Shown piece after piece: positions 1 through 59,013 of a stretch of DNA of 59,013 nucleotides. Origin of the DNA: a virus; the IMG/VR virus record IMGVR_UViG_3300030329_002180, positions 1-59,013 of that record. One strand, given 5' to 3'. Within the stretch, counting starts at the first letter, position 1; each line of letters opens with the position of its first letter. The translations under genes and the position numbers were made by a program. The notes under the pieces are model-generated. The model made no database searches. It was given only the letters and a program-made list of their open reading frames with translations, and was not told the origin of the DNA.

Positions 1-60
1 AGACTTTTTTGCTTTTAGCTTAGTCTGTATGACTGCTAATTTTTGATTTAATTCTTTCAT
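1..60 (-). CDS. N-terminal fragment, possible ERF-family ssDNA-annealing protein
   Basis: An ATG at 60 reads leftward for 20 codons and runs off the window edge still open. The visible start (MKELNQKLAVIQTKLKA) resembles the opening helix of ERF-type recombination proteins, where a Leu-x-x-I-Q-x-x-L-K-A pattern precedes the conserved core. ERF proteins anneal single-stranded DNA during phage recombination and replication. Only the first helix is present, so the family call is an inference from a short pattern. It would be the next gene after the sigma factor in the leftward early region. Confidence 0.4.
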   Translation of the reverse strand, partial: MKELNQKLAVIQTKLKAKKS

Positions 61-132
61 AATTTGGTATATTTGGTCTATATATATAATTACACGTTTT
101 TATTTAAATTTACAATAGTACACTAATGTAAC

Positions 133-891
133 TTACAGGAAATCAAGTACTTGCGAGTGATCTACGTTCTCTATTAATTTATCTACAGCTTGCTTTTTTA
201 GCTGTGAAACTCTTACATAAGAACTACTACCTTTTATATCTAATTTTTTAGCTATTTCAATAGCTGAATGTTTATCACAATCAAGTCCGTAACTTAATCT
301 TAATACTTCTATTTCTTTATAAGATAAATGTTGTTTTATTAAAGACATTAAGTATATATTTAATATTTCCATATTATATGGTTCTGATTCATCTGGAATT
401 TGATATATAAAGTTTTCATCATCATCAACAGTAGCATCAATACTTAAAAATATAGAGTTAAAAAACATAGCAACCATTTTTTTATCTTTACCAAAATCTT
501 TTCTCATTTCATTATATATATGTTCTGGTATTCTCATATCTCCTCTATTTATATCAATACCTCTACGTATTGCTCCTCTTATTCTTTTAGAAAAGAAAGA
601 TTTTAATGTTTTTTCTTTATCATCAGATTCATATAACTTTTCCCAATCAATACGATCAACAGCTTTTGTTAATCCTGAACTTCCTTCTTGTATTAAATCC
701 ATTATACTCATTACACCTGATGCTTGTTGTGATGTAGCAAATTTTCTAGCTAAATTTTCTACAAGTGGTAAAAATATAGTTATTAATTCAGATCTTGTAT
801 AATCTTTATATTCTTTTTTATTAATACGTTTAATAGATTGCTCTACGTCGTTTTTATATTTAATATAATTCTGTATATTATAATGTTTCAT
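133..891 (-). CDS. phage sigma-70-like RNA polymerase sigma factor
   Basis: The 252-aa protein has a region-2-like segment (about residues 35-115, with LVENLARKFA, MDLIQEGSSGL and a K/R-rich FFSKRIRGAIRR helix). It also has a region-4-like helix-turn-helix near residues 188-240 (LSYKEIEVLRLSYGL, then SAIEIAKKLDI and a recognition-helix-like VRVSQLKKQAVDKL). This is the architecture of a small alternative sigma factor that redirects host RNA polymerase. The ATG lies 5 nt past the GATAATA block of the candidate promoter at 897-932, so its mRNA would be leaderless or nearly so. The next in-frame ATG is deep in region 2, which supports this start. It probably drives the other copies of that motif and its own; that is inference. 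Confidence 0.85.
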   Translation of the reverse strand: MKHYNIQNYIKYKNDVEQSIKRINKKEYKDYTRSELITIFLPLVENLARKFATSQQASGVMSIMDLIQEGSSGLTKAVDRIDWEKLYESDDKEKTLKSFFSKRIRGAIRRGIDINRGDMRIPEHIYNEMRKDFGKDKKMVAMFFNSIFLSIDATVDDDENFIYQIPDESEPYNMEILNIYLMSLIKQHLSYKEIEVLRLSYGLDCDKHSAIEIAKKLDIKGSSSYVRVSQLKKQAVDKLIENVDHSQVLDFL

Positions 892-896
892 TTTAT

Positions 897-932
897 TATT
901 ATCAATTTAAGTTAGTATTTAGTTAGTGGGGC
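897..932 (-). promoter_or_regulatory. candidate early promoter motif, copy A (sigma factor gene)
   Basis: Plus-strand TATTATC (897-903), 24 bp spacer, GGGGC (928-932); read on the minus strand as GCCCC-N24-GATAATA. It sits immediately upstream of the sigma factor start at 891. The spacer shares a GTATTTAGTTAG core with copy B. Promoter function is inferred from recurrence and position. Confidence 0.55.
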
Positions 933-1031
933 TTATTTATCTTTTAATCTTATATGTATATAACTAAAAATACAATAACATAAAAAAACTAAACATGACC
1001 CAAATACAATATAGAATATTATTTTTTCCAT
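933..1031 (-). CDS. 32-aa single-span membrane peptide
   Basis: A short reading frame starts at ATG 1031. It overlaps the stop codon of the upstream HTH gene by one base (TAATG), which suggests re-initiation. The product is one hydrophobic helix (IIFYIVFGSCLVFLCYCIF) followed by a basic, polar tail (HIRLKDK), as expected for a tiny inner-membrane protein with a cytoplasmic tail. No family is recognised. Its stop codon abuts the GGGGC block of the candidate sigma-gene promoter. The coupling and membrane profile make it more likely real than chance, but no homology supports it. Confidence 0.45.
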   Translation of the reverse strand: MEKIIFYIVFGSCLVFLCYCIFSYIHIRLKDK

Positions 1032-1651
1032 TATAGTTGTTGGTTTAATAATTCTTTTTCTCGTTTTAATTCTGCACACATATTTCTATGTATTGTTCTA
1101 GTAGAACAGTCTAGTAATCCAGCTATTCTACCTATAGTAATCTTTTTACTTAATTCATTTAAATCTATCATACATTGATAAATATCATCTGGATGTACTT
1201 TCTTAGATCTACCTATTAATTCTCCTACGATACGTAACTTTTCTTCTTTACTAATTTTAGTAAATGGTTTAAATATAACTTTACGTAATTTATTCTTTGG
1301 TGGTCCATCTAAATCTAGCATACTAACCTCATATACTATTTTACGTAGGAGTTCTGCGTGTATAGCAAAACTCAAGAATCCATTAGGTTTGTAGCATATT
1401 ACTTCTGCTAATTTCATAAAGTCATCTTGATCAAGTTGTGGATTTAAATACCACAATACAAGCAAATGCCATTTAAGTGATTTATATGTAGTTATTTTTG
1501 CTGACGATCTAAATAGTTCATAACATTCATATGTACCATTTAAATAGAACATATATACTTCGTTATCTTGATCTGGTTTATCATTTATTGGAAATCTACG
1601 ATAAACGATACGATGATCATTTAGGTATTTGAGGTTTCTTGGGTGTGACAT
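1031..1651 (-). CDS. helix-turn-helix protein of unknown role
   Basis: The 206-aa protein has a C-terminal helix-turn-helix at about residues 170-200 (KITIGRIAGLLDCSTRTIHRN), typical of site-specific DNA-binding proteins. A basic stretch (KNKLRKVIFKPFTKISKEEKLRIV) precedes it. The N-terminal 120 residues, rich in aromatic residues (WHLLVLWYLNPQL), match nothing I recognise. It lies between the sigma factor and the DNA-repair gene in the leftward early region, so an early transcriptional regulator or replication-initiation helper are both possible. The HTH is seen in the sequence; the role is inference. Confidence 0.65.
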   Translation of the reverse strand: MSHPRNLKYLNDHRIVYRRFPINDKPDQDNEVYMFYLNGTYECYELFRSSAKITTYKSLKWHLLVLWYLNPQLDQDDFMKLAEVICYKPNGFLSFAIHAELLRKIVYEVSMLDLDGPPKNKLRKVIFKPFTKISKEEKLRIVGELIGRSKKVHPDDIYQCMIDLNELSKKITIGRIAGLLDCSTRTIHRNMCAELKREKELLNQQL

Positions 1652-1658
1652 AAGCCTA

Positions 1659-1793
1659 TTACTTATTTATATTAGGGGCTGTTGTCACAGTCCCCTTTGG
1701 TTTTAATGTTGCAATAATTATCCTTGTTTCGTTATCATTAGGATATTTAATTTTATTCCAATCATTTATTCTTTTTATTAATTGTTCTGTCAT
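1659..1793 (-). CDS. 44-aa small protein overlapping the denV 3' end
   Basis: ATG at 1793 lies inside the last codons of the DenV-like gene, in a different frame. It reads 44 codons (MTEQLIKRINDWNKIKYP...) to a TAA at 1659-1661. The composition is polar and basic, with a Trp-containing N-terminal helix. The 32-bp overlap with the upstream stop and 7-bp gap to the next gene fit the tight packing of the operon. No family is recognised. Confidence 0.4.
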   Translation of the reverse strand: MTEQLIKRINDWNKIKYPNDNETRIIIATLKPKGTVTTAPNINK

Positions 1794-2133
1794 GTATTCT
1801 TTGCTTTATTATTTTTATATCGTTATCTTGAACTTTATAATCATTCATTAATTCTTGTGGTATATTATCCCACGCACCTATATAATTCTGCACATTAAAC
1901 CCTCGTTTAATACATTCGTTATACAGGCTAATATATCTATTCTTAAGATATAATAGCTTATTATAAAAGAACTTAACATGACCAGTACCTAATTTAAACT
2001 TATCAGGTATACCATTCATATTATATTTACCTTTAGCAATACAATTTGGTATACGTTTTATTTCTCTATGTTCAGCTATTAAATGTTGATTGTTTAGTTC
2101 AATTGGTGGTATTCCCACATTTATTCTTGTCAT
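1762..2133 (-). CDS. denV: pyrimidine-dimer DNA glycosylase / AP lyase (T4 DenV-like)
   Basis: The 123-aa protein matches T4 endonuclease V in order and motif. It begins MTRIN, so after Met removal Thr2 provides the alpha-amino nucleophile. The H-L-x-A-E-H-R-E block carries Arg23 and Glu24, equivalent to the catalytic Arg22/Glu23 of T4. The G-T-G-H-V-K-F-F-Y-x-K-L block (T4: GAGHVTFFYDKL) and ECIKRGFN block follow. The enzyme excises cyclobutane pyrimidine dimers and nicks the abasic site. It is about 15 residues shorter than T4 DenV and lacks the aromatic-rich C-terminus (WYKYYGKAIYA) that contacts the dimer, ending instead in KKNK. A UV-repair gene fits a phage of the sunlit ocean. Confidence 0.9.
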   Translation of the reverse strand: MTRINVGIPPIELNNQHLIAEHREIKRIPNCIAKGKYNMNGIPDKFKLGTGHVKFFYNKLLYLKNRYISLYNECIKRGFNVQNYIGAWDNIPQELMNDYKVQDNDIKIIKQRIHDRTINKKNK

Positions 2134-2134
2134 A

Positions 2135-2251
2135 TTAAAACTTTTTAGATCTTACTGGTCTTCTAGTTTTTAAACTATTATTATTATTATGCATTTCTAC
2201 ATAAATCTTTTGTAATAATTCTACTATTACTTCAAATTGTTTTTCTGTCAT
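2135..2251 (-). CDS. 38-aa small protein upstream of denV
   Basis: ATG at 2251 overlaps the TGA of the preceding 35-aa frame (ATGA), and its stop is 1 bp before the denV start. The product (MTEKQFEVIVELLQKIYVE...) is an amphipathic helix followed by an Asn run and a basic tail (KTRRPVRSKKF). No family is recognised. The stop-start arrangement on both sides is the main support. Confidence 0.45.
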   Translation of the reverse strand: MTEKQFEVIVELLQKIYVEMHNNNNSLKTRRPVRSKKF

Positions 2252-2355
2252 AATTCCTGTTCTTTTGCTAATTTAGTTAATAACTTAACAAGCTTTTGTA
2301 CCGCTTTAGTTAAGTCGCTAATGTCCTTATACATTTGTTGTTCATTTCTATTCAT
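2248..2355 (-). CDS. 35-aa predicted coiled-coil peptide
   Basis: The frame starts at ATG 2355, overlaps the upstream membrane-protein gene by 8 bp and ends in ATGA shared with the next gene. The product has clear heptad spacing (ISDLTKAVQKLVKLLTKLAKEQEL), typical of a short coiled coil. Function unknown. It is one of three consecutive tiny frames linked by overlaps. Confidence 0.45.
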   Translation of the reverse strand: MNRNEQQMYKDISDLTKAVQKLVKLLTKLAKEQEL

Positions 2356-2557
2356 AATCTAATACTTTTCCAAATACTATTAATTCAATGTCACATTTTG
2401 TGTAACAATCTTTTTCAGTATAGTTTAATGCTCGATGTTGTATAGCATAATGTGGACTAGGATCTTCCATCGCCACATCATAATAGGCTATTGTCATACC
2501 TAACATGAAAGTAAATAACATTAAAGCTATTATTGATAATTTAGTTGTACTATTCAT
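2348..2557 (-). CDS. 69-aa membrane or exported protein, unknown
   Basis: An N-terminal hydrophobic segment (residues 7-25, LSIIALMLFTFMLGMTIAY) is followed by a 45-residue polar part with two cysteines (DCYTKCD). This could be a signal anchor with an exported domain stabilised by a disulfide. No family is recognised. It lies 2 bp after the next upstream gene and overlaps the following small frame by 8 bp, so it belongs to the early operon. Confidence 0.55.
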   Translation of the reverse strand: MNSTTKLSIIALMLFTFMLGMTIAYYDVAMEDPSPHYAIQHRALNYTEKDCYTKCDIELIVFGKVLDYE

Positions 2558-2559
2558 AA

Positions 2560-2847
2560 TTACATATTGTCTAATTCTTCTTGTATTTTATCTATTTTCT
2601 TTTTTATTTCCGCACATTTTTCATATTCTTCTTTTTCTTCAAACATATTCATTTGAGTCATTAGTTTAGCTAATTCACCTACTAATTCAGTTTCTCTATC
2701 AATAGGTTCTTTTTTCTTAAACTTTTGCTTTTGTATATTGTTGAATATATCAGAGGTACTTGTCTCATACCACATAGATAAGTTATTTATATTCATTAAT
2801 TTACCAACTATCATATTGGCTAACTTGTTTAATTCTTCGTCTGTCAT
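2560..2847 (-). CDS. small protein with UVR-like helical hairpin
   Basis: The 95-aa protein ends in a charged helical hairpin at about residues 55-93 (L-x-x-L-M-x-Q-M-N-x-F-E-E-K-E-E-Y-E-K-C-A-E-I-K-K). This resembles the UvrB/UvrC interaction motif, in which Glu-rich helices pair around a conserved A-x-x-R/K. The N-terminal part (MTDEELNKLANMIVGKLM) is another amphipathic helix. Such a domain usually mediates protein-protein contact. A link to the nearby DenV repair enzyme is possible but unproven, and a generic coiled coil is the alternative. Confidence 0.55.
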   Translation of the reverse strand: MTDEELNKLANMIVGKLMNINNLSMWYETSTSDIFNNIQKQKFKKKEPIDRETELVGELAKLMTQMNMFEEKEEYEKCAEIKKKIDKIQEELDNM

Positions 2848-2852
2848 AATAT

Positions 2853-3461
2853 TTAATGTTTTAGTAATCCAACTTTGTTATTATTTTTATTAAACCACTT
2901 AGTAGCATACAAATCTATTTTTGAAGCGTCTAAATATCCAGCTTTTACTAACTCTTTGTGAGTAAAAAATATTTTAGTATGTCTATCTATTTGTCTATCT
3001 ACAAGATCAAATTGTTTACCACTATCAGAATATATAATATCATAATTTTCTGGTAAACTTATACTTTTTAACATTTGAATACAATTAGTATAACTATAAA
3101 ATCTTATATTAGGGTTTCTTTTAGCTATAGTCACCCATTTATACAAATATTTCTTAGAATAATAATCTCCAGAGTCATGAACTCTAACATAATCTGGTTT
3201 TTTCTTATCTAATTCAACTTGCATTATATCTACAAAATTTTTCTTTTTTGTTTCTAAATATCTTTGTTCGAAAGCTGGTTTTACATTGCTCCAAGTATAT
3301 GCTCCTTTCTTAGCATAACAAAAATCAACGCATTTATCAGCGAAAGGGCAAGTTAGTTTACCTGAAGCAGTTTTATAAGCTGGTATACCAAAGTTAAACA
3401 CTCTTAAATTTAGTTTTTTAGATGTCCTTTTTAGTTTTCTATTTTGTGTTAGTAGATTCAT
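2853..3461 (-). CDS. Gp88-family phage protein (Cys-rich)
   Basis: The 202-aa protein has the hallmarks of the Gp88 (mycobacteriophage gene product 88) family. A cysteine cluster C-x5-C-x3-C-Y-A-K-K-G lies at residues 38-53 (Cys38, Cys44, Cys48). An invariant-looking V-R-V-H-D-S-G-D-Y block is at 92-100, followed by FYSYTNC near 121-127. The three cysteines resemble a metal or iron-sulfur site, but the biochemical role of the family is not established. The gene overlaps the upstream one by 23 bp. Phages carry it in early regions, often with DNA-metabolism genes. Confidence 0.7.
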   Translation of the reverse strand: MNLLTQNRKLKRTSKKLNLRVFNFGIPAYKTASGKLTCPFADKCVDFCYAKKGAYTWSNVKPAFEQRYLETKKKNFVDIMQVELDKKKPDYVRVHDSGDYYSKKYLYKWVTIAKRNPNIRFYSYTNCIQMLKSISLPENYDIIYSDSGKQFDLVDRQIDRHTKIFFTHKELVKAGYLDASKIDLYATKWFNKNNNKVGLLKH

Positions 3462-3825
3462 ATTTCTCTATTAATTGTTTTGGTGATCCTACAAATATAC
3501 AAGCGTCTTCATATTGTACTGGTTGACCACAAGTTTCACATTCATCTGGATAACTATCTACTTCAAATATACTTATATATGTTTCTTTACCTGGGGCTTG
3601 CCAAATGTAATATATATATTCTAAATCACCACGTTTTGTGTCTAATAATTCTATTTCCCATCCTGATATTTTTCCACAGGAGAACGATTCAGCTATATCT
3701 ATACCTAATCCTTCTGGATAACCGTCGCTGTGACAATAAAATTGCGCGTGTATAGCATTTGGATGCTCGTTAAATGATTGACCTGCTTCACGCGTAGCAA
3801 ATCGTATTTGTGCTCTTGTACTCAT
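3439..3825 (-). CDS. conserved phage protein (STRAQI / DGYPEG type), unknown function
   Basis: This 128-aa protein begins MSTRAQIRFA and has a C-H-S-D-G-Y-P-E-G block at residues 31-39. This pair of motifs recurs in small phage proteins of unknown function (HxDGYPE type). Cys96, Cys99 (CETC) and Cys109 could form part of a metal site. The 3' end overlaps the Gp88-like gene by 23 bp. No enzymatic role can be assigned. Confidence 0.6.
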   Translation of the reverse strand: MSTRAQIRFATREAGQSFNEHPNAIHAQFYCHSDGYPEGLGIDIAESFSCGKISGWEIELLDTKRGDLEYIYYIWQAPGKETYISIFEVDSYPDECETCGQPVQYEDACIFVGSPKQLIEKYESTNTK

Positions 3826-3828
3826 AAT

Positions 3829-4083
3829 TTAATCTAATAATACCATATATGCTTCTGCGTTGTTTTTTCTAAACCAATCTAAACCTTTTCTAAGATCAGT
3901 TATCATACTACCGTGATGCATTCCCATTTCAGCCATTGTACTAGCACCTATTACAAAATCATACATAGATAATTCTACGTTATTTAATTTATATTCTTCT
4001 CCAGAAAATCTGTTCTGTACAGTGGCTCCGTCTTTATATACTTCACCATTAAACCATTTAGGTAATTCTTGTTTATTCTTCAT
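3829..4083 (-). CDS. 84-aa conserved hypothetical phage protein
   Basis: The protein starts with LPKWFNGEVYKDGATVQNRFSG. It continues with an E-L-S-M-Y-D-F-V-I-G segment and a C-terminal L-D-W-F-R-K-N-N-A-E-A-Y block. I recall this arrangement (LPKWFNG...LSMYD...WFRKxNxEAY) from marine phage genomes, where its function is unknown. The start lies 3 bp after the upstream stop region and the gene overlaps its upstream neighbour by 11 bp. Confidence 0.6.
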   Translation of the reverse strand: MKNKQELPKWFNGEVYKDGATVQNRFSGEEYKLNNVELSMYDFVIGASTMAEMGMHHGSMITDLRKGLDWFRKNNAEAYMVLLD

Positions 4084-4327
4084 ATTCTAAATATTTTTCA
4101 TTAATTGTTTCTATAATATATCTACCATTAGCAGTATGAAACCCATAGCTATGAGTTTGTAATGCATCAATTGGTCTATTTTCTAATAACAACCACATTA
4201 ACTCATATTCATCATGTACTAATTGTTGAGACATTTCTTCTATAGCAGACGCTAAAGCATCTACATCGTGAACAGGTTCACAACCTAATTCATTTTCTAT
4301 ATATTCTCTTACTTGTTCTCCCGTCAT
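4073..4327 (-). CDS. 84-aa hypothetical protein
   Basis: A polar, helix-rich acidic protein (MTGEQVREYIENELGCEPVHDVDALASAIEEM...) with an aromatic C-terminus (HTANGRYIIETINEKYLEYEE). No family is recognised. It overlaps the genes on both sides (4 bp upstream, 11 bp downstream), which supports co-translation within the leftward operon. Confidence 0.55.
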   Translation of the reverse strand: MTGEQVREYIENELGCEPVHDVDALASAIEEMSQQLVHDEYELMWLLLENRPIDALQTHSYGFHTANGRYIIETINEKYLEYEE

Positions 4328-4566
4328 ACTTGGTATTCTTTTTGTAACAAGTAGTCTCCATAATAAAAATCTGTTCTACCATTTGGCCTTAATTCTTTTG
4401 GCAAAAATAGTATTAATTGATCTACTTGATCTATAGTTAAGTCTCTATAATTATCAATATCAGCTAATGAATATATAATTGCTTTATAACTAGCACTATA
4501 TTTTATTTCAGCATTTCTTTTTAATGCTTTTAAAACTTCTGGTTTTATTTTACTTATTAATCTCAT
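4324..4566 (-). CDS. 80-aa hypothetical protein
   Basis: A small protein with a basic N-terminus (MRLISKIKPEVLKALKRNAEIKYSAS), then a leucine-rich acidic middle (DLTIDQVDQLILFLP). No domain is recognised. It overlaps the downstream gene by 4 bp (ATGA type) and lies 1 bp from the upstream gene, so it is an ordinary member of the early operon. Confidence 0.55.
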   Translation of the reverse strand: MRLISKIKPEVLKALKRNAEIKYSASYKAIIYSLADIDNYRDLTIDQVDQLILFLPKELRPNGRTDFYYGDYLLQKEYQV

Positions 4567-4567
4567 A

Positions 4568-4981
4568 TTATACTATTTTTTCTGCTACAGTTTGTATATT
4601 AGAATTGATTTGATCTGCCGTTGGTTCATCTTCAGGACAATCAGCTTCTTTAAATAGTTTATATACAGCATTACATATTTTTTCCTGTAAATCATATGGG
4701 TCAAAACCTATATTACTTAAGCTAACTCTACCATCATAATCCAACTCATACTCAAGATCTTGATAGTTATCAACATCAGTAAAATCAAAGTCACTTAATA
4801 CTGACTCAATAGCTTCAGTAATTTGATCAAATACTACTGGCTCTAACTCTGGTTTATTATAGTCTACTAATTGTTTTTTAGTAACTGTTAATTGACTTTC
4901 ATAAGTACTAGCAAAGTCTTTATGCTCTTTGATCGCTTTTTCTAGACCTTCGATCTTGGTCATTAAATCCATTTTATTCAT
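4568..4981 (-). CDS. 137-aa acidic protein, first gene after promoter copy B
   Basis: An N-terminal coiled coil (residues 3-38, MDLMTKIEGLEKAIKEHKDFASTYESQ) is followed by a strongly acidic part (SDFDFTDVDNYQDLEYELDYDG) and a helical C-terminus. No family is recognised. The acidity could suggest a DNA mimic or a protein-binding inhibitor, but nothing beyond composition supports this. The start lies 20 bp downstream of the GATAATA block of promoter copy B, making this the promoter-proximal gene of the run extending to about 930. Confidence 0.55.
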   Translation of the reverse strand: MNKMDLMTKIEGLEKAIKEHKDFASTYESQLTVTKKQLVDYNKPELEPVVFDQITEAIESVLSDFDFTDVDNYQDLEYELDYDGRVSLSNIGFDPYDLQEKICNAVYKLFKEADCPEDEPTADQINSNIQTVAEKIV

Positions 4982-5001
4982 TTTATTATATTTTATATTT
5001 A

Positions 5002-5035
5002 TATTATCCCAACTAATTTGTATTTAGTTAGGGGG
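5002..5035 (-). promoter_or_regulatory. candidate early promoter motif, copy B
   Basis: TATTATC (5002-5008), 23 bp spacer, GGGG (5032-5035) on the plus strand, read leftward toward the start codon at 4981. The spacer core GTATTTAGTTAG is identical to copy A. It lies just before the structured RNA region, so it would separate that RNA from the downstream coding operon. Confidence 0.55.
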
Positions 5036-5040
5036 TTAAT

Positions 5041-5455
5041 TGTAACTAGTGAGGAATCGAACCTCATACTCGTCAGTAGTCACGCGCTCGTGAAAACGTT
5101 TACGCTCCAAACCTAGTTTCCTGCTCCCAACAGCACAAATATGCTCGTATGTTTTTCGATCGAGTTACGATATCACACTCATACCCATATTTGCTATCGC
5201 TTAAGGAGCTAGTGTCATGCGAGTAAGATTGTTGTTTACTGGTCAATATCTAGCCTCTGTTATCAACATACACACCTCGCGCACACTATATATTACGAGG
5301 TCGGGCAGGTGTGGTTCTAGTATGGAGGGCTAAGAACCTCATACATACTTTTTGCTTTATCCTGCCGTTTGTACACAAAGTTTTATTCTATAGGAGATTT
5401 CGTAAAACGTCTATCCCAAACCTCTTTGTGTATCATTACCACCCTCACCTCGCAG
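5041..5455 (-). ncRNA. candidate structured non-coding RNA ending in a tRNA-like T-arm
   Basis: No convincing coding frame crosses this stretch, and it is visibly richer in G/C than the flanks. At its minus-strand 3' end lies a perfect T-arm (TGAGG-TTCGATT-CCTCA, 5053-5069) next to a CTAGTTAC strand that can pair with GAAACTAG at 5113-5120 except for one A-A mismatch. Several inverted repeats follow: CAAATATG/CATATTTG (about 5136 and 5186), CACACCT/AGGTGTG (5271-5277 with 5307-5313), GGTTCT/AGAACC (about 5313-5338) and TACACAAAG/CTTTGTGTA (5372-5380 with 5424-5432). I could not fit a canonical anticodon arm, a tmRNA tag frame or an intact group I intron core. Strand follows the T-arm; boundaries are approximate. 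Confidence 0.5.
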
Positions 5456-5534
5456 TAAATAAATAATAACTAATTACTTATAATGTGTATAGCACTATTC
5501 GTTCTCATACCATACAGCATATACTTTTACTCCA

Positions 5535-5684
5535 TTATGAGTTGTACATGCGTGTACTTTTTTCTTTATCTTTTGTTCCGTTAACTGGCTTTTGTCCCAG
5601 TATTTTGGATTCTTGCTGTTTAGCTTTCTCTTTTTGCTCATATAATTCTATATTTTTAAATAGTTTATCGTTCTGTTTTCCCAT
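5535..5684 (-). CDS. 49-aa charged small protein
   Basis: ATG at 5684 overlaps the end of the upstream 63-aa gene by 20 bp and reads 49 codons to TAA at 5535-5537. The product is almost entirely charged helix (LFKNIELYEQKEKAKQQESK) with a Lys-rich C-terminus. No family is recognised. It would be the last gene of its run before the structured RNA region. Confidence 0.45.
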   Translation of the reverse strand: MGKQNDKLFKNIELYEQKEKAKQQESKILGQKPVNGTKDKEKSTRMYNS

Positions 5685-5856
5685 TATCTTTTATTATTAT
5701 ATCTACATTATTATCTTCGAAGCATAATCCTACTACTTCGCCTTCTTCTTTTTCTACTAATTTCATAAATTTAACTAAGTCAAATGCTCTGAAGTATATA
5801 CCACCACGAGCATTACCACCTTTAAATTCATCTAACCAAAATATTTTCTTATCCAT
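5665..5856 (-). CDS. 63-aa hypothetical protein
   Basis: A small mixed alpha/beta-type protein (MDKKIFWLDEFKGGNARGG..., then a C-terminal GLCFEDNNVDIIIKDNG segment). The GGNARGGIYFRAF part suggests a compact fold with a Gly-rich turn. No homologue is recognised. It lies 1 bp after the upstream gene and overlaps the next by 20 bp. Confidence 0.5.
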   Translation of the reverse strand: MDKKIFWLDEFKGGNARGGIYFRAFDLVKFMKLVEKEEGEVVGLCFEDNNVDIIIKDNGKTER

Positions 5857-5857
5857 A

Positions 5858-6484
5858 TTATATTATTTTATATCTTTCACCATTTACTATTACTGATAGA
5901 TTTTGTAATTGATTATTATCTTCCAACTCTTCAAGTTGAGCTTTATATCTATCTTTTACTTCTTGAACTCTTTCATTCTCATACTGTTTTTGCTCATGTA
6001 ACATATCATGACCATTCTTACAAGCGTTATCATACATCCATTCAGGTACAAATTTACCATCAGATACTTGATTAGCTTGCTTAATAAAGTAATTCTTAAT
6101 ACAATACTTCATCATATATTCTAATCTATCTATTTCTTTTGGTATCAACTTGCAAGTTTTAGTCTCACGCGTATAGTATTCGCCAGTTTCCTTTTGAATA
6201 TAATCACCATCATCACTCCAATAAGTTTTGTACTTAGGCCATTTTTCCGTTGTAATCTCTCTTTTATTTAGTTGATAAGGTGTATAGCAACCATTTTGTC
6301 GCCTTATATAACCCGCTTTAAAACTAGCTATTTCAATATAAGTTGCGTTCTTTTGGTTTCCTGGCCAGTTATTTTTTATTGGTAATCGCCATTGTACTGT
6401 ACCATTTTTACGTTGTCTATTTGTGGTAACGTCTTGAATACCAAGCAGTTCCATCTGTTCTATTATTTTTGATTCTCTCAACAT
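5858..6484 (-). CDS. 208-aa hypothetical protein, possible nucleic-acid-associated
   Basis: The N-terminal half is basic and aromatic (RQRKNGTVQWRLPIKNNWPG, then ASFKAGYIRRQNG and YTPYQLNKREITTEKWPKYKTYW). The C-terminal third is a long charged helix (HEQKQYENERVQEVKDRYKAQ) ending in a beta-like VIVNGERYKII tail. The basic-aromatic part could bind nucleic acid. I do not recognise a family. It is the largest unknown gene of the early region. Confidence 0.6.
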   Translation of the reverse strand: MLRESKIIEQMELLGIQDVTTNRQRKNGTVQWRLPIKNNWPGNQKNATYIEIASFKAGYIRRQNGCYTPYQLNKREITTEKWPKYKTYWSDDGDYIQKETGEYYTRETKTCKLIPKEIDRLEYMMKYCIKNYFIKQANQVSDGKFVPEWMYDNACKNGHDMLHEQKQYENERVQEVKDRYKAQLEELEDNNQLQNLSVIVNGERYKII

Positions 6485-6485
6485 A

Positions 6486-6701
6486 TTATTCTATTATATA
6501 AGTTAAACCCTTGTAGTTAAACCACTCATCTATTACAGATAGTCTAGCTACTACATCTCCATCTTCATTAGTTATTTCTTCTACCATTCCAAATTGATTT
6601 GGTAAGTCACAAATAGTGTAAGGTTTATAAATTACACCATTTAGTTTGATTTTCTGCAACCCAGTGGTTACATCTGCTTTTAAAAATTTAATTCCATTCA
6701 T
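6486..6701 (-). CDS. 71-aa hypothetical protein
   Basis: A compact, beta-rich sequence (FLKADVTTGLQKIKLNGVIY, then MVEEITNEDGDVVARLSVIDEWF and a C-terminal YKGLTYIIE). The repeated strand-turn pattern suggests a small barrel or SH3-like fold, but this is only a guess. It is 1 bp from its downstream neighbour in the early operon. Confidence 0.5.
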   Translation of the reverse strand: MNGIKFLKADVTTGLQKIKLNGVIYKPYTICDLPNQFGMVEEITNEDGDVVARLSVIDEWFNYKGLTYIIE

Positions 6702-6729
6702 AATTAGTTATTTTTATTTGTTTATACTA

Positions 6730-6939
6730 TTATCCTAACATCGTGCCATAACCTCTGCGTTGAGTCAACCTAGCTATGCGAGCAGCGTCACTGCTTGACA
6801 TAATCTGTATGGAATTACCGGTTTTATGGTTAATTAGTGGTGCGCAACCGTATCGCTCGGTTGTAGAGCAGTTGACACACACTTTATAGCCAAGTTTGAC
6901 TCGCGGCATTGGTATTATATTTTTACATTTACATTTCAT
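6730..6939 (-). CDS. small zinc-ribbon-like protein
   Basis: The 69-aa protein carries Cys3-x-Cys5 and, after a basic loop (MPRVKLGYKV), Cys21-x2-Cys24 and Cys32. This spacing fits a small zinc ribbon. The tail is an Arg-rich helix (SSSDAARIARLTQRRGYGT). I recall similar proteins with an L-G-Y-K-x-C-V-N-C-S core in marine phages, without known function. The base composition here is less AT-rich than in neighbours, perhaps because of the Arg/Gly codons. Zinc binding is inferred from the Cys pairs. Confidence 0.6.
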   Translation of the reverse strand: MKCKCKNIIPMPRVKLGYKVCVNCSTTERYGCAPLINHKTGNSIQIMSSSDAARIARLTQRRGYGTMLG

Positions 6940-6980
6940 ACAATTATATTATCAATCTATTGTTGTAAACAGTTGTACGG

Positions 6981-7193
6981 CTAGTTATTTATTTGACTTA
7001 TTGGATATGGAACACAAGTCACTCCTTCTACTATAATATTGTTACTTTTATGCGACATCCACTCACAATTAGTTAATCTATGACCAGAATGAGTTAAAAA
7101 CTCTTCTATTTCCTCGTGTCCAGCAGTTACACCAATCTCATATTGATATACTTTACCATCTTCAAAATCTAATACTGTTATATATTTGCTCAT
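6981..7193 (-). CDS. 70-aa hypothetical protein
   Basis: A small protein starting MSKYITVLDFEDGKVYQYE, with a middle segment (VTAGHEEIEEFLTHSGHRLTNC) and a hydrophobic C-terminus. Short proteins of this style (an ITVLDFxxGxVYxY start) are frequent in marine phage early regions. Its function is unknown. There is a small gap of 11 bp to the upstream gene. Confidence 0.55.
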   Translation of the reverse strand: MSKYITVLDFEDGKVYQYEIGVTAGHEEIEEFLTHSGHRLTNCEWMSHKSNNIIVEGVTCVPYPISQINN

Positions 7194-7204
7194 ATTTATT
7201 TATT

Positions 7205-7480
7205 TTAGTCTAATCCATCTCTATGGTTACCTCTACTATCGGTAAAGTGTAACCCTCCTTTTTTATCTAATTCTATGCAATTGTGTATAGCATTCGCGAG
7301 TAAGTCTTTTTTAGGTTTCACTTCATTCGCCCATATTTCTTCAGCTCTTTTCTCAATATCTTCTAAATAATCAAAATGTTTCCAATAACCTAAATGGTGC
7401 TCAGTTCCATAACTATCGATTACATATACACTATAAACTGTATTTCCTTGATATTTACTTATTTTTATTTGTCTACTCAT
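7205..7480 (-). CDS. 91-aa hypothetical protein
   Basis: The N-terminal half looks like three beta strands (QIKISKYQGNTVYSVYVID, then HHLGYWKHFDYLEDIEKR) followed by an amphipathic helix and a polar tail ending in SRGNHRDGLD. No family is recognised. It lies in the leftward run downstream of the tRNA-like element. Confidence 0.5.
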   Translation of the reverse strand: MSRQIKISKYQGNTVYSVYVIDSYGTEHHLGYWKHFDYLEDIEKRAEEIWANEVKPKKDLLANAIHNCIELDKKGGLHFTDSRGNHRDGLD

Positions 7481-7492
7481 AATTTTTCTAAT

Positions 7493-7687
7493 TTAATTTA
7501 TAAATTCCCACACTTTTGAGTGTACAAAATCAGGATAGTTATCGTTTACTTTGTCTAACATTTCGTCACTCATCGGTTCACCGTTATAGTTTGCCTCTGA
7601 TATAAAAGCGTCACAATATTTTGGATAATCATAGTGATTAATACCATCCACTTCTAATACTTCTATCTTTTTTAAATCTATTCTCAT
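7493..7687 (-). CDS. 64-aa hypothetical protein
   Basis: A small acidic protein rich in aromatic residues (DGINHYDYPKYCDAFISEANY, then MLDKVNDNYPDFVHSKVWEF). The pattern D-Y-P-K-Y-x-D-A-F-I-x-x-A is one I associate with short conserved marine phage proteins of unknown role. It is the first gene after the tRNA-like element on the minus strand. Confidence 0.5.
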   Translation of the reverse strand: MRIDLKKIEVLEVDGINHYDYPKYCDAFISEANYNGEPMSDEMLDKVNDNYPDFVHSKVWEFIN

Positions 7688-7738
7688 AATTTTATTCTAT
7701 TATATAATTCTTTTATTACTAATTCAGTTTGTATTTTA

Positions 7739-7808
7739 GTGGTAGTGTGAGAATCGAACTCACATACTACGTTAGTATTACCATTTACTACCTATCAACC
7801 AACTACTA
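7739..7808 (-). tRNA. tRNA or tRNA-like element, anticodon unresolved
   Basis: A 70-nt minus-strand segment ends in a perfect T-arm (GTGAG-TTCGATT-CTCAC). Its flanks, TAGTAGT and ACTACCA, pair at six of seven positions as an acceptor stem. T8, A14 and a GG in a D-loop-like GATAGGTAG also fit a tRNA. The anticodon arm does not fold cleanly. The best helix, TAGTA/TACTA, leaves an eight-base loop containing GGT, which would read as tRNA-Thr. A degenerate or unusual tRNA is therefore possible. The 3' half resembles the T-arm region at 5041-5120. It touches the stop codon of the gene at 7806. Confidence 0.5.
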
Positions 7809-8054
7809 AACCAACTCTTTACCTCTTAATATTGTTGGAATATTGTTAGTTGCTGTGTAACTTTTGTATTTTGCCCAACAAGCTAGTTTCTCTAAATTAT
7901 CTTTCATGATTGAGAATACTACATCGTGATTATACTTTACAGTTACTCCTTTTTTGTTAGTAAATTCAATTACTTGATTTTTACCAATTCTTGATTTTGC
8001 TACTACAAATCTTTTACTTTTTAACACCACAGTGTTTTTCTTTGAATTTGACAT
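7806..8054 (-). CDS. 82-aa protein, paralogue A of a two-gene family
   Basis: The core K-R-F-V-V-A-K-S-R-I-G-K-N, then F-T-N-K-K-G and Y-N-H-D-V-V-F, and the C-terminal KYKSYTATNNIPT match the protein at 8436-8666 closely. The two genes are therefore duplicates. The fold is probably beta-rich at the N-terminus with a helical C-terminal half. The function is unknown; small basic early proteins of this size often bind host factors or DNA. Its stop overlaps the tRNA-like element by 3 bp, and promoter copy C lies 57 bp upstream. Confidence 0.6.
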   Translation of the reverse strand: MSNSKKNTVVLKSKRFVVAKSRIGKNQVIEFTNKKGVTVKYNHDVVFSIMKDNLEKLACWAKYKSYTATNNIPTILRGKELV

Positions 8055-8110
8055 GACTTAATTTATTTTAGTTATTATTTAATTTACTTATTATCAATTA
8101 TTTACATTTA

Positions 8111-8145
8111 TATTATCAATTTAGTATTGTAATTAGTTGAGGGGC
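8111..8145 (-). promoter_or_regulatory. candidate early promoter motif, copy C
   Basis: TATTATC (8111-8117), 23 bp spacer, GGGGC (8141-8145) on the plus strand, pointing leftward to the gene starting at 8054. A second TATTATC without a GGGG partner lies nearer the gene at about 8090. Confidence 0.5.
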
Positions 8146-8196
8146 TATACTATTTTTAGTTGATATTTTTAGTTAACAGCTACTACTCCAACTCTC

Positions 8197-8286
8197 TCAC
8201 TGTGCAATTATTACTATTATTATAATTAATATTAGTATTAATAGTTCAGCTACGCGCTTTTCTACGTAATTTACCATACTTTTCAT
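8197..8286 (-). CDS. 29-aa membrane peptide
   Basis: Starting at ATG 8286, 14 bp after the GATAATA block of promoter copy D, the frame encodes MKSMVNYVEKRVAELL followed by a pure Ile/Leu/Val run (ILILIIIIVIIAQ). This is a short amphipathic helix plus one membrane span. Longer in-frame starts exist upstream but run through the promoter motif itself, so I prefer this start. Small toxins, holin-like or membrane-modulating peptides look like this; nothing more can be said. Confidence 0.4.
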   Translation of the reverse strand: MKSMVNYVEKRVAELLILILIIIIVIIAQ

Positions 8287-8300
8287 TTTATTTTCATATA

Positions 8301-8336
8301 TATTATCAATTAGTGGCAGTAGATGGATGGGGGGCC
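8301..8336 (-). promoter_or_regulatory. candidate early promoter motif, copy D
   Basis: TATTATC (8301-8307), 23 bp spacer, GGGGCC (8331-8336) on the plus strand, extended to six Gs. It lies just upstream of the 29-aa membrane peptide start at 8286 and beside three copies of the TGCTATACA repeat. Confidence 0.55.
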
Positions 8337-8337
8337 C

Positions 8338-8373
8338 TGCTATACACACTATGCTATACATAGTGCTATACAC
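8338..8373. repeat. triple TGCTATACA(C/T) repeat
   Basis: Three direct copies at 8338-8347, 8352-8361 and 8364-8373, spaced 12-14 bp apart. The same 10-mer, in either orientation, recurs at 1358, 3748, 5485, 6280, 7283, 8746 (one mismatch), 8815 and 8829, in both coding and intergenic DNA of the early region. A protein-binding site is possible. Confidence 0.6.
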
Positions 8374-8435
8374 AAGCTTTTGCCACATTGTGTGACATTA
8401 GCTTGTTAATAATACTTAGTAACTACCTTTTGTCA

Positions 8436-8666
8436 CTATCTAGCGAAAGTTGGTAAGTTGTTAGTATTAGTGTAACTTCCATACTTCTGAAAACATGGCA
8501 TATTATCGAAACGCTCTTTGTTCTTGTTATATACCTCATCATGATTGTAAGTACACTTATCGCCTTTCTTATTAATAAATGTTATTACTACATTCTTTCC
8601 AATCAACGACTTTCTTATTACAAATCTTTTAGTTTTAAGTTCTTCAACTTTCATTACTTTACTCAT
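8436..8666 (-). CDS. 76-aa protein, paralogue B of a two-gene family
   Basis: It shares K-R-F-V-I-R-K-S-L-I-G-K-N, F-I-N-K-K-G-D, Y-N-H-D-E-V-Y and K-Y-G-S-Y-T-N-T-N-N-L-P-T with the protein at 7806-8054, so a local duplication is clear. It is shorter at the C-terminus, ending in TFAR. The function is unknown. This is the first coding gene of the leftward arm, 42 bp downstream of promoter copy E, so it is likely among the earliest transcribed. Confidence 0.6.
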   Translation of the reverse strand: MSKVMKVEELKTKRFVIRKSLIGKNVVITFINKKGDKCTYNHDEVYNKNKERFDNMPCFQKYGSYTNTNNLPTFAR

Positions 8667-8707
8667 AATTTAATTATTTATGTTAGTTATTATTTTATTT
8701 ACAATAC

Positions 8708-8742
8708 TATTATCAGTTTGTGGTAGTAATTACTTGGGGGGC
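8708..8742 (-). promoter_or_regulatory. candidate early promoter motif, copy E
   Basis: TATTATC (8708-8714), 23 bp spacer, GGGGC (8738-8742) within a six-G run on the plus strand. It lies 42 bp upstream of the gene starting at 8666. Confidence 0.55.
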
Positions 8743-8777
8743 CTTTGCTATACATAATTAAAAAGAGATTAATTATA

Positions 8778-8813
8778 TATTATCAGAATGGAGTAGTAAC
8801 TAGTGAGGGGGGC
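8778..8813 (-). promoter_or_regulatory. candidate early promoter motif, copy F
   Basis: TATTATC (8778-8784), 24 bp spacer, GGGGC (8809-8813) on the plus strand. It is the most upstream copy, in tandem with copy E, with no convincing gene between them (only an 18-codon frame). Tandem promoters would strengthen leftward transcription. Confidence 0.5.
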
Positions 8814-9236
8814 TTGCTATACACCTTCTGCTATACACAGCAGCCGCTTGGGCCTGGCCCTGCCAGCTAGTTATACATATACGTAGGGTGAGGGGTATTA
8901 TCCAAAGTAAAAAGGCATAAACCTAGGTTGGAGCTTGGTTATATATTGAAAACGTTAAAACTTATATTGGAAACTGGAAACGGAAACGAAAAAGTGAAAT
9001 ACAAAATTGGTTTTCCCAAAACCTTTTCAACTAGTATATAGATGTATTATACAAAACCCCTATATATACAACACCCCGGTACCTTTATATATATGTACCC
9101 TTTATGATATTAGTACCTAATATCTAAGGATAAGACAATAGGTTATTAGAGATAGATAGTAGCAGGCAATTGTCACGTTTGTAAAAAGTAATTTAATTGT
9201 GTAATTATTAATTTTATAACGAATAAGAAAACTACT
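8814..9236. other. divergent intergenic switch region
   Basis: About 420 bp without a convincing gene separates the leftward early and rightward late arms. It holds two TGCTATACAC repeats (8815, 8829), a GC-rich GGGCCTGGCCC patch near 8850 and a 10-bp palindrome AACCTAGGTT (8920-8929). It also holds three GGAAAC direct repeats (8969-8987) and three hairpins: GGTTTT-CCC-AAAACC (9009-9023), GGTAC/GTACC (9078-9099) and GATATTA/TAATATC (9106-9124). A late promoter and perhaps an origin are expected here, but I could not single out either. Confidence 0.55.
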
Positions 9237-9593
9237 ATGGCAAAAATGTGTCCTAAATCAATATTATCTAACGCTAGAACTGAAACACCTTTCAAGATGA
9301 AGGGATACGTTTCTCACGATGTACCTCGAAAAGTAGGTGAAGAAGCTATTAATGATCCACATAGTCCAGCTAAAACTGACTGGTCTAGTATTATAAGCAT
9401 CGGATCTAAAGTACTACCAGCTCTATTTGGTGGTGGGAAAAACAAAACAAATAACCAGAGTAGTGGTAATACCGTTATAAACTTACCACAACCACCTAGA
9501 CAACAAGAGAGTACAGCTAATATAATGAATAAAGTAAAAAGATTTGGATCGGACGAAGGTGTTCCAGGTGGTATGGGTGTATTCAATGTATAA
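9237..9593 (+). CDS. 118-aa probable virion-associated protein
   Basis: The first rightward gene. The protein is low in structure: a basic N-terminus (MAKMCPKSILSNARTE), an H-S-P-A-K-T-D-W block, a hydrophobic IISIGSKVLPALFGGG segment, then a Gln/Asn/Pro-rich linker and a Gly-rich end. The (S/T)PAK tetrapeptide recurs in three other late proteins (10330, 10990, 40481), which suggests a shared role in the particle. No family is recognised. The stop overlaps the next start by 1 base (TAATG). Confidence 0.6.
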   Translation: MAKMCPKSILSNARTETPFKMKGYVSHDVPRKVGEEAINDPHSPAKTDWSSIISIGSKVLPALFGGGKNKTNNQSSGNTVINLPQPPRQQESTANIMNKVKRFGSDEGVPGGMGVFNV

Positions 9594-9844
9594 TGCAGAA
9601 ATTATCTCCAACTGCAAGAAGAGCTAAATTAGCTAGAGACCTAGCTTATGCTAAAACTCCTGACAGGAGAAAGAAGAAAGCGGAGAACCAAAGAATACGT
9701 AGAGCTGCTGAAAAAGCAGGTAGAGACGTAAAAGGAAAAGATTATGACCATAAACGTGGTAGGTACGTAAGCGTTAAATCCAATAGAGGTAACCAAGGAA
9801 AAGGTACTAAAAGAGAAGGAGGACGCAAGTACAAAGTAAGTTAA
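9593..9844 (+). CDS. 83-aa very basic protein, likely nucleic-acid binding
   Basis: More than a third of residues are Lys or Arg (TARRAKLARDLAYAK, PDRRKKKAENQRIRRAAEKAG), followed by a K-G-K-D-Y-D-H-K-R-G-R-Y-V-S-V-K-S block and a K-G-T-K-R-E-G-G-R-K-Y-K tail. The DYDHxxxRxVSVKxNRGNxGxGTK signature is one I associate with small late proteins of marine phages, without an established function. The charge suggests DNA binding or condensation during packaging. It is translationally coupled to the gene before it. Confidence 0.65.
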   Translation: MQKLSPTARRAKLARDLAYAKTPDRRKKKAENQRIRRAAEKAGRDVKGKDYDHKRGRYVSVKSNRGNQGKGTKREGGRKYKVS

Positions 9845-9916
9845 ACCAAAACCAAGAACCATAGACTTTAAACAACGAAATAATAAACAAATTAATAACT
9901 TAAAAAAATTAAAAAA

Positions 9917-10264
9917 ATGGCAAAAATGTTATATTTCGCGAAAGGAGCTATAGACGGTACAACTAGTACTGAAGAAGTAGCTTGCTTTCCAATCGACAAA
10001 CTATCTCACTTTGAGATGAGTAACACTGGTGATCTTAGAATTTTCTTTGAATCAAGTCAAGAATTAACTAAAGATATTGACCAAGCGGTTGTTGCTCTTG
10101 ATATTACTGTTGGTAAGCATAAAGAAGTTATGCAGGCTATTGCAAAAGCAGCATATGAAAACAAAACTGGTACAATGGCGGTTATCGCTGACAGTGAAGA
10201 AGGTGTTTACTGTACTCCACATATCACGGCTTGTGCTTCAATATCAGTAGTTGACGCAGCTTAA
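9917..10264 (+). CDS. 115-aa conserved phage protein, unknown
   Basis: A mixed alpha/beta protein (MAKMLYFAKGAIDGTT..., GDLRIFFESSQ, VVALDITVGKHKEVMQAI). The alternating strands and the length resemble small late structural proteins. A clear A-rich leader without Shine-Dalgarno precedes the ATG (TTAAAAAAATTAAAAAA), typical of Bacteroidota. A hairpin at 10283-10300 follows it. Function unknown. Confidence 0.6.
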   Translation: MAKMLYFAKGAIDGTTSTEEVACFPIDKLSHFEMSNTGDLRIFFESSQELTKDIDQAVVALDITVGKHKEVMQAIAKAAYENKTGTMAVIADSEEGVYCTPHITACASISVVDAA

Positions 10265-10282
10265 TAACTAATTTATAGTACG

Positions 10283-10300
10283 AACCCGCTAACGCGGGTT
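10283..10300 (+). terminator. hairpin, possible terminator or RNA-processing site
   Basis: A perfect 7-bp stem AACCCGC/GCGGGTT with a TAAC loop lies 19 bp after the stop at 10264. The following TGTATTATT is only weakly U-rich, so partial termination or mRNA stabilisation are both possible. Confidence 0.5.
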
Positions 10301-10329
10301 TGTATTATTAATACAAAATAAATAATAAT

Positions 10330-10986
10330 ATGGCATATACAAGAAAAAAATTCGAAGCTTATGATAAAGCCTCAAAGCCTGCACCAGCTAAAAAGATGGT
10401 GATGGGTGGTAAAAAAATGAAGGCTGACAATAGATTAGAGGATAAAACAGATACACCAGCTAAAATAAAAAAAGTTGGTTATGACAATCCTGAATTCGAC
10501 ATGTCAAAGACTAAGAAAAAAGCACCAACTAAAATGAGGGGAGAAGTTCATAAAAAAAAAGTAGTAGAGAATAAGAACCCTGCTCCTGGTAAGTTTTTAG
10601 ACGAAACTCAAACAATGGTATCTGATCCAAGAGCTTTAGCACTTACAACACCTACATCAACTGGTTTTAGAATGCCTGGAGATTCTACTAACGTACCTGT
10701 AGCACCTGGTGTTTTCGGTAGTAGTAATGTTATAACTCCTAGAACAGCTGCGATACCATCACCTGTTAACCCTATAGTAGATAGTGGGATAACAAGAGAT
10801 CCATCAGCTTGGTCGCCAGAAGGTGATTTAATAACACCTACTCAAACTAATGATGGGAGTGGAGATTCTATAACTACATCAGTACCATCTAGTAATCAAC
10901 CGCGTTATGCAGTTGGTTCACCTAGAGATTTAGCAAGAGGCACAGTTGTACCACCTGTTAATACTACTGGTAGAGATCCTTATTAA
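10330..10986 (+). CDS. 218-aa Pro/Thr-rich late protein
   Basis: The N-terminus MAYTRKKFEAYDKASKP is homologous to that of the next gene (MAYNRKKFSAFDRTSKP), so the two share an N-terminal tag. The next 70 residues are strongly basic, with DTPAK and repeated K-K-x-P-x-K. The C-terminal half is Pro/Ser/Thr-rich and probably disordered. A minor virion or scaffolding component is plausible from the location and composition. Only 3 bp separate it from its neighbour. Confidence 0.6.
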   Translation: MAYTRKKFEAYDKASKPAPAKKMVMGGKKMKADNRLEDKTDTPAKIKKVGYDNPEFDMSKTKKKAPTKMRGEVHKKKVVENKNPAPGKFLDETQTMVSDPRALALTTPTSTGFRMPGDSTNVPVAPGVFGSSNVITPRTAAIPSPVNPIVDSGITRDPSAWSPEGDLITPTQTNDGSGDSITTSVPSSNQPRYAVGSPRDLARGTVVPPVNTTGRDPY

Positions 10987-10989
10987 AAT

Positions 10990-11928
10990 ATGGCTTATAA
11001 TAGAAAAAAATTTAGTGCGTTTGATAGAACTAGTAAACCTGGAGATACTCCAGCTAAAGCATATATAGTACCTGGAACCAACAAGGTTATAGGAGGAGAT
11101 TGGGGTCGGAAAATGATGCCCCAGAATCAAGGTAATTGTGGTATCCCAATTAACCCTCCACCAAGAATGTCTACACCCCCAACAATGTCTGGACCAACAC
11201 CATGGGCGGGTGGTCAATCAACTGGATTCACTGGTGGAAGTAGTATTGGAGGTTTTTTATTTAATCCAACGACCACTAACACATCTGGTGGAGTTCAAGA
11301 AATGACTGCTAAAGATATAAATCCAGAACCCCCAAGACCTAAGAGAGGATTTATGAGAGGAAGGGTTGGTACTATAGGTAAGTGGATGGCTAATTTATTG
11401 GGTAATAGAGCTATAAAGAAACGAAACTGGGGTTTGGAAAACAAGAGCGATACACTGGATTACAATAAGACAGCTGGGTATGGAAACCTAATAAATACTA
11501 GTAAACCTATTCAAAACCCAGGTGGAGTTCAAGCATTAAATCAATCAGATATATTTGTAGGTTTTTCTGGATCTAAAGGTGGTGGAAGCTCTAGTGGTTT
11601 TAATCTTGCTAAATATTCAGAAAGATACAAAAAAACAGAGCAACGTAGATCTAGTAGAAAGAAAGTTAAAAAGAGACGTAAAAAAAGAGGTTGGAGAAGA
11701 TTCTTTAGCGATATTAGATTAAAACAAAATATTGTAAAAATGGGAGTTTCATCTTCTGGAATACCTATTTACAATTTCAATTATACAGGTGATAATACTA
11801 TATATCAAGGTGTTATGGCTCAAGATTTAGTATCAATGGGTTATAACAACGCTGTAACAATAGATAACAAATCAGGATACTATATGGTTGATTACGATCA
11901 AATAGATGTTGATATGATAACAATATAG
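10990..11928 (+). CDS. 312-aa late protein with C-terminal S74 intramolecular-chaperone domain
   Basis: Residues 1-17 match the N-terminus of the preceding gene. A Gly/Pro-rich middle and a very basic segment (RRSSRKKVKKRRKKRGWRR, about 218-236) lead into F-F-S-D-I-R-L-K-Q-N-I-V-K at about 236-248. That is the hallmark start of the peptidase S74 / endosialidase chaperone domain; the tail has Y-Q-G-V-M-A-Q-D-L and Y-Y-M-V-D-Y-D-Q-I-D-V-D. S74 domains trimerise fibres and self-cleave at the Ser of S-D-I-R-L-K. Here the domain is about 75 residues, shorter than in tailspikes, and the protein lacks an obvious fibre shaft. Confidence 0.7.
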   Translation: MAYNRKKFSAFDRTSKPGDTPAKAYIVPGTNKVIGGDWGRKMMPQNQGNCGIPINPPPRMSTPPTMSGPTPWAGGQSTGFTGGSSIGGFLFNPTTTNTSGGVQEMTAKDINPEPPRPKRGFMRGRVGTIGKWMANLLGNRAIKKRNWGLENKSDTLDYNKTAGYGNLINTSKPIQNPGGVQALNQSDIFVGFSGSKGGGSSSGFNLAKYSERYKKTEQRRSSRKKVKKRRKKRGWRRFFSDIRLKQNIVKMGVSSSGIPIYNFNYTGDNTIYQGVMAQDLVSMGYNNAVTIDNKSGYYMVDYDQIDVDMITI

Positions 11929-11978
11929 GGAAACACCCTAAACCAAGTCAATTATTAACCAAAAAAAACCAAAAAACA

Positions 11979-12272
11979 ATGACTTATTTATATTACAAGA
12001 CTAGTACGTATACTAGCAACCAAAAACCGAATGAAAAAACTATTAGCCAATGGGAACATCTAGCTGAGAAGAAGAACTGGAGAATAACCCAACTACCTAA
12101 TGGTTTTTATCAAACAGAATGTCAAAGTCCTGAAAATGAAAAGGAGTGGCATGATGTAACTAGAAGAGAAACCATAGAAGGCGCGGAAGCAGCGATTGAC
12201 GGAAGCGTTGACCATTTCTCAAAGAAACTAGAGGCTACAAAAGGGCCTAAGGTTGTAAAGACTTTTAAGTAG
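11979..12272 (+). CDS. 97-aa conserved hypothetical protein
   Basis: A compact protein with an aromatic N-terminus (MTYLYYKTSTYTS), a W-R-I-T-Q-L-P-N-G-F-Y-Q-T-E core and the motif T-R-R-E-T-I-E-G-A-E-A-A-I-D, which looks like a beta-beta-beta-alpha arrangement. Similar short sequences are common beside structural genes in marine phages, with no known role. It immediately precedes groEL. The leader is A-rich. Confidence 0.55.
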   Translation: MTYLYYKTSTYTSNQKPNEKTISQWEHLAEKKNWRITQLPNGFYQTECQSPENEKEWHDVTRRETIEGAEAAIDGSVDHFSKKLEATKGPKVVKTFK

Positions 12273-12306
12273 TAACAATTTAATTTAATTTAATAAAATA
12301 TAATTT

Positions 12307-13869
12307 ATGGAGTATAATCAACCAAGTCTCCTTATCAAAAATTTAGATTTTGATACGGAAGCTAAGAGTAAAATAATAGCTGGTGTTGAAAAACTAGCTA
12401 AAGCAGTAAAATCTACCTTAGGAGCGTCTGGTAAATGTGTTATTTACGAAGACGCCCGAGGTAACCCGGTGGTCACAAAAGATGGTGTAACCGTTGCAGA
12501 GAGCGTAGTCTTATACGATCCCGTGGAAAATATAGGTGCAACACTAATAAAGGAAGCTGCTAAAAACACAGTGAAAGAAGCTGGTGACGGTACTACTACC
12601 GCTACGGTATTAGCAGAAGCACTTATTAAGGAAGTTAATAACCACAATGGAATATCTATTAGACAAATAAAAGATGGTATTAATTCTTGTTTAGATAAAG
12701 TGAATGATTATTTAGACAATGTATCGATACCTGTTGACGGGAACATGTTAGAAAGTGTTAGCACTATTAGTTGTAATAACGATAGAGAACTAGGTTCTAT
12801 TATAGCCGAAGCCTATAATAAAGTTGGTAAAAATGGTGTGGTTTTAATGGAAAGCTCTGGAACAGAAAAAACATATGTTGATGTTGTTGATGGAGCAAAA
12901 ATAGAATCAGGATTAACCTCACCTCACTTTGTAACTGACACTGATAAACAAAAAGCAGAACTAGAGAAACCACTAGTACTAATCGTATCGTCAGAAATCC
13001 CAAATGTAAGAAAAATACAAAATATATTAGAGTTTGCTATTAAAAATAATAGATCTTTATTGATAGTCGCTCCAGTCTCACAACAAGTGAAAGCTGCTCT
13101 TTTAATGAATAAAGTTAAAGGTAATATAAAAATAAATATAATAGATCCACCTGGATTTGGACCTACAAAAAGAGATACTATAAAAGATTTAGCTATATTA
13201 ACTAAATCTACAGTTATAAACGAAGAGCTTGGTGATGATTTAGATTTAATATCTTTAGATGTTTTAGGAGAAGCAAAAAGATCTGTGACTGATGATAAGA
13301 GCACTATAATAACAACAGTAGATGATATAGAGGATATTGAAGAGAGAATTAAAGAAGTAAAAAAGATAAGAGATAAAGAAAAAGATCCTTTTTTTCAAAA
13401 GAAAATAGATGAAAGAATAGCTATGTTATCTGGTTCTGTTGGTATGATAAAAGTTGGTGCTAACTCTAAAGTAGAATTAAAAGAAAAAAGAGATAGAGTA
13501 GAAGACGCTATTTATGCTACAAAAGCTGCTTTACAAGAAGGTATTGTATCTGGTGGTGGAGTAGCTTTACTAAATGCTTCTCAACATATAGCTAGTACAG
13601 ATGTTGGTGAACAAATATTATTAAAAGCTATAACTTATCCTTTTAAGGTTATATTAGAAAACGCAGGTTTAAAACAAGTTGGACCAAGACCAAGTAAAGG
13701 TATTGGTGTTAATGTTGTAGATGGTAGTGATGTAAATATGATCGAACACGGTATAATAGATCCAGTGCTTGTTACCAAATCAGCGTTAAAAAACGCGGTA
13801 TCAGTTGTAAACACTATAATATCAGCTAATTGTGTAATTTCAAATATGAGAACAGATGAAAGCAATTAA
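12307..13869 (+). CDS. groL: GroEL chaperonin (phage-encoded)
   Basis: A 520-aa chaperonin subunit, close to the usual 540-550. The equatorial ATP site is intact: T-L-G-A-S-G-K near 37-43, V-T-K-D-G-V-T-V near 56-63 and A-G-D-G-T-T-T-A-T near 91-99. The R-V-E-D-A segment near 398 holds the equivalent of catalytic Asp398, and G-I-V-S-G-G-G-V-A near 411-419 follows. The Gly-Gly-Met C-terminal tail of bacterial GroEL is absent; the protein ends NMRTDESN. It would fold phage proteins in an ATP-driven ring with the co-chaperonin encoded directly after it. The gene overlap is 14 bp, and the order groEL-groES is the reverse of the bacterial operon. Confidence 0.95.
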   Translation: MEYNQPSLLIKNLDFDTEAKSKIIAGVEKLAKAVKSTLGASGKCVIYEDARGNPVVTKDGVTVAESVVLYDPVENIGATLIKEAAKNTVKEAGDGTTTATVLAEALIKEVNNHNGISIRQIKDGINSCLDKVNDYLDNVSIPVDGNMLESVSTISCNNDRELGSIIAEAYNKVGKNGVVLMESSGTEKTYVDVVDGAKIESGLTSPHFVTDTDKQKAELEKPLVLIVSSEIPNVRKIQNILEFAIKNNRSLLIVAPVSQQVKAALLMNKVKGNIKINIIDPPGFGPTKRDTIKDLAILTKSTVINEELGDDLDLISLDVLGEAKRSVTDDKSTIITTVDDIEDIEERIKEVKKIRDKEKDPFFQKKIDERIAMLSGSVGMIKVGANSKVELKEKRDRVEDAIYATKAALQEGIVSGGGVALLNASQHIASTDVGEQILLKAITYPFKVILENAGLKQVGPRPSKGIGVNVVDGSDVNMIEHGIIDPVLVTKSALKNAVSVVNTIISANCVISNMRTDESN

Positions 13870-14113
13870 TGATTACGTTATAGTATTAGATAGTAAAGAA
13901 GGTCCTAAAAAAATAGGAGGTTTAATATTAACTGAAGAATTAGATAGTGACAATAGGTATGTAAAGGCAGAAGTTGTATCTGTAGGTAATTTAGTAGAAT
14001 GTATAAAAGTTAAAGATATTATATATTACGATAAACACGCTGGACATGGTATATCTTGGAAAGATGTGCAATATAAAGTTATAAAAGGTAGAGATATTGT
14101 AATAATAGAATAA
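13856..14113 (+). CDS. groS: GroES-like co-chaperonin
   Basis: An 85-aa protein in the GroES fold: V-I-V-L-D near 8-12, then a mobile-loop-like segment P-K-K-I-G-G-L-I-L-T (17-26), equivalent to the GroES loop that docks on GroEL. A-E-V-V-S-V-G-N follows at 39-46, and the C-terminal strand reads VIKGRDIVIIE. It is shorter than bacterial GroES (about 97 aa), with a trimmed roof region. It overlaps groEL by 14 bp and the next gene by 1 bp, so the three are co-translated. It would cap the phage GroEL, or the host GroEL, to enlarge or retune the folding cage as T4 gp31 does; that is inference. Confidence 0.85.
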   Translation: MKAINDYVIVLDSKEGPKKIGGLILTEELDSDNRYVKAEVVSVGNLVECIKVKDIIYYDKHAGHGISWKDVQYKVIKGRDIVIIE

Positions 14114-14556
14114 TGAGATTAGTTGCTCAAGATCTTAAAGATATAGGATTGTTAAAATACTGGAGAACTGTTAGATTAGCTTTAGTTAAACAAAACAACT
14201 TGAAAAGTTCTGCTGATATAGAACTTTTAATATACTTAGAGTCTTTAAAAAGATTCACTTTAAAAGATTTTAAAAACGGTGTGTATTTATACACTTGGGA
14301 TAAAAGCAGATGGCAAAGATTATTAAGAGAAGGTTGGATAGATATTTGGAGACATAGAAATAGAACTACACAAAAATATAATATATATAAAGTATCATTT
14401 AAAGCATCACAAATGATATCTAGAATTTATAGACTTCTTTTAGGTGAAGAAGATCTACCTGTAACAGATAGAAGTAAATTTTATAATAATAAATCATATA
14501 CAGATAAAGTTATGAATAAAGCTATAGATGATATGATTAAAGATAAAAATAGATAA
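14113..14556 (+). CDS. 147-aa probable winged-helix DNA-binding protein
   Basis: The sequence K-S-S-A-D-I-E-L-L-I-Y-L-E-S-L-K-R-F-T, then W-D-K-S-R-W-Q-R-L-L-R-E-G-W-I-D-I-W-R, and a K-Y-N-I-Y-K-V-S wing suggests a winged-helix domain like that of MarR-type proteins. A basic helical C-terminus follows. It directly follows groES with a 1-base overlap. A transcription regulator is possible, but the position among virion genes also allows a structural role. I do not recognise a named family. Confidence 0.5.
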   Translation: MRLVAQDLKDIGLLKYWRTVRLALVKQNNLKSSADIELLIYLESLKRFTLKDFKNGVYLYTWDKSRWQRLLREGWIDIWRHRNRTTQKYNIYKVSFKASQMISRIYRLLLGEEDLPVTDRSKFYNNKSYTDKVMNKAIDDMIKDKNR

Positions 14557-14557
14557 T

Positions 14558-14932
14558 ATGGCATTTAAAATGAAAAATCCTTTAGCTGAAAAAACAACAA
14601 GTAGTTTGAATTTTGGCGGTAGCGATGGGGAGCAATTAGCTCCTGGTGTTACTGTTATAAGAAAAAATTTAAGTAAAGGAATTATGGGTGAAGCTAACAA
14701 AGATGGTACTATTTTTATTTCTAAAAAAGTTGAACCCGGTTCTAGTCAGGAAACACAAATATTAACACATGAAATAAAACACATGGTTGATTTAAAAACA
14801 GGTAGATTAAGGTATGATGATTATAGTTTGACTTGGGATGGTCAAACTTATGAAAGAAATAAAGGTAAAATATATTTCGAAGGACGTTGGTTACCAGAAG
14901 GTTCGGCTGACTTCCCTTGGGAGAATCATTAA
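14558..14932 (+). CDS. 124-aa HEIKH zinc-metalloprotease-like protein
   Basis: His71-Glu72-Ile-Lys-His75 forms an H-E-x-x-H zinc site in the context I-L-T-H-E-I-K-H-M-V-D-L, as in small metallopeptidases. Upstream, the T-I-F-I-S-K-K strand is typical of the edge strand before the active helix. The C-terminal R-W-L-P-E-G-S-A-D-F-P-W-E-N-H has acidic and His residues that may supply a third ligand. The family is familiar from marine phage structural clusters but not characterised; virion maturation or envelope digestion are candidate roles. It is 1 bp from the previous gene. Confidence 0.6.
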   Translation: MAFKMKNPLAEKTTSSLNFGGSDGEQLAPGVTVIRKNLSKGIMGEANKDGTIFISKKVEPGSSQETQILTHEIKHMVDLKTGRLRYDDYSLTWDGQTYERNKGKIYFEGRWLPEGSADFPWENH

Positions 14933-14933
14933 T

Positions 14934-15152
14934 ATGTGGAGTTTATTTAAAGATAAAAATGAAATAAACGAAAAGAACGTGGTAGGCTTTGCGTCTTTCG
15001 TGGTAATGTGTTTGTTTGCTGTTGCCGATTTATTAACCAGTGTAATGGCTGACAAAGATTTAATTATAAACGAAGTTGTCTATAATTCGTTTGTATGGGT
15101 AACATTAGGATGTTTTGGTATTAGTTCGTTTGAAAAAGTAAAAAAGAAATAA
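14934..15152 (+). CDS. 72-aa two-span membrane protein, holin-like
   Basis: Starting at ATG 14934, 1 bp after the previous stop, the protein has membrane segments near residues 15-36 (VVGFASFVVMCLFAVADLL) and 47-65 (VVYNSFVWVTLGCFGISS) and a basic tail (KVKKK). A longer in-frame start at 14838 lies inside the metalloprotease gene and adds a non-conserved-looking basic extension, so I reject it. Two spans, small size and position before the 3TM holin suggest a holin or antiholin partner. Confidence 0.6.
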   Translation: MWSLFKDKNEINEKNVVGFASFVVMCLFAVADLLTSVMADKDLIINEVVYNSFVWVTLGCFGISSFEKVKKK

Positions 15153-15161
15153 AATTAAATT

Positions 15162-15548
15162 ATGTTAGGAAACTTGTTATCTGGAGGAGCTGCAGATTTA
15201 GTTAAAAACGTTGGTGGTGTCATAGATAATCTACACACATCTAACGAAGAGAAACTTGAAGCAGAAAGAAAAATAAAAGAATTAATTGCTAACTACGAGG
15301 TTGAAATGGAAAAAAACATTACAGCTCGTTGGCAAGCGGATTTAAAAAGTGATTCATGGCTTAGTAAAAATGTTAGACCCATGACATTAATATTTTTAAT
15401 AGTATGCACCATGCTATTAATATTTATAGATGCAGGTGCATTAGAGTTTGAAGTTAAGTCCTCGTGGGTTGACTTATTACAATTAGTATTAATAACCGTG
15501 ATCGGCGCCTACTTCGGTGGTAGATCACTAGAAAAAGTAAAAAAATAA
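15162..15548 (+). CDS. holin of the GTA 3TM family
   Basis: The 128-aa protein has a charged N-terminal helix with heptads (about 25-55). A signature W-Q-A-D-L-K-S-D-S-W-L-S-K-N-V-R-P-M-T-L block lies at about 57-76, followed by membrane spans near 74-91 and 103-118 and I-G-A-Y-F-G-G-R-S-L-E-K at the end. This matches the family known as GTA holin 3TM (gene-transfer-agent release holins). It would form membrane lesions that let the endolysin reach the cell wall. A hydrophobic N-terminal Gly-rich stretch (1-22) may be the third segment. Its place among structural genes rather than next to the endolysin is unusual. Confidence 0.75.
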   Translation: MLGNLLSGGAADLVKNVGGVIDNLHTSNEEKLEAERKIKELIANYEVEMEKNITARWQADLKSDSWLSKNVRPMTLIFLIVCTMLLIFIDAGALEFEVKSSWVDLLQLVLITVIGAYFGGRSLEKVKK

Positions 15549-15552
15549 AATT

Positions 15553-15900
15553 ATGGCATATACATCAAGACCATCCACATTTGCAGACGAATATTTTCAG
15601 CATGGACAAATGTATGTTCAAGATACAAACAAATTAACAGCACCAACAGGATATGTTATTATAGCTATCACAGCTTTAGAAGCTAGTACTGTTCTTACAG
15701 AATTATCACCTGAAAACGGAGCTAGTGGTTTATCAGTTGGTGAAGCTGCTAACGAAGATGGTGCAGCTGGATTAACTGGGGCTAGCGGTGGTGATTTAAT
15801 ATCATCTTCTCCTTTAGGATCTGGAGTAACTATATATGGTAGATGGATTTCACTAACTTTAAGCGGTGGTAGTGTTATGGCTTATGTTAAAAGAGCTTAA
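15553..15900 (+). CDS. 115-aa small structural protein, paralogue 1
   Basis: The C-terminal G-V-T-I-Y-G-R-W-I-S-L-T-L-S-G-G-S-V-M-A-Y-V aligns with G-C-I-L-Y-G-R-W-T-Q-I-D-L-S-A-G-S-C-I-C-Y-V in the following gene, so the two are paralogues. The sequence is beta-rich with Ala/Gly-rich loops. A head-decoration or minor tail protein is a reasonable inference from this module, but nothing fixes the role. I recognise the Y-G-R-W-x-x-x-x-L-x-x-G motif from marine phages. Confidence 0.6.
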   Translation: MAYTSRPSTFADEYFQHGQMYVQDTNKLTAPTGYVIIAITALEASTVLTELSPENGASGLSVGEAANEDGAAGLTGASGGDLISSSPLGSGVTIYGRWISLTLSGGSVMAYVKRA

Positions 15901-15902
15901 GC

Positions 15903-16265
15903 ATGACAAGACTAAAATTAAATACCGAATCGTATAACTCTTCGTTTGGACAAAACGGAAGTTTTTTAATGAAGCATACAAGTACAGCTGTAACACTAAC
16001 TGGTAGAAATGGAGTTATAACAGCTATAGCTATATTAGAAGATAACACAACATTTGCTTCTAGTAATGGTTTAGTAGCTGAAGACGCTACTAAGTTTATT
16101 AACACAGAATCAAAACCAACGGTTGGTGGTTTAAGTGGTACTGCTTCCTCAACAGCTGTTGGTGAAGTTTTAGATTCTTATGAGTTTCCTAAAGGGTGTA
16201 TTTTGTATGGTAGATGGACTCAAATAGATTTATCCGCTGGTTCTTGTATTTGTTACGTTGATTAA
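15903..16265 (+). CDS. 120-aa small structural protein, paralogue 2
   Basis: A paralogue of the previous gene, sharing the Y-G-R-W-x-x-x-x-L-S-x-G-S-x-x-x-Y-V C-terminus and a preceding beta-rich A-I-A-I-L-E-D-N-T segment. Only 2 bp separates the two. The pair may form a hetero-oligomer or decorate the particle. No enzymatic signature is present. Confidence 0.6.
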   Translation: MTRLKLNTESYNSSFGQNGSFLMKHTSTAVTLTGRNGVITAIAILEDNTTFASSNGLVAEDATKFINTESKPTVGGLSGTASSTAVGEVLDSYEFPKGCILYGRWTQIDLSAGSCICYVD

Positions 16266-16267
16266 TT

Positions 16268-17023
16268 ATGATGGGTAATGGTTTAACACTAGCGCAATCC
16301 TGGGGACTGGTTAGTTGGGACTTTAACGATATACCAAACAGTACAAACACAAGAATTTATTGGTGGAAAAATAGTACAGCGTCAGCGGCTAATTGGCCTG
16401 ATTATGGTAGGTGGAATAATGATTTAATTCAAACGTCAGCTGGCAATCAACCACAGGTAGTAGACCCACCTTCAACAACAGCTGGAACAGCGCCTGATTT
16501 TGAGGAGAATGATGAGCATTTTTATGATTTAACACACCAAATAGATTTACCAGCGGAAAGAAACTGGTTGATTTGTTTTGCTTGTAAGTTAGAAAGTCAT
16601 GATGATAAAGCAACAATGTTTTCTAGTGATATAACAACTGGTGGTGGACATTTTATAGAGTTTAAAGACGAAGAAACTATACGTGTGAAATCTAATGCAG
16701 CAACAACTATAATAAAGGTTACAGGTGGTGCAGTTTGGGCAGCTGGTAGTGATTTCGTTTTAACCTTATATAGAGATAGTAATGGAGCTTTTACAGTTTA
16801 TAAAAACACGAGTAAACTAACTATTCACACTGGTACATCTACTAATTATACTGATAACGATGGTAGTTTTGAACTAAATAATATGTGTTCTAAACATGGC
16901 ACATCTAGATACTTTGATGGTTTGGTATATGAAGTTGTTTTAGCTAATCAAGTAGATTCTTTAGCAGATGCTGATATATTAAAAGTAGCAACAACAATGT
17001 GTAGTGGTTTAGATATTGAATAA
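16268..17023 (+). CDS. 251-aa LamG / concanavalin-like lectin protein
   Basis: The sequence shows the strand pattern of a LamG-type jelly roll: N-W-L-I-C-F-A-C-K-L near 98-108, then G-H-F-I-E-F-K-D-E-E, F-V-L-T-L-Y-R-D-S-N-G-A-F-T-V-Y-K-N and a final strand Y-F-D-G-L-V-Y-E-V-V-L-A. Such domains bind carbohydrates in fibres or on capsid surfaces. The whole protein is essentially one domain, so it may be a small adhesin or decoration protein. Glycan binding is inference from fold-like features. Confidence 0.65.
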   Translation: MMGNGLTLAQSWGLVSWDFNDIPNSTNTRIYWWKNSTASAANWPDYGRWNNDLIQTSAGNQPQVVDPPSTTAGTAPDFEENDEHFYDLTHQIDLPAERNWLICFACKLESHDDKATMFSSDITTGGGHFIEFKDEETIRVKSNAATTIIKVTGGAVWAAGSDFVLTLYRDSNGAFTVYKNTSKLTIHTGTSTNYTDNDGSFELNNMCSKHGTSRYFDGLVYEVVLANQVDSLADADILKVATTMCSGLDIE

Positions 17024-17041
17024 TAATTAAAATTAAATATA

Positions 17042-17305
17042 ATGACAAAAAATAAAAAAACGGAAACTAAACCGTCTAAAATTAGTAATGAAGATTTAAA
17101 TAAACTTCAAGAGATGGTTACTAAAAGCAATAAATTAAACATGCAACTAGGAGCTATGGAAGTTAGAAAGCATGACGTTTTACACCTCACATTAATGATT
17201 AATGAAGAGCTGTTTAAATTAAAGAAGGAATTTGAAGAAAGATACGGAACAGATAATATTGATATTAATGATGGTACTATTTTAGAAAATGACAAAGTTA
17301 ATTAG
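17042..17305 (+). CDS. 87-aa coiled-coil late protein
   Basis: A basic N-terminus (MTKNKKTETKPSK) precedes a continuous coiled coil (D-L-N-K-L-Q-E-M-V-T-K-S-N-K-L-N through E-E-L-F-K-L-K-K-E-F-E-E-R-Y-G) and an acidic D-I-N-D-G-T-I end. The pattern L-N-x-x-L-G-A-M-E-V-R-K-H and Y-G-T-x-x-I-D-I-N-D-G-T-I is one I associate with small conserved phage proteins. Function unknown. It overlaps the next gene by 17 bp. Confidence 0.6.
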   Translation: MTKNKKTETKPSKISNEDLNKLQEMVTKSNKLNMQLGAMEVRKHDVLHLTLMINEELFKLKKEFEERYGTDNIDINDGTILENDKVN

Positions 17306-17510
17306 AAAAATAACTATAGGTAAAGACTATAAAAACGACGCCATGCATTACGCGGTAGATCAAGAAGTTTACGGCGGGCATACTATATGTAATATAATAG
17401 AAGAGAAAGATAAATATTCTGTTTATATTAAAAAAGAAGGTAACGTTATGCCCTGGAAAGATTTTAACAAAAACATGGCTATATCTGTAGAATATAATTT
17501 AGAGTATTAA
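17289..17510 (+). CDS. 73-aa conserved hypothetical protein
   Basis: Small protein: I-R-K-I-T-I-G-K-D-Y-K-N-D-A-M-H-Y, then Y-G-G-H-T-I-C-N-I-I-E-E-K-D-K-Y-S-V-Y-I, ending V-E-Y-N-L-E-Y. The strand-rich pattern and the phrase I-T-I-G-x-D-Y-K-x-x-A-M are familiar from marine phage genomes without a known function. It overlaps both neighbours (17 bp upstream, 1 bp downstream), so it is tightly co-translated with the GroES-like gene that follows. Confidence 0.6.
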   Translation: MTKLIRKITIGKDYKNDAMHYAVDQEVYGGHTICNIIEEKDKYSVYIKKEGNVMPWKDFNKNMAISVEYNLEY

Positions 17511-18112
17511 TGGATAGTGTTTATAATTATATAATTAAACCAAAAAATTCCAGATATAACAATACTAAAAAAGTTGGTAAAAAAGATTTAATATTAAACA
17601 CAGAAATATCAAATCATCAATTTATAAGTAGAGAGGCTGTTGTTAAAAGTATACCAAAAGCGTTAGAAACAGATATAAAACCTGGAGATGAAGTTATTGT
17701 TCATCATAATGTTTTTAGAAGATGGCATGACATGCGTGGTGAAGAAAAAAATAGTAGAAGTTATTTTAATGAAGAAACTTATTTAGTAACAGACGAACAA
17801 ATCTTTCTTTATAAAAATAACAACAAATGGAAATCACCTAGTGGATACTGTTTTGTAAAACCAATAAAAGCAGTTGATTCTTTTAACGTTGATTCAGAAA
17901 GACCATTAATAGGCATTGTTAAGTATTCAGATGGCACTGTAGAGGAGGGTGATTTAATAGGTTTTAAACCTAGTTCTGAATTTGAATTTGTTATTGACGG
18001 GGAACGTTTATATAGGGTTTTATCACATTTTATTACAATTAAATATGAATATCAAGGAGACGAAGAAGAATATAATCCAAGCTGGACACAAAGCAGTAGA
18101 GGAATTAATTAA
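17510..18112 (+). CDS. 200-aa probable tandem GroES-like protein
   Basis: Two halves each read like a GroES beta-barrel. In the first (about 1-115), I-I-K-P near 8-11 is followed by A-V-V-K-S-I-P and K-P-G-D-E-V-I-V-H-H-N (about 56-66), then a strand ending Q-I-F-L-Y-K. In the second (about 118-190), F-V-K-P-I is followed by G-I-V-K-Y, V-E-E-G-D-L-I-G-F and a strand I-D-G-E-R-L-Y-R-V. These mirror the GroES order of core strand, V-x-x-V-G, V-G-D-x-V-x-F and the terminal strand. Duplicate GroES domains are known in other lineages. Whether it works with the phage GroEL is inference. Confidence 0.5.
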   Translation: MDSVYNYIIKPKNSRYNNTKKVGKKDLILNTEISNHQFISREAVVKSIPKALETDIKPGDEVIVHHNVFRRWHDMRGEEKNSRSYFNEETYLVTDEQIFLYKNNNKWKSPSGYCFVKPIKAVDSFNVDSERPLIGIVKYSDGTVEEGDLIGFKPSSEFEFVIDGERLYRVLSHFITIKYEYQGDEEEYNPSWTQSSRGIN

Positions 18113-18320
18113 AGTAGCTAAAGAAGCTATAGTAGATTCAGACGATGATATATCTGCAGATAGATTAAAGAATGCTGCGGCTACTAAAAAGTTAGCTATA
18201 TTTGATGCGTTTGAAATACTTAATAGAATTCAAGAAGAAGAAAATTTATTAAGCGACAAACCAAAAGAAGTAAAAGAAGCAAAAGTATTTAAAGGTTTTG
18301 CGGAAGGTAGATCTAAATAA
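18045..18320 (+). CDS. 91-aa probable terminase small subunit
   Basis: From ATG 18045 the protein (MNIKETKKNIIQAGHKAVEELI...) is almost all helix, with an acidic linker (V-D-S-D-D-D-I-S-A-D-R-L-K-N-A-A-A-T-K-K-L-A) and a basic end. Size, helical content and its place two genes before the large terminase fit a small terminase that recognises phage DNA. A longer start at 17982 would lie deeper in the upstream gene; the 18045 start still overlaps it by 68 bp. Motif support alone is moderate; synteny gives most of the weight. Confidence 0.55.
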   Translation: MNIKETKKNIIQAGHKAVEELIKVAKEAIVDSDDDISADRLKNAAATKKLAIFDAFEILNRIQEEENLLSDKPKEVKEAKVFKGFAEGRSK

Positions 18321-18341
18321 TTAAAATTAAAAAAATAATAA

Positions 18342-18710
18342 ATGGCAACATTAACAGCAACATTAACATTAACATCAACGGCTGGAGATATTACAACACA
18401 AGCATTAAGTTTAAGTGAATCAGATATTTTATCGGTTGGAGAACCTACTATATCACCGTCTAGAGTGTCAGTGGCAACCACGGGAGCAGAAGTTTTAATA
18501 CCCTCTTCAGTATCAGCAATATCATATGTTTATTTAAAAAACACAGATTCTACCAATATCATTGTAGTTAAAAATGATAATGGTGATAATATTGCTGATT
18601 TAGGTCCAGGTGAGTTTGCGTGGTTTCCTTTAAAAGGTGCAACAGGTGTAGAATGTACAGCGGTAACAGCGGCGTGTATTTTAGAATATGCGTATTGGAC
18701 TAAATCGTAA
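18342..18710 (+). CDS. 122-aa beta-rich structural protein
   Basis: Ser/Thr/Ala-rich strands (TATLTLTSTAGDITTQALSL) followed by Y-V-Y-L-K-N-T-D-S-T-N-I-I-V-V-K-N and G-P-G-E-F-A-W-F-P-L-K-G suggest an all-beta head or fibre component. The Y-L-K-N-x-x-x-x-N-I-x-V and G-E-F-A-W-F-P phrases recur in small structural proteins of marine phages. It sits between the two terminase genes, which is unusual for a structural protein. Role not assigned. Confidence 0.6.
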   Translation: MATLTATLTLTSTAGDITTQALSLSESDILSVGEPTISPSRVSVATTGAEVLIPSSVSAISYVYLKNTDSTNIIVVKNDNGDNIADLGPGEFAWFPLKGATGVECTAVTAACILEYAYWTKS

Positions 18711-18719
18711 TTTATAGTT

Positions 18720-20942
18720 TTGGAAGAATATAAACAGACACTATGTAAGGTTGTAGAGCCTGTTAAATTAACAACTATAAAAAGATTAAACAAGTCTAAG
18801 AAATGGAAATACGGATATGATAAAGAACATGATATAGTTGTTATATCAAAAACCGGTCAAATTGGAGAAATACTTGAAATACAAAATTTAAAAATTGCTT
18901 TACCTAAAGTACCTAAAAAAGTATTTAAACATAAGTTAAACAAATGGGTGAAAATAGAGCAACCAAAAGAGTTAACTAGATTAAAAAATATTTTTGATTG
19001 GAAGAGTTATCCTGAAGAAAAAAAAGATAAGTGGTTTGATTATATAGACGAAGAGTTTAATAGAAGAGATGAGGGGTTTTGGTTTACTAATAATGGAAAG
19101 CCAACATATTTAACAGGTACGCACTACATGTACCTACAGTGGAGCAAAATAGATGTAGGTGCTCCTGACTTTAGAGAAGCGAATAGATTGTTCTATATAT
19201 TCTGGGAAGCTTGCAAGGCAGATAAAAGATGTTATGGTATGTGTTATCTAAAGAACAGACGTTCAGGGTTTTCGTTCATGTCATCTGCCGAAACAGTTAA
19301 TTTAGCTACAATATCGAGTGATAGTAGATATGGAATCCTATCTAAAACAGGTTCAGATGCTAAGAAGATGTTTACTGACAAAGTAGTTCCGATAAGTATA
19401 AACTATCCATTCTTTTTCAAACCGATACAAGATGGTATGGATCGTCCAAAATCTGAATTAGCTTATAGAGTTCCAGCTAGCAAGTTTACAAGAAAGAAGA
19501 TGTCTGCTACAGACGGTTTAGAAGATATAGAAGGATTAGATACAACTATTGATTGGAAGAATACTGGTGATAATAGTTATGACGGTGAAAAACTAAATTT
19601 ACTAGTACATGATGAGAGCGGTAAGTGGGAGAGACCTGATAATATATTAAACAACTGGCGAGTTACAAAAACATGTTTACGATTAGGTAGTAGAATAGTT
19701 GGTAAGTGTATGATGGGTTCTACTTCAAACGCTTTAGATAAAGGAGGTGATAACTTTAAAAAATTATACAATAACTCTGATGTTGTTAAAAGAAATAGAA
19801 ACGGACAAACTAGTTCTGGTTTATATTCTCTTTTTATTCCTATGGAATGGAATTATGAAGGATTTATAGATGAATTTGGACAACCCGTTTTCACTAATCC
19901 TAAAAAAGAAGTATTAGATCCTCACGGAGAAATTATAGATGTAGGAATAATAGAGCATTGGGAGAATGAAGCAGATGGTTTAAGAGAAGATCAAGATGGT
20001 TTAAATGAGTTTTACCGACAATTCCCTAGAACTACAGAACACGCGTTTAGAGATGAAACAAAAAACAGTATATTTAACTTAGTTAAAATATACGAACAGA
20101 TAGATTACAATGAAGGTGTTACTGGAGATACTGCTGTTACTAAAGGTAATTTTCAATGGGTTAATGGTATAAAAGATTCCAAAGTTGTATTTTTACCTAG
20201 TGGATCTGGTAGGTTTAAAATAAGCTGGGTTCCACCAACACATTTGCAAAATAATATTGTTATAAAAAATAATATGAAGTATCCAGGTAATGATTATATG
20301 GGTGCTTTTGGATGTGACTCATACGATATATCAGGTACTGTAGATGGTAAAGGTTCTAAAGGAGCTCTACATGGTTTAAGTAAGTTTAGTATGGAAGATG
20401 TACCTCCAAATCATTTTTTCTTAGAATATATAGCTAGACCTCAAACAGCTGAGATATTTTTTGAAGATGTACTAATGGCTTTAGTTTTTTATGGTATGCC
20501 TTTATTAGCGGAAAACAATAAGCCTAGATTATTGTATTATTTGAGACGTAGAGGTTATAGAGGTTTTAGTATGAATAGACCTGATAAAGTCTGGAATAAA
20601 CTATCTGTTGCAGAAAAAGAAATAGGTGGCATACCAAATACTAGTGAAGACATAAAACAAGCTCACGCGGCAGCTATCGAAATGTATATACAAGATCATG
20701 TTGGTAGAAAAGATGATGGTGGTTATGGTAATATATATTTCAATGAAACTTTAAACGATTGGGCAAGATTTGATATAAATAAAAGAACAAAGTTTGATGC
20801 TGCTATAAGTTCTGGATTAGCTATAATGGCTTGCAATAGACATTTATATAATCCAAATCAAGATAGAAGTATTAAGAAAACTAATTTTAGTTTTACTAGA
20901 TACGATAATAAAGGTTTAAACTCAAGAATAATTAAAATATAA
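18720..20942 (+). CDS. terL: terminase large subunit
   Basis: The 740-aa ATPase-nuclease packages DNA through the portal. A deviant Walker A (L-K-N-R-R-S-G-F-S-F, about 177-186) lacks the usual G-K-S/T, as in some podophage terminases. The Walker B with catalytic acid is L-L-V-H-D-E (D298, E299), and a C-terminal RNase H-like nuclease begins at G-A-F-G-C-D-S-Y-D near 529-537. It starts at TTG; no ATG lies nearby in frame, and the next Met would remove conserved-looking sequence. The Y-L-T-G-T-H-Y-M-Y-L segment (about 130-140) is common in terminases of Bacteroidota podophages. Portal follows 2 bp later. Confidence 0.9.
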   Translation: MEEYKQTLCKVVEPVKLTTIKRLNKSKKWKYGYDKEHDIVVISKTGQIGEILEIQNLKIALPKVPKKVFKHKLNKWVKIEQPKELTRLKNIFDWKSYPEEKKDKWFDYIDEEFNRRDEGFWFTNNGKPTYLTGTHYMYLQWSKIDVGAPDFREANRLFYIFWEACKADKRCYGMCYLKNRRSGFSFMSSAETVNLATISSDSRYGILSKTGSDAKKMFTDKVVPISINYPFFFKPIQDGMDRPKSELAYRVPASKFTRKKMSATDGLEDIEGLDTTIDWKNTGDNSYDGEKLNLLVHDESGKWERPDNILNNWRVTKTCLRLGSRIVGKCMMGSTSNALDKGGDNFKKLYNNSDVVKRNRNGQTSSGLYSLFIPMEWNYEGFIDEFGQPVFTNPKKEVLDPHGEIIDVGIIEHWENEADGLREDQDGLNEFYRQFPRTTEHAFRDETKNSIFNLVKIYEQIDYNEGVTGDTAVTKGNFQWVNGIKDSKVVFLPSGSGRFKISWVPPTHLQNNIVIKNNMKYPGNDYMGAFGCDSYDISGTVDGKGSKGALHGLSKFSMEDVPPNHFFLEYIARPQTAEIFFEDVLMALVFYGMPLLAENNKPRLLYYLRRRGYRGFSMNRPDKVWNKLSVAEKEIGGIPNTSEDIKQAHAAAIEMYIQDHVGRKDDGGYGNIYFNETLNDWARFDINKRTKFDAAISSGLAIMACNRHLYNPNQDRSIKKTNFSFTRYDNKGLNSRIIKI

Positions 20943-20944
20943 AT

Positions 20945-23359
20945 ATGGTTAAATCAAATACTAATAGTGGTTTTCCTAGCCAGGTAGTTAGTGATATAGA
21001 AAAAGCTAGTTATGATTACGGTTTGAAAGTAGCAAAAGCTATTGAGAACGAGTGGTTTGGTAATACTAGTTTTCAAGATAGAAGATTTTCTGCTGCAAGA
21101 GCTGATTTTCATAAATTAAGATTATATGCTAGTGGACAACAAAGCGTAAAAAAATATAAAGATGAATTAGCTACAAATGGTGATTTGTCATATTTAAATT
21201 TAGATTGGCAACCAGTACCAATTATTCCTAAGTTTGTAGATATAGTTGTAAACGGTATGGCTGATAGAATGTATGATATAAAAACATATTCTAGAGATCC
21301 TTATGGTGTTCAAAAAAGAACAAGTTATATGGAGGAACTACTTACAGATATGCGTTTATCAGATTTAAACGATAGAGCAGAGTCTATGTTTGGAATGACT
21401 ATGTTACATAACGATCCAGCTGATATTCCAAATTCTGAAGAAGAATTAGAAATACACATGCAATTAAGTTATAAGCAAAATATAGAGATTGCTGAAGAAG
21501 AAGCTTTAAATACTTTATTTGATGGAAACAATTATGAGTTAATAAGAAGAAGAACATTAAGAGATTTAGTTGTTTTAGGTATTGGCGCTGTTAAAACTTC
21601 TTTTAATACTTCAGAGGGAGTTGTTATAGATTATGTAGATCCTTCTAACTTAGTTTATTCAAGAACTGATTCTCCTTATTTTGATGATATATATTATGTT
21701 GGTGAGGTTAAAGAAATACCGGTAAATGAATTAGTTAAACAATTTCCTTTTCTTACAAATGAAGATATAGAAGAATTAATAAGTAAAAAAGATACTAGAA
21801 ATATTACTAGAGCAAAAAGTGTTTCTGATGATAATAATAGAGTAGAAGTTTTATATTTTAATTATAAAACTTATATGAACGAGGTTTACAAAGTGAAACA
21901 AATGCCTAGTGGTGGTGAAAGACCTATTAAGAAAAACGATCAATTTAACCCACCAGACGAAAAACAAATAGATTATACTAGAATAAACAGATCTATAGAG
22001 GTTTTATATGAAGGTGCTACTGTCATAGGTAGTAATAAACTTTTAAAATGGGAGATAGCTAAAAACATGATGCGTCCTAAAAGTGATTATACTAAAGTTA
22101 AAATGAATTACAGTATAGTTGCACCTAGAATGTATGAAGGAAGAATAGAATCATTAGTAAAAAGAATAACTGGTTTTGCTGATATGATTCAAATTACACA
22201 TTTAAAATTACAGCAAGTTCTATCAAAAATGGTTCCAGATGGTGTTTACCTGGACGCAGATGGACTTGCTGAAATAGATTTAGGTAATGGTACTAACTAT
22301 AATCCGCAAGAAGCTTTAAACATGTTCTTCCAAACAGGTAGTGTTATTGGTAGATCTATGACTGCGGAAGGAGGTATGAATCCAGGAAAAATACCAATAC
22401 AAGAAATAAATACTGGTAGTGGTAGTCAAAAAATGCAAAGTTTAATACAAACGTATAATTATTATTTACAAATGATAAGAGATGTGACTGGATTAAACGA
22501 ATCTAGAGATGGTAGTACTCCAGATGCTAAAGCTTTAGTGGGTGTACAAAAATTAGCTGCTGCAAATTCTAATACAGCAACAAGACATATACTACAATCT
22601 AATCTTTACTTAACAGCTGAAATTGCTGAGCAACTTTCCCTTAGGATATCAGATATAATAGAATATTCACCAACAAGAGACGCTTTTGTACAAAGTATCG
22701 GCGCGCATAATGTTGGTATATTAAATGAATTAAAAAATTTACATTTATATGATTTTGGTATATTTATAGAATTAGCACCTGATGAAGAAGAGAAACAAAT
22801 GCTTGAAAACAATGTTCAAATGGCTTTATCTCAAGGAACGATAGATATAGAAGACGCTATTGATATAAGAGAAATAAAAAATATAAAACTAGCGAATCAA
22901 GTGTTAAAGTTTAGAAGAAAGAAAAAACAGGAAAGAGATCAAGCTGTACAACAAGAGCAGATAGCTGCTCAAGGAGAGCAAGATAGACAAACTGCAGCGC
23001 AACAGCAAGAAATGGAAATGCAAAAACAACAAATGTTAACCCAAAGTGAAGCGCAGATAGTTCAAATGAAAAATCAATTTGAAGCGCAGAGAATGATGCA
23101 AGAAGCTAGAATAAAACAACAGTTAATGGGTTATGAATTTCAAATTAATCAACGTTTAAGACAAATGGATTTGCAAGCTTTAAATGTTAGAGAAACTCAA
23201 AAAGAAGATAGAAAAGATGAGAGAACAAAAATACAAGCCTCTCAGCAAAGTGAACTTATTGATCAAAGAAAAAACAATAAACCTCCTAAAAATTTCGAAT
23301 CAGCAGGTAACGATATTTTAAACGGGGAATTCGGTTTAGGAGCGTTTGATCCTAAGTAA
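20945..23359 (+). CDS. portal protein
   Basis: An 804-aa protein directly after terL, in the canonical position. The N-terminal half holds portal-like features: W-Q-P-V-P-I-I-P-K-F-V-D-I-V-V-N-G-M-A-D (about 87-106), an alternating strand region Y-V-D-P-S-N-L-V-Y-S (near 229) and the helix G-L-N-E-S-R-D-G-S near 516-524. The C-terminal 150 residues are Gln/Met-rich coiled coil (E-M-E-M-Q-K-Q-Q-M-L), like the barrel helices of P22-type portals. Twelve copies would form the DNA channel and the docking site for the adaptors encoded downstream. Confidence 0.85.
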   Translation: MVKSNTNSGFPSQVVSDIEKASYDYGLKVAKAIENEWFGNTSFQDRRFSAARADFHKLRLYASGQQSVKKYKDELATNGDLSYLNLDWQPVPIIPKFVDIVVNGMADRMYDIKTYSRDPYGVQKRTSYMEELLTDMRLSDLNDRAESMFGMTMLHNDPADIPNSEEELEIHMQLSYKQNIEIAEEEALNTLFDGNNYELIRRRTLRDLVVLGIGAVKTSFNTSEGVVIDYVDPSNLVYSRTDSPYFDDIYYVGEVKEIPVNELVKQFPFLTNEDIEELISKKDTRNITRAKSVSDDNNRVEVLYFNYKTYMNEVYKVKQMPSGGERPIKKNDQFNPPDEKQIDYTRINRSIEVLYEGATVIGSNKLLKWEIAKNMMRPKSDYTKVKMNYSIVAPRMYEGRIESLVKRITGFADMIQITHLKLQQVLSKMVPDGVYLDADGLAEIDLGNGTNYNPQEALNMFFQTGSVIGRSMTAEGGMNPGKIPIQEINTGSGSQKMQSLIQTYNYYLQMIRDVTGLNESRDGSTPDAKALVGVQKLAAANSNTATRHILQSNLYLTAEIAEQLSLRISDIIEYSPTRDAFVQSIGAHNVGILNELKNLHLYDFGIFIELAPDEEEKQMLENNVQMALSQGTIDIEDAIDIREIKNIKLANQVLKFRRKKKQERDQAVQQEQIAAQGEQDRQTAAQQQEMEMQKQQMLTQSEAQIVQMKNQFEAQRMMQEARIKQQLMGYEFQINQRLRQMDLQALNVRETQKEDRKDERTKIQASQQSELIDQRKNNKPPKNFESAGNDILNGEFGLGAFDPK

Positions 23360-23386
23360 ATTTATTAATTATTATTATATTATATT

Positions 23387-24637
23387 ATGGAAGAAAACAA
23401 CGAAAGCATGTTAGAAGAAATCATGCAAGAGGTATCGACAGAAGAAACTGTTGATAAAACAGAAACAAAAACAGAAGAAAAAACAGAAAGCAAATTAGAA
23501 GAAAATACAAAAGACGAAGATACGACTAAAATAGATCTTAGTTCTTTTAAAGCTTCTAATGAGCCCGAAGTATTTAAAATAGATTTAAATAAACCATTAA
23601 ACCAAGAAGAAAATGAAACTAAAGAAGATAACGTTGACGACAGCGGAGTGGTTGCAGAGTCTGAAGACACCGAGTCCACACAAGAACAAAAAGAAGTACA
23701 ACCGGAAACAGAAACACAAGAAACTCCAATTTTAGAAGAAAAACCTAAAGTTGAAGATGTTGCGGTAGAAGAAAAACAACAAACAGTTACAGAGCAACCA
23801 GTTCAACAAGATGAACCTATAGGAGATTTAGATAAGTTAAAAGCTTTTATGAAAGAAACTGGTGGTAGCGTTGAAGACTACGTTAATTTGAATAGAGATT
23901 ATAGTAAACTAGATGACGTAACTGTTTTAAGAGAATATTATAAAGGAACAAAATCACATCTTAGTGCTGAAGAAATTGATTTTATGATGGAAGATCAATT
24001 TGCTTATGACGAAGAATATGAAGATGCGAAAGATGTTAAAAGAAAAAAATTAGCGTTAAAAGAGCAAGTTGCCAACGCTAGAGCCCAACTGGAAGGGTTA
24101 AAATCCAGATATTACGAAGAAATCAAAGCTGGATCGAAGCTCACGGGTGAGCAACAGAAAGCTATTGATTTTTTCAACAACTATAACGAGAACTCAAAAG
24201 TTCAAGCAGAGCAATCAGCAAAACAACAAGCTGTATTTCAAGAAGAAACAAATAAAGTGTTTCACCAAAAATTCGAAGGTTTCGAGTATAATGTTGGAGA
24301 TAAGATTTACAGATACAAAGTTAAAGATGCTAATGCTGTGAGAGAATCACAATTAAATATAGGTAATTTTATTGAGAAGTTTCTTGATAAAAATGGAAAT
24401 ATGTCTAAAACTGCTGATTATCACAAATCAATATTTACTGCTTCTAATCCAGATGTTATTGCTAAGCATTTCTATGAGCAAGGTAAAGCTGATGCTTTAA
24501 AACAAAGTATTGCTGAATCTAAAAATGTTAGTATGAAACCTAGGCAAGAACATGGAGAGGTTAAAGTACAGGGTGTTCAATTTAAACCTTTAAGTGGTAA
24601 TACAACTTCTGATTTCAAAGTTAAAATTAGAAAATAA
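23387..24637 (+). CDS. scaffolding protein candidate
   Basis: A 416-aa protein with a very acidic, Glu/Thr-rich, probably disordered first third (EETVDKTETKTEEKTE). Helices follow, including a coiled coil near 200-245 (R-K-K-L-A-L-K-E-Q-V-A-N-A-R-A-Q-L-E-G-L), and a basic C-terminus (KVKIRK). This acidic-to-basic helical profile, between portal and major capsid gene, is that of a phage scaffolding protein. No protease motif is seen. Homology to a named scaffold family is not recognised. Confidence 0.7.
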   Translation: MEENNESMLEEIMQEVSTEETVDKTETKTEEKTESKLEENTKDEDTTKIDLSSFKASNEPEVFKIDLNKPLNQEENETKEDNVDDSGVVAESEDTESTQEQKEVQPETETQETPILEEKPKVEDVAVEEKQQTVTEQPVQQDEPIGDLDKLKAFMKETGGSVEDYVNLNRDYSKLDDVTVLREYYKGTKSHLSAEEIDFMMEDQFAYDEEYEDAKDVKRKKLALKEQVANARAQLEGLKSRYYEEIKAGSKLTGEQQKAIDFFNNYNENSKVQAEQSAKQQAVFQEETNKVFHQKFEGFEYNVGDKIYRYKVKDANAVRESQLNIGNFIEKFLDKNGNMSKTADYHKSIFTASNPDVIAKHFYEQGKADALKQSIAESKNVSMKPRQEHGEVKVQGVQFKPLSGNTTSDFKVKIRK

Positions 24638-24664
24638 ATTATAAATTTAAAACAACAATAAAAA

Positions 24665-26131
24665 ATGGCAATTTCATTATCTGGGATTGGTGCAGGAACA
24701 ATTGTACCAGCTTCCCAAAAAGTAACATTAGCCGGTAATTATGTTGATTTCGCTGCTGCTGCAACTGATCAGTGGGGACAACAATACATGCCGGATTTAA
24801 TGGCAAAAGAAGCTGAGATATACGGTAAAAGAACGTTATCTGGTTTCTTAAACAAAGTCGGAGCTGAAGAAGCGATGGCTTCAGACCAAGTTATTTGGAC
24901 TGAACAAGGTAGATTACACTTATCATATACTGGTAAGATAACTACAAATGGATCGGACGTTAATACTCCGTCTAAAATTACACTTGAAAAAACTATTGAC
25001 GGTGTAGCTGTTAGTAGTTCTGCTCATGGTGTTAGGGTAGGTGATACCGTATTAGTAGCTAACGCTGATCAAGTATTTAAGTGTTATGTACCAGAGGTAG
25101 ATGGTGCTGTTGTTACAGTAGCTCCTTATACAGGTACTTATTTACACAGTATGTTTACATCAGCTCCAACAGCAACTGAATCTTTAACTTTAATGGTTTA
25201 CGGTTCTGAATATACTAAAGGAGTTACTGGTAGAGACAATGCTGTTGAGCCAACTGTAACTAGTTACTCTAACAAACCAATTATTATCAAGGATATGTAT
25301 CAAGTTTCAGGATCTGATACTGCTGCGATAGGTTGGATTGAGGTTTCTGGTGAAGAAGGTCAATCAGGATACTTATGGTATTTAAAAGCTGAAGGTGATA
25401 CTAGAGCTCGTTTTACTGATTATTTAGAGATGACAATGTTAGAGGCTGAAAAAGCTTCAACTGGAAAAGGTGTTAACTCTGCTACAGCAAATGCTGGTCT
25501 TGGTAAAGATAACGTGGGTTCTGAAGGTTTATTCGCTGCAATAGAATCTAGAGGTAATGTAGGTTCTAATCTTACAGCTGCTGGTAATTTTGTACTTCAA
25601 GACTTTGACGATATATTAGCAGAGTTTGATAGACAAGGTGCTATTGAAGAATACATGATGTACTTAGATAGAGAATTAGCTCTAGCTATGGATGATATGT
25701 TAGCTACTTTAAACGCAGGTTATGGTGGTGGTACTTCTTATGGTATCTTTAACAACTCTGAGGATATGGCTCTTAATTTAGGATTTACAGGTTTCCGTAG
25801 AGGTTCTTATGATTTCTACAAAACTGATTGGAAATACTTAAATGACAAAGCTACAAGAGGTGGTCAAAAGTTAGTTGATGTAAAAGGTTGTATGATACCT
25901 GCTGGAGTTTCTTCTGTTTATGATGAAACTTTAGGTAGAAACCTTAAGCGTCCTTTCTTACACGTACGTTACAGAGCTTCTGAAATGGAAGATCGAAGAA
26001 TGAAAACTTGGACTGAAGGTTCAGTTGGAGGAAACATTACTTCTGATTTAGACGCAATGAAAGTACACTACTTATCTGAAAGATGTTTAGTTACTCAAGG
26101 TGCTAATAACTTTATGTTATTAAAAGTATAA
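24665..26131 (+). CDS. major capsid protein
   Basis: A 488-aa protein in the canonical place after portal and scaffold. It has few cysteines and a Gly/Ala-rich, moderately acidic composition. A possible inserted beta-domain spans about residues 95-215 (G-V-A-V-S-S-S-A-H-G-V-R-V-G-D-T-V-L-V and following). The C-terminal part contains E-R-C-L-V-T-Q-G-A-N-N-F-M-L-L. HK97 fold is expected for this virus group but is not proven by motif. A strong terminator follows at 26143-26186, consistent with a highly transcribed gene. Confidence 0.85.
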   Translation: MAISLSGIGAGTIVPASQKVTLAGNYVDFAAAATDQWGQQYMPDLMAKEAEIYGKRTLSGFLNKVGAEEAMASDQVIWTEQGRLHLSYTGKITTNGSDVNTPSKITLEKTIDGVAVSSSAHGVRVGDTVLVANADQVFKCYVPEVDGAVVTVAPYTGTYLHSMFTSAPTATESLTLMVYGSEYTKGVTGRDNAVEPTVTSYSNKPIIIKDMYQVSGSDTAAIGWIEVSGEEGQSGYLWYLKAEGDTRARFTDYLEMTMLEAEKASTGKGVNSATANAGLGKDNVGSEGLFAAIESRGNVGSNLTAAGNFVLQDFDDILAEFDRQGAIEEYMMYLDRELALAMDDMLATLNAGYGGGTSYGIFNNSEDMALNLGFTGFRRGSYDFYKTDWKYLNDKATRGGQKLVDVKGCMIPAGVSSVYDETLGRNLKRPFLHVRYRASEMEDRRMKTWTEGSVGGNITSDLDAMKVHYLSERCLVTQGANNFMLLKV

Positions 26132-26142
26132 CTTGAATTTTT

Positions 26143-26186
26143 AAAAGGAGGGCGGCATGCATGTAAACGCTCTCTGCCCTCCTTTT
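26143..26186 (+). terminator. strong rho-independent terminator after the major capsid gene
   Basis: An 11-bp stem AAAAGGAGGGC (26143-26153) / GCCCTCCTTTT (26176-26186) with a 22-nt loop and further Ts. It lies 12 bp after the major capsid stop and would reduce read-through into adaptor and tail genes. Confidence 0.85.
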
Positions 26187-26217
26187 TTATTTTATTAATT
26201 TTATTATATATTATATT

Positions 26218-27072
26218 ATGGAAAACAATGAAAGAAATAGTGGTATTAAATTTACTGATACCGCTACTCAAAGAGAAAAAGTTGAAGATTTTAACTATAC
26301 AGATACTTCAACACAAACAATATTAAACGAAAATCCAACACCAAAAAAAGATACTTGGGAGATAAAAGATAGAATTTATTATTTAGTTAGTGAGAGAAAA
26401 CCGCTAACTTACATGATAAAATCTAAAGGTATCATGTATTTTGATGAGGAACGAGGTTACGAAAGAGAATTAAGACACACAACAAATCAAAGAAGTCCTT
26501 TTGTGGATGAGTTTAAAGGTGATGCTAGATTAGAACAAATAGTTTTTAGAAATGGAGTTTTATCAGTACCAAGAAACAAACAAACATTACAAAAACTACT
26601 TTCTCTTTATCACCCTCAAAAAGATACTGTTTATTACGAGTGGCAACCTAAAGCAGTTGCAGCAAGTCAATTAGATATTATAGAAACAGAAATTAACGCA
26701 TTAAATATAGCTAAAGATTTAGATATTGATACTACTGAGGCTATTATGCGTGTAGAGGTTGGTTCTGAGGTATCTAACATGAGTTCTAAGGAGCTTAAAA
26801 GAGATTTGTTGCTGTTTGCTAAAAGAAACCCAGAATTGTTCTTAGATTTAGCTACAGATGAGAACGTGCAATTAAGAAATATGGGTATAAAAGCAACTGA
26901 AGCAGGTATAATTGAATTAGCTCAAGATCAAAGAACTTTTAAATGGTGTGGAACTGATAGAAAATTAATGACAGTTCCTTTTGGTGAACACCCTTATTCA
27001 GCTTTAGCTATGTTCTTTAAAACTGATGAAGGTTTGGAAATTTATAATAATATTGAAAAAAGATTACAATAG
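26218..27072 (+). CDS. 284-aa conserved structural protein, unknown
   Basis: Lies between the capsid and adaptor genes, enclosed by terminators on both sides. The N-terminal 55 residues are polar and possibly disordered. Then comes a mixed region (R-I-Y-Y-L-V-S-E-R-K-P-L-T-Y-M-I) and a long helical part (E-L-K-R-D-L-L-L-F-A-K-R-N-P-E-L-F-L-D-L). I associate this order (K-P-L-T-Y-x-I-x-S-x-G, then L-L-x-F-A-K-x-N-P-x-L-F) with marine Bacteroidota phages, without a role. A head-completion protein is plausible. Confidence 0.6.
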   Translation: MENNERNSGIKFTDTATQREKVEDFNYTDTSTQTILNENPTPKKDTWEIKDRIYYLVSERKPLTYMIKSKGIMYFDEERGYERELRHTTNQRSPFVDEFKGDARLEQIVFRNGVLSVPRNKQTLQKLLSLYHPQKDTVYYEWQPKAVAASQLDIIETEINALNIAKDLDIDTTEAIMRVEVGSEVSNMSSKELKRDLLLFAKRNPELFLDLATDENVQLRNMGIKATEAGIIELAQDQRTFKWCGTDRKLMTVPFGEHPYSALAMFFKTDEGLEIYNNIEKRLQ

Positions 27073-27084
27073 ATAACCCTAAAT

Positions 27085-27118
27085 AAAATAGCCACTCTAT
27101 TTTCGGGGTGGCTATTTT
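27085..27118 (+). terminator. rho-independent terminator
   Basis: An 11-bp stem AAAATAGCCAC (27085-27095) / GTGGCTATTTT (27108-27118) with a 12-nt loop, followed by TTA. It separates the head module from the adaptor and tail genes. Confidence 0.8.
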
Positions 27119-27186
27119 TATATAAACTAAATGTAATATAGTTACTTATCAAGTGATTATATAAACATACATCTAAACAAAAAAAT

Positions 27187-27933
27187 ATGGCGGTAAATGT
27201 AGATACGGTATACCAAAGAATTTTAATGATTGCAAATAAAGAGCAAAGAGGTTATATAACACCACAAGAATTTAATCTTATGGCTAACCAAGCTCAAATG
27301 GATATATTTGAACAATACTTTTATGACTTAAATCAATTTAATAGAACACCTGATAATAACACAGAGTATTCTAATATGACAAGTATTTTAAAAGAAAAAA
27401 TAAGTATTTTTGAAGACACGTTTGAAGCCACAACTAAAAGCGGTAACGCAATAACTTTACCTAACGATGTTTATAGGTTAGGTCAAGTATTATACGGTAC
27501 AAGCGCTAGTAATTATAACGTTGTCGAGCCTATTGATAACAATAGATTGGTAAGTATACTTAGATCTAAATTAACATATCCAAGCGCTAAAAGACCTATA
27601 TATGTTAGAAATGGAGATTCTATAGGTGATCACGGTTCTCTAAGATTAAGAATATATCCTTCTACATTAACAAGTAGTATAAAAATTAATTATATAAAAC
27701 AGCCAGCCACCGTCGTGTGGGGATATAGTTTAGTACCTAATAGTGATGCCGTAGACGGATACACAGCTTTATATAACCAAAGTACATCAACAAATTTCTC
27801 TATCCATTCCTCTGAAGAAACTGAACTAGTTATAAAAATATTACAGTTGGCGGGTATAGTTTTAGAAGATCCTTCTTTATACCAAATGGCATCTGGAGAA
27901 GATCAAAAATCAATTCAACAAGAAAAAATATAA
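27187..27933 (+). CDS. 248-aa head-tail connector candidate
   Basis: Starts MAVNVDTVYQRILMIANKEQRGY with a helix typical of a head-completion or adaptor protein. The next segment, Y-I-T-P-Q-E-F-N-L-M-A-N-Q-A-Q, is a helix-turn pair that I associate with a family found between capsid and tail genes in marine Bacteroidota phages. Middle and C-terminal parts are mixed alpha/beta. Exact role unknown; the location suggests neck assembly. Confidence 0.6.
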   Translation: MAVNVDTVYQRILMIANKEQRGYITPQEFNLMANQAQMDIFEQYFYDLNQFNRTPDNNTEYSNMTSILKEKISIFEDTFEATTKSGNAITLPNDVYRLGQVLYGTSASNYNVVEPIDNNRLVSILRSKLTYPSAKRPIYVRNGDSIGDHGSLRLRIYPSTLTSSIKINYIKQPATVVWGYSLVPNSDAVDGYTALYNQSTSTNFSIHSSEETELVIKILQLAGIVLEDPSLYQMASGEDQKSIQQEKI

Positions 27934-27937
27934 ATAA

Positions 27938-28765
27938 ATGGGATATATAGAATTTTTGGATAAAAATCAAAAACAGTATTACAGTACTAATTCGCCAGAT
28001 ATTTTTGGTGACTATCAATTTGTATCATTAAACGATATTATAGATAATTTTATGGTTGGTTATGTTGGAGATGGTAAAATAATAACAACGGTAAGTAGAT
28101 CTGATGTGCAGTTTCATGCTATGAGAAATATACAAGAATTATCTTATGATACATTTAAATCTACAAAGTCTCAAGAAATAGTTGTTCCAAATACATTAAC
28201 TATGATACTACCTCAAGATTATGTTAATTATGTTAAGCTTACTTGGCTTAGTAGTAAAGATGGTTTAGAATATATGATGTATCCAACTAGAAAAACATCG
28301 AATCCTTTAGATATAACTCAAGATGCTAATGGAGATTATACTTTTAGTGGTAATGACTTAGCTACAGACAATTCATCATCAACATGGGAAGATCATAAAG
28401 GTGCTGAGTTTGAAGATCCAGAAACAGATCAAGCTGTATATCCAACTTATTATATTGATCATTTAACCGGTAAAATACATTTTAGTTCTAATTTAACTGG
28501 TAAAACAATTATATTAAAGTATATATCTGATGGGTTGGGTTCGGAAGATGAAATGATTGTTCATAAGTTTGCTGAGGAAGCTATGTACAAAGCTATAGCT
28601 TGTGATATTCTTTCTATAAAATCAAACATTCCAGAATATATTATAAATAGATATAAAAAAGAAAAATTTGCAGCTAGAAGAACTGCTAAATTAAGATTGT
28701 CTAATTTAAAAATAGACGAATTAATACAAACAATGCGAGGTAAAGACAAAACTCTAAAAGGTTAA
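27938..28765 (+). CDS. 275-aa head-to-tail adaptor candidate (P22 gp4 / tail tubular type)
   Basis: The N-terminal part carries L-N-D-I-I-D-N-F-M-V-G-Y-V-G-D-G-K-I and R-S-D-V-Q-F-H-A-M-R-N-I-Q-E-L-S-Y-D. The middle has I-V-V-P-N-T-L-T-M-I-L-P-Q-D-Y-V-N-Y-V-K-L-T-W. This order (helical N-terminus, then L-P-x-D-Y-V-x-Y-V-K-L) is that of small neck proteins that dock under the portal. The C-terminal helix is very basic (Y-K-K-E-K-F-A-A-R-R-T-A-K-L-R-L). It lies 1 bp before the giant gp10-like gene, as expected for the P22-type tail-factor order. Confidence 0.65.
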   Translation: MGYIEFLDKNQKQYYSTNSPDIFGDYQFVSLNDIIDNFMVGYVGDGKIITTVSRSDVQFHAMRNIQELSYDTFKSTKSQEIVVPNTLTMILPQDYVNYVKLTWLSSKDGLEYMMYPTRKTSNPLDITQDANGDYTFSGNDLATDNSSSTWEDHKGAEFEDPETDQAVYPTYYIDHLTGKIHFSSNLTGKTIILKYISDGLGSEDEMIVHKFAEEAMYKAIACDILSIKSNIPEYIINRYKKEKFAARRTAKLRLSNLKIDELIQTMRGKDKTLKG

Positions 28766-28766
28766 G

Positions 28767-31700
28767 ATGCGTAAATTAAAAAGAAATTTTGTAAAATCTA
28801 AGATGAATAAAGACCTGGATGACAGGTTTTTACCACCAGGAGAATATAGAGATGCGTTAAACATTAGTGTAATAACGAATCAAAATTCTAGTAGTGGTGC
28901 TATTCAGAATTCTAAAGGTAATGAACAAGTATCAGATACTAGTGGTACTTTACCAAAAGAATGTATTGGTGCTGTTAGTGACGAGAGTACTAATTCTGTT
29001 TACTATTTTGCGAGTACACATGATGATGATACTTCTAGAATTCAAAATTGGTCAACTCTTAGTGGTACTGGTGGTACTGAGCTTATAACCGATCCAACAA
29101 TGAGTTATAACTCTCAATCTAATCACCCTTTTTGGGACAATGGTCAAAACGCTGGAACTCACAACTGGCTGCCGGGTCCAGGATTCTTAAAAGTACTTAG
29201 TTTTGGTGCTTCTCAATCCCACTATTTTTGGAGTAATAGTATAACCTTACAAGATGGTCATACATATAAATTAGAATACGACATAACAGCTGTTAGTAAT
29301 GGCGCTGGACAACCTGCTAGTAGACTTTTTATAGCAAGTGGTGGTGGTACTAATGCTGGTTCTTATAGACCTGCTCAAGACTACGATTTAACAGTTGGAA
29401 CTGGACAATCTATAACTTTTACTTTCGACAAATCTCAAAATGGAAATAGTAATAATGTAAATATAAATTGGTGGCTTTATAAAACTTCTTCCAATAATGT
29501 TACAAAAACTATATCAGTAGACAACGTTAAACTATCTGATCAAACCGAATTAAATAGTGTTTATCAAGATATTATATATGAATATAAAGACAATAAAACA
29601 GCATTGGTATGTAATGACATCTATATGCTTGAAGTACCTTACGCTTCTGCGGCTTTAAATATTGCTAGTAAAACATTTACTAGTGAAATCTTATCAGAGG
29701 AATATTATTGGAGGATTGTTGATGAAGATTTAGAACCTATTGCTGATAGTGGCTGTAGAGGTATTGTTACTAGTTATAATACTAGTACTAATGTTGCTAC
29801 TTTAGAAACCGAAGATGGTGGTGCTATAGATTGGCCAGGTTCAAATTCAACAAACTATAGAATGGTTTTTACAAAACCAAAAATACTAGAGTTAACTACA
29901 CAGTCTAAAATGTCCGCTATAAATATTGTAGACGGTATGTTGTTTTGGACAGATGGATATAACGAACCTAAAAAAATAAATATAGAAAACTGTAAATTAG
30001 GTACGTCTAATTTCTTAACACCAACATACTTACATTTAGATGGTTTTGATGATGTTAATGATGGATTAACAGATTCTATAGTGAGATTAAGCAAAGAGCA
30101 TGTTACTGTAATAAGAAAAGCACCAACCGCACCACCAATAATTCAAAAAATAACAACAACATCGCTAAGTGGTTTGACTAATAGTGTTACCTTTACAGCT
30201 GACTTAGATGCTTTAGGGTCAGGTGGTGGTATGGGGTTACAAGTTATAGTTCCAGGTGATAGTATAACTGTTACAACTAATGAAAATAGCTCAACAACAA
30301 GTTTACAATCTGGTGATACATTACAAATATTACAAGGTGGTCCAGATGTAGATAATTTTACTATTCCAGATATAACAGCTACAATAGATAGTTTTAGCGG
30401 AACATCTTTAACCTTAAGAATTACTTATGTTAATGAAGATGTAGATTATAGTAATAGTGAACCTTACAATTGTCAAAAGGGAGAAACAATGACTTTGTAT
30501 AGGGAAAAGTTTGTAAAATTTGCTTTAAGATATAAATATATAGACGGAGAACATTCTTCTTTATCGCCGTTTTCTACAGTTTGTTTTCAACCAGAAGATT
30601 ATGTTTGGGATAGTAATAGTGGTTCTAATTTGGGAATGTTAAATAAAGTTAAACATTTAGGTATGTGGGGTTTTGTTAGAAGTGATATACCAAAAGATGT
30701 TGTAGCTATAGATATATTATATAAACAATCTAATTCACCATCTATATTTAACTTTAAAACAGTAGTTCGTGATAGTTCTGCCTGGAACGAAGTCGGATTA
30801 GGATATAGTGGTAGGGGTCATAGAGGTTACCTAACATTTAGCGCTGAGGAATTACATGGAATGCTACCATCATCACAATTGTTAAGATCTTGGGACGCTG
30901 TTCCTAGATCAGCTGTAGCACAGGAGGTTGTTGGTAATAGATTAGTATATGGTAATTATAAACAAAATTACGATTTAAAAAGTGGTGGAGTTGATATTGA
31001 TTTTCAAATAACAGCAAATTCATACGCTGGTCGTTATAATTCTTACTCTAAAGAAGGATTATTATCTTGTAAATCTTTAAGAAGGTATCAAGTTGGTGTT
31101 GTTTACGGGGATGTTTATGGAAGAGAAACAGCTGTGCTAACAAGTGAGGGTGGTTCTGTTGATATACCTGAATCTATTACAAATGGTAGAAACTTGTTAG
31201 AAGCTCAAATAAATTCAACCCCACCACCTTGGGCTGATTATTATCGTTATTATGTTAAAGAATCTTCTTCTGAATATTATAATTTTGCTTTAGATAGATG
31301 GTATGATGCTGGTGATAATAATATTTGGTTAGTTTTCCACTCTGCTGATAGAAATAAAGTTACAGAAGATTCTATATTATACTTAAAAAAGAAACATGGT
31401 AAAAACGAAGGGGTTGGTGGAAATGTAAGTGTTAAAGTTTTGTCTATTGAAAACGAAGCACCTGATATAACAAAAACAACTTATAAAATTTTAACAGCTT
31501 ATAGTGGTCAAGATGAAAACGTAAGAAACGGTTTATCAACAACCGGTACTTATAATAGTGCTAGATACGGTTTTGTAGAAACCCCTGTGTATGTTGATGC
31601 TGCTGCATCCACACCAGTTCAACAGTCTCCACCATTAGTACCTTTTAAAGGTAATATCAACCCAGGTGATACTTTTATTGATATAGATCATTTAGCTTGG

Positions 31701-34700
31701 GAAGATTCTGATTTAGCTGGCTTAGAAAATGATTGGTGGAATCAAGGTTACGGTGGACAATTGGTTATGAAAGTACATAGAGTAGGAACTTATTCCGAAG
31801 AATATGTAGTTTCAAATATACAAACACCCTCTAATTCAACTACAGCAGCTACGTATGATAGATATAGAATAACATTAGATAAGCCTTTAGGAAGTGATGT
31901 TTCCTTTGTTAAAATAAACGCACATCACGCGACTGTACCTTTTCAAATGAATACTCATGTTGATTTAGTTTTTTACAACAAAATAATAGCACCTAAACCA
32001 GAACATATAGGTAAATTTTTCGTCAAGGTTCAAAAAACTCCAGAAATACAAAACTACGTAATGACCGATGGTAAAAACATTGAAACTAGAGATTTCATGG
32101 AGTTAGCAGTACCTTATTTAGCTCATAATGCTATTTATTATAGTGATGGTAGTACCGGTATATCAACAACTCACGCTAATGTTACCGCTGGTAGTAATAA
32201 AGCCGGAGGAATAGAAGGTGCAACGCATACAACTTACGCTGCTGATGATGGATCTGCTGAATGGCACTATAGAATTGAGGGTAGAACTGCCAACTTTACA
32301 AACACTGGTGTTAACGCTAGGACTGAAACTGAGTGGCAAGATTACTGCAATAGACATTCTTTAAACAATGCTACAGATGAATTTATAGCTATATTTAAAG
32401 AACCTTACACACAATTAAAACAATGGTATTATCAAAATGGTCCAAATTGGACACCTCTATATAAAGCTTCTGATGGAACAGTTGATGCTAGTAGTGGTGG
32501 TTCATGGACAAATACTGGTTCAGCGGTAGTACCCGCTATTGGTAATAACTGGACTGACAATAATCCAGCTAGATTTGTAAATGGTACAGATGATGCGGAT
32601 GGTTACAAAACAAGTATACCTGTTTATATGGATACTTTATATGCGCAACAAGGTGGTGGTTGGGATGGACATATTTGGTCTCAGTATGATGGTGCTGAAC
32701 CTAATAATTTTCCTGAAACATCGGTGGTTAGAAACGGTGCTGGAGCCGATAAAGGTAGTACAGCTATGGGATTTGTTTATGTTGCTGGTACGAACGAATA
32801 TTCGGATGATAAATTGTGGACTTTCTGGAACAGACTGACTGTTAACGCTAAATATGGTACTTTTCAAAAGTTTTATTTTAAAGATGATCCAGATAAAATA
32901 ATATACACTGTTAACAATGCTTATTGGCATAGAGCATTAAAACTACACACGGCTTCAGGCTCAAACCCTACTAATCCAGGTTGTAATGATGCTAAAATAT
33001 CTAGAATAGTATTAGATAAACCATTAGGACAAGGACCAAGTGGGTGGTCACCGGTATACCATTCTTCTGTAAACGCTGGATCAGCAAATTACCCAGCGAC
33101 TATTGACACTGGTATAGGTTATAGTGATCCAAGTAATACACAATTAACAACAACTATAGTTCTTATAGATGAACAATTCGATAACGATGATACATTTACA
33201 GTTGATAGTCCAGCTGTTTTTGAAACAAAACCTATAATAGAAGAAGGTGTTGATATTTATTACGAAGCAGGTCCAGCTATACCAATAAAATTAAAAACAC
33301 AAGAACAATTATCTATATCAGCTTATGGTAAATATTTACCTAGTGAAACAGAAAAAATAGCAGTGAAGGGATCTGCTATAGAAGTAGATTACTCTGGTAA
33401 TGGTGGTGGTACTTTTCAATCTACAGTTGAAAGTGTTAACACTAATGGTATTATAGTTTGTGAAGATACTGAGGGTACAGCTGGTGATATAGTTAACGGT
33501 GATATTGGTAGGGTATACTTTAGATATGACCATAAAGACATGGGTTATATAAGTTTTAAAGTTGAAGCACATAGTTCTACTGGAGCACCACCAAAAATGT
33601 ATTTAACACCAAAGCATACTATTCATGGTAGACCAAACGGTATTTCTTATGGTAATTGTTTTTCTTTTGGTAATGGTGTTGAATCCGATAGAATACGAGA
33701 TGATTTTAATACGGTTGTAATGGGGAAAGGTGATATAGCGTCAACTACATTACCATCTGTTGAGAAAGAGAATCATCATAAATATGGCTTAATATATTCT
33801 GGTATATATAATTCTAAAACAGGATTAAATGATTTAAATCAATTTATAGCAGCGGAAAATATAACTAAAGACTTGAATCCTGATTATGGATCAATTCAAA
33901 AACTAAACACAAGAGAATCAGATATGACGGTTCTATGTGAAGACAAGATATTAAAGTTATTGATTAACAAAAACTCTTTATACAATGCTGATGCTTCTAC
34001 AAATATATCAGCTAGCAATATAGTTTTAGGACAAGAAGTTCCTTATGTTGGTGAATATGGAATAGCTAAAAATCCGGAATCATTCTCTCAACATGGTTAT
34101 AAATCTTATTTTACAGATAGAAGTAGAGGTGCAGTGTTACGTTTATCTAAAGATGGTTTAACAACTATATCTAAAAATGGATTAGAAACTTATTTTGACG
34201 AAAATATAAGAGGTAAAGATTTTATTATAGGTACTTATGATGCTAAAAAATATGAATATAATATAACTTACAAAAAACCAGGGCCAACAGCTATTAGTAA
34301 AAGTATTAGTAATAACAACAAAACAATCACGTTTGAAAAACCACCCATAAACTACACCTGGAAGGTTGGAATGGAAATAGAGGGTGATGGTTTGGTGAGA
34401 GGTACAACAATTTCATCTATTACAACAGATACTCAAATTATTGTTAGTAATGCTATGATAGGTACTTTTGAAGCTGGTCAAGAATATAATGCTTTTGAAA
34501 AAGAAACAATAAGTTTCAATGATATATCTAACGGTTGGGTTAGTTTTAGATCTTTTTTACCTGAAAATGGATTAAGTGTTAGAGGTGAATACTTTACATA
34601 TAGAGATGGTGATATGTATCAACATTATTTAAACGATACAGCTAATGAATATTATGGTGTTTCATATAATTCAAATATAACAACTATATTTAATGATGCC

Positions 34701-36548
34701 GCTGAAATAGTAAAGGATTTTAAAATTTTATCTTATTTAGGTAGTAAACCTAAAACTTTTGCTTCTACTAATAATAACCAAACAGTAGATTATGGTTGGT
34801 ATGTAAAAGATATACAAACAGATTTAGAAGAGGGTTATGTGGGTAAATTTGAGAAAAAAGAAGGTAAGTTTTTCGGTTATATAAAAGGTAAATATTTAAC
34901 AACGAACGCTAGTGGTAACACACAGAGAAAACTTTTAGGTACCGCTGAAGAGTTTACAACACAAGGTTTAGGTAATGTTGTTGATTTTAACTCTCAACCT
35001 GGTTGGTATAATAGTGTTAATTTAACTTTCTCAAATATAGTACACGAGTCTGCTCACAATGCAAACGATGGTGGATTTGATGTTAGTGTAACTGGAATAC
35101 CCGCGGATAGAGGTGTTAGACTATATGATAGTAATAATAATATAATTAGTACCATGTTAGAAAATGATAGTGCTGGTACACATTCAGAAACATTTACTAA
35201 TTTAGCTCCAGAAACATATGATTTAGTTGTTTTTAACGAGAGTAATGGAACTGAAGATGTGCAAATAACTTCTCCTACAGCGATTGTTAATCCTTATTTA
35301 GCATTTAATTTTGTTGATTTTGCTGGAAATACTGGATTTACATTTACAGAACCCACCACATACCAAGGTACTGATGGAGAGATTGCATTTACTATTAAAT
35401 CTTACGGGCAATCTGGTAGTAAAAGCTGGAGATTACAAAGGAATGACGGTAATAATTGGAATACTATACAGGAAGATGCTTATTCGTTTGGTGATGGAAC
35501 AACAGAAACACTTAGTGTTGTTATTAAAAATACTAATTCCACTATTAATGGTGTTATAGTTAACGCTATAGATGAACCTACTTTAATGGGTGGAACATAT
35601 AGATTACATTCTAAATTAGGTGGACAATTACATCAAGTTGGTAATAGTTTTGATACTATAAGCGCGGCTATGCCATTTGGCTCAGGTGTAACTGGTGTAT
35701 ACCACATATCAACACTTACAGCTATTCAAGAAACTGCTTTTCAAACGCATGATTGTGAATTAAGATTTGATCTATTTAATTTCTCCTTCCAAAGTGGTGT
35801 TAATAATACTGATGTTAGTTGGAAAATATTTGATCAAACCAACAATGTGGTACATGATGGGACGCAGTTAAATCAAAGTAATTTTGGTTCTTGGGTTAAT
35901 ATCCCATATTGGATTAGAAAAGGAGATGGTTCTTTTGGTTCTTCCGGTAATACGACATCTGGTCTTAGTATTCCGGGTGGTATATTTGGTGGTCAAGTTT
36001 ATAGAGTACAAGCTTATATTAGAGATGCTAATGGCGCTTGGGTTGCAAAAGCAAATGATTATAGAGAAGTAACAACGTTAGCATTTAATACTTCACCACC
36101 TACATCGATGTTATCAGTTTATCAAATTACTAATGAAACAGTTGGTGGTCTAAATGATGGTAGAATTGAATTCTTTATTCACCAAGATCCAGATGATACT
36201 GGTTATACAACTGGTATTGGATTTAAAATATTTAGAGACATTGATCTTGTAACACCAATAATAGATTGTTCAACTGGTGCAGCTATAAACAATGTTACAT
36301 GGCCTTTAGACGCTAACGCAAGTACTGATGAACAAGTAACAGTATCTATATCAGGTGATTCTTTATTAGCTTATTTTGAAAAAGGTTGGCAAGCTGGTCA
36401 ACAGGTATCAGCACCTAACCAAGTGTATGGTCTCAATGGTGATACGTATAGAATACAAGCTACATATCAAGGTAACGATATAACTGGTGAATTTATAGAT
36501 GTTACAGTTTCAATAGATACAGCTCAAACACATGATAATATAAATTAA
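28767..36548 (+). CDS. giant P22 gp10-like tail stabilisation protein fused to fibre modules
   Basis: The 2593-aa protein starts with K-M-N-K-D-L-D-D-R-F-L-P-P-G-E-Y-R-D-A-L-N (about 12-32), the signature of P22 gp10-type stabilisation proteins, which form a beta-propeller hub under the portal. Residues about 101-255 are a carbohydrate-binding-like beta-sandwich (I-T-L-Q-D-G-H-T-Y-K-L-E-Y-D-I and a closing V-D-N-V-K-L strand), inserted into the hub. The last 500 residues are SprB-like modules with recurring G/E-x-T-Y strands (A-P-E-T-Y-D-L, G-G-T-Y-R-L, G-D-T-Y-R-I). The product would be hub and fibre in one chain. Typical gp10 is about 470 aa, so this is a striking fusion. Confidence 0.75.
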   Translation: MRKLKRNFVKSKMNKDLDDRFLPPGEYRDALNISVITNQNSSSGAIQNSKGNEQVSDTSGTLPKECIGAVSDESTNSVYYFASTHDDDTSRIQNWSTLSGTGGTELITDPTMSYNSQSNHPFWDNGQNAGTHNWLPGPGFLKVLSFGASQSHYFWSNSITLQDGHTYKLEYDITAVSNGAGQPASRLFIASGGGTNAGSYRPAQDYDLTVGTGQSITFTFDKSQNGNSNNVNINWWLYKTSSNNVTKTISVDNVKLSDQTELNSVYQDIIYEYKDNKTALVCNDIYMLEVPYASAALNIASKTFTSEILSEEYYWRIVDEDLEPIADSGCRGIVTSYNTSTNVATLETEDGGAIDWPGSNSTNYRMVFTKPKILELTTQSKMSAINIVDGMLFWTDGYNEPKKINIENCKLGTSNFLTPTYLHLDGFDDVNDGLTDSIVRLSKEHVTVIRKAPTAPPIIQKITTTSLSGLTNSVTFTADLDALGSGGGMGLQVIVPGDSITVTTNENSSTTSLQSGDTLQILQGGPDVDNFTIPDITATIDSFSGTSLTLRITYVNEDVDYSNSEPYNCQKGETMTLYREKFVKFALRYKYIDGEHSSLSPFSTVCFQPEDYVWDSNSGSNLGMLNKVKHLGMWGFVRSDIPKDVVAIDILYKQSNSPSIFNFKTVVRDSSAWNEVGLGYSGRGHRGYLTFSAEELHGMLPSSQLLRSWDAVPRSAVAQEVVGNRLVYGNYKQNYDLKSGGVDIDFQITANSYAGRYNSYSKEGLLSCKSLRRYQVGVVYGDVYGRETAVLTSEGGSVDIPESITNGRNLLEAQINSTPPPWADYYRYYVKESSSEYYNFALDRWYDAGDNNIWLVFHSADRNKVTEDSILYLKKKHGKNEGVGGNVSVKVLSIENEAPDITKTTYKILTAYSGQDENVRNGLSTTGTYNSARYGFVETPVYVDAAASTPVQQSPPLVPFKGNINPGDTFIDIDHLAWEDSDLAGLENDWWNQGYGGQLVMKVHRVGTYSEEYVVSNIQTPSNSTTAATYDRYRITLDKPLGSDVSFVKINAHHATVPFQMNTHVDLVFYNKIIAPKPEHIGKFFVKVQKTPEIQNYVMTDGKNIETRDFMELAVPYLAHNAIYYSDGSTGISTTHANVTAGSNKAGGIEGATHTTYAADDGSAEWHYRIEGRTANFTNTGVNARTETEWQDYCNRHSLNNATDEFIAIFKEPYTQLKQWYYQNGPNWTPLYKASDGTVDASSGGSWTNTGSAVVPAIGNNWTDNNPARFVNGTDDADGYKTSIPVYMDTLYAQQGGGWDGHIWSQYDGAEPNNFPETSVVRNGAGADKGSTAMGFVYVAGTNEYSDDKLWTFWNRLTVNAKYGTFQKFYFKDDPDKIIYTVNNAYWHRALKLHTASGSNPTNPGCNDAKISRIVLDKPLGQGPSGWSPVYHSSVNAGSANYPATIDTGIGYSDPSNTQLTTTIVLIDEQFDNDDTFTVDSPAVFETKPIIEEGVDIYYEAGPAIPIKLKTQEQLSISAYGKYLPSETEKIAVKGSAIEVDYSGNGGGTFQSTVESVNTNGIIVCEDTEGTAGDIVNGDIGRVYFRYDHKDMGYISFKVEAHSSTGAPPKMYLTPKHTIHGRPNGISYGNCFSFGNGVESDRIRDDFNTVVMGKGDIASTTLPSVEKENHHKYGLIYSGIYNSKTGLNDLNQFIAAENITKDLNPDYGSIQKLNTRESDMTVLCEDKILKLLINKNSLYNADASTNISASNIVLGQEVPYVGEYGIAKNPESFSQHGYKSYFTDRSRGAVLRLSKDGLTTISKNGLETYFDENIRGKDFIIGTYDAKKYEYNITYKKPGPTAISKSISNNNKTITFEKPPINYTWKVGMEIEGDGLVRGTTISSITTDTQIIVSNAMIGTFEAGQEYNAFEKETISFNDISNGWVSFRSFLPENGLSVRGEYFTYRDGDMYQHYLNDTANEYYGVSYNSNITTIFNDAAEIVKDFKILSYLGSKPKTFASTNNNQTVDYGWYVKDIQTDLEEGYVGKFEKKEGKFFGYIKGKYLTTNASGNTQRKLLGTAEEFTTQGLGNVVDFNSQPGWYNSVNLTFSNIVHESAHNANDGGFDVSVTGIPADRGVRLYDSNNNIISTMLENDSAGTHSETFTNLAPETYDLVVFNESNGTEDVQITSPTAIVNPYLAFNFVDFAGNTGFTFTEPTTYQGTDGEIAFTIKSYGQSGSKSWRLQRNDGNNWNTIQEDAYSFGDGTTETLSVVIKNTNSTINGVIVNAIDEPTLMGGTYRLHSKLGGQLHQVGNSFDTISAAMPFGSGVTGVYHISTLTAIQETAFQTHDCELRFDLFNFSFQSGVNNTDVSWKIFDQTNNVVHDGTQLNQSNFGSWVNIPYWIRKGDGSFGSSGNTTSGLSIPGGIFGGQVYRVQAYIRDANGAWVAKANDYREVTTLAFNTSPPTSMLSVYQITNETVGGLNDGRIEFFIHQDPDDTGYTTGIGFKIFRDIDLVTPIIDCSTGAAINNVTWPLDANASTDEQVTVSISGDSLLAYFEKGWQAGQQVSAPNQVYGLNGDTYRIQATYQGNDITGEFIDVTVSIDTAQTHDNIN

Positions 36549-36560
36549 ACAATAAATAAA

Positions 36561-38843
36561 ATGCCAATAACAGGAACAGGACCTACTAACAGTGACATGG
36601 AAATGGTTTTTGACAACGCTTTTGAAACTTTAAGTTCAAATCAAAGCGCTAGTACAAATGGTGATCATTGGACCACTGGTCCTCACACAACAATAAATCA
36701 CACTAACAACAGAGCGGAAACAGCGGGCGCAAGTTATCAAGATGTTATGTTATCTCAAAGCAACAGTAATAATACTAGTGTAAACATGCACACTTTTCAA
36801 GCTGGTAAAGTGTATAAAGTACAAATTGTTGTGGAGACTTATACTTCTGGAACTATAAATCTAGTACCAAAATCAATTGGAGGAGTTTATGATGGTTGTT
36901 TTCTTAGTGAGGATGATTATGGAGAGGGTGAACCTCAAGATGGTAGTAGCGGTAATTATAGTACAGAATACGAGTTTACACTAGATAATGGCGCTGGAAC
37001 ATATAATGTATATATGAGAGCTAGATATATTGATGATAGTTATCTCGAGTTACAAGCAGGCTACAACGGTTTTTCTGGCACTATAGGTTCAATAAGTGTA
37101 ACTGGTGGTATTGATGGAAAAATTAATTTTTCAATTGATAATAATGCTGGTGTAACTGGTTATAATGATTTAAGTTTTAGATTAGTTAGAACTTCAGGAT
37201 CGGCTGAATTAGTAAATGGTTACGACAGGGGTGTAACATGGGGCACAACTAATCCACCTGTAGAAATAGAGATTGGTCCAAGAAGTAAAATAGATGGCGT
37301 TTGGACTAGTTCTAACGCTAGGAAATTAAGCGTCTTTAATCAACAAACAATGATTGATTTGATACCTGGAACTTATAAACTATACAAAACAGTTGGTGGT
37401 GTTGATACAGACGAATTAAACAATAGCGGTAATATCGTTACATATGAGGATATTGTGATAGACCCTTATCAAGGTGCAGCCCCACCGGTTATTGTAGGTG
37501 GTAATGGTGGTGGTGGTGGTGGTAGTGCTCCTGTAGGAAGTTCTATAAAATTTAATCCTTACGACCCTGCTAACACTAACAATGATGATGGTCCTGCGGT
37601 ATATATAGATCCAAACACAGGTACAGGTCAAGGTAACCATATGTATGGTTGGCCATCAAATCCCACCGCAAGTCAAACTTACAATAATGGTGATGGAAGT
37701 TTTTGGGTTGCCATATGGATATATATAGAATCTGCTACTAATAACTGGGGTGATACTATGGGAGATAGTAAATATAAAACAATAGCATCACATGGTTATT
37801 GGAATAATTGGAGTGCTGCAGGTAGACAGGGTAGAATTTGGCATGCTGGATTAACTGAATATGCTGGTAAAAAAGGTTTAGCTTTTACAGTGCGTACTAT
37901 GGATTGGTTAAGTCACCCACAATCTACGATGGTATATGGAAAGGGTGATACTTTTACTAGAGTTACGCAGTATGTAGATCTTTGGGGTGATAATGCAGAT
38001 AGTACTTATGGTATAAAATTAAACCAATGGAATCAATTAGTTTTTCAGCATGATGGAACAGATATTAGTTCAGCTATGATAGATAGAATAAAGAATACGG
38101 GTGGATACAGTAATACCTGGGGTGGTCCTTTTAACTTTGATCAAAATGCTAGTTATCACTTTAATAGTGCTGGTTATCCACCGGCAATCAATACCGTGCT
38201 TTCAGTACCTCAAAGAGTAACTGATGGGGTGAATGGTGGTCATATTTACGTTAACGGTTTAAAAGTTGGTGGAGATGGGGTTAACCAAGGTGGTTTATAT
38301 GGAAGTAGTTTGTGCCACACCCCGTTCAATGATGATCTACAAACAAACGCTATTAAGTTGTCACAAGCAAAACAATCTAGTAACCGTTTGTTTCCAGGTC
38401 CATTTGGAGGTAGTTACAACTCGGATAAATACTCTATAATGGTTGGTTGTAACGGTTCACCAGCCTATAACGAAAACGCAGCCGTCGGAGCGGCAACCAA
38501 TCCTAATGGAGGAACTGTTAATACGTTTACGTTTTCACCTAAACACGATGCAGGAGCTGGACATCATGTTTATTTTGATAATTTTATGATGGGTGGCTCG
38601 CTTTTAACAGATACAGAAATTTCTAATATGTACACTTATAATAGTTTTAATGCAAATGGTAGTTTTGCTGATGATAGTATATATAATGATACTAGACTAA
38701 ACTTATGGTTTAAATTTGATGAAAATACAGGTTCAGAATTAATCGCTCATCATATCGCAGTTGGAACCGCAAATTCAACGAGTAAAAAAGGAAGTTTTAC
38801 TAATAATTTTTCAGATTGGGACGACAACACAACACATAGTTAA
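36561..38843 (+). CDS. 760-aa tail fibre with SprB-like and LamG-like domains
   Basis: The N-terminal 185 residues form a jelly-roll-like domain (G-K-V-Y-K-V-Q-I-V-V-E-T-Y). An SprB-like module follows (G-G-I-D-G-K-I-N-F-S-I, ending L-I-P-G-T-Y-K-L-Y), related to the end of the preceding giant protein. A Gly-rich hinge (about 310-320) leads into a LamG/concanavalin-like domain with aromatic-rich loops and N-Q-L-V-F-Q-H-D-G-T. It looks like an adhesion fibre. Glycan binding is inferred from fold pattern and context. Confidence 0.65.
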   Translation: MPITGTGPTNSDMEMVFDNAFETLSSNQSASTNGDHWTTGPHTTINHTNNRAETAGASYQDVMLSQSNSNNTSVNMHTFQAGKVYKVQIVVETYTSGTINLVPKSIGGVYDGCFLSEDDYGEGEPQDGSSGNYSTEYEFTLDNGAGTYNVYMRARYIDDSYLELQAGYNGFSGTIGSISVTGGIDGKINFSIDNNAGVTGYNDLSFRLVRTSGSAELVNGYDRGVTWGTTNPPVEIEIGPRSKIDGVWTSSNARKLSVFNQQTMIDLIPGTYKLYKTVGGVDTDELNNSGNIVTYEDIVIDPYQGAAPPVIVGGNGGGGGGSAPVGSSIKFNPYDPANTNNDDGPAVYIDPNTGTGQGNHMYGWPSNPTASQTYNNGDGSFWVAIWIYIESATNNWGDTMGDSKYKTIASHGYWNNWSAAGRQGRIWHAGLTEYAGKKGLAFTVRTMDWLSHPQSTMVYGKGDTFTRVTQYVDLWGDNADSTYGIKLNQWNQLVFQHDGTDISSAMIDRIKNTGGYSNTWGGPFNFDQNASYHFNSAGYPPAINTVLSVPQRVTDGVNGGHIYVNGLKVGGDGVNQGGLYGSSLCHTPFNDDLQTNAIKLSQAKQSSNRLFPGPFGGSYNSDKYSIMVGCNGSPAYNENAAVGAATNPNGGTVNTFTFSPKHDAGAGHHVYFDNFMMGGSLLTDTEISNMYTYNSFNANGSFADDSIYNDTRLNLWFKFDENTGSELIAHHIAVGTANSTSKKGSFTNNFSDWDDNTTHS

Positions 38844-38856
38844 AAATAAAATATAA

Positions 38857-40068
38857 ATGAAAAAATCAGCAACCACTAAATTAAACACACCGAGTTCTGT
38901 AACGGGTAACACTACTACTATAGCTACCGGTACGAAAAGCCAAACTGCTAGTGATGGAGTCGTTTCGCAGGTTGCAACCGTTACCGTTAGTAGTGGTCAT
39001 TATATTGGAAAATTTTCAACAACAGAATTTACTGAAATATTTAATGTTACTTTACAAGCTGATACAGGAAGTAATTATTATTATTCAGCTCAACCATATC
39101 TATCTATTGAAAATGAAGTTGCCACTTACAAACAAACACAAGTTAATACCTATGATGATGATGGTAAAATAACTAAATGCGTTTTAACACTTTTCTATAA
39201 AGCTAGCACAGACGAGGTACAAAACGTTATACCTGAAGTTGACGTTAATTTTACTGTTGCTCAAACAACTGCTACTGTTAAAAAATTATATTCTATAGGA
39301 TGTGTAAGTAATCTAGTTGGTACAACAAGTCCTTTATATGTTTTTTGTAAAGGTGATATTGGAGCACAGTTTAAAATGAGTGTTAAAGATGAAGACGATA
39401 ATGAAGTCGCTACAACCTCTTTAGTTAGAACTATAACACCTGAAACTATCAATGATTTAGATATAGAAAGCATGGATTATGTAAAACAAAAAAAACCAGG
39501 TGTTAAAGTGTGTAAATATAATATTCCAGCTAGATCTTCTAAAAAAGTTTGGACTGTTACGCCAACTGTACACACGGGTACAACCGCTGGTAGTGGATTA
39601 GCAGCTATTACTTTTACACAAACACCTATAGTTGATATTTCTTTTACAGCAACAACAACAGGTTTAAGCAATGTTACCATGTCTACGGCTGTTACAAATA
39701 GTAATGACGTGTCTACTGGTAGTGTTATAAAATCTACTGGTAGTACTCTATTTTCAGTAGAAGATGCGCCTACTGGTAGGTTGGTTTTTACTATAACAAG
39801 CACTGGTAGCGCCATCACGGTAGACACAACTTTTAACAACGGTTTACCTATATTTAATCAAGCATTATCTGCTGTGGCTGCTGATAGTTCTAGTTTTACA
39901 AATATCACTGGTGGTGGTGTAAACGAATGCTTGTTTGAGTTTAATGATTTTTCTATAGAGCAAACAACTACACATATAATAACTTTAAAATGTAATTATA
40001 AAATTAAAGTAAGTGCTACAGCTGATTTCGCTATAGGTTTAACGCTTAATGATTTTATTAATCAATAA
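38857..40068 (+). CDS. 403-aa all-beta tail protein
   Basis: Thr/Ser/Val-rich strands throughout, with several two-sheet units (for example K-C-V-L-T-L-F-Y-K-A, V-W-T-V-T-P-T-V-H-T-G-T and V-D-I-S-F-T-A-T-T-T). The units resemble Ig-like beta-sandwiches, though no repeat is regular enough to name. It sits inside the fibre cluster and is most likely a fibre or baseplate-associated component. The start has an A-rich leader (AAAATAAAATATAA). Confidence 0.6.
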   Translation: MKKSATTKLNTPSSVTGNTTTIATGTKSQTASDGVVSQVATVTVSSGHYIGKFSTTEFTEIFNVTLQADTGSNYYYSAQPYLSIENEVATYKQTQVNTYDDDGKITKCVLTLFYKASTDEVQNVIPEVDVNFTVAQTTATVKKLYSIGCVSNLVGTTSPLYVFCKGDIGAQFKMSVKDEDDNEVATTSLVRTITPETINDLDIESMDYVKQKKPGVKVCKYNIPARSSKKVWTVTPTVHTGTTAGSGLAAITFTQTPIVDISFTATTTGLSNVTMSTAVTNSNDVSTGSVIKSTGSTLFSVEDAPTGRLVFTITSTGSAITVDTTFNNGLPIFNQALSAVAADSSSFTNITGGGVNECLFEFNDFSIEQTTTHIITLKCNYKIKVSATADFAIGLTLNDFINQ

Positions 40069-40079
40069 AAATATAAAAT

Positions 40080-40421
40080 ATGGCTACAAGATCCGTTACT
40101 TTTTCGCCTATAAACAAATTTAACACATCGTTAACTATCGGTGATAAATTACAAACTGTTGTCAACGAAGCGTTTAAAACAGTTGGAACAGTAACTGATA
40201 TAGTTGAAGATACTACAGCTAATAAAATAGAAGTTTTTTATAACGAAGCATCTCCAATTATTAGTATTACTTCTGGTGATTTCATGTTGTTTGTAAAAAA
40301 CAAGAGTATAAACCAAGGTAGTGTAAAAGGTAGACATGCTACTATTAAAATTGAAAATGATTCTACATTGATATCAAAAGTAACAGATTTAAGCGTGGGT
40401 ATAACAGAAAGTAGTAAATAA
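40080..40421 (+). CDS. 113-aa small tail-module protein
   Basis: A beta-rich protein (S-V-T-F-S-P-I-N-K-F-N-T, then K-I-E-V-F-Y-N-E-A, I-I-S-I-T-S-G-D-F-M-L-F and a polar C-terminus with T-I-K-I-E-N-D-S). It follows the 403-aa beta protein with an 11-bp gap. The segment G-D-F-M-L-F-V-K-N is similar to small fibre-associated proteins. Function unknown. Confidence 0.55.
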   Translation: MATRSVTFSPINKFNTSLTIGDKLQTVVNEAFKTVGTVTDIVEDTTANKIEVFYNEASPIISITSGDFMLFVKNKSINQGSVKGRHATIKIENDSTLISKVTDLSVGITESSK

Positions 40422-40480
40422 TACACAAAAAGTGTAATTATATATAAAATATAAGATATGAAAATAAAAAACAATATATT

Positions 40481-42382
40481 ATGGCTGTAGGTAGAATAAC
40501 TAATAAAACAAAATCAGGAGATTCACCAGCTAAAATTTGGGGCGCTGTAATCGGGGCAGCTGTTGGTTTATATAATGGCTACAAAAGTAGAAAACAGCAA
40601 AAAAAGCAAATGAGAAGTTTACAAAGTCAAAGATCTGTAGATAATTCTAGACTTGAGAAAGGTAGAAAAGCTTATGAAAATATGAAGTTTACAAACCCTT
40701 ATGCTGGTTTTTCAAATCCTTATGCTGACACTCAAAACCCATATGCTGGTATGAGTAATCCTTTTTCTGGAATGCCAAACTCTTTTGCAGGTTTAAGTAA
40801 TCCTTATGAAAACGTTACTAATACTTATGCTGGTATGACTAATGCTTTTGATGGTATGACGAATGCTTATGATAACATGACTAATCCATTTTCTGGACAA
40901 AATGCTTTTGCTGGTATGACTAATGCGTTTGGTGGAGCTACAAACGCTTTTGCCGGTGCTACAAATGCTTTTGCTGGAGCACAAAATCCATATGCTCAAG
41001 TTACGAATACTTTTGCTGATCTTGATAATCCATATGCTTCGATGTCAAATTCTTATTCTGGTATAGAAAATCCTTACGCGGATGTTAGTAATTCTTTCGC
41101 TGAAACAAAAAATCCATATGCCGCTGTAAATAATCCATACGCATCGATGAAAAATCCTTATGATAATATGGAAAACACAGCTGAAGATTTAACTGTTGAT
41201 CAACAAGCGGCAGAATTTCAAACTAGACAAAACGCTCAATCTCAAGCTGACATATTAGGAAGTCTTAAAAGTAGTGCTGGTTCAACGGGTATTGCTTCTT
41301 TAGCCCAAGCTTTAGCTAATCAAAGTACAAATGCTAACGCTAAAGCCGCTGCTAATATTGCCCAACAAGAAAGTGCTAATCAAAAAGCTAAAGTAAATCA
41401 AGCTTCTAAAAACCAACAATTAGCTGCACAGGGACAAATGCAACTACAACAACTTCAAGGACAAGGACAGTTAAGATCACAAGAACTAAGAGGTCAAGGA
41501 GAGATGTTTGCTGAAAAACTTAGAGGTGAGGGAGAAATGAGAGCTGCGGAGTTAAAAGGTAAAGGTCAATGGTTAGCTGATGAGGCTGCTGCTAAAGGTG
41601 ATTTAGAAGTACAAAGATTACAGGGTCAAGGTCAATGGCTAGCTGACGAAGCTGCGGCTAAAGGAGGTATGAGAGCAGCTGAATTACAAGGTCAAGGTCA
41701 ATGGATGGCTGATCAAGCTAGAATGCAAGGTGAACAAGTTGCCGCAACACAGAGAATGCAAGGTGAGCAGTTTGCTGCAACGCAAAGAATGCAGGGTCAA
41801 CAGTATACCGATACTCAAATCATGCAAGGTCAACAATACGCGGATCAACTACAAGGACAAGCCTCTATGAATATTCAACAAATGCAAGCTCAAGGAGCAA
41901 TGAGCATACAACAACAACAAGCTCAAAGTGCTATGAATATACAACAGTTACAAGCAGCCGGTGGAATGCAAGCTCAACAATTGTATGGACAGGGACAATG
42001 GATGGCTGATGAAGCAGCCGCAAAAGGAGAGCAAGCTACAAATCAAATGATAGCCCAAGGACAGTTTATGACAAACGAGTTGATAGGTAAGGGTTATTTA
42101 TCAGCAAACGAGTTAAGAGGTAGAGGTGAAATAACTAGACAACAATATTTAGGCGCTGGAAACGAGTGGTTGCAAAACATGCAAGCAGCTAGAATTAGAG
42201 ATTTATATGGTATAGGTATGGCTAACTCTATGGCCACTAATCAAGCTATAACAGCTAATCAATCAGCACAAAATACATCAAGAGGTAATATGATAAGTGC
42301 GGTTGGTCAAGGTTTAGGTGCTTGGGCTGGTACTACTAAAGGTACCGATTGGTTAAATACCACCTTCGGGGTTAAGTGGTAA
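40481..42382 (+). CDS. 633-aa repeat-rich internal virion / ejection protein candidate
   Basis: Residues 1-37 contain DSPAK and a glycine-zipper membrane segment (I-W-G-A-V-I-G-A-A-V-G-L-Y). Residues about 72-238 are some 24 tandem heptapeptides of pattern N-(P/A/S/T)-(Y/F)-(A/S/D)-x-M/hydrophobic-(S/T/x). The rest is a long alanine/glutamine helix built of repeats such as G-Q-G-Q-W-(L/M)-A-D-E-A-A-A-K-G. The C-terminus carries G-Q-G-L-G-A-W-A-G-T. Membrane-active, helix-rich proteins in this place are usually DNA-ejection components. I recall this heptad family from marine phages, where its role is unproven. Confidence 0.65.
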   Translation: MAVGRITNKTKSGDSPAKIWGAVIGAAVGLYNGYKSRKQQKKQMRSLQSQRSVDNSRLEKGRKAYENMKFTNPYAGFSNPYADTQNPYAGMSNPFSGMPNSFAGLSNPYENVTNTYAGMTNAFDGMTNAYDNMTNPFSGQNAFAGMTNAFGGATNAFAGATNAFAGAQNPYAQVTNTFADLDNPYASMSNSYSGIENPYADVSNSFAETKNPYAAVNNPYASMKNPYDNMENTAEDLTVDQQAAEFQTRQNAQSQADILGSLKSSAGSTGIASLAQALANQSTNANAKAAANIAQQESANQKAKVNQASKNQQLAAQGQMQLQQLQGQGQLRSQELRGQGEMFAEKLRGEGEMRAAELKGKGQWLADEAAAKGDLEVQRLQGQGQWLADEAAAKGGMRAAELQGQGQWMADQARMQGEQVAATQRMQGEQFAATQRMQGQQYTDTQIMQGQQYADQLQGQASMNIQQMQAQGAMSIQQQQAQSAMNIQQLQAAGGMQAQQLYGQGQWMADEAAAKGEQATNQMIAQGQFMTNELIGKGYLSANELRGRGEITRQQYLGAGNEWLQNMQAARIRDLYGIGMANSMATNQAITANQSAQNTSRGNMISAVGQGLGAWAGTTKGTDWLNTTFGVKW

Positions 42383-42397
42383 TAAAATTAAAAAAAT

Positions 42398-43807
42398 ATG
42401 GGATATAGTACAGATAATACATTAATAAATTTAGCTTATCAATTAAGACAAAGTGAATTAGCACAACCAGAGGTTAGTAATCCTTGGGAAATTGTCGAGA
42501 AAGATATTAAAAAATGGCAAAAAAACTCTCAAGAAAGAGCAGAAAAATTTATAGATAATTTACCAGAACAATTTAATTTACAAAAAATTGAACCAAATGG
42601 TAGAAAAGCTGTAGGTGCTTGGTACAAAAATATGAGAAGTAGATATACTGACGCTGCTAATAGTACGTCTTGGTTTTCTCCTGGTAGTGATGCTTATACA
42701 GAAGGTACAGCTACATTAAATAGTTTAGAAGATGAAATGAATACTGTTTCTGGTATATTAGATAACATAAAAGTTATGAGGACTAATGCTATAGAGAATA
42801 AAGATATGTTAGCTACAGGTGTTAGTGAGGATCAAAAAGCTTTAAACAACGCGTTGATATCAGGTGAGATATTTGACGATATGGAGATAAAAAATGGTGA
42901 GGTTTATTTTAAGGTAAATGGTAAGAAAATAGCAGGATCTGAATTTAAACCTGCTAGAGTACAAGAGAACATGGCAGAAGATACTTGGAATGGTATATTA
43001 GCTGCAACTGAAGAAAACAAGCAAAAAGGTTTTAAATTTAATAAAGAATTAAACAATCAAAATATATACAAAATGTTAGAATTAGGTAATAAATCTGGTG
43101 AGAGTTTTGATATGATGTTTAGCGTTAAAAACAAAACTAAAAATGGTATATCTTTTATAGATCAATATTTAAGTGGAAATCCAGTTGATAAATGGAATAC
43201 TGAAGAAAAAATAAAAAATGATTATAGAAATTTCTTTTTTGAAAATAAAAGGGATTTTGGTGGTTTTTTAATGGAAACATTAGAACATGTTGACAACAAT
43301 ACTGATTTAGATGAAAAAACTAGACAAGCTTTGTTAAAAGAAGAAGCCAATATAAGAAAAATAAATAATGATGCAAAAAAATTAGATCTTTACAATGCTC
43401 AATTAAAAAAGCAACAAGACTTAGCTGTAGTTAATCTAGGACAAGATAAAACTTTTAGATATGGAGATAAGATAATTACTAAAAACCCAGGTAAAGATGA
43501 TGATGGATATAGTATACTATTAGACAACGGAACGCAAGTGTTTGCCACTGATATTGATGATTTAATAGCACAAATTAATCTTCCTTTAGATAGTGAAGAA
43601 TACAATAAGATAATAGAAGCACAACATATAAGAAGATACAGTGTATTTAAAAAAGCTAACTCTGATCTTGACGATGATAGTATAGAAAATTTAATCGAAA
43701 CTAGTGGTGGTGATAGAAATTTCTGGAATCAATTTACAGATTGGTGGAAAAAACCTAAAGGAGGAGGTGAGTTTAACTTTAATTCAGAAAAAAATTTAAA
43801 CGAATAA
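42398..43807 (+). CDS. 469-aa helical internal virion protein candidate
   Basis: Mostly charged helix with little sign of beta structure (K-D-I-K-K-W-Q-K-N-S-Q-E-R-A-E-K-F near 30-50; D-L-D-E-K-T-R-Q-A-L-L-K-E-E-A-N-I near 305-325). A short beta unit (F-R-Y-G-D-K-I-I-T-K-N-P-G) near 355-370 breaks this. It lies between two repeat-rich or giant probable ejection proteins, and size and helicity match internal core proteins of T7-like phages. No family is recognised, so this is inference from context. Confidence 0.55.
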   Translation: MGYSTDNTLINLAYQLRQSELAQPEVSNPWEIVEKDIKKWQKNSQERAEKFIDNLPEQFNLQKIEPNGRKAVGAWYKNMRSRYTDAANSTSWFSPGSDAYTEGTATLNSLEDEMNTVSGILDNIKVMRTNAIENKDMLATGVSEDQKALNNALISGEIFDDMEIKNGEVYFKVNGKKIAGSEFKPARVQENMAEDTWNGILAATEENKQKGFKFNKELNNQNIYKMLELGNKSGESFDMMFSVKNKTKNGISFIDQYLSGNPVDKWNTEEKIKNDYRNFFFENKRDFGGFLMETLEHVDNNTDLDEKTRQALLKEEANIRKINNDAKKLDLYNAQLKKQQDLAVVNLGQDKTFRYGDKIITKNPGKDDDGYSILLDNGTQVFATDIDDLIAQINLPLDSEEYNKIIEAQHIRRYSVFKKANSDLDDDSIENLIETSGGDRNFWNQFTDWWKKPKGGGEFNFNSEKNLNE

Positions 43808-43817
43808 AATATAATTT

Positions 43818-46800
43818 ATGAGAAGATTTAAATTATTTGGAAGAATATATAATATTCCTGAGGAAGGTGTTAAGCAATTTTTAGAAACATATCCTGATGC
43901 CGAGGAGTATTTTGGTGAATCTAGTGAAAAAGTTACTGAGGATGTAACTAAATTATCGGATGATGATGCTGTTGTTAGATTAAACTCACAATATGGTGAT
44001 CTTGGTTTTTCTTTTGAAACGGCTGGTCTTCTTTCAAATAAAGTAAAGGTTACAAATTTCGATGGTACAATAAGTGAAACTTTTGACTTTAATAATTGGA
44101 CAGACGCTGGTAGATCAAAAGTTGCGTCTGATTTAAATGATTGGATGAGTGCGAATGCTGCTCCTAATACAGATCCTAACTTTGCTCCTATATCTGGAGA
44201 ACAATTACATAAACAATCTACTTTGAACGGTGCTTTTAATATTGAAGAGAGCGCCGTTGTACATTTAAACAATTTATATAGAGATAAAGGTGTTTGGTTT
44301 GAGGAAATATCTCCAGGTAGTGACGAAGTAAGAGTTCATAAAGGTGGCAAACATTTAGATGTAAAACTACCTAATAATATATCTAATATAAACCAAGAGA
44401 ATGCTAGAGATTGGGATATTGTTGCTAGTAAGATAAGTAACTTTGCAACAGGTGTTAGTATTACACCTGTTTATGAGGGACAAATGGGTAAGTTTTCAGA
44501 ATTAATAGAGAGAAAACTAGATGAACCAGGCTTTTTAGAAAGCTTAGGTATAACAGATTGGGAATATGCTGTTAAAAGAGAAGTTAATCAAAACATAAGC
44601 AAAGAAGAAGCTAAGTACAATGTTATATTAAAAGCTTTAAAGTCGAAAGCTGGTACAGAGGGTATTTTTGGTTTTGGTTGGAATCCTAATGATGATTATA
44701 GCCAATTAAAAGAAAAAGAAATTGATAGATCTATTGAACAAGCTGTAAACAATAGATATTACGCTGCTAGAAATGCTAGATTAGTCGCCGAGTCTAATCA
44801 ATTAGCTAATTTTTTAGCAGAAAATATAGAAGAAGATGTTGATGGTAGAAAGTTTCAAGCAGCAACCATTGATGATATTCACGAGCTTTACAAACAAAAA
44901 TCAATAAAAGAGTTTTCAAAAGAAGGAAAAAAACTATTTAATCTAGTAGAAGAATGGAAAAAATTAAACCAACAACGTTTAAATGGTGTTGATGTTAAAA
45001 GAAGTGATATTCAAAAATTAGAATCACAAATAAGAACAGCTAGAAATAACTATACCAATTGGTATACAACAGCTAGTAGTTTTGTTGATAGAGATGGAAA
45101 TCCAATATCACCAGTTCAAGGTGAAAAACTAGTTGGTGGATACATGTTAACTGAAGAGGATAGAGACAACTCTAGACAAGATGTTAGTAAAAGATTACAG
45201 TTTAGCAATATAGATGAGTTGAGAGATGATATGTATGTTGATAAGTTTATTAGTGATAAAATGTATAACAAGATGGAAAAAATTGTTATAAATAATCACG
45301 AGGGTAGAAAGCTTTTAGAAAAAGCGGGTTACAGATCTTCTGGTACAACTGATTTAGGTTATATATACGAAGTTCCATTTGGATTTTTAGCAGAAAACTA
45401 TAAAGAAATAATAAAAGGAGATACAGCTTTACCAATGGAGGGTAAAAAGTTTAAATCAGATCCTGGTTATTTTGGTCTTTTTGAATTTGACAAACAACAG
45501 TCTAAACAAGGCGCTAAAGGAGATTATGGTGATATAGAAGAGTATACGGAGGGTAAAGATTTTTCACAAAGATTTAAACAATCATTAAAAACATACAAAT
45601 CAGAACGTAAAAAACTAATATCTGATTTAAACACTGTTAATGAGATGAGCTTGTTAAATATAGATCCCGCTAGTAAAATATCAGGAAAAGGCGCGGTTGT
45701 AGAAAATGTTGGTGATTTCTTTATGCACATGGGTGGTATTTTAGTAGAAAGTACTGGGAGAATATTTGATAGAGATTTTGAAATAGATGATAGAAGTAAA
45801 AGCGTTCAAGCTGAACTAGAAAAATTAAAGAATATACCTGATTACGAAATGACAGAAGCACAATTAGAAGCTTCTAAAAAAAATATGGCTTATGAGGTTG
45901 CGGAGGGAGTAACTGGTTTTGTACCTGCTATAGCGGAGTTTGCGGCTATAGAGTTTGCTACAGCTGGACTTGGTAGTCAATTCGCTTTAAGTAAGTTGGG
46001 TATGAGATTGTTAAAAACTGAAAAATCAATAAAAGCTTTTGAAAAAGCTTATGATGTAAAGCGTGGTACAAAAGAGTTTGATAAAGCTGTTAAAACTTTA
46101 GGATTAAGATCTTTAGATTCTACTAAATTAGGAAAAGTATTAATACCAACAGCTAAAGTTTTAAACGAAGAACTTAAAATGGGTATTGTAATGGGACCAG
46201 AAGATTACCATGTAGGTTCTGGTGCTGCTTTTTATGGAGTTGGACAGTTAATGCAAAGATTATTACCGAAAGCTGCTGGTAGTAGGTGGGAAGCTGTTAG
46301 AACGTTTATTAGAAACGGTAGTAGTGGTGCGATGGGTGTTAAAGCAGGAGAAGAATTACATGCTCTTATTGAAGACATGCGCGGTAATGAGTCTTATATG
46401 AAACATATAGAAGACGCGTATGGTGATATGAGTCAAGTCGGTAGAGATGCTTTAGTAGAATTTTTAGTGTTTTCTTTAGTTGGTTTTAAAGGAACTATAG
46501 ATAGTCACGGTGGTAAGTGGTTAGGATTTAGAAGCAACAGACAATTAGACACCTTGTTAACAGAATCACTAGTTAAGTCAAGAGAACTAAACACTGATAG
46601 ATTAAACATATTAAAAGGTAGAAAATTTGAAGATTTAAATCCCGGTGAGAAAAAGAAAGTAACAGATTTAGAATCAAGAATAGATAATTGGATTCAGGTT
46701 CAGAATGGTGTTATGAGAAGAATTAATATTATAAATAGAAATATTGATTTTAAAAGTAGTCCAGAGAAAGCAACAAAACAAATGAACGAAAGGTTCAATA

Positions 46801-49800
46801 CTATAATTGAAGAGATGTCTAAAATGAGAACATCTAATAAAGATGGTGAACCTATTAAATTTAAAGTTGTTAGATATAGAAAAGATGGTGATTTTAAAGA
46901 TAAAGATTCCGCAGCGGAGTTTGATGGTAAAAATACAATATGGGTAGACGCACAGAGAGCTGAATGGGGTAAAATACCACACGAGGTTAACCATGTATTT
47001 ATAAAGCAATGGTTTGGTACTGAAAAAGGAAAACTTGTAGCTGAAAAATTTAAATTAGAATTGATAGAGAATTTGAAACCTATAAAATTTAGAGGTTTTG
47101 CTAAGAAAAACGGCGAGTATATTGATAAAGATGGTAAAGTTATAGATAAAAGAACTGATTTCGAGGGAACACCCGCGCAAATAAAAGCTCAAAAAGAAGC
47201 TGCTAGAGTTTATAAAGAGTTTTCTATAGAAGATTATATATTGAATGAATATAGTAATCGTAAAGATTTTCATGATATAAAAGCTAATGAGTTTATAAGT
47301 TATACTATGGAGGCTTTAGCAGACCCAATGAATAGAGATAAGGTTCTTGGTGGTGGTATAATGACACGTATGCACCAATCATATAATCGTTTATTAGAAC
47401 GTGGTGGTGGAGGTAAAGCTAAACTTGGTGAAAATTTAAAAGGCTTAGATTTAGTTAGATTTATGTCAAATCTATCTATGGATTTAGCAGGTGGTAAAGT
47501 TACATCGAGACAATTAGAAAAGTTCAAAGAGCTACTAAGTGACCCCGTTTTAGATAATCATATTAACAAGGTTGATAAGATTGCTAAAATGAGAGAAACT
47601 GTAACTAAGAATCAGGAACCATTAAGCTCTAAAGTTAATGAGTTTAAACGACAAGAATTAATAGAAAGAAAAAATAAGCTAGAAACTACAAAGCCTAAAG
47701 ATTGGAAAGAAAGAGTAGAGAAAACTGTAAAAGAGATTTCAGAATTAAGGAAAACAGATCAATTACAAGAAGTAACAGAATCTAATAAAAAAGTATCGCT
47801 TAAAAACGACGCTTTATTAAAAGAATATAATAAAGTAAAATTAGATAAAAAAGAAACAAAAAAACTTAGTTTGGAATTAGCTAAACTAGAGGATAAAGCA
47901 AGAAGTATAGGTGAGGCTAGAAAAGAGGGTTATATAGAAGAAATTAGAAAATTAACACCACGTATAAACGAGATTAAAGAAGGTTTAAAAAAGTCAAACA
48001 AAATAAAGGAGGATATTCTACAAAACAATAAAGGTATTGTTAATAGATGGTTGTTTGGAGACCCAAAAACAAAAACACCAGGTGTTATTGATCCAGCTAA
48101 AAGTTCTCAAGCAGAATTAAAAGAAATAAAATCATCAGCAGATATTGAGGTTATGAATATAATTGATTCGTATAAACCTTCAGAAGGAGCTTTTGGTAAA
48201 TATTTAATTGGAGCTTTAAGGGGTAAAACCGGTAACCAACGTTTAGGTAATATATTGAAAAGAGCTGGTATTGATTTAGATGTCAAAATGAAAACAGTTA
48301 GTAGAGATGCTCCAGAATATAAAGAAAAAGAGGGTGAAGGTTATGACTTTGAAGCTCAAAAAGAAAAAAGAAAGAAAGAAGAAAAAGAGTTAAAAGAAGA
48401 AATAGCTGGAAAAAGAATTTTAAAAGAAGATTTTAAACTTAATGAAGAGCAGATAAGTAGAGTTGAAAGTAGACTTGAAGGTAGAGATTGGTATAAGGAA
48501 GATTTAATAACCGTAGATAACGTTGCTAAAGATATTATATCTGAAGTAATGGGTAATACTATTACTGAAAAAATAAATTGGATTACAAAAGGTGATAATT
48601 GGAAAGTAGCGTTAGATGCTGTTAGTAAACAATCGTTTTCTATAGCCAGATTAGATTTACCACATAGAGTTGGATCTAAAGGATCTGCACAAATGTCTAC
48701 AAAGTTAAAAGGAACCGTGGTTAGAGATATTATGGAACCTACAGGCGAAACCGTAAGTTTAAAAATAGAAGGTTCAACACAAAATTTACCTATACAAAGA
48801 AAAAAGACATTTACTAGAGAAAGTTTCCTTAGAGACGTACTACATGTAACTTTTGATGCTAAAGGAAAACTTGTTAGCGTTAATGCTGATTCTGCTTTAG
48901 GTAAAAAACGTAAAAAAGCATTTAACAATCTTCAATATGAAATGGGTAGAGGTTTTTCTATTCAATTAAGTAAAGATGTTATTAAAAGAGGAGAAGCTAG
49001 TGGAGATATTGTTATTAAAACAACTTTACAAGATTTAATAAATAAGGTGCAAGACGGAAAATCTCCAAATTTAGCGTCTAAATATAACGAACTAATTAAA
49101 GAAGCTCAAGAAAGAAAACCTAGTTTGTTTAGAGTTAAAAGTATATTAGGCGAAGATAGTAAAGAATATAAAAAATTAGAAAAAGATATTTTACTACAAA
49201 TATCTGATAATAAAAAGCTAGCTACAAGTATATATGAGGCTTATGATTTAACACCAGCTAAACTAGAAAAGATAGTTGTAGAGCAATATAAACGTTTTAG
49301 AAATAAGGAATTAAGAGAAGAATTAAGAAAAGCGGGGTTTGAATTAAACAAAGATGTAGCGGGTGGTAAAGATGGTTATATTAATAAACCAGAAACATTC
49401 GTTAAATTAGCTAATTATTTAAATAAAAACCTTAAATTACCTAGTACATTTTTTTATTCAATGTTGCTAGATAGTTATGGTGTTAAAAAATGGCAACCAT
49501 ATAATTCATGGGCTGGTAGAAAAATACTTAAAGAACAAGATATTTCTTGGGAAACAATAAACGAAATACATGGACAATTTTTAGGTTTATCAGGTTTTGG
49601 AACTAAAACAACAGGTGATAAAGCTGGAATTATATTGTCTAACGCTTTGAAAGATAAAATTAGAAGAACTAATAATAAAGACTTAACACCAATAGAAAAA
49701 GCTGAAGAAATAGTTAATTGGATGGAAGGTTATCTTAACGATTATGGAACCTCTATAGTTGATGCATATAAAAATAACAAGAAAGTAAGAAAAGATTTAG

Positions 49801-52800
49801 CTGGGTCTTTACATGATTACGTTTATAAAGGTGGTGATAAAAAGTTGATAAACGAAAGGTTTAATGATGTAGCTAATTTTTTAGCACAACAAACATATAT
49901 ACCTTACGGAATATGGAGAGCTACAAATCCAGTTACATCATTTACAACAATGAAAGGTAAAGTGTCCGACCAACATATCGTTCAAGTTTTAAATCAATCT
50001 GTAAACACTGTTAAAAATATTGCTAAATATAAAAGCAAAGATAAATTTATAAAAGATTTCGTATTAACTGATAAGTATTCTAATAGATCTTTTACTACTG
50101 AAAAAAATCAAAAATTAAGCGATAAATCTGGTAGAACAACTTACGAAGGCCCAATGGCTAAAGGTGTAAAACAAGAATTCCAATTAATAGTTGACCCAAA
50201 ACAATTATCTGAAAACTTTATTATTGATGTTAAAGGTAAAAAAGTAGAAATAAAAACTTGGGGTGATAGTTTGATAGAGCAATTATCTGGCAAATCTTTA
50301 GATAAACTAGGACACTTGAGTAGTAAGGATTTAAATCATTACATAAAAGAGGTTCAAGCTATTTTAGAAGGTCAAAAAACTAAAAAGAAAAAAAGAGGTA
50401 TTACTGTTTGGGATTTTGATGATACTATAGCTAGAACAAAATCAAACGTGTTATTTACAGATCCTAAAGGCAAAAAAGGTAAACTTAATGCTGAGGAGTT
50501 TGCTAAGCATGGAAAAACGTTATTAGATCAAGGTTTTAAATTTGATTTTTCTGAATTTAATAAAGTTATTGATGGTAAGAAAGGTCCGTTTTTTGACAAA
50601 GCACTAAAAAGAAATGAAAAATTTGGTAATAAAGATGTTTTTATATTAACAGCTAGACCTGGTGTTTCTGCAAATGCTATACACGAGTTTTTGAAAGGTA
50701 TTGGTTTAGAAATACCTTTAGAAAATATTAAAGGTTTAGGTAATAGCACCGCTGAAGCTAAAGCTAAATGGATGGTTGGTAAAGTTGCGGAAGGTTACAA
50801 TGATTTTTATTTTGCTGACGATGCTATAAAAAATACTAACGCGGTTAAAAATGTACTTAATCAATTCGATGTTAAATCCAAAGTTCAACTTGCTCAACAA
50901 AGCTTATCATCAAAAAGAAGTGAGAAATTTAACAAAATACTAGAAGATGTTTCTGGAATGGAAGCTAAAAAACGTTTTTCAGATGTTAAAGCTAAAATAA
51001 GAGGCTCTGCGAAAGATAAGTTTGAATTTTTTATACCATCATCTGCTGAGGACTTTGTAGGATTAATGTATAAGTTTATGGGTAAAGGTGTTAAAGGAGA
51101 AAAACATCAAGCTTGGTTTAAAAGAAATTTATTAGATCCATTTGAAAAAGGTATTTTTGATTTAAATAATGCTAAACAAAAAATAGCTACAGAATATGAT
51201 GTTTTAAAATCTCAAAATAAAGAAGCTATAAATAAATTAAAAGAAAGAGTAAAGGATAATAAGGATTTTACTTACGAACAAGCTTTACGTGTTCATTTAT
51301 TTGAGAAGGCTGGTTACGACACGCCTGGTCTATCTAAAACAGACAAAGGTAAATTGTTAGAAGCAGTAAACTCTAATCCTGATTTACTAGCATTGTCACA
51401 CACACTAAGTAAAATATCAAGAAAGAAAGAGGGTTATATAGAGCCGAAAAAAGATTGGTTAACAGGTGATATACAAACTGATTTAATGTCATTGACATCT
51501 AGAACGGCAAGAGCTAAGTATTTGAATAAATGGATAGAAAATAAAAATGAAATATTTTCACCAGAAAATTTAAACAAAATTGAAGCTATTCACGGTACTA
51601 AATATAGAGAAGCTTTAGAAGATATTTTATATAGAATGGAAACGGGTGTTAATAGAAATATTGGTAAAGATAGATTTAATTATAGGTTTTCAGAAGCAAT
51701 GTCTAATTCTGTTGGTGCTATAATGTTTGCTAACATTAGATCAGCAACTTTACAGATGTTATCTACAGTGAACTTTGTTAATTGGGGTCATAATAATATA
51801 TTTAATGTTGCTAAAACTTTTGCTAATCCAAAACAATATTGGAAAGATGTAACTATGATATTTAATTCTAATTGGGCTAAACAGAGAAGATCAGGTTTAA
51901 AAACAGATGTTAACCACGTTGAGTTGGCGGAAGCTGCTTCTTCTGGTTCAAATAAGTTTAGATCCGGTATGAAATGGTTGTTACAAAAAGGTTTTATGCC
52001 AACTCAAATAGCTGATAGTTTTGCAATAGCAACAGGTGGTGCTTCATATTATAGAAATACTGTTAAAAAATATATGAAAGAAGGTTTGACAAAGAAAAAT
52101 GCGGAGAAGAAAGCTTGGTTAGAATTCCAACACATAGCAGAAAGAACACAGCAGTCTGCTAGACCAGATTTAATATCACAACAACAAGCTTCTCCACTTG
52201 GGAGATTTATATTAGCTTTTGCTAACACACCAATGCAGTATAACAGGATTATAAAGAAGTCTTTTACAGATCTTAAAAATGGAAGAGGAGATGCTAAAGC
52301 TCATATATCTAAAATTATATATTATGGAGCTATGCAAAACTTTATATTCTCATCATTACAAGCAGGGTTGTTCACATTATTGTTTGATGATACTGATGAG
52401 AATGCTATAAAACAAAAAGAAGTTAGAATTGCTAATTCTATGTTAGACACTGTTTTAAGAGGATCTGGTTTTGCTGGAGCTGGTGTATCATCTTTAAAAA
52501 ACATGTTACTAGAATTCCACAAGCAAGAAGGCAAAGGATATAACGCAGATCACATGAGAACTGTTTTACAAGGATTAAATTTCTCACCACCTCTAGGGTC
52601 TAGAGTTAGAAAAGTGTATTCTGGATTAACAAATTATAAATACAACAAACAGCTTATAGAAGCAAGAGGATTTAATATTGATAATCCAGCTTTAAATATA
52701 ACCGGTAATGTTGTTGAGGGATTGACAAACGTACCTTTAGCTAGATTAGTTAACAAGACTAATAATGTTGTTGAAGGTTTAAGCGGTGAGCATGAAACGT

Positions 52801-53069
52801 GGCAATCGATAGCGCTTTTAATGGGTTGGAATAGATGGGATTTAGGAGTGGAAAACGAAGAAATGAAAAAATTAAGAGAACAAATAAAGATACAAAATAG
52901 ATTAAGAGGAAAAGGTAAAGCCTCTGTAACTAGAATGATTAACAAAGCAAAAAAAGAAACTAGAGTTGGTTATAGACCATATTTATATAACAACCAAATA
53001 CGTTGGGTTAGGTTAAAAGATAAAGATATTTTTGAAAGAAATTACCCAGAAGCAGAGCTTATAAAGTAA
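43818..53069 (+). CDS. 3083-aa giant polyvalent virion protein with metalloprotease- and HAD-like motifs
   Basis: At 9.25 kb this is the largest gene. The N-terminal R-F-K-L-F-G-R-I-Y-N-I-P-E-E-G-V-K-Q-F-L opens a domain typical of large internal proteins of marine podophages. A hydrophobic stretch lies near 700-730. Residues about 1053-1065 read I-P-H-E-V-N-H-V-F-I-K-Q-W, an H-E-x-x-H zinc metalloprotease site. Near 2195-2340 a HAD-like unit has D-F-D-D-T (motif I), I-L-T-A-R-P (motif II) and Y-F-A-D-D-A (motif IV). The C-terminus (about 2790-2860) has Q-Q-Q-A-S-P-L-G-R-F-I-L-A-F-A-N-T-P-M-Q-Y-N-R. It is probably injected and acts in the host; enzyme activity is inferred. Confidence 0.7.
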   Translation: MRRFKLFGRIYNIPEEGVKQFLETYPDAEEYFGESSEKVTEDVTKLSDDDAVVRLNSQYGDLGFSFETAGLLSNKVKVTNFDGTISETFDFNNWTDAGRSKVASDLNDWMSANAAPNTDPNFAPISGEQLHKQSTLNGAFNIEESAVVHLNNLYRDKGVWFEEISPGSDEVRVHKGGKHLDVKLPNNISNINQENARDWDIVASKISNFATGVSITPVYEGQMGKFSELIERKLDEPGFLESLGITDWEYAVKREVNQNISKEEAKYNVILKALKSKAGTEGIFGFGWNPNDDYSQLKEKEIDRSIEQAVNNRYYAARNARLVAESNQLANFLAENIEEDVDGRKFQAATIDDIHELYKQKSIKEFSKEGKKLFNLVEEWKKLNQQRLNGVDVKRSDIQKLESQIRTARNNYTNWYTTASSFVDRDGNPISPVQGEKLVGGYMLTEEDRDNSRQDVSKRLQFSNIDELRDDMYVDKFISDKMYNKMEKIVINNHEGRKLLEKAGYRSSGTTDLGYIYEVPFGFLAENYKEIIKGDTALPMEGKKFKSDPGYFGLFEFDKQQSKQGAKGDYGDIEEYTEGKDFSQRFKQSLKTYKSERKKLISDLNTVNEMSLLNIDPASKISGKGAVVENVGDFFMHMGGILVESTGRIFDRDFEIDDRSKSVQAELEKLKNIPDYEMTEAQLEASKKNMAYEVAEGVTGFVPAIAEFAAIEFATAGLGSQFALSKLGMRLLKTEKSIKAFEKAYDVKRGTKEFDKAVKTLGLRSLDSTKLGKVLIPTAKVLNEELKMGIVMGPEDYHVGSGAAFYGVGQLMQRLLPKAAGSRWEAVRTFIRNGSSGAMGVKAGEELHALIEDMRGNESYMKHIEDAYGDMSQVGRDALVEFLVFSLVGFKGTIDSHGGKWLGFRSNRQLDTLLTESLVKSRELNTDRLNILKGRKFEDLNPGEKKKVTDLESRIDNWIQVQNGVMRRINIINRNIDFKSSPEKATKQMNERFNTIIEEMSKMRTSNKDGEPIKFKVVRYRKDGDFKDKDSAAEFDGKNTIWVDAQRAEWGKIPHEVNHVFIKQWFGTEKGKLVAEKFKLELIENLKPIKFRGFAKKNGEYIDKDGKVIDKRTDFEGTPAQIKAQKEAARVYKEFSIEDYILNEYSNRKDFHDIKANEFISYTMEALADPMNRDKVLGGGIMTRMHQSYNRLLERGGGGKAKLGENLKGLDLVRFMSNLSMDLAGGKVTSRQLEKFKELLSDPVLDNHINKVDKIAKMRETVTKNQEPLSSKVNEFKRQELIERKNKLETTKPKDWKERVEKTVKEISELRKTDQLQEVTESNKKVSLKNDALLKEYNKVKLDKKETKKLSLELAKLEDKARSIGEARKEGYIEEIRKLTPRINEIKEGLKKSNKIKEDILQNNKGIVNRWLFGDPKTKTPGVIDPAKSSQAELKEIKSSADIEVMNIIDSYKPSEGAFGKYLIGALRGKTGNQRLGNILKRAGIDLDVKMKTVSRDAPEYKEKEGEGYDFEAQKEKRKKEEKELKEEIAGKRILKEDFKLNEEQISRVESRLEGRDWYKEDLITVDNVAKDIISEVMGNTITEKINWITKGDNWKVALDAVSKQSFSIARLDLPHRVGSKGSAQMSTKLKGTVVRDIMEPTGETVSLKIEGSTQNLPIQRKKTFTRESFLRDVLHVTFDAKGKLVSVNADSALGKKRKKAFNNLQYEMGRGFSIQLSKDVIKRGEASGDIVIKTTLQDLINKVQDGKSPNLASKYNELIKEAQERKPSLFRVKSILGEDSKEYKKLEKDILLQISDNKKLATSIYEAYDLTPAKLEKIVVEQYKRFRNKELREELRKAGFELNKDVAGGKDGYINKPETFVKLANYLNKNLKLPSTFFYSMLLDSYGVKKWQPYNSWAGRKILKEQDISWETINEIHGQFLGLSGFGTKTTGDKAGIILSNALKDKIRRTNNKDLTPIEKAEEIVNWMEGYLNDYGTSIVDAYKNNKKVRKDLAGSLHDYVYKGGDKKLINERFNDVANFLAQQTYIPYGIWRATNPVTSFTTMKGKVSDQHIVQVLNQSVNTVKNIAKYKSKDKFIKDFVLTDKYSNRSFTTEKNQKLSDKSGRTTYEGPMAKGVKQEFQLIVDPKQLSENFIIDVKGKKVEIKTWGDSLIEQLSGKSLDKLGHLSSKDLNHYIKEVQAILEGQKTKKKKRGITVWDFDDTIARTKSNVLFTDPKGKKGKLNAEEFAKHGKTLLDQGFKFDFSEFNKVIDGKKGPFFDKALKRNEKFGNKDVFILTARPGVSANAIHEFLKGIGLEIPLENIKGLGNSTAEAKAKWMVGKVAEGYNDFYFADDAIKNTNAVKNVLNQFDVKSKVQLAQQSLSSKRSEKFNKILEDVSGMEAKKRFSDVKAKIRGSAKDKFEFFIPSSAEDFVGLMYKFMGKGVKGEKHQAWFKRNLLDPFEKGIFDLNNAKQKIATEYDVLKSQNKEAINKLKERVKDNKDFTYEQALRVHLFEKAGYDTPGLSKTDKGKLLEAVNSNPDLLALSHTLSKISRKKEGYIEPKKDWLTGDIQTDLMSLTSRTARAKYLNKWIENKNEIFSPENLNKIEAIHGTKYREALEDILYRMETGVNRNIGKDRFNYRFSEAMSNSVGAIMFANIRSATLQMLSTVNFVNWGHNNIFNVAKTFANPKQYWKDVTMIFNSNWAKQRRSGLKTDVNHVELAEAASSGSNKFRSGMKWLLQKGFMPTQIADSFAIATGGASYYRNTVKKYMKEGLTKKNAEKKAWLEFQHIAERTQQSARPDLISQQQASPLGRFILAFANTPMQYNRIIKKSFTDLKNGRGDAKAHISKIIYYGAMQNFIFSSLQAGLFTLLFDDTDENAIKQKEVRIANSMLDTVLRGSGFAGAGVSSLKNMLLEFHKQEGKGYNADHMRTVLQGLNFSPPLGSRVRKVYSGLTNYKYNKQLIEARGFNIDNPALNITGNVVEGLTNVPLARLVNKTNNVVEGLSGEHETWQSIALLMGWNRWDLGVENEEMKKLREQIKIQNRLRGKGKASVTRMINKAKKETRVGYRPYLYNNQIRWVRLKDKDIFERNYPEAELIK

Positions 53070-53092
53070 TATAAACAAGTGATAATAATAAA

Positions 53093-53371
53093 ATGGCAAA
53101 AGAATTAAATGAAGATACTGGTTTTCATATCAGTATAAAAACCTTAATAGCTATAGGTTTTGGAATGGCAACAATAATTAGTATGTGGTTTATGCTTCAA
53201 GCAGATATAGCTGAAGCAAAAGCATTACCAGAACCACCTGAGGCAGAAGTTACTAGAATGGAATTTGATATGAAAGATCAAATGATTCGTCAAACTATTA
53301 TGACAACTCAAGAAGATGTTAAGGAAATTAAAAAATCTATTGAAAAAATAGAAGATCATCTTTATAAATAA
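53093..53371 (+). CDS. 92-aa membrane-anchored coiled-coil protein (holin- or spanin-like)
   Basis: A short cytoplasmic N-terminus precedes one membrane span (about 15-35, K-T-L-I-A-I-G-F-G-M-A-T-I-I-S-M-W-F-M-L). A coiled coil follows (about 58-92, F-D-M-K-D-Q-M-I-R-Q-T-I through I-E-K-I-E-D-H-L). This is the layout of an inner-membrane spanin or a small holin accessory. It opens the right-end envelope cassette, 7 bp before the thioredoxin-like gene. No family is certain. Confidence 0.6.
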   Translation: MAKELNEDTGFHISIKTLIAIGFGMATIISMWFMLQADIAEAKALPEPPEAEVTRMEFDMKDQMIRQTIMTTQEDVKEIKKSIEKIEDHLYK

Positions 53372-53377
53372 AATTAA

Positions 53378-53728
53378 ATGAAAAATATTGATCCTAAAAT
53401 AGCATATCTATTTGTAATTGTGTTTTGGTTAATAGTTACAACAGCTTTTGGCCAAATAGAAGTAAAACAATTTAACGCTAGTTGGAATAGCGCTAATGAT
53501 GTTGGTTGGGTTCAAAGTCTTGAAGATTGTAAAACTATAAGTTATACTGATGTCGCTAAAGACAAAGAATCTCAAAAAGAATATAAAATAGCAGTAGTAC
53601 CTACTATTATTATATTTAAAGATGGAGAAGAAGTTGCTAGATTTCAAGCTGATTTAAGTTTTAAAATGCAAGCAACAAGAGAAGAAGTACAGGAAGAAAT
53701 AAATAACCAATTAATGAGTGATTTCTAA
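53378..53728 (+). CDS. 116-aa membrane-targeted thioredoxin-fold protein lacking CxxC
   Basis: A hydrophobic N-terminus (about 9-25, A-Y-L-F-V-I-V-F-W-L-I-V-T-T-A-F-G) looks like a signal peptide or anchor. The rest reads as a thioredoxin fold: V-K-Q-F-N-A-S-W-N-S-A-N-D, helix, then I-A-V-V-P-T-I-I-I-F-K-D-G (cis-Pro75) and E-V-A-R-F-Q-A. The redox C-x-x-C that should follow W36 is replaced by N-S-A-N. It therefore cannot act as a normal thioredoxin; a binding or structural role in the periplasm is more likely. Its stop overlaps the SNase gene start by one base. Confidence 0.65.
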   Translation: MKNIDPKIAYLFVIVFWLIVTTAFGQIEVKQFNASWNSANDVGWVQSLEDCKTISYTDVAKDKESQKEYKIAVVPTIIIFKDGEEVARFQADLSFKMQATREEVQEEINNQLMSDF

Positions 53729-54096
53729 TGTATACTTATAAAATAAAATTAGATAGAGTTATTGATGGTGATACCATTGATGCTCATATTGATTTAGGAT
53801 TTGATGTGTCTATTAAAAAAAGAATTAGATTTGTTGGTATTAATACTCCAGAATCTAGAACTAGAGATTTAGAAGAAAAAGCAAGAGGTTTAGCAGCTAA
53901 AGATAGATTAAAGAATTTATTAGAAGGTGCTAATATGATACAATTAAAATCTCACGGCGTTGGAAAATATGGAAGATGTTTAGGTGAGTTACACATAGAC
54001 GTTGTTGACGGTCAAGATAAAATGACCTTAGAAAATGTAAATGAATTATTAATAAAAGAGGGCCATGCCGTAGAATATCATGGAGGTAAAAGATAA
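53728..54096 (+). CDS. thermonuclease (SNase)-like nuclease
   Basis: Staphylococcal-nuclease fold motifs are in order: V-I-D-G-D-T (D13, D15), R-F-V-G-I-N-T-P-E (R34, E42) and K-Y-G-R (R83). R34, E42 and R83 match the catalytic Arg35, Glu43 and Arg87, and D15 matches the calcium ligand Asp21. The second ligand Asp40 is Asn39 here, so metal binding may be altered. The enzyme would degrade DNA or RNA. No signal peptide is visible, so it probably acts in the cytoplasm. It is translationally coupled to the preceding gene (TAATG). Confidence 0.8.
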   Translation: MYTYKIKLDRVIDGDTIDAHIDLGFDVSIKKRIRFVGINTPESRTRDLEEKARGLAAKDRLKNLLEGANMIQLKSHGVGKYGRCLGELHIDVVDGQDKMTLENVNELLIKEGHAVEYHGGKR

Positions 54097-54100
54097 AAAT

Positions 54101-54184
54101 ATGAAAGAAACTATATGTAAACTTATATGTAAAATTACTGTTGGTAATATTTGTTTAGGATGGTGTGATAAAAAATGTTGTTAA
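54101..54184 (+). CDS. 27-aa cysteine-rich peptide
   Basis: ATG 54101 reads 27 codons (MKETICKLICKITVGNICLG, then W-C-D-K-K-C-C) to TAA. Six of 27 residues are cysteine, too many for chance in this AT-rich DNA, and the next gene starts 3 bp later. It may bind metal or form disulfides. It lies between the SNase and lipoprotein genes. No family is recognised. Confidence 0.45.
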   Translation: MKETICKLICKITVGNICLGWCDKKCC

Positions 54185-54186
54185 TA

Positions 54187-54297
54187 ATGAAACAATTATT
54201 AATTATATTATTATTATTATGTTTATCAAGTTGCTTGACAACAAAACAAACTTGTGAAAAAGAAACTAAAAAATGTTGTACAAAAAAAATAAAATGA
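54187..54297 (+). CDS. 36-aa lipoprotein (o-spanin-like candidate)
   Basis: A lipoprotein signal peptide (MKQLLIILLLLCLSSC) has an L-S-S-C lipobox with Cys16 as the lipidation site. The mature part is only 21 residues, polar and Lys/Cys-rich (LTTKQTCEKETKKCCTKK). Tiny lipoproteins near lysis genes often act as outer-membrane spanins. The stop shares its ATGA with the start of the next gene. Superinfection exclusion is the alternative role. Confidence 0.65.
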   Translation: MKQLLIILLLLCLSSCLTTKQTCEKETKKCCTKKIK

Positions 54298-56486
54298 AAA
54301 AAATAATACTATTACTATTACTACCTATAATAACTTTTGCGCAAAAAGAAGTTGTTATACATATACAAACTGATTCTTGGCCAGGAGAAACTAAATGGAC
54401 TTTGTATAAAGACGCTTATCAAGGCGATACTATAGCTTACGTTCCTTATTATCATTATAGTGCGCCAAATACAATGCACAGAGACACTGTTTATATGGCT
54501 GATAGTATTACTAATATATCATTTGTTATATATGATGGATATGGTGATGGTATTGTGAATGGTAGTTATTACGTTACTATATGTGGTGATACTGTGGTAG
54601 ATTATCCTGTATCTACATTTACAACAGGGTTAATACACAATAGAATGGTTCCTCAATGCATGCCTAATCCTCCTCCAGGTGTACCTGTTAAAATTGTTAT
54701 TAATTTAGATCAATATCAAGGCGAAACATCTTGGGATATAAAAGATACAAACGGTGTAACCTATGCTACGGGTGGTGGATATAATGTTCAACCTGATTAT
54801 GCTACAGTAATAACAAACGCTACTATCCCTAAGGGAGATTTGATATTTAATATATATGATAGCTACGGAGATGGTTTAAACGGAGCTTTATGGCAGGGAC
54901 AAGATGGTTCTTATTACGTTATTCAATGTAACGATACTTTAATATATGGTACTGATCCAGCTTTTGGATATGACACTTCACATGTATTTGTATCTGATTC
55001 TTGTCCTCCTATACTTGGTTGTACAGATGATGATTATGTAGAGTGGAATCCTTTTGCAACAGTAGATGATGGAAGTTGTCAAACACTAAAAATATTTGGT
55101 TGCTTAGATTCTACAATGTATAATTACGATCCAGGTGCCAATACAATGGAATTAATTGACACATGTACTTTTAAATTAATACTACATGATTTGATGGGTA
55201 ATGGTTGGGTTGGTTCTCATTTAAAACTAATACATCCAGATACATCATATCAATTTACACATTCAGGCGGGTTTGATGATATATATTACGTAGGATTAAC
55301 AGCTCCAGATCCAATAACATTTAGATTTCATATATCATCACAAGCTAGTTTAACCACTATAGAATGTGGATTTACTTTAATTAATCCAGAAGGTGATACT
55401 ATGATAAGTATTCAACCTCCGTTTATACAACCGTTGTTTTCTTATAATATGATTACTAATTGTGGTAATACTTGTGAAGAAAAAGTATTTGGGTGTATGG
55501 ATATATTAGCAATTAATTACGATAGTTTAGCAAACACAGATGACAGCACTTGTTATTATGGTCCTGGTTGTACTAACTCTTCTTATTTAGAATATTACAC
55601 ACAAGGTTATGTAGCTGACTATGACGACGGTAGTTGTATAACGCTAGCCGTATGGGGATGTATGGATTCTACAGCGTTTAATTATGATACATTAGCTAAT
55701 ATAGATAATGGTGGATGTGTCCCTGTTATATTAGGTTGTATGAATGAATTAGCTTTTAATTACAATCCTAATGCAAACACACCGGATACTTGCGTACCTT
55801 TAATATATGGATGTACGGATCCTACAATGTATAATTTCTGTGATACTTGTAACACGGATGACGGTAGTTGTGAGCCTTATGTTTTTGGATGTACTGATTC
55901 TACTATGTTTAACTTTAATCCATTAGCAAATGCAGATAACAACTCTTGTATTCCTTATATTTACGGTTGCACTGATCCTAGTATGCTTAATTACAACCCA
56001 CAAGCCAATACAGAAGATTTTAGTTGTATTGCTTATATTTATGGTTGTATGGATAGTACTGCTCTTAACTATGATTCAACAGCTAATACTGATAACGGTT
56101 CGTGTATCACTGTGGTTGAAGGATGTATGGACCCATCAGCTTACAACTATTCTGAGCTTGCTAATGTTAATGATAGCAGTTCTTGCTTATATAATGCTGG
56201 TTGTATCACTGGCCCAGGTGTTCCGTATTGGTTAAACGATCCTTGCTACGCTTGGGTATTATCAGTAGATGATTACTGTTGTGAAAATGAGTGGGATACA
56301 ATATGTCAAGCAACTTATAATCATTGTTTTAATGGGTGGGTCGGGCCATTATTAACAAGACAAATGGAAAGGAAAATAATAGCAATAACAGATTTACTAG
56401 GAAGACCAACAAAAGAAATAAAAAATCAACTTTTATTTTACATATATAATGATGGTACTGTTGAAAGAAAATTAATAAAAGATTAA
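54294..56486 (+). CDS. 730-aa secreted protein with Cys-repeat array and T9SS-like C-terminus
   Basis: From ATG 54294 (ATGA overlap with the lipoprotein gene) a signal peptide M-K-K-I-I-L-L-L-L-L-P-I-I-T-F-A precedes three beta domains. Two of these carry a D-x-Y-G-D-G-x-x-N/V-G calcium-site-like motif. From about residue 240 come 11 units beginning G-C-(M/T/L)-(D/N), each closed by a Cys about 20 residues later, with an A-x-N-Y-(D/N) core. The last 35 residues (I-A-I-T-D-L-L-G-R-P-T-K, then L-L-F-Y-I-Y-N-D-G-T-V-E-R-K-L) match T9SS type A sorting domains. It would be displayed on or released from the infected cell. A phage gene with this architecture suggests capture from the host. A start at 54273 is also in frame but lacks support. 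Confidence 0.8.
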   Translation: MKKIILLLLLPIITFAQKEVVIHIQTDSWPGETKWTLYKDAYQGDTIAYVPYYHYSAPNTMHRDTVYMADSITNISFVIYDGYGDGIVNGSYYVTICGDTVVDYPVSTFTTGLIHNRMVPQCMPNPPPGVPVKIVINLDQYQGETSWDIKDTNGVTYATGGGYNVQPDYATVITNATIPKGDLIFNIYDSYGDGLNGALWQGQDGSYYVIQCNDTLIYGTDPAFGYDTSHVFVSDSCPPILGCTDDDYVEWNPFATVDDGSCQTLKIFGCLDSTMYNYDPGANTMELIDTCTFKLILHDLMGNGWVGSHLKLIHPDTSYQFTHSGGFDDIYYVGLTAPDPITFRFHISSQASLTTIECGFTLINPEGDTMISIQPPFIQPLFSYNMITNCGNTCEEKVFGCMDILAINYDSLANTDDSTCYYGPGCTNSSYLEYYTQGYVADYDDGSCITLAVWGCMDSTAFNYDTLANIDNGGCVPVILGCMNELAFNYNPNANTPDTCVPLIYGCTDPTMYNFCDTCNTDDGSCEPYVFGCTDSTMFNFNPLANADNNSCIPYIYGCTDPSMLNYNPQANTEDFSCIAYIYGCMDSTALNYDSTANTDNGSCITVVEGCMDPSAYNYSELANVNDSSSCLYNAGCITGPGVPYWLNDPCYAWVLSVDDYCCENEWDTICQATYNHCFNGWVGPLLTRQMERKIIAITDLLGRPTKEIKNQLLFYIYNDGTVERKLIKD

Positions 56487-56487
56487 C

Positions 56488-57333
56488 ATGAAATGGTTAG
56501 GTCAACATATTGTAGATTTTATAGCTAGGTTTCGTAGTGACGTATATTTAGAAGGTGCAACTGAAGAAACACAAGATCATGTTGTTAGTATTAACGCTGA
56601 TGATGGTAAATTATACTACCAACCTGCGGCTACAGGAGATATAACAGGTGTAACAATAACAACAGATAGTGGTGGTGGAAGTAAAGCAACAGATACAGCT
56701 GGTAGTGCTGATTTTAGTATATTAGGATCTAGTGGGGTTGGCGTAACAAATTCTGGTACTACTATAACAGCGGTAGCTGTTCCCGGTGAGATTGACCATG
56801 ATTCGTTAAATAATTTTGATGCTAACGAGCATTTTACTCAAGCTAATATAACAACAGTTGGTACAGTATCTTCTGGAACATGGCAAGGTACGCCTATAGC
56901 TGCAGCTTATATTGCAGATAATAAAGGTACAAAACATTTTGGTGATACTATAAAAATATTACCAACTGATTTTATGTCTAACGAGGATGGAGGGGCGAAT
57001 AAATCCGCACAATTTAGAGATGATACTATAATAGGAGTTAGATCAACACATAACGATGCTGAGCTTTATGCTTTTGTAGCTATACCAGAAGGAAAAACAG
57101 CCACATCCGTAACAGTATATGGAAACGATACGGGTTTAGCAGTTAACGTTTATGAATCTGATATTAACGCTGGTGCTTTAACTGACAAAACTCCCGGTGG
57201 TGGTTGTACGGTTGGATCAGCTTGTGATATAACCGATGTAGCATCAGATGCTACTAATTATTTAGCTATAAAAGTAACAACAACAAACTACACTAACGAT
57301 ATAGTATATGGTGGTATAGTAACGATATCTTAA
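56488..57333 (+). CDS. 281-aa tail-fibre-like protein
   Basis: The N-terminus (MKWLGQHIVDFIARFRSDVYLE) is an amphipathic helix plus strand that I associate with fibre proteins in marine phages. A G-D-I-T-G-V-T-I-T-T-D unit and S-S-G-T-W-Q-G-T-P-I-A repeat signature follow (about 125-135), typical of fibre triple beta-helices. The C-terminal domain is beta-rich with K-I-L-P-T-D-F. Receptor binding is a plausible role. Confidence 0.65.
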   Translation: MKWLGQHIVDFIARFRSDVYLEGATEETQDHVVSINADDGKLYYQPAATGDITGVTITTDSGGGSKATDTAGSADFSILGSSGVGVTNSGTTITAVAVPGEIDHDSLNNFDANEHFTQANITTVGTVSSGTWQGTPIAAAYIADNKGTKHFGDTIKILPTDFMSNEDGGANKSAQFRDDTIIGVRSTHNDAELYAFVAIPEGKTATSVTVYGNDTGLAVNVYESDINAGALTDKTPGGGCTVGSACDITDVASDATNYLAIKVTTTNYTNDIVYGGIVTIS

Positions 57334-57339
57334 TATAAA

Positions 57340-57882
57340 ATGGCAAGAACAACTACACAAAAAATAACAGCTAATACTAAAACAGAAATAACAACTGGTT
57401 ATCATCATTATGATTCATTAAGTTTAACAAATGTTAAAAGTAGTGGTACTGTAACTATAAGTTTATGGATAACTTCTCAAGTTGGTAGTAGTATCACAGA
57501 TACAGGGACAAACTCAAATGAAAGTGATAATGCTGCTACTACTAGCTCGGTAACATTAACTGTTGATGGAACAGCAGCAACCGCAGATGTTTTTGAAAAT
57601 GAAAAAGTATGGAAATCTGACGGTACATTATTTGGTACATGTACGGCTAGAAATAGTAATACAGAGATTGTGTTTGGAGGAGGTTTAGAACAAATATTAG
57701 CTAACAATGATGATTTATATGTTGGTACTAGATATTATATATTAAGTAATGTTATTATACCAAATGGATCGACTTTGGTTTTAGATAATAGTGATTTTGA
57801 ATTTGATTCAAGATTATATAATTTATATATAATATCAGATAGTTCTGATGGTGATATAGATGTAATAATAAGAAAGTTTTAA
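57340..57882 (+). CDS. 180-aa beta-rich fibre-associated protein
   Basis: Strand-rich sequence (T-A-N-T-K-T-E-I-T-T-G-Y-H-H-Y-D, V-T-I-S-L-W-I-T-S-Q, Y-Y-I-L-S-N-V-I-I-P-N-G-S-T-L-V-L-D) ending in I-D-V-I-I-R-K-F. The phrase N-V-I-I-P-x-G-x-T-L-V-L-x-x and its place after a fibre gene suggest a particle component. No named family is recognised. Confidence 0.6.
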   Translation: MARTTTQKITANTKTEITTGYHHYDSLSLTNVKSSGTVTISLWITSQVGSSITDTGTNSNESDNAATTSSVTLTVDGTAATADVFENEKVWKSDGTLFGTCTARNSNTEIVFGGGLEQILANNDDLYVGTRYYILSNVIIPNGSTLVLDNSDFEFDSRLYNLYIISDSSDGDIDVIIRKF

Positions 57883-57892
57883 AAAAAACAAT

Positions 57893-58972
57893 ATGAAAAA
57901 ATTAATATTAATTATACTTTTATTTCCTTTACTATTAAAATCTCAAATAGATGTTCAAGATGTAATAAAGAAGAATTTAAAGTTTTCTACATTTTACGCC
58001 GCTGTTAATGGTGGGACATCATTATCTGATGTTAATATTTTTTCTGTTGATAATGGTTTGTCTACACAAACTATTTCAACTCCTTATGATTACAATTTTA
58101 CCATAGGTTTACGTAAGATAGCGAGATTTGGATATGAAAATAAAGCACAAACGTTTTACGATGGAACGGAGTCTAATTACAGTGATGCGGCTACTGTGGG
58201 TAAAGTTAGAGGAGTTGAATACTTATTTGAGGTAGATTATAAAAGACAAGAAGGTGTAGATTATGTAGACCAACACCATTTTATTAGATTTAGTTCTGAT
58301 GATGATTGTGACGACCCATTGTGTGTTAACTTTTTTGCTTTAAAATTAGAGTATTTACAAGATGGTTTTGCTGATATAGAATATTTTGAAGCATCAGAAA
58401 GATTTAGGTATAAATATACTAGAGACTTATCCTTTAACATCGGAGCTGTACATCGACTAGCAGAGCCTTATGGATATAATCCCTTAAGCGAATGGATGCT
58501 ATCAAATGGTAATTTACATTATACTTATTTAGCAATTCAAGAAGGGTACAATATCGATGTCGCTAATAGTGAATACTTTGCACCAGATGGAACTTTAGTT
58601 GCGACTAGTCCTGAGGTTTGGGAAGCAGTTGTAATTCCAGAGGTGTTGTCAGATTACGTTGCTAAAAAAAGAAACGAATTAGAAAATGTCATACAACATT
58701 CTATCGTTATAGGATTTGATTATTATAAATATACTAAGAAAAACTGGTTACATATTTGGGGTAACATATTACCTTGGCATTATAATGATGGAAGTGAATT
58801 CTCATACCATAACTTTATAAAAGATGATCAATGGTATGATTATTCTGGAGGATTAATATACGGAATAAAACAAAATAAAAATTTAGGATATTTCATAGAA
58901 GGAAAATATAATAAGTACTGGAATAGAGAATGGTATGATTTTAAAATAGGATTAAATTACACAATATTTTAA
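57893..58972 (+). CDS. 359-aa exported, outer-membrane barrel-like protein
   Basis: A signal peptide (MKKLILIILLFPLLLKSQ, cleaved near residue 18) precedes alternating amphipathic strands (Y-L-F-E-V-D-Y-K, F-F-A-L-K-L-E-Y, H-S-I-V-I-G-F-D-Y-Y). The last strand is F-K-I-G-L-N-Y-T-I-F. The C-terminal Phe is the outer-membrane barrel assembly signal. It would insert in the host outer membrane, where blocking of the receptor or help in lysis are possible. I recall proteins ending K-Y-N-K-Y-W-N-R-E-W-Y-D-F-x-x-G-L-N-Y from marine Bacteroidota phages, without known function. Confidence 0.7.
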   Translation: MKKLILIILLFPLLLKSQIDVQDVIKKNLKFSTFYAAVNGGTSLSDVNIFSVDNGLSTQTISTPYDYNFTIGLRKIARFGYENKAQTFYDGTESNYSDAATVGKVRGVEYLFEVDYKRQEGVDYVDQHHFIRFSSDDDCDDPLCVNFFALKLEYLQDGFADIEYFEASERFRYKYTRDLSFNIGAVHRLAEPYGYNPLSEWMLSNGNLHYTYLAIQEGYNIDVANSEYFAPDGTLVATSPEVWEAVVIPEVLSDYVAKKRNELENVIQHSIVIGFDYYKYTKKNWLHIWGNILPWHYNDGSEFSYHNFIKDDQWYDYSGGLIYGIKQNKNLGYFIEGKYNKYWNREWYDFKIGLNYTIF

Positions 58973-58974
58973 TT

Positions 58975-59013
58975 ATGATAAGTAAACATATAAGCTATAA
59001 AGAAGGCGTGTAT
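58975..59013 (+). CDS. N-terminal fragment of probable M15 peptidase endolysin
   Basis: ATG 58975 opens 13 codons (MISKHISYKEGVY) before the window ends. The pattern S-K-H-I-S-Y-K-E is the opening of peptidase M15 (D,D- or L,D-endopeptidase) endolysins, which cut peptidoglycan cross-links. Only the first helix is visible, so catalytic residues cannot be checked. The place directly after the outer-membrane protein gene fits a late lysis region. Confidence 0.55.
   Translation, partial: MISKHISYKEGVY

Follow-up and report, generated by a model that had tools for sequence, protein, structure and literature searches.

A giant, putatively ejected phage protein combining a zincin-like region with a HAD phosphatase unit of predicted Pnkp-like fold

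What might a HAD phosphatase-like unit do in a virion protein? The question is raised by one gene of the 59,013-nucleotide stretch of DNA analysed here (the window), from an uncultured marine phage, which encodes a putative polyvalent ejection-type virion protein of 3083 aa (43818..53069, + strand) and is the last gene of a conserved three-gene cassette. The ORF has an ATG start and no internal stops, and its 9252 of 59013 bases (15.7% of the window) bear out the first-pass annotation, which had given about 16% to a single gene. In a widespread set of uncultured phages this gene is among the largest, and its HAD unit is conserved better than any other part, yet Pfam has no name for the unit. 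Where that annotation called the role of the unit unknown, we can narrow it: the predicted fold, weak family matches, and kinase-fused relatives point to Pnkp-like 3'-end phosphatases. We propose, giving the idea about an even chance of being right, that this giant is polyvalent, is ejected, and bears both a zincin and a Pnkp-type polynucleotide-end phosphatase, acting in counter-defence.

A zincin-like region and a HAD unit in one giant gene

The giant polypeptide contains several disparate domains (a zincin, a HAD unit, and a helical module) and lies next to structural genes, the combination by which polyvalent proteins are recognised. The union of zincin-type and HAD catalytic units within one giant late gene, as initially annotated, is sound as an architecture and well supported. 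A zincin-like metallopeptidase region at about residues 940-1230 (46635..47507, + strand, limits approximate) is marked by conservation of HExxH and a third ligand. Its HEVNH motif, seen in the sequence and the alignment, occupies residues 1055-1059 (H1055, E1056, H1059; 46980..46994, + strand), just where it had been noted, and the alignment gives E1158 (47289..47291, + strand) as the predicted third zinc ligand. In 80 aligned relatives, all but one (L007) selected for HExxH, the two histidines are conserved in 79/80 and 80/80, the intervening glutamate in 80/80, and E1158 in 78/80. The MPTases of polyvalent proteins are zincin-like, with HExxH and a downstream Glu in a later helix (PMC5512222); by sequence, the window giant has this pattern, E1158 included. 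L007 carries QEIGH instead of HEVNH and a few further giants are without HExxH, thus the zinc site appears to be dispensable or capable of being lost. A small ORF elsewhere in the window (14558-14932), with HEIKH and no Pfam match, is a possible second zinc-site protein.

The HAD phosphatase unit covers residues 2193-2362 (50394..50903, + strand), as delimited by AF2 models, VIA-align, Foldseek, and a 46-sequence alignment. The three motifs reported for it are present as DFDDT (2199-2203), ILTAR (2276-2280), and YFADD (2331-2335). Alignments identify motif I as DFDDT (50412..50426), with predicted nucleophile D2199 and acid/base D2201, motif II as T2278-A-R2280 (50649..50657), motif III as K2315 (50760..50762), and motif IV as D2334 D2335 (50817..50822), all on the + strand. 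The catalytic residues are near-invariant in 77 HADs, and in a further, more divergent set of 46 (51-65% identical to the window) D2199, D2201, T2278, R2280, K2315, D2334, and D2335 do not vary at all. For motif I, part of this constancy stems from how the relatives were collected: the peptide patterns used contain parts of the HAD motifs, and the set of 147 giants described below was filtered on motif I; HExxH and the HAD residues outside the search patterns are free of this selection effect. Mean pairwise identity within the unit is 64%.

Could the HAD unit be a structural or folding module of an ejection protein, its enzyme activity no longer relevant? Its position is fixed, directly before a conserved C-terminal module, and relatives tolerate flap inserts of 46-200 aa, as might be expected of such a part. 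However, the few positions that are near-invariant include the residues that bind metal and phosphate, and even the one relative that departs from DFDDT (L147, with DFDYT) retains D-x-D, which makes this the least probable of the readings that we weigh against an active phosphatase. The C-terminal module itself is all-helical (residues 2394-3020; 50997..52877, + strand) and co-conserved with the HAD, as judged from relative coverage, alignment, and AF2. Two relatives (L001 and L002) share it at 41% and have HEVLH, with the HAD absent. In another (L074), an insert of about 450 aa with no credible Pfam match separates HAD and C-terminal module and is followed by a partial repeat of a KSKVQQA-type segment. 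Hydrophobic segments had been claimed in the plural; a single moderately hydrophobic stretch, residues 698-720 (45909..45977, + strand), passes a mild cut in a Kyte-Doolittle scan (maximum 1.38), leaving the plural weakly supported.

How general is this architecture? A scan with the HAD alone found the unit in at least 549 IMG/VR stretches. The 80 HAD relatives fetched from IMG/VR are 58-66% identical to the window HAD, and all fetched HADs lie within long ORFs; those listed span 1431-3579 aa, some of them truncated at contig ends. When both scans were pooled, 147 HAD-bearing giants of at least 1900 aa were obtained; HExxH lies upstream of the HAD in 141/147, against 0.5% of composition-shuffled proteins, hence the pairing is not due to chance. 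The distance from HExxH to HAD has a median of 978 aa (10th-90th percentile 880-1119), and from the HAD start to the C-terminus the median is 872 aa. Coverage of the window giant by relatives is high at residues 2190-3000 and almost nil before residue 2100, except for L007, the closest relative, which aligns over the whole length at about 46-49% identity and is the only one with which the window N-terminus aligns; other full giants align to the window at about 25-30% identity. A megablast of positions 34000-58972 against deposited phages and a tblastn of the N-terminal half of the giant returned no match. Pfam gave nothing credible on the whole window giant, and no Pfam-A family is common to the 16 giants scanned. 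A GTDB scan gave just seven contigs in MAGs, 3.5-14 kb long, which we read as misbinned phage fragments and hence not as evidence of a prophage or host.

Predicted fold and family affinity of the HAD unit

The HAD was folded alone because an earlier 935-residue AF2 model gave weak Foldseek E-values. The resulting model (residues 2185-2393) has a mean pLDDT of 79.9, rising to about 90 or more across much of the core, and is predicted to be a HAD superfamily phosphatase fold with DxD, S/T, K, and DD motifs; the first-pass annotation had named a non-HAD fold at residues 2190-2370 as a result that would refute it, and the prediction there is HAD. With this model, the top seven VIA-align rows are all T4 Pnkp or bacterial Pnkp1 (Z 12.0-12.9, rmsd 2.3-2.6, 116-131 residues aligned), followed by Nir2 (Z 11.1), phosphoserine phosphatase (10.9), and, further down, Lem4 (9.9). 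Among HADs, then, the Pnkp 3'-phosphatase is the closest structural match to the model, by a small margin over unrelated HADs. Foldseek returned many HADs, none below E 0.001, including 4xru (Pnkp1/Rnl/Hen1, probability 1.00) and, among the best hits, the Legionella effector HADs Lem4 and Ceg4 (6cgk, 6aok). In a viral fold library the top matches are long uncharacterised proteins of uncultured viruses and then stand-alone phage phosphatases, several of them annotated as PNKP phosphatase.

Family comparisons lean weakly in the same direction. The PHROGs family phrog_415 (polynucleotide kinase) matches 26/29 HAD members (best 8.5e-8), and NCBIfam TIGR01664 (DNA 3'-phosphatase) matches 7/46 HADs (best 4.8e-4), with no match for the window HAD. 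At E values up to 1, no match to Pfam PNK3P (PF08645) was found in 49 records, an hhalign comparison of the HAD profile with T4 PseT was weak (8%), and the profile had no match among PDB sequences. The sequence models thus give a mixed picture of family membership; the predicted fold suggests that the HAD acts like a Pnkp phosphatase. Among deposited phages, the HAD has no match except a distant stand-alone relative of 187 aa in a 462-kb phage (LR756500.1; L100:11962-12525), possibly of the ancestor type, and the literature, as far as it was covered, contains no report of the giant's HAD in virion proteins.

HAD 5'-nucleotidases are common in phages, and the unit might instead be a nucleotidase that acts, within the first minutes of infection, on mononucleotides or nucleotide second messengers, either for nucleotide supply or to destroy an immune signal. 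A deoxynucleoside-5'-monophosphatase does appear in the viral fold list, at rank 50, and the weak Pfam match of the LR756500 stand-alone relative is Acid_PPase. Yet polynucleotide phosphatases give the best matches in fold and family, and the few copies that a virion carries fit signalling or repair better than bulk metabolism; we consider a nucleotidase quite unlikely. The effector HADs among the Foldseek hits bring in another option, that of an injected phosphatase acting on a host phosphoprotein or other macromolecule and not on polynucleotide ends. Against this stand the seven Pnkp rows above Lem4 in VIA-align and the PHROGs and NCBIfam matches, which point to polynucleotide 3'-phosphatases, but the option gains from what is found in the flap of the HAD.

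An insertion slot in the flap

The approximate flap position, empty in the window, is 50469..50474 (+ strand). In relatives it is an insertion site for a P-loop kinase or an ART-like unit. The spacing between motifs I and II, normally 77 residues, is 274-279 in 19/79 second-scan loci because a P-loop kinase is inserted in the flap; with a twentieth locus, L120, which is cut by a contig end, this nested polynucleotide-kinase fusion is seen in 20 relatives (L101-L120), and L088 and L089 show the kinase insert too. The kinase matches the Pfam families AAA_33 and Zeta_toxin, hhalign pairs its profile with the T4 PseT kinase at 91.5%, and its best matches among solved structures are 4gp7/4jst (2.5e-5), which we take to be the C. 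thermocellum Pnkp kinase domain. Stand-alone relatives of the flap kinase occur in HTVC008M and Melnitz phages. Three other loci (L148, L161, and L179; for example L148:10097-10501) have a flap insert that weakly matches ART-PolyVal (0.0045-0.054) and is probably an ART by sequence, and others have inserts of about 46 aa. L121 and L133 have a kinase at another place in the giant, with an unbroken HAD.

These inserts cut both ways. A Pnkp-like role is strengthened because kinase and phosphatase are paired in relatives, and the argument is weakened because the kinase is mobile and ART inserts share its slot; the kinase may be one more passenger effector. If the slot holds interchangeable units (a Zeta toxin-matching kinase, a probable ART-PolyVal), then kinase and ART could likewise be macromolecule-modifying effectors beside a HAD with a macromolecular substrate. 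No RtcB or Rnl2-type ligase was found in 49 records, many of them fragments, which also favours that reading and disfavours an RNA repair pathway complete in itself; the ligase might come from the host, or the ends might be DNA. Weighing this against the fold and family matches, we regard a phosphatase of host macromolecules as unlikely, though the strongest competitor to a polynucleotide-end phosphatase. The flap as a kinase/ART slot is a concrete example of effector gain by polyvalent proteins.

Delivery, proposed role, and comparison with known systems

Is the giant carried in the virion? The ejection-type neighbourhood that had been proposed for it holds up in a conserved three-gene cassette: an Ala/Gln/Arg-rich gene of 633 aa (40481..42382, + strand), a gene of 469 aa (42398..43807, + strand), and the giant. 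In nearly all loci listed, a short Ala/Gln/Arg-rich protein is followed by a protein mostly of 290-720 aa and then by the giant, and this synteny is that of an ejection cassette. The record of phi18:3_gp123, last gene of the corresponding block, notes 'annotation based on experimental MS/MS proteomics analysis'; the N-terminal regions of several HAD giants, L045, L061, and L036 among them, show homology to this protein (E as low as 1e-9), in which neither HAD nor HExxH was found. The earlier designation as a virion protein thus stands for related giants by their homology to a detected virion protein, with the window protein one step removed; from this homology we infer that the window giant, too, is packaged in the particle.

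The window TerL and portal are closest to those of Caudoviricetes sp. MW202828, Flavobacterium elemo phages, Cellulophaga phages, and Maribacter phage Panino, hence the host is probably a flavobacterium. phi38:1 is listed under Pervagoviridae and phi18:3 under Pachyviridae. The window also encodes a GroEL-type chaperonin (12307-13869, Pfam Cpn60) and, after it, a short GroES-like ORF (13856-14113); phi38:1 and MW202828 likewise have annotated groEL and GroES genes. Other window genes include a sigma-70-like protein with regions 2 and 4 (133-891, - strand), a thioredoxin-like ORF and a staphylococcal-nuclease homologue shortly after the giant (53378-54096), and a possible surface or adhesion protein with repeated GCTD/GCMD...YN units and no Pfam match (54273-56486).

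How might such a protein act? As the third and largest protein of the ejection cassette, the giant would travel in the head and enter the cell together with the DNA, its N-terminal part serving packaging and delivery. The zincin (HEVNH...E1158) might free parts of the giant by cleavage in or after the virion, or cut a host protein. The HAD, on its modelled fold, would work as an Mg-dependent Pnkp-type 3'-phosphatase, in which D2199 is phosphorylated, D2201 is the acid/base, T2278, R2280, and K2315 grip the phosphate, and D2334/D2335 bind Mg. Its most likely substrates would be RNA or DNA ends produced by nucleases of host defence, from which it would strip 3'-terminal (or 2',3'-cyclic) phosphates, with healing preceding phage gene expression. 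Catalysis, a polynucleotide substrate, and injection are what we infer for the HAD unit, and packaging, injection, and counter-defence would follow by analogy from the polyvalent-protein model. More tentatively, a large group of aquatic, mostly marine phages may package and inject a Pnkp-type end-healing enzyme that heals RNA or DNA ends left by defence nucleases before phage expression, some with a kinase nested in the phosphatase.

The window giant resembles the polyvalent proteins (Iyer et al. 2017, PMC5512222) in being a giant multidomain protein among virion genes, in its MPTase pattern of HExxH and downstream Glu, and in the ART-like and other effector units plugged into its relatives; it differs in its HAD, as HAD/phosphatase domains are absent from the main text of that survey. 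Like N4-type virion RNA polymerase and T7 gp14/15/16, it is a very large third ejection protein after two smaller cassette genes, a likeness of position and size. N4 vRNAP carries an MPTase too (PMC5512222), whereas the window giant has no recognised polymerase or transglycosylase domain. phi18:3_gp123, phi38:1_gp101, and Flavobacterium elemo gp18 are likewise last genes of the structural block in related phages, with N-terminal homology to HAD giants, but neither HAD nor C-terminal module was detected in them, and HExxH is present in elemo gp18 only. Neither a HAD profile match nor significant homology to the C-terminal module was found in the phi18:3, phi38:1, elemo, Manatee, and Panino giants.

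The T4 Pnkp (PseT) and bacterial Pnkp1 3'-phosphatases are the best structural matches, with identical D-x-D, S/T-x-R, K, and DD residues, and a T4-type kinase is fused in 20 HAD relatives. In T4 the kinase is N-terminal to the phosphatase, whereas in the relatives it is nested inside the phosphatase flap; the window HAD also differs in being without a kinase, in being missed by Pfam PNK3P, and in that no RtcB or Rnl2 ligase was found in the 49 records. T4 Pnkp is made after infection; if the giant does deliver a Pnkp-like phosphatase, its phage would by contrast bring end healing ready-packaged, as a counter-defence available at time zero.

Follow-up and report, generated by a model that had tools for sequence, protein, structure and literature searches.

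A conserved envelope cassette of uncultured Bacteroidota phages as a candidate for exit through the host double membrane

Introduction

Unimolecular spanins are the only spanin type reported for phages of the Bacteroidetes (PMC12596118). The cassette described here would carry out this step in hosts of that phylum too, but its function would be divided between separate inner- and outer-membrane proteins. One of these, TMCC, is comparable to the Rz/Rz1 spanins of lambda (PMC6139136) in being a small inner-membrane protein with an N-terminal transmembrane (TM) segment and a periplasmic coiled coil. An Rz/Rz1-type pair includes a small lipoprotein, and one is likewise encoded nearby in the window (the whole stretch of viral DNA analysed, 59,013 nt), where the combined periplasmic length (~76 aa) exceeds the reported spanin minimum of 62 (PMC6139136). 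However, a spanin-family sequence match is absent, the lipoprotein is not universal, the holin is not adjacent in the window's lineage, and the conserved partners in the cassette are an outer-membrane barrel (OMP) and a thioredoxin fold (TRX).

Other phages share single elements of the locus. Aeromonas phage phiAS5 (BFVD E1A206) and the source of BFVD A0A516LKJ4 likewise encode predicted outer-membrane beta-barrels, but the closest viral fold match to OMP is only 22% identical and no association of viral OMPs with TMCC or TRX is known. Phage products with T9SS type A sorting domains are known from Cryophage, where superinfection roles were suggested by Bellas et al. (PMC7468147), and from crAss-BACON phages (PMC6949934); those genes occur in single phages or clusters, whereas here a T9SS-type gene is a near-constant neighbour of the membrane triad in ~100 contigs. 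MW202828 and Flavobacterium phage elemo (Elemovirus) share a homologous terminase (62% and 46%, respectively) and an M15-type peptidase with the window, but OMP, TMCC and TRX are missing from both, and M15 is encoded upstream of the terminase there. Phage T9SS cargo has thus been reported already; the OMP-TMCC-TRX core has no described counterpart.

Results

Organization of the gene run

ORF calls in the window placed OMP, TMCC, TRX, the cargo, T9SS and fibre genes and the start of M15 in one tight run on a single strand (+). The run reads as one operon because its intergenic gaps are only −17 to +23 nt; counts of internal promoters and terminators in it equalled those in shuffled sequences. 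The relevant features are as follows.

15162..15548, +: holin of GTA_holin_3TM type (phrog_3427, 2.3e-29)
43818..53069, +: GIANT, a 3083-aa late (virion-type) protein immediately before the cassette
53093..53371, +: TMCC, 92 aa, TM at ~11-35 followed by a coiled-coil-like region; predicted inner-membrane anchored
53378..53728, +: TRX, 116 aa, exported thioredoxin-fold protein with signal/anchor and without CxxC
53728..54096, +: staphylococcal-nuclease-like endonuclease (SNase; PF00565 4.9e-12, phrog_452 9.9e-38)
54080..54184, +: Cys-rich peptide of 27-34 aa (start 54080 or 54101)
54187..54297, +: LIPO, 36-aa lipoprotein with LSSC lipobox and CC motif
54294..56486, +: T9SS, exported protein containing GCTD...DDGSC repeats; its short C-terminus is T9SS-like
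56488..57333, +: FIB1, fibre-like protein of low-complexity, fibre-like composition
57340..57882, +: FIB2, small fibre/decoration-like protein
57893..58972, +: OMP, predicted to be an outer-membrane beta-barrel of 12 strands; has a signal peptide and ends in Phe
58975..59013, +: M15, the initial 13 codons of a putative M15_3 peptidase (endolysin) gene that runs past the end of the contig

The initial annotation had described a co-directional run with four exported proteins, and both points are borne out: all listed genes lie on the + strand, and export signals occur in TRX, LIPO, the T9SS protein and OMP. Its gene list also stands, except that the M15-like endolysin is present in the window only as the 13-codon fragment. 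Our best explanation for the region as a whole, held tentatively, is that a podovirus-like phage of Bacteroidota has the last part of its late operon here.

Distribution and synteny among relatives

The OMP, TMCC and TRX core was found in ~155 distinct viral contigs, all uncultured, with the T9SS-type exported protein and the M15 peptidase following it in the late operon. Scattering of these genes in relatives had been named by the initial annotation as the finding that would speak against a module; the relatives are instead strikingly syntenic. Their usual order is GIANT-OMP-TMCC-TRX-(cargo)-T9SS-fibres-M15, then convergent replication genes, and the sole difference in the window is that OMP is shifted downstream. 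Specifically, TMCC adjoins TRX in 132/134 contigs holding both, OMP adjoins TMCC in 102/127 and GIANT adjoins OMP in 89/110, while the T9SS gene lies within 5 kb of TRX in 90/97. The core also stays together in very different phages (contigs of 31-231 kb with different neighbour genes), and the T9SS gene directly adjoins OMP in the divergent phages L239, L225 and L264. The association of these genes is more than a chance collection. The listed genes do not all belong to one module: OMP, TMCC, TRX, T9SS and M15 persist among relatives, whereas the nuclease, Cys-rich peptide, lipoprotein and fibre genes vary.

The C-terminal 900 aa of GIANT are common to the gene preceding OMP in relatives (E down to 1e-304), and the Elemovirus protein at the homologous position is annotated as structural. 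Among cultured phages, protein searches with OMP, TMCC and TRX were empty, and DNA searches with GIANT and with a divergent cassette stretch returned no relative. The nearest relatives lacking the core retain M15; in MW202828 a Pfam holin and a single-TM protein whose C-terminus is beta-rich also lie together next to M15, and no protein of the latter type was found in the window. A host origin of OMP was rejected, as one bacterial-genome scan gave only 6 MAG contigs, most of which carry other cassette genes and are hence likely phage.

Cassette gene trees are discordant in the core lineage, and distance correlations among OMP, TMCC and TRX are weak within it. An OMP-TRX co-divergence (Pearson 0.62, 90 contigs) was left unused because it dropped to 0.11 once divergent genomes were removed.

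Proteins of the conserved core

The AlphaFold2 model of OMP (pLDDT 75.8, pTM 0.72, superseding a shallower one with pTM 0.65) has 12 strands. The predicted signal peptide, the even number of amphipathic strands and the C-terminal aromatic residue agree with an outer-membrane beta-barrel. Foldseek matches were porin-type barrels (e.g., NanC, 2.7e-6), with the transport barrels FapF and PelBC also listed. OMP is under strong purifying selection (median omega 0.11) and shows 80% mean column identity across unrelated phages, loops included. Its loops are scarcely more variable than its strands (mean entropy 0.53 vs 0.42), which favours a conserved partner and disfavours receptor-type diversification. 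About half of the family is lipid-anchored through a lipobox.

TMCC has 557 relatives in IMG/VR, is single-copy in all 48 genomes that have it, and is likewise under strong purifying selection (median omega 0.12). Hydropathy and alignment point to an i-spanin layout, with an N-terminal TM (N-in) and then a periplasmic coiled coil, the topology being predicted. Comparison with PHROG and Pfam gave no significant family; the best known spanin family was phrog_739 (E=0.16), matched by 4/29 members, none significantly. We have not filed TMCC as a spanin since no known spanin family matched and a lipoprotein partner is not universal. DUF6808 (PF20647), tried as a shared spanin marker, had zero matches anywhere and is hence uninformative. 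The window ORFs include no second spanin candidate besides TMCC and no unimolecular spanin (N-terminal lipobox plus C-terminal TM), LIPO being without a second TM. In divergent phages, proteins with a coiled coil and a C-terminal TM lie between OMP and TMCC; as a holin-associated family they had no Pfam match.

TRX is predicted to have a thioredoxin fold with cis-Pro. PF00085 was detected in the window protein (E=1.8e-4) and in 29/30 members (best 1.5e-6), and PDB thioredoxins matched down to 3e-7. The redox motif is absent: WNxxN replaces WCxxC in the window protein and in those members that were read, and TRX keeps the cis-Pro and one invariant Cys.

Surface protein and variable cargo

The T9SS protein starts with a Sec signal peptide, MKKIILLLLLPIITFAQ, and a signal peptide is present in 94/98 family members. 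PF18962 (7.9e-12)/TIGR04183 was found in 6/26 members and a MAM domain in 7/26. At the same C-terminal position, 23/98 members have YPNP-type tails and 72/98 short tails; the window protein has a short tail there that matches no family (hhalign of short against YPNP tails, 75%). The sequence is far less conserved than OMP-TMCC-TRX. The suggested adaptation to the Bacteroidota surface is supported by Sec signals with typical ...Q cleavage, by T9SS sorting domains in family members and by terminase relatives that infect Flavobacterium, Cellulophaga, Maribacter and Tenacibaculum. Of the fibre-like proteins, FIB1 (phmmer relatives in 37 loci) had no family match, and the best PHROG for FIB2 (relatives in 55 loci) was phrog_10529 (E=0.007), of unknown function.

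The presence of PAP2-like, DUF5872-like, nuclease and Cys-rich genes in the interval from TRX to T9SS differs from relative to relative; the nuclease is found in a minority, and Cys-rich peptide homologues occur in 17 loci (E down to 1e-9). LIPO is the sole lipobox ORF in the six frames of the whole window, and its homologues or analogues occur in 6 other contigs, each with an OMP lacking a lipobox. An o-spanin would be an outer-membrane lipoprotein accompanying the i-spanin in all phages that rely on it; here a small standalone lipoprotein occurs in only 7/134 OMP-bearing contigs and a lipidated OMP in about half, and about half of the genomes have neither. Standalone lipoproteins accompany 7/67 lipobox-less OMPs vs 0/67 (p=0.013 with two spurious ORFs removed), a complementarity that is post hoc and had a Fisher p=0.16 before that removal.

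Linkage to endolysin and holin

The M15 fragment, MISKHISYKEGVY, is near-identical to the N-termini of relatives' M15. PF08291 had no match in the window, and the complete M15 was seen only in relatives (up to 4e-18; PF08291 in 25/35 records scanned); in the window, the catalytic part would fall past the end of the contig. M15 is on the same strand as TMCC in 25/25 and lies 3.8-11.4 kb downstream of it in 24/25. The holin and TMCC share a strand in 39/39 genomes and are <9 kb apart in 9, at 35-47 kb in the window's own lineage; the window holin is likely the partner of M15 though it lies 38 kb upstream. The divergent phage L240 has the order OMP, holin-like (phrog_1296, 2.8e-4), TMCC, TRX, exported protein, endolysin (phrog_894, 1e-36) and holin (phrog_3427, 4e-27). 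A detectable holin or M15 is missing from some contigs.

Discussion

The conserved cassette probably helps the virus to leave through the host double membrane. Our preferred explanation, which we hold tentatively, is a portable, conserved envelope-exit core (OMP, TMCC, TRX and M15) accompanied by variable cargo, fibres and a surface protein that would be exported by the type IX secretion system (T9SS) of the host. From the observed gene content, synteny, export signals, conservation and endolysin/holin linkage, together with the predicted barrel and thioredoxin folds, we infer the functional steps of TMCC, OMP and TRX. Once the holin had opened the inner membrane and the M15 peptidase had cut the cell wall, inner-membrane TMCC and outer-membrane OMP may act as the two halves of a spanin-like bridge that would rupture or fuse the outer membrane; the lipid anchor may come from a separate lipoprotein in this phage. 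TRX could be a non-redox periplasmic adaptor or an OMP chaperone, and the T9SS protein would coat or leave the cell surface as an operon passenger, not as a lysis factor.

The initial annotation had proposed a lysis or superinfection-exclusion module, and for the core lysis fits better, given the M15/holin linkage and the purifying selection, although TMCC and OMP match no known lysis family. The lysis reading is strengthened by the downstream position of M15, the complete holin/endolysin cassette that surrounds the core in L240, the purifying selection and the lack of another spanin candidate. Against it, the T9SS and fibre genes interrupt the OMP-TMCC-TRX-M15 set and, to our knowledge, neither outer-membrane barrels nor thioredoxin folds have been described as components of lysis systems.

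It is possible, but unlikely, that phage receptors of the infected cell are masked or replaced by OMP and the protein displayed through T9SS, with TRX and TMCC helping their placement. Such surface remodelling or superinfection exclusion would be consistent with phage-encoded outer-membrane barrels and T9SS cargo having to act at the cell surface, with the sorting and adhesion-type MAM domains of the family and with the roles suggested for the Cryophage cargo; yet exclusion factors usually diversify, while OMP and its loops are highly conserved, and the cassette lies at the extreme end of the late operon beside M15. Superinfection exclusion suits the T9SS protein better than the core. Less probable still is that OMP, TMCC and TRX form a channel/chaperone set that delivers a phage product, the T9SS protein or a different one, to the surface. 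The proximity of the T9SS gene to TRX or OMP, the lack of a redox motif that TRX shares with binding-only thioredoxin folds and the matches to FapF and PelBC point that way, but such matches are common to barrels in general, a secretion machine is already present in T9SS hosts, and the T9SS protein is much less conserved than the triad.

We consider it improbable that the operon end merely collects unrelated genes with no common function, as the variable genes between TRX and T9SS and the discordant trees could suggest, since the triad is kept together in such different phages. Least likely among these readings is a virion or adsorption module in which GIANT, OMP, the T9SS protein and the fibres are particle proteins. 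The adjoining virion-type giant and fibre-like genes and the structural annotation of Elemovirus neighbour genes are in line with it, but the Sec or lipoprotein signals on OMP, TRX, the T9SS protein and LIPO mean that these proteins would leave the cytoplasm, where tailed phages assemble.

Returning to envelope exit, a bolder version, which we regard as doubtful, is that OMP, TMCC and TRX constitute a novel type of machinery for phage exit across the outer membrane, replacing spanins in many uncultured Bacteroidota phages. The barrel would be lipid-tethered directly or via a separate lipoprotein, and a redox-dead TRX adaptor would link it to the TMCC coiled coil.

Outer-membrane breakage by Bacteroidota phages is almost unstudied, the recent survey giving a single spanin type (PMC12596118). 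The cassette offers a concrete candidate of three conserved genes, each open to individual testing, and it is carried by >100 uncultured phage genomes and by no cultured phage record. It also shows that T9SS-type surface proteins, reported until now as a phage curiosity, belong to the standard late genes of this group of phages.

Genome context

The record is linear, comprises 59,013 bases at 31.9% GC with no larger parent contig, and yielded no tRNA genes along its length. From ~9.2 kb to the right end of the window, genes lie only on the + strand, in the order GroEL/GroES, holin, terminase, portal, capsid, large virion-type proteins, a 3083-aa protein (GIANT) and the cassette. The terminase is also 46% identical to that of Flavobacterium phage elemo and other Flavobacterium, Cellulophaga, Maribacter and Tenacibaculum phages. 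No replication genes were found within the window; in relatives they come after the cassette in convergent orientation, and the record therefore stops inside the genome.

Main features of the window
133-891, - strand, sigma-like factor, one of the early-type genes of the left part, which are on this strand
15162-15548, + strand, holin of the phrog_3427 type
18720-20942, + strand, terminase, 62% identity to uncultured podovirus MW202828
43818-53069, + strand, GIANT
53093-53371, + strand, inner-membrane coiled-coil protein (TMCC)
53378-53728, + strand, exported thioredoxin-fold protein (TRX)
54187-54297, + strand, 36-aa lipoprotein (LIPO)
54294-56486, + strand, T9SS-like secreted protein
57893-58972, + strand, outer-membrane barrel (OMP)

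All genes listed for the right end by the initial annotation are present as ORF calls, tightly packed on one strand. The M15-like endolysin was correctly guessed, in that relatives' proteins begin MISKHISYKEGVYS and contain PF08291, but the enzyme itself lies beyond the window, which holds only its first bases (the last 39 of the window, 58975-59013, MISKHISYKEGVY). LIPO is the sole lipobox ORF across six frames of the whole window and is a real gene, because homologues exist in other contigs.

Several further genes were observed. The GroEL/GroES pair and a second GroES-like protein (12307-14113 and 17510-18112; the latter phrog_13932, 2.6e-16) also occur in deposited relatives. Immediately before the holin, a 124-aa protein (14558-14932) carries a HEIKH metallopeptidase-like motif, with weak matches to metallopeptidase families. 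A 633-aa protein (40481-42382) with NPYAGM/NPFSGM and QGQWMADEAAAKG repeats is followed by a 469-aa gene ahead of GIANT. GIANT is polynucleotide-kinase/HAD-like at residues 2186-2384 (phrog_415, 1e-4), and among relatives its C-terminal 900 aa alone are well conserved, the remainder being strongly divergent.

Conservation of the cassette

Scanning IMG/VR once each with OMP, TRX and TMCC returned 129, 146 and 557 relatives, respectively. The best 80 loci per scan were kept and assembled into ~155 distinct contigs (an approximate count, grouped by identical gene DNA), many of them fragments; the resulting frequencies thus describe close relatives. Within this set, TMCC adjoins TRX in 132/134 contigs, OMP adjoins TMCC in 102/127 and GIANT adjoins OMP in 89/110, while in 90/97 the T9SS gene lies no more than 5 kb past TRX. 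The commonest order was GIANT-OMP-TMCC-TRX-cargo-T9SS-small beta proteins-fibres-M15, then convergent genes that, judged by sequence, probably include ribonucleotide reductase. The window departs from this order, with OMP relocated behind the fibre genes; a downstream-displaced OMP also occurs in contigs L250 and L181, and behind the T9SS gene in L262. The core of OMP, TMCC and TRX extends to very different phages of 65, 91 and 231 kb (L239, L240 and L225). None of the three was found by tblastn among 50,697 deposited phage records, the cassette is represented by no isolate, and no description of the set was found in open-licence literature. A bacterial-genome scan with OMP gave six MAG contigs, most carrying other cassette genes.

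Going by sequence, the cargo between TRX and M15 in L247, L248, L250 and L251 includes a protein resembling PAP2 phosphatases (PSGHS...SRxxAxAHYxSD) together with small, basic, DUF5872-like proteins. Phage L067 has two OMP copies (10001-11101 and 15735-16811), the second adjoining a nuclease gene.

Using Nei-Gojobori on pairs with dS 0.1-1.2, where synonymous sites are partly saturated, median omega was 0.11 for OMP, 0.12 for TMCC, 0.26 for TRX and 0.31 for the T9SS protein.

Cassette proteins

AlphaFold2, run on an alignment of 68 diverse rows, predicted that OMP forms a barrel of 12 strands, into which a stretch containing helix is inserted at ~190-265 (pLDDT 75.8, pTM 0.72). Residues 79-104 are very conserved and lie outside the strands, model confidence in the loop assignment there being low. 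Foldseek matched porin-type and transport barrels generally (NanC, DcaP, PelBC, FapF) at low identity. Outer-membrane barrels end in Phe, as does OMP. About half of the family has an N-terminal lipoprotein signal (...SCxxPKxCCSQ), and the remainder, including the window's member, an ordinary signal peptide. Small standalone lipoproteins occurred on seven contigs, each with a non-lipidated OMP (7/67 vs 0/67 with lipidated OMPs; p=0.013 after dropping two evident false ORFs, 0.16 before), a pairing that is suggestive only.

TMCC (92 aa) has one TM, an acidic coiled-coil tail, a conserved start (MAKELNEDTGF) and an invariant RMEFDMKD. TRX has a thioredoxin fold, but at the WCxxC position it reads WNxxN, and a single Cys is invariant; it is therefore not an ordinary redox thioredoxin. 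In divergent phages, mirror-image proteins (68-84 aa; N-terminal coiled coil, C-terminal TM) directly precede TMCC, lying between OMP and TMCC in L099, L161, L201, L213, L215 and L228; those tested had no Pfam match. Immediately 3' of TRX, a 71-77 aa two-TM protein (MWKLFxDKNxINEKN...; e.g., L181, L245, L249, L252) makes up 11/85 distinct genes in that position; it looks like a small holin and gave no family match.

The T9SS protein has a signal peptide and GCTD..DDGSC repeats. Some family members carry a MAM domain (7/26) and some a type A sorting domain (6/26). Among 98 C-termini, 23 have a YPNP-type domain and 72, in the same place, a short LGR...YIY.DGTV..KLIK tail, the form found in the window, where it matched no family model. 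A phage-encoded T9SS cargo was described as a unique case in Cryophage (PMC7468147), and T9SS-domain genes were reported near crAss-BACON genes (PMC6949934).

Proposed link to lysis and alternative roles

M15 was detected in 25/35 records, always on the cassette strand (25/25) and 3.8-11.4 kb downstream of TMCC in 24/25. The phrog_3427 holin, present in 39/48 genomes, shares the TMCC strand in every one; it lies 35-47 kb upstream of TMCC, near the terminase, in the window's lineage and <9 kb from TMCC in nine divergent genomes. L240 places the triad within a full lysis cassette: OMP, holin-like protein, TMCC, TRX, exported protein, endolysin (phrog_894, 1e-36) and holin (phrog_3427, 4e-27). 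In the deposited relatives that lack the triad, an M15-type peptidase is encoded close to the terminase. Beside this peptidase MW202828 encodes a Pfam holin, along with a single-TM protein whose C-terminus is beta-rich; a similar single-TM protein of elemo ends in outer-membrane-like strands. The window has no such protein, TMCC being its only bitopic coiled-coil candidate, and the triad could be read as a two- or three-piece bridge that replaced a one-piece form. Spanins with a combined periplasmic length down to 62 aa are known (PMC6139136), which makes the ~76 aa of TMCC plus LIPO a possible spanin length, but the tests of spanin family membership failed. A 2025 survey reported only unimolecular spanins in Bacteroidetes phages (PMC12596118).

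We infer the functions of all cassette proteins, and other roles were weighed. Superinfection exclusion or surface remodelling is unlikely: a receptor-masking protein is expected to vary in its loops, whereas the non-strand parts of OMP are hardly more variable than its strands (mean entropy 0.53 vs 0.42; loop assignment at 79-104 at low model confidence). We consider it less probable still that the cassette is an export helper, and slightly less again that its genes have no common function. A virion role for its proteins appears the most doubtful.

A role in exit from the host is the most likely, if tentative, reading. The holin and M15 would act together with a TMCC-OMP bridge, possibly including TRX and LIPO, and as infection ends this bridge would disrupt the outer membrane; the T9SS protein would be a separate element, sent to the host surface for a purpose other than lysis.

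Follow-up and report, generated by a model that had tools for sequence, protein, structure and literature searches.

Does this phage send one of its own proteins out through the export machinery of its host? The locus that raises the question lies in a window of 59,013 nucleotides, the whole stretch of viral DNA analyzed here, in which a gene at 54294..56486 (+ strand) encodes a 730-amino acid protein. The original prediction described it as a secreted protein with a sorting tail like those of the type IX secretion system (T9SS), which would be placed on the cell surface during infection. Based on comparisons of sequences across viral and bacterial genomes, the protein is quite likely a phage-encoded T9SS cargo that would be exported by the host T9SS to the surface. 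This points to an infected cell presenting a viral protein at its surface by means of its own export machinery.

That phages encode T9SS cargo is already known. In the published text of PMC7468147, the Cryophage proteins with T9SS type A domains are an endoglucanase, a GH39 protein, and a PA14 protein, and possibilities raised by its authors are a hijacked host system, competition, and superinfection exclusion. The phage described here resembles Cryophage, a Bacteroidetes phage, in encoding a protein with a probable T9SS sorting tail. Unlike the Cryophage cargo as described in that text, the cargo here belongs to one conserved Cys-rich family with two alternative tails, is encoded in a cassette, and has no recognized enzyme domain.

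The viral contig and domain architecture of the protein

The record is a viral contig with structural and portal genes as well as genes for GroEL and a terminase. The terminase shares 62.5% identity with the one encoded by an uncultured podovirus from Manatee Spring and approximately 46% with the one of Flavobacterium phage elemo, and Cellulophaga phages are also among the 87 records that match it.

We judged the open reading frame to be real; an in-frame ATG is located 7 codons upstream, at 54273. All features described below are on the + strand. The N-terminus of the 730-amino acid protein, MKKIILLLLLPIITFAQ, resembles a signal peptide by eye and by hydropathy, with residues 1–16 (54294..54341) forming the signal-peptide-like segment. 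Although this assignment is heuristic, the same kind of start is kept in all 72 N-terminally complete viral relatives listed. Three beta domains are supported by both the AlphaFold2 model and the relatives. Domain 1 (residues 17–122; 54342..54659) contains DGYGDG, domain 2 (residues 130–238; 54681..55007) contains DSYGDG, and domain 3 (residues 290–390; 55161..55463) contains HDLMGNG. The first two Cys-framed repeats (55017..55166) fall between domains 2 and 3, and repeats 3–11, of the GCxDxxxxNY...DDGSC type, occupy 55491..56186. By regular expression, the eleven GC...C repeats span residues 242–631, with a twelfth belonging to the terminal Cys-rich domain (56190..56363; CYAWV..VD.YCCENEWD..CQ), which is common to family members with either tail. 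In total, the window protein contains 37 Cys residues. It ends in a 39-amino acid sorting-type tail (56367..56483), KIIAITDLLGRPTKEIKNQLLFYIYNDGTVERKLIKD, for which AlphaFold predicts strands at residues 695–699, 713–718, and 723–727. A signal-peptide-like start, the three beta domains (two with DxYGDG), and the eleven repeats of the original prediction were all borne out.

The AlphaFold2 model, generated from a 22-sequence alignment, has a mean pLDDT of 55.9 and a pTM of 0.26. The three beta domains are moderately confident (block pLDDT mostly 70–89); outside them the model is poor, and the repeat region has no structure. A fold search with the beta domains returned ferlin/C2, galectin, and similar folds, but with a TM-score of only ~0.1, and it is not relied on here. 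The architecture itself is more than chance, since all three beta domains and the Cys domain are present in 68 of 68 complete viral proteins (the window protein and 67 relatives) and the Cys domain turns up in 402 stretches of viral contigs. Three of five relatives checked (L049, L061, and L073) have a MAM domain (PF00629) at the N-terminus. A PHROGs search of the window protein gave no match and identified no virion family in it, and searches of NCBIfam, Pfam, and PHROGs identified no enzymatic domain.

Two alternative tails in the viral family

The C-terminus had been predicted to be T9SS type A-like, which proved imprecise. Neither TIGR04183 nor PF18962 (NCBIfam, Pfam) matched the window protein or its tail at any reported E-value, up to E 10, so canonical type A membership of the tail is rejected. 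TIGR04183 also matched 0 of 45 short-tailed relatives. The original prediction had named the lack of a T9SS domain match as grounds for refuting it, and with TIGR04183 the window protein has none; in that form the prediction fails. The broader proposal of host T9SS use lost this direct support, but it is supported by relatives in which a type A tail matched by TIGR04183 follows the same junction and by the frequency with which the short tail closes secreted proteins of T9SS-bearing marine Flavobacteriales. Like the type A CTD (TIGR04183/PF18962), the window tail occupies the C-terminal position, and the two are swapped at the same junction in this phage family. Unlike the type A CTD, the window tail does not have a YPNP start, is about half the length, and has no model match.

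A first scan with the window protein gave 89 viral-contig stretches, 80 of which were used. Among the 75 relatives with a stop codon, 61 have the short tail (60 by regular expression plus L024) and 14 a canonical tail. The canonical tail, with YPNPT, comes after the same Cys domain, and TIGR04183 matches all 14. We also selected a tail-blind sample by the Cys domain, comprising 80 of the 402 viral-contig stretches that encode it. Every one of the 80 viral ORFs ends in one tail and only one, which is short in 67 and canonical T9SS type A in 13; none has both and none has neither. When the short tail was used as the query in a viral scan, the Cys domain was present in 78 of 78 ORFs recovered. 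Some contigs occur in more than one of these viral scans, and L022 and L080 are pieces of the same contig.

Alignment of the short- and canonical-tailed groups with hhalign matched the Cys domain at 71% identity and ended at the start of the tail. With the tail left out, a tree of 69 proteins shows 7 changes of tail type, compared with a mean of 12.9 when tails are shuffled, and at least 6 are forced by well-supported branches. The tail differs even within sister pairs, for example L010/L020 and L015/L055. Since repeats are present in the proteins of this quick tail-less tree, recombination is likely. The invariant residues of the short tail in the alignment are D, L, G, R, and Y. Profile-profile comparison of the short and canonical tails gave a probability of 5% with the phage alignments and 48% over 13 columns with wider alignments. 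Because profile homology to the canonical tails is not established, we describe the short tail as working like a short CTD rather than as a type A member. Given that the two tails frequently replace each other and one is a known T9SS signal, the simplest interpretation is that their function is the same.

The exchange with a true TIGR04183 tail also bears on whether the protein is a component of the virion, such as a fiber or decoration protein, whose ends merely resemble export signals. The beta domains and repeats would suit a virion fiber, and the gene is downstream of the structural genes and adjoins a gene at 56488–57333 that appears fiber-like by eye. Against this, in addition to the tail exchange, signal-peptide-like starts occur throughout the relatives and other envelope proteins are encoded nearby. 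Furthermore, disulfides between the 37 Cys residues would be unlikely to form in the cytoplasm, the site of particle assembly. We therefore consider a particle component, which the original prediction had offered as its alternative, improbable on the basis of the signal peptide, the cysteines, and the tail swap.

A conserved envelope cassette

The nearby envelope genes recur with the exported protein. A small protein of 92 amino acids with one TM segment and a coiled-coil-like C-terminus (53093..53371, +) has a homolog in 63 of 80 viral loci. It is followed by a thioredoxin-like protein (53378..53728, +) with a signal-peptide-like start and no CxxC, homologs of which are found in 68 of 80 loci; the two genes directly adjoin in 60 of 80. 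The absence of CxxC is typical, as only 3 of the 68 thioredoxin-like proteins contain the motif and 65 do not. Against Pfam Thioredoxin, the protein scores 21.9 bits (E 1.8e-4), below the 23.5-bit cut-off. Beyond the cargo gene, a 359-amino acid outer-membrane beta-barrel (57893..58972, +) has a homolog in 64 of 80 loci. The barrel model has a pLDDT of 70.3 and a pTM of 0.62, with approximately 14 barrel strands. Among the fold matches listed, the nearest are the CymA, OmpG, NanC, and KdgM porins (CymA: Z 12.6, rmsd 5.1 over 219 residues), and FadL, PorV, and PorP are not among them. The barrel also has no Pfam match.

This arrangement is similar to that of type B cargo with cognate PorP/SprF barrels, as reported in the available text of PMC10202324, in that the cargo gene is clustered with an outer-membrane barrel gene. 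It differs in that library search did not identify the window tail as type B, and the nearest listed folds of the phage barrel, which lacks a Pfam match, are porins.

No homolog of the window protein, the barrel, the thioredoxin-like protein, or the TM protein was found in 50,697 named phage records. The giant 3083-amino acid gene of the window is found in 41 of the 80 loci, and the others have different neighbors; in L041, for example, a ribonucleotide reductase is among them. As the neighbors differ between loci, the cassette is present in different phage backgrounds. On a 43-kb contig binned with a bacterial genome (G130:C32), the cargo, barrel, TM, and thioredoxin-like genes stand one after another (L386 13585–19458), and an amidase/PG-binding gene comes next. 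The cargo here has a canonical tail (PF18962, 50 bits), and the other genes of the contig are mostly unlike those of the window. The G130 genome itself carries the short tail. By inspection, we take this contig to be a phage binned with a possible host, providing a hint at the host group.

The amidase/PG-binding gene after this cassette could indicate a lysis-related role, with the exported protein acting at the surface or in the periplasm and the cassette forming part of an envelope-disruption module. Homologs of the genes at 14838 and 15162, the latter weakly holin-like but below the Pfam cut-off, are also near the cassette in some loci. In the window, however, these two genes are ~38 kb away, the window protein has no enzymatic domain, and some relatives have MAM domains, making a role in lysis unlikely.

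The short tail in bacterial genomes

A profile of the phage tail was searched against a first set of 14 bacterial genomes, yielding 5–27 matches in 8, a single match in 2, and none in 4; PorU and canonical tails are present in all 14. Within the order Flavobacteriales, the short tail is found in 94 of 296 genomes (E <= 1e-4, with at most 25 candidates per genome scored), and 53 of the 94 have at least 10 matches. Together with the 80 tail-blind viral ORFs, these genomes exclude a chance tail. In the cellular loci read, the stop codon is 0–2 residues after the end of the tail. The passengers are unrelated secreted enzymes and other proteins, including GH16, esterase, CotH, glucose/sorbosone dehydrogenase, and DUF1028. 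Among loci that were not randomly drawn, signal-peptide-like starts are present in 39 of 50 complete short-tailed ORFs and 64 of 76 canonical ORFs, compared with 105 of 515 with neither tail. Of 726 C-termini, 70 are short-tailed and 88 canonical, and the two sets do not overlap. CotH loci agree thinly with tail interchange: of 30, 15 are short-tailed by regular expression and 5 more by eye, 1 is canonical by eye, and 9 are unreadable. The Cys domain of the phage family was absent from the cellular loci examined, and in 60 tail-positive genomes it was found once, on a phage-like contig. Among named strains, Portibacter marinus encodes a GH16 enzyme with the short tail (L164 352–1620).

Of the tail-positive genomes of the order, 86 of 94 have PorU, as do 131 of 202 tail-negative ones (Fisher p 5e-7), a comparison confounded by clade and genome size. 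SprA is present in 7 of the 8 tail-positive genomes without PorU, so that 93 of these 94 candidate host genomes have PorU or SprA. In the remaining tail-positive genome (G295, 0.8 Mb), neither was found. Among 395 genomes drawn from the phylum, 2 have the short tail and 266 have PorU. The short tail is therefore a clade-restricted signal. With so few tail-bearing genomes, the phylum draw is too poor for co-occurrence with PorU to serve as proof, and we set it aside.

Export of the protein with the short tail serving some other outer-membrane route, such as the phage's own barrel only, would be consistent with the barrel gene in most loci and the weak profile similarity of the tail to type A tails, but we regard it as very unlikely because the tail is common in T9SS-positive genomes on unrelated enzymes without the Cys domain and swaps with type A.

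A proposed mechanism for surface display

Export by the host T9SS thus has a high probability, as judged from the C-terminus and its relatives. The protein would be synthesized late in infection, as its gene is at the end of a long rightward gene block. Sec would then move it to the periplasm, where disulfides could form. The three-stranded tail may be recognized by a PorV-type shuttle of the host, as is thought for short CTDs, with export proceeding through SprA. At the surface, PorU would trim and anchor the protein, or the phage's own barrel would hold it. Once outside, the repeats are predicted to act as a stalk, keeping beta domains of lectin- or C2-like type (in some other phages, MAM) at a distance from the cell.

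Given export, we infer that the protein is a surface mask or adhesin, a function that is somewhat favored. The variable N-terminal domains, Cys-repeat stalk, anchor domain, and sorting tail fit an adhesin or mask on the infected cell. The most likely use would be receptor masking or superinfection exclusion, or adhesion, ideas similar to those put forward for Cryophage (PMC7468147). Masking and an adhesin, along with cell aggregation, are the candidate roles of the original prediction.

A wider reading, which we put forward tentatively as having slightly less than an even chance, is that T9SS signals in marine Flavobacteriales include a second class not yet catalogued, a three-stranded tail of ~39 residues. 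Diverse phages of these bacteria would exploit both classes via one mobile envelope cassette, consisting of the Cys-rich stalked surface protein, a barrel that may anchor it, a thioredoxin-like protein that mostly lacks CxxC, and a small membrane protein. As a set, they would remodel the surface of the infected cell during lytic growth.

A published parallel to the short tail is found in Prevotella intermedia. The accessible text of PMC11969387 puts the number of predicted short CTDs at 48; these have three predicted strands and were modeled to bind PorV like long CTDs. Some have mapped cleavage and C-terminal glycosylation. Like these short CTDs, which are 40–55 amino acids long, the 39-amino acid window tail has three predicted strands, a G plus basic residue, and a basic end. 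Short and long tails also coexist in the same genomes, in this case those of marine Flavobacteriales. Conversely, the P. intermedia short CTDs keep the GxY/GxN motif D and a PT/GI cleavage motif, neither of which was seen in the short tail when the alignments were inspected by eye. They were also mostly found by HMMs derived from type A, whereas TIGR04183 does not find the window tail. CTDs can be species-specific, according to the portion of PMC11285876 available. The Discussion of PMC11969387 names P. intermedia as the only species in the phylum reported to have both long and short CTDs. If our reading is true, marine genomes would be a second case of both lengths, in another order and with a short sequence more divergent than that of P. 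intermedia.

What is new relative to the papers searched is that the short tail also occurs in host secretomes, that tails are exchanged repeatedly, and that the cassette is conserved. Among open-licence PMC papers, we found none describing this phage family or the presence of the short tail in marine Flavobacteriales, and the available part of PMC10013915 covers the host T9SS only, with nothing on this phage. The short tail escapes both TIGR04183 and Pfam, so if this reading is true, a whole class of exported proteins, up to 25 or more per 1–2 Mb genome, would be missing from the cargo predicted for ocean Flavobacteriales. It would likewise mean that a phage directs its own protein to the type IX exporter of its host and exchanges one address label for another, perhaps to match that host.

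Other features of the contig

Two further regions of the window were observed. At 12307–14113 there is GroEL together with a GroES-like gene, both of which are also present in the Manatee Spring relative. Between the structural genes and the giant 3083-amino acid gene, a 633-amino acid protein (40481–42382) contains many NPYA/NPFSG-type repeats.
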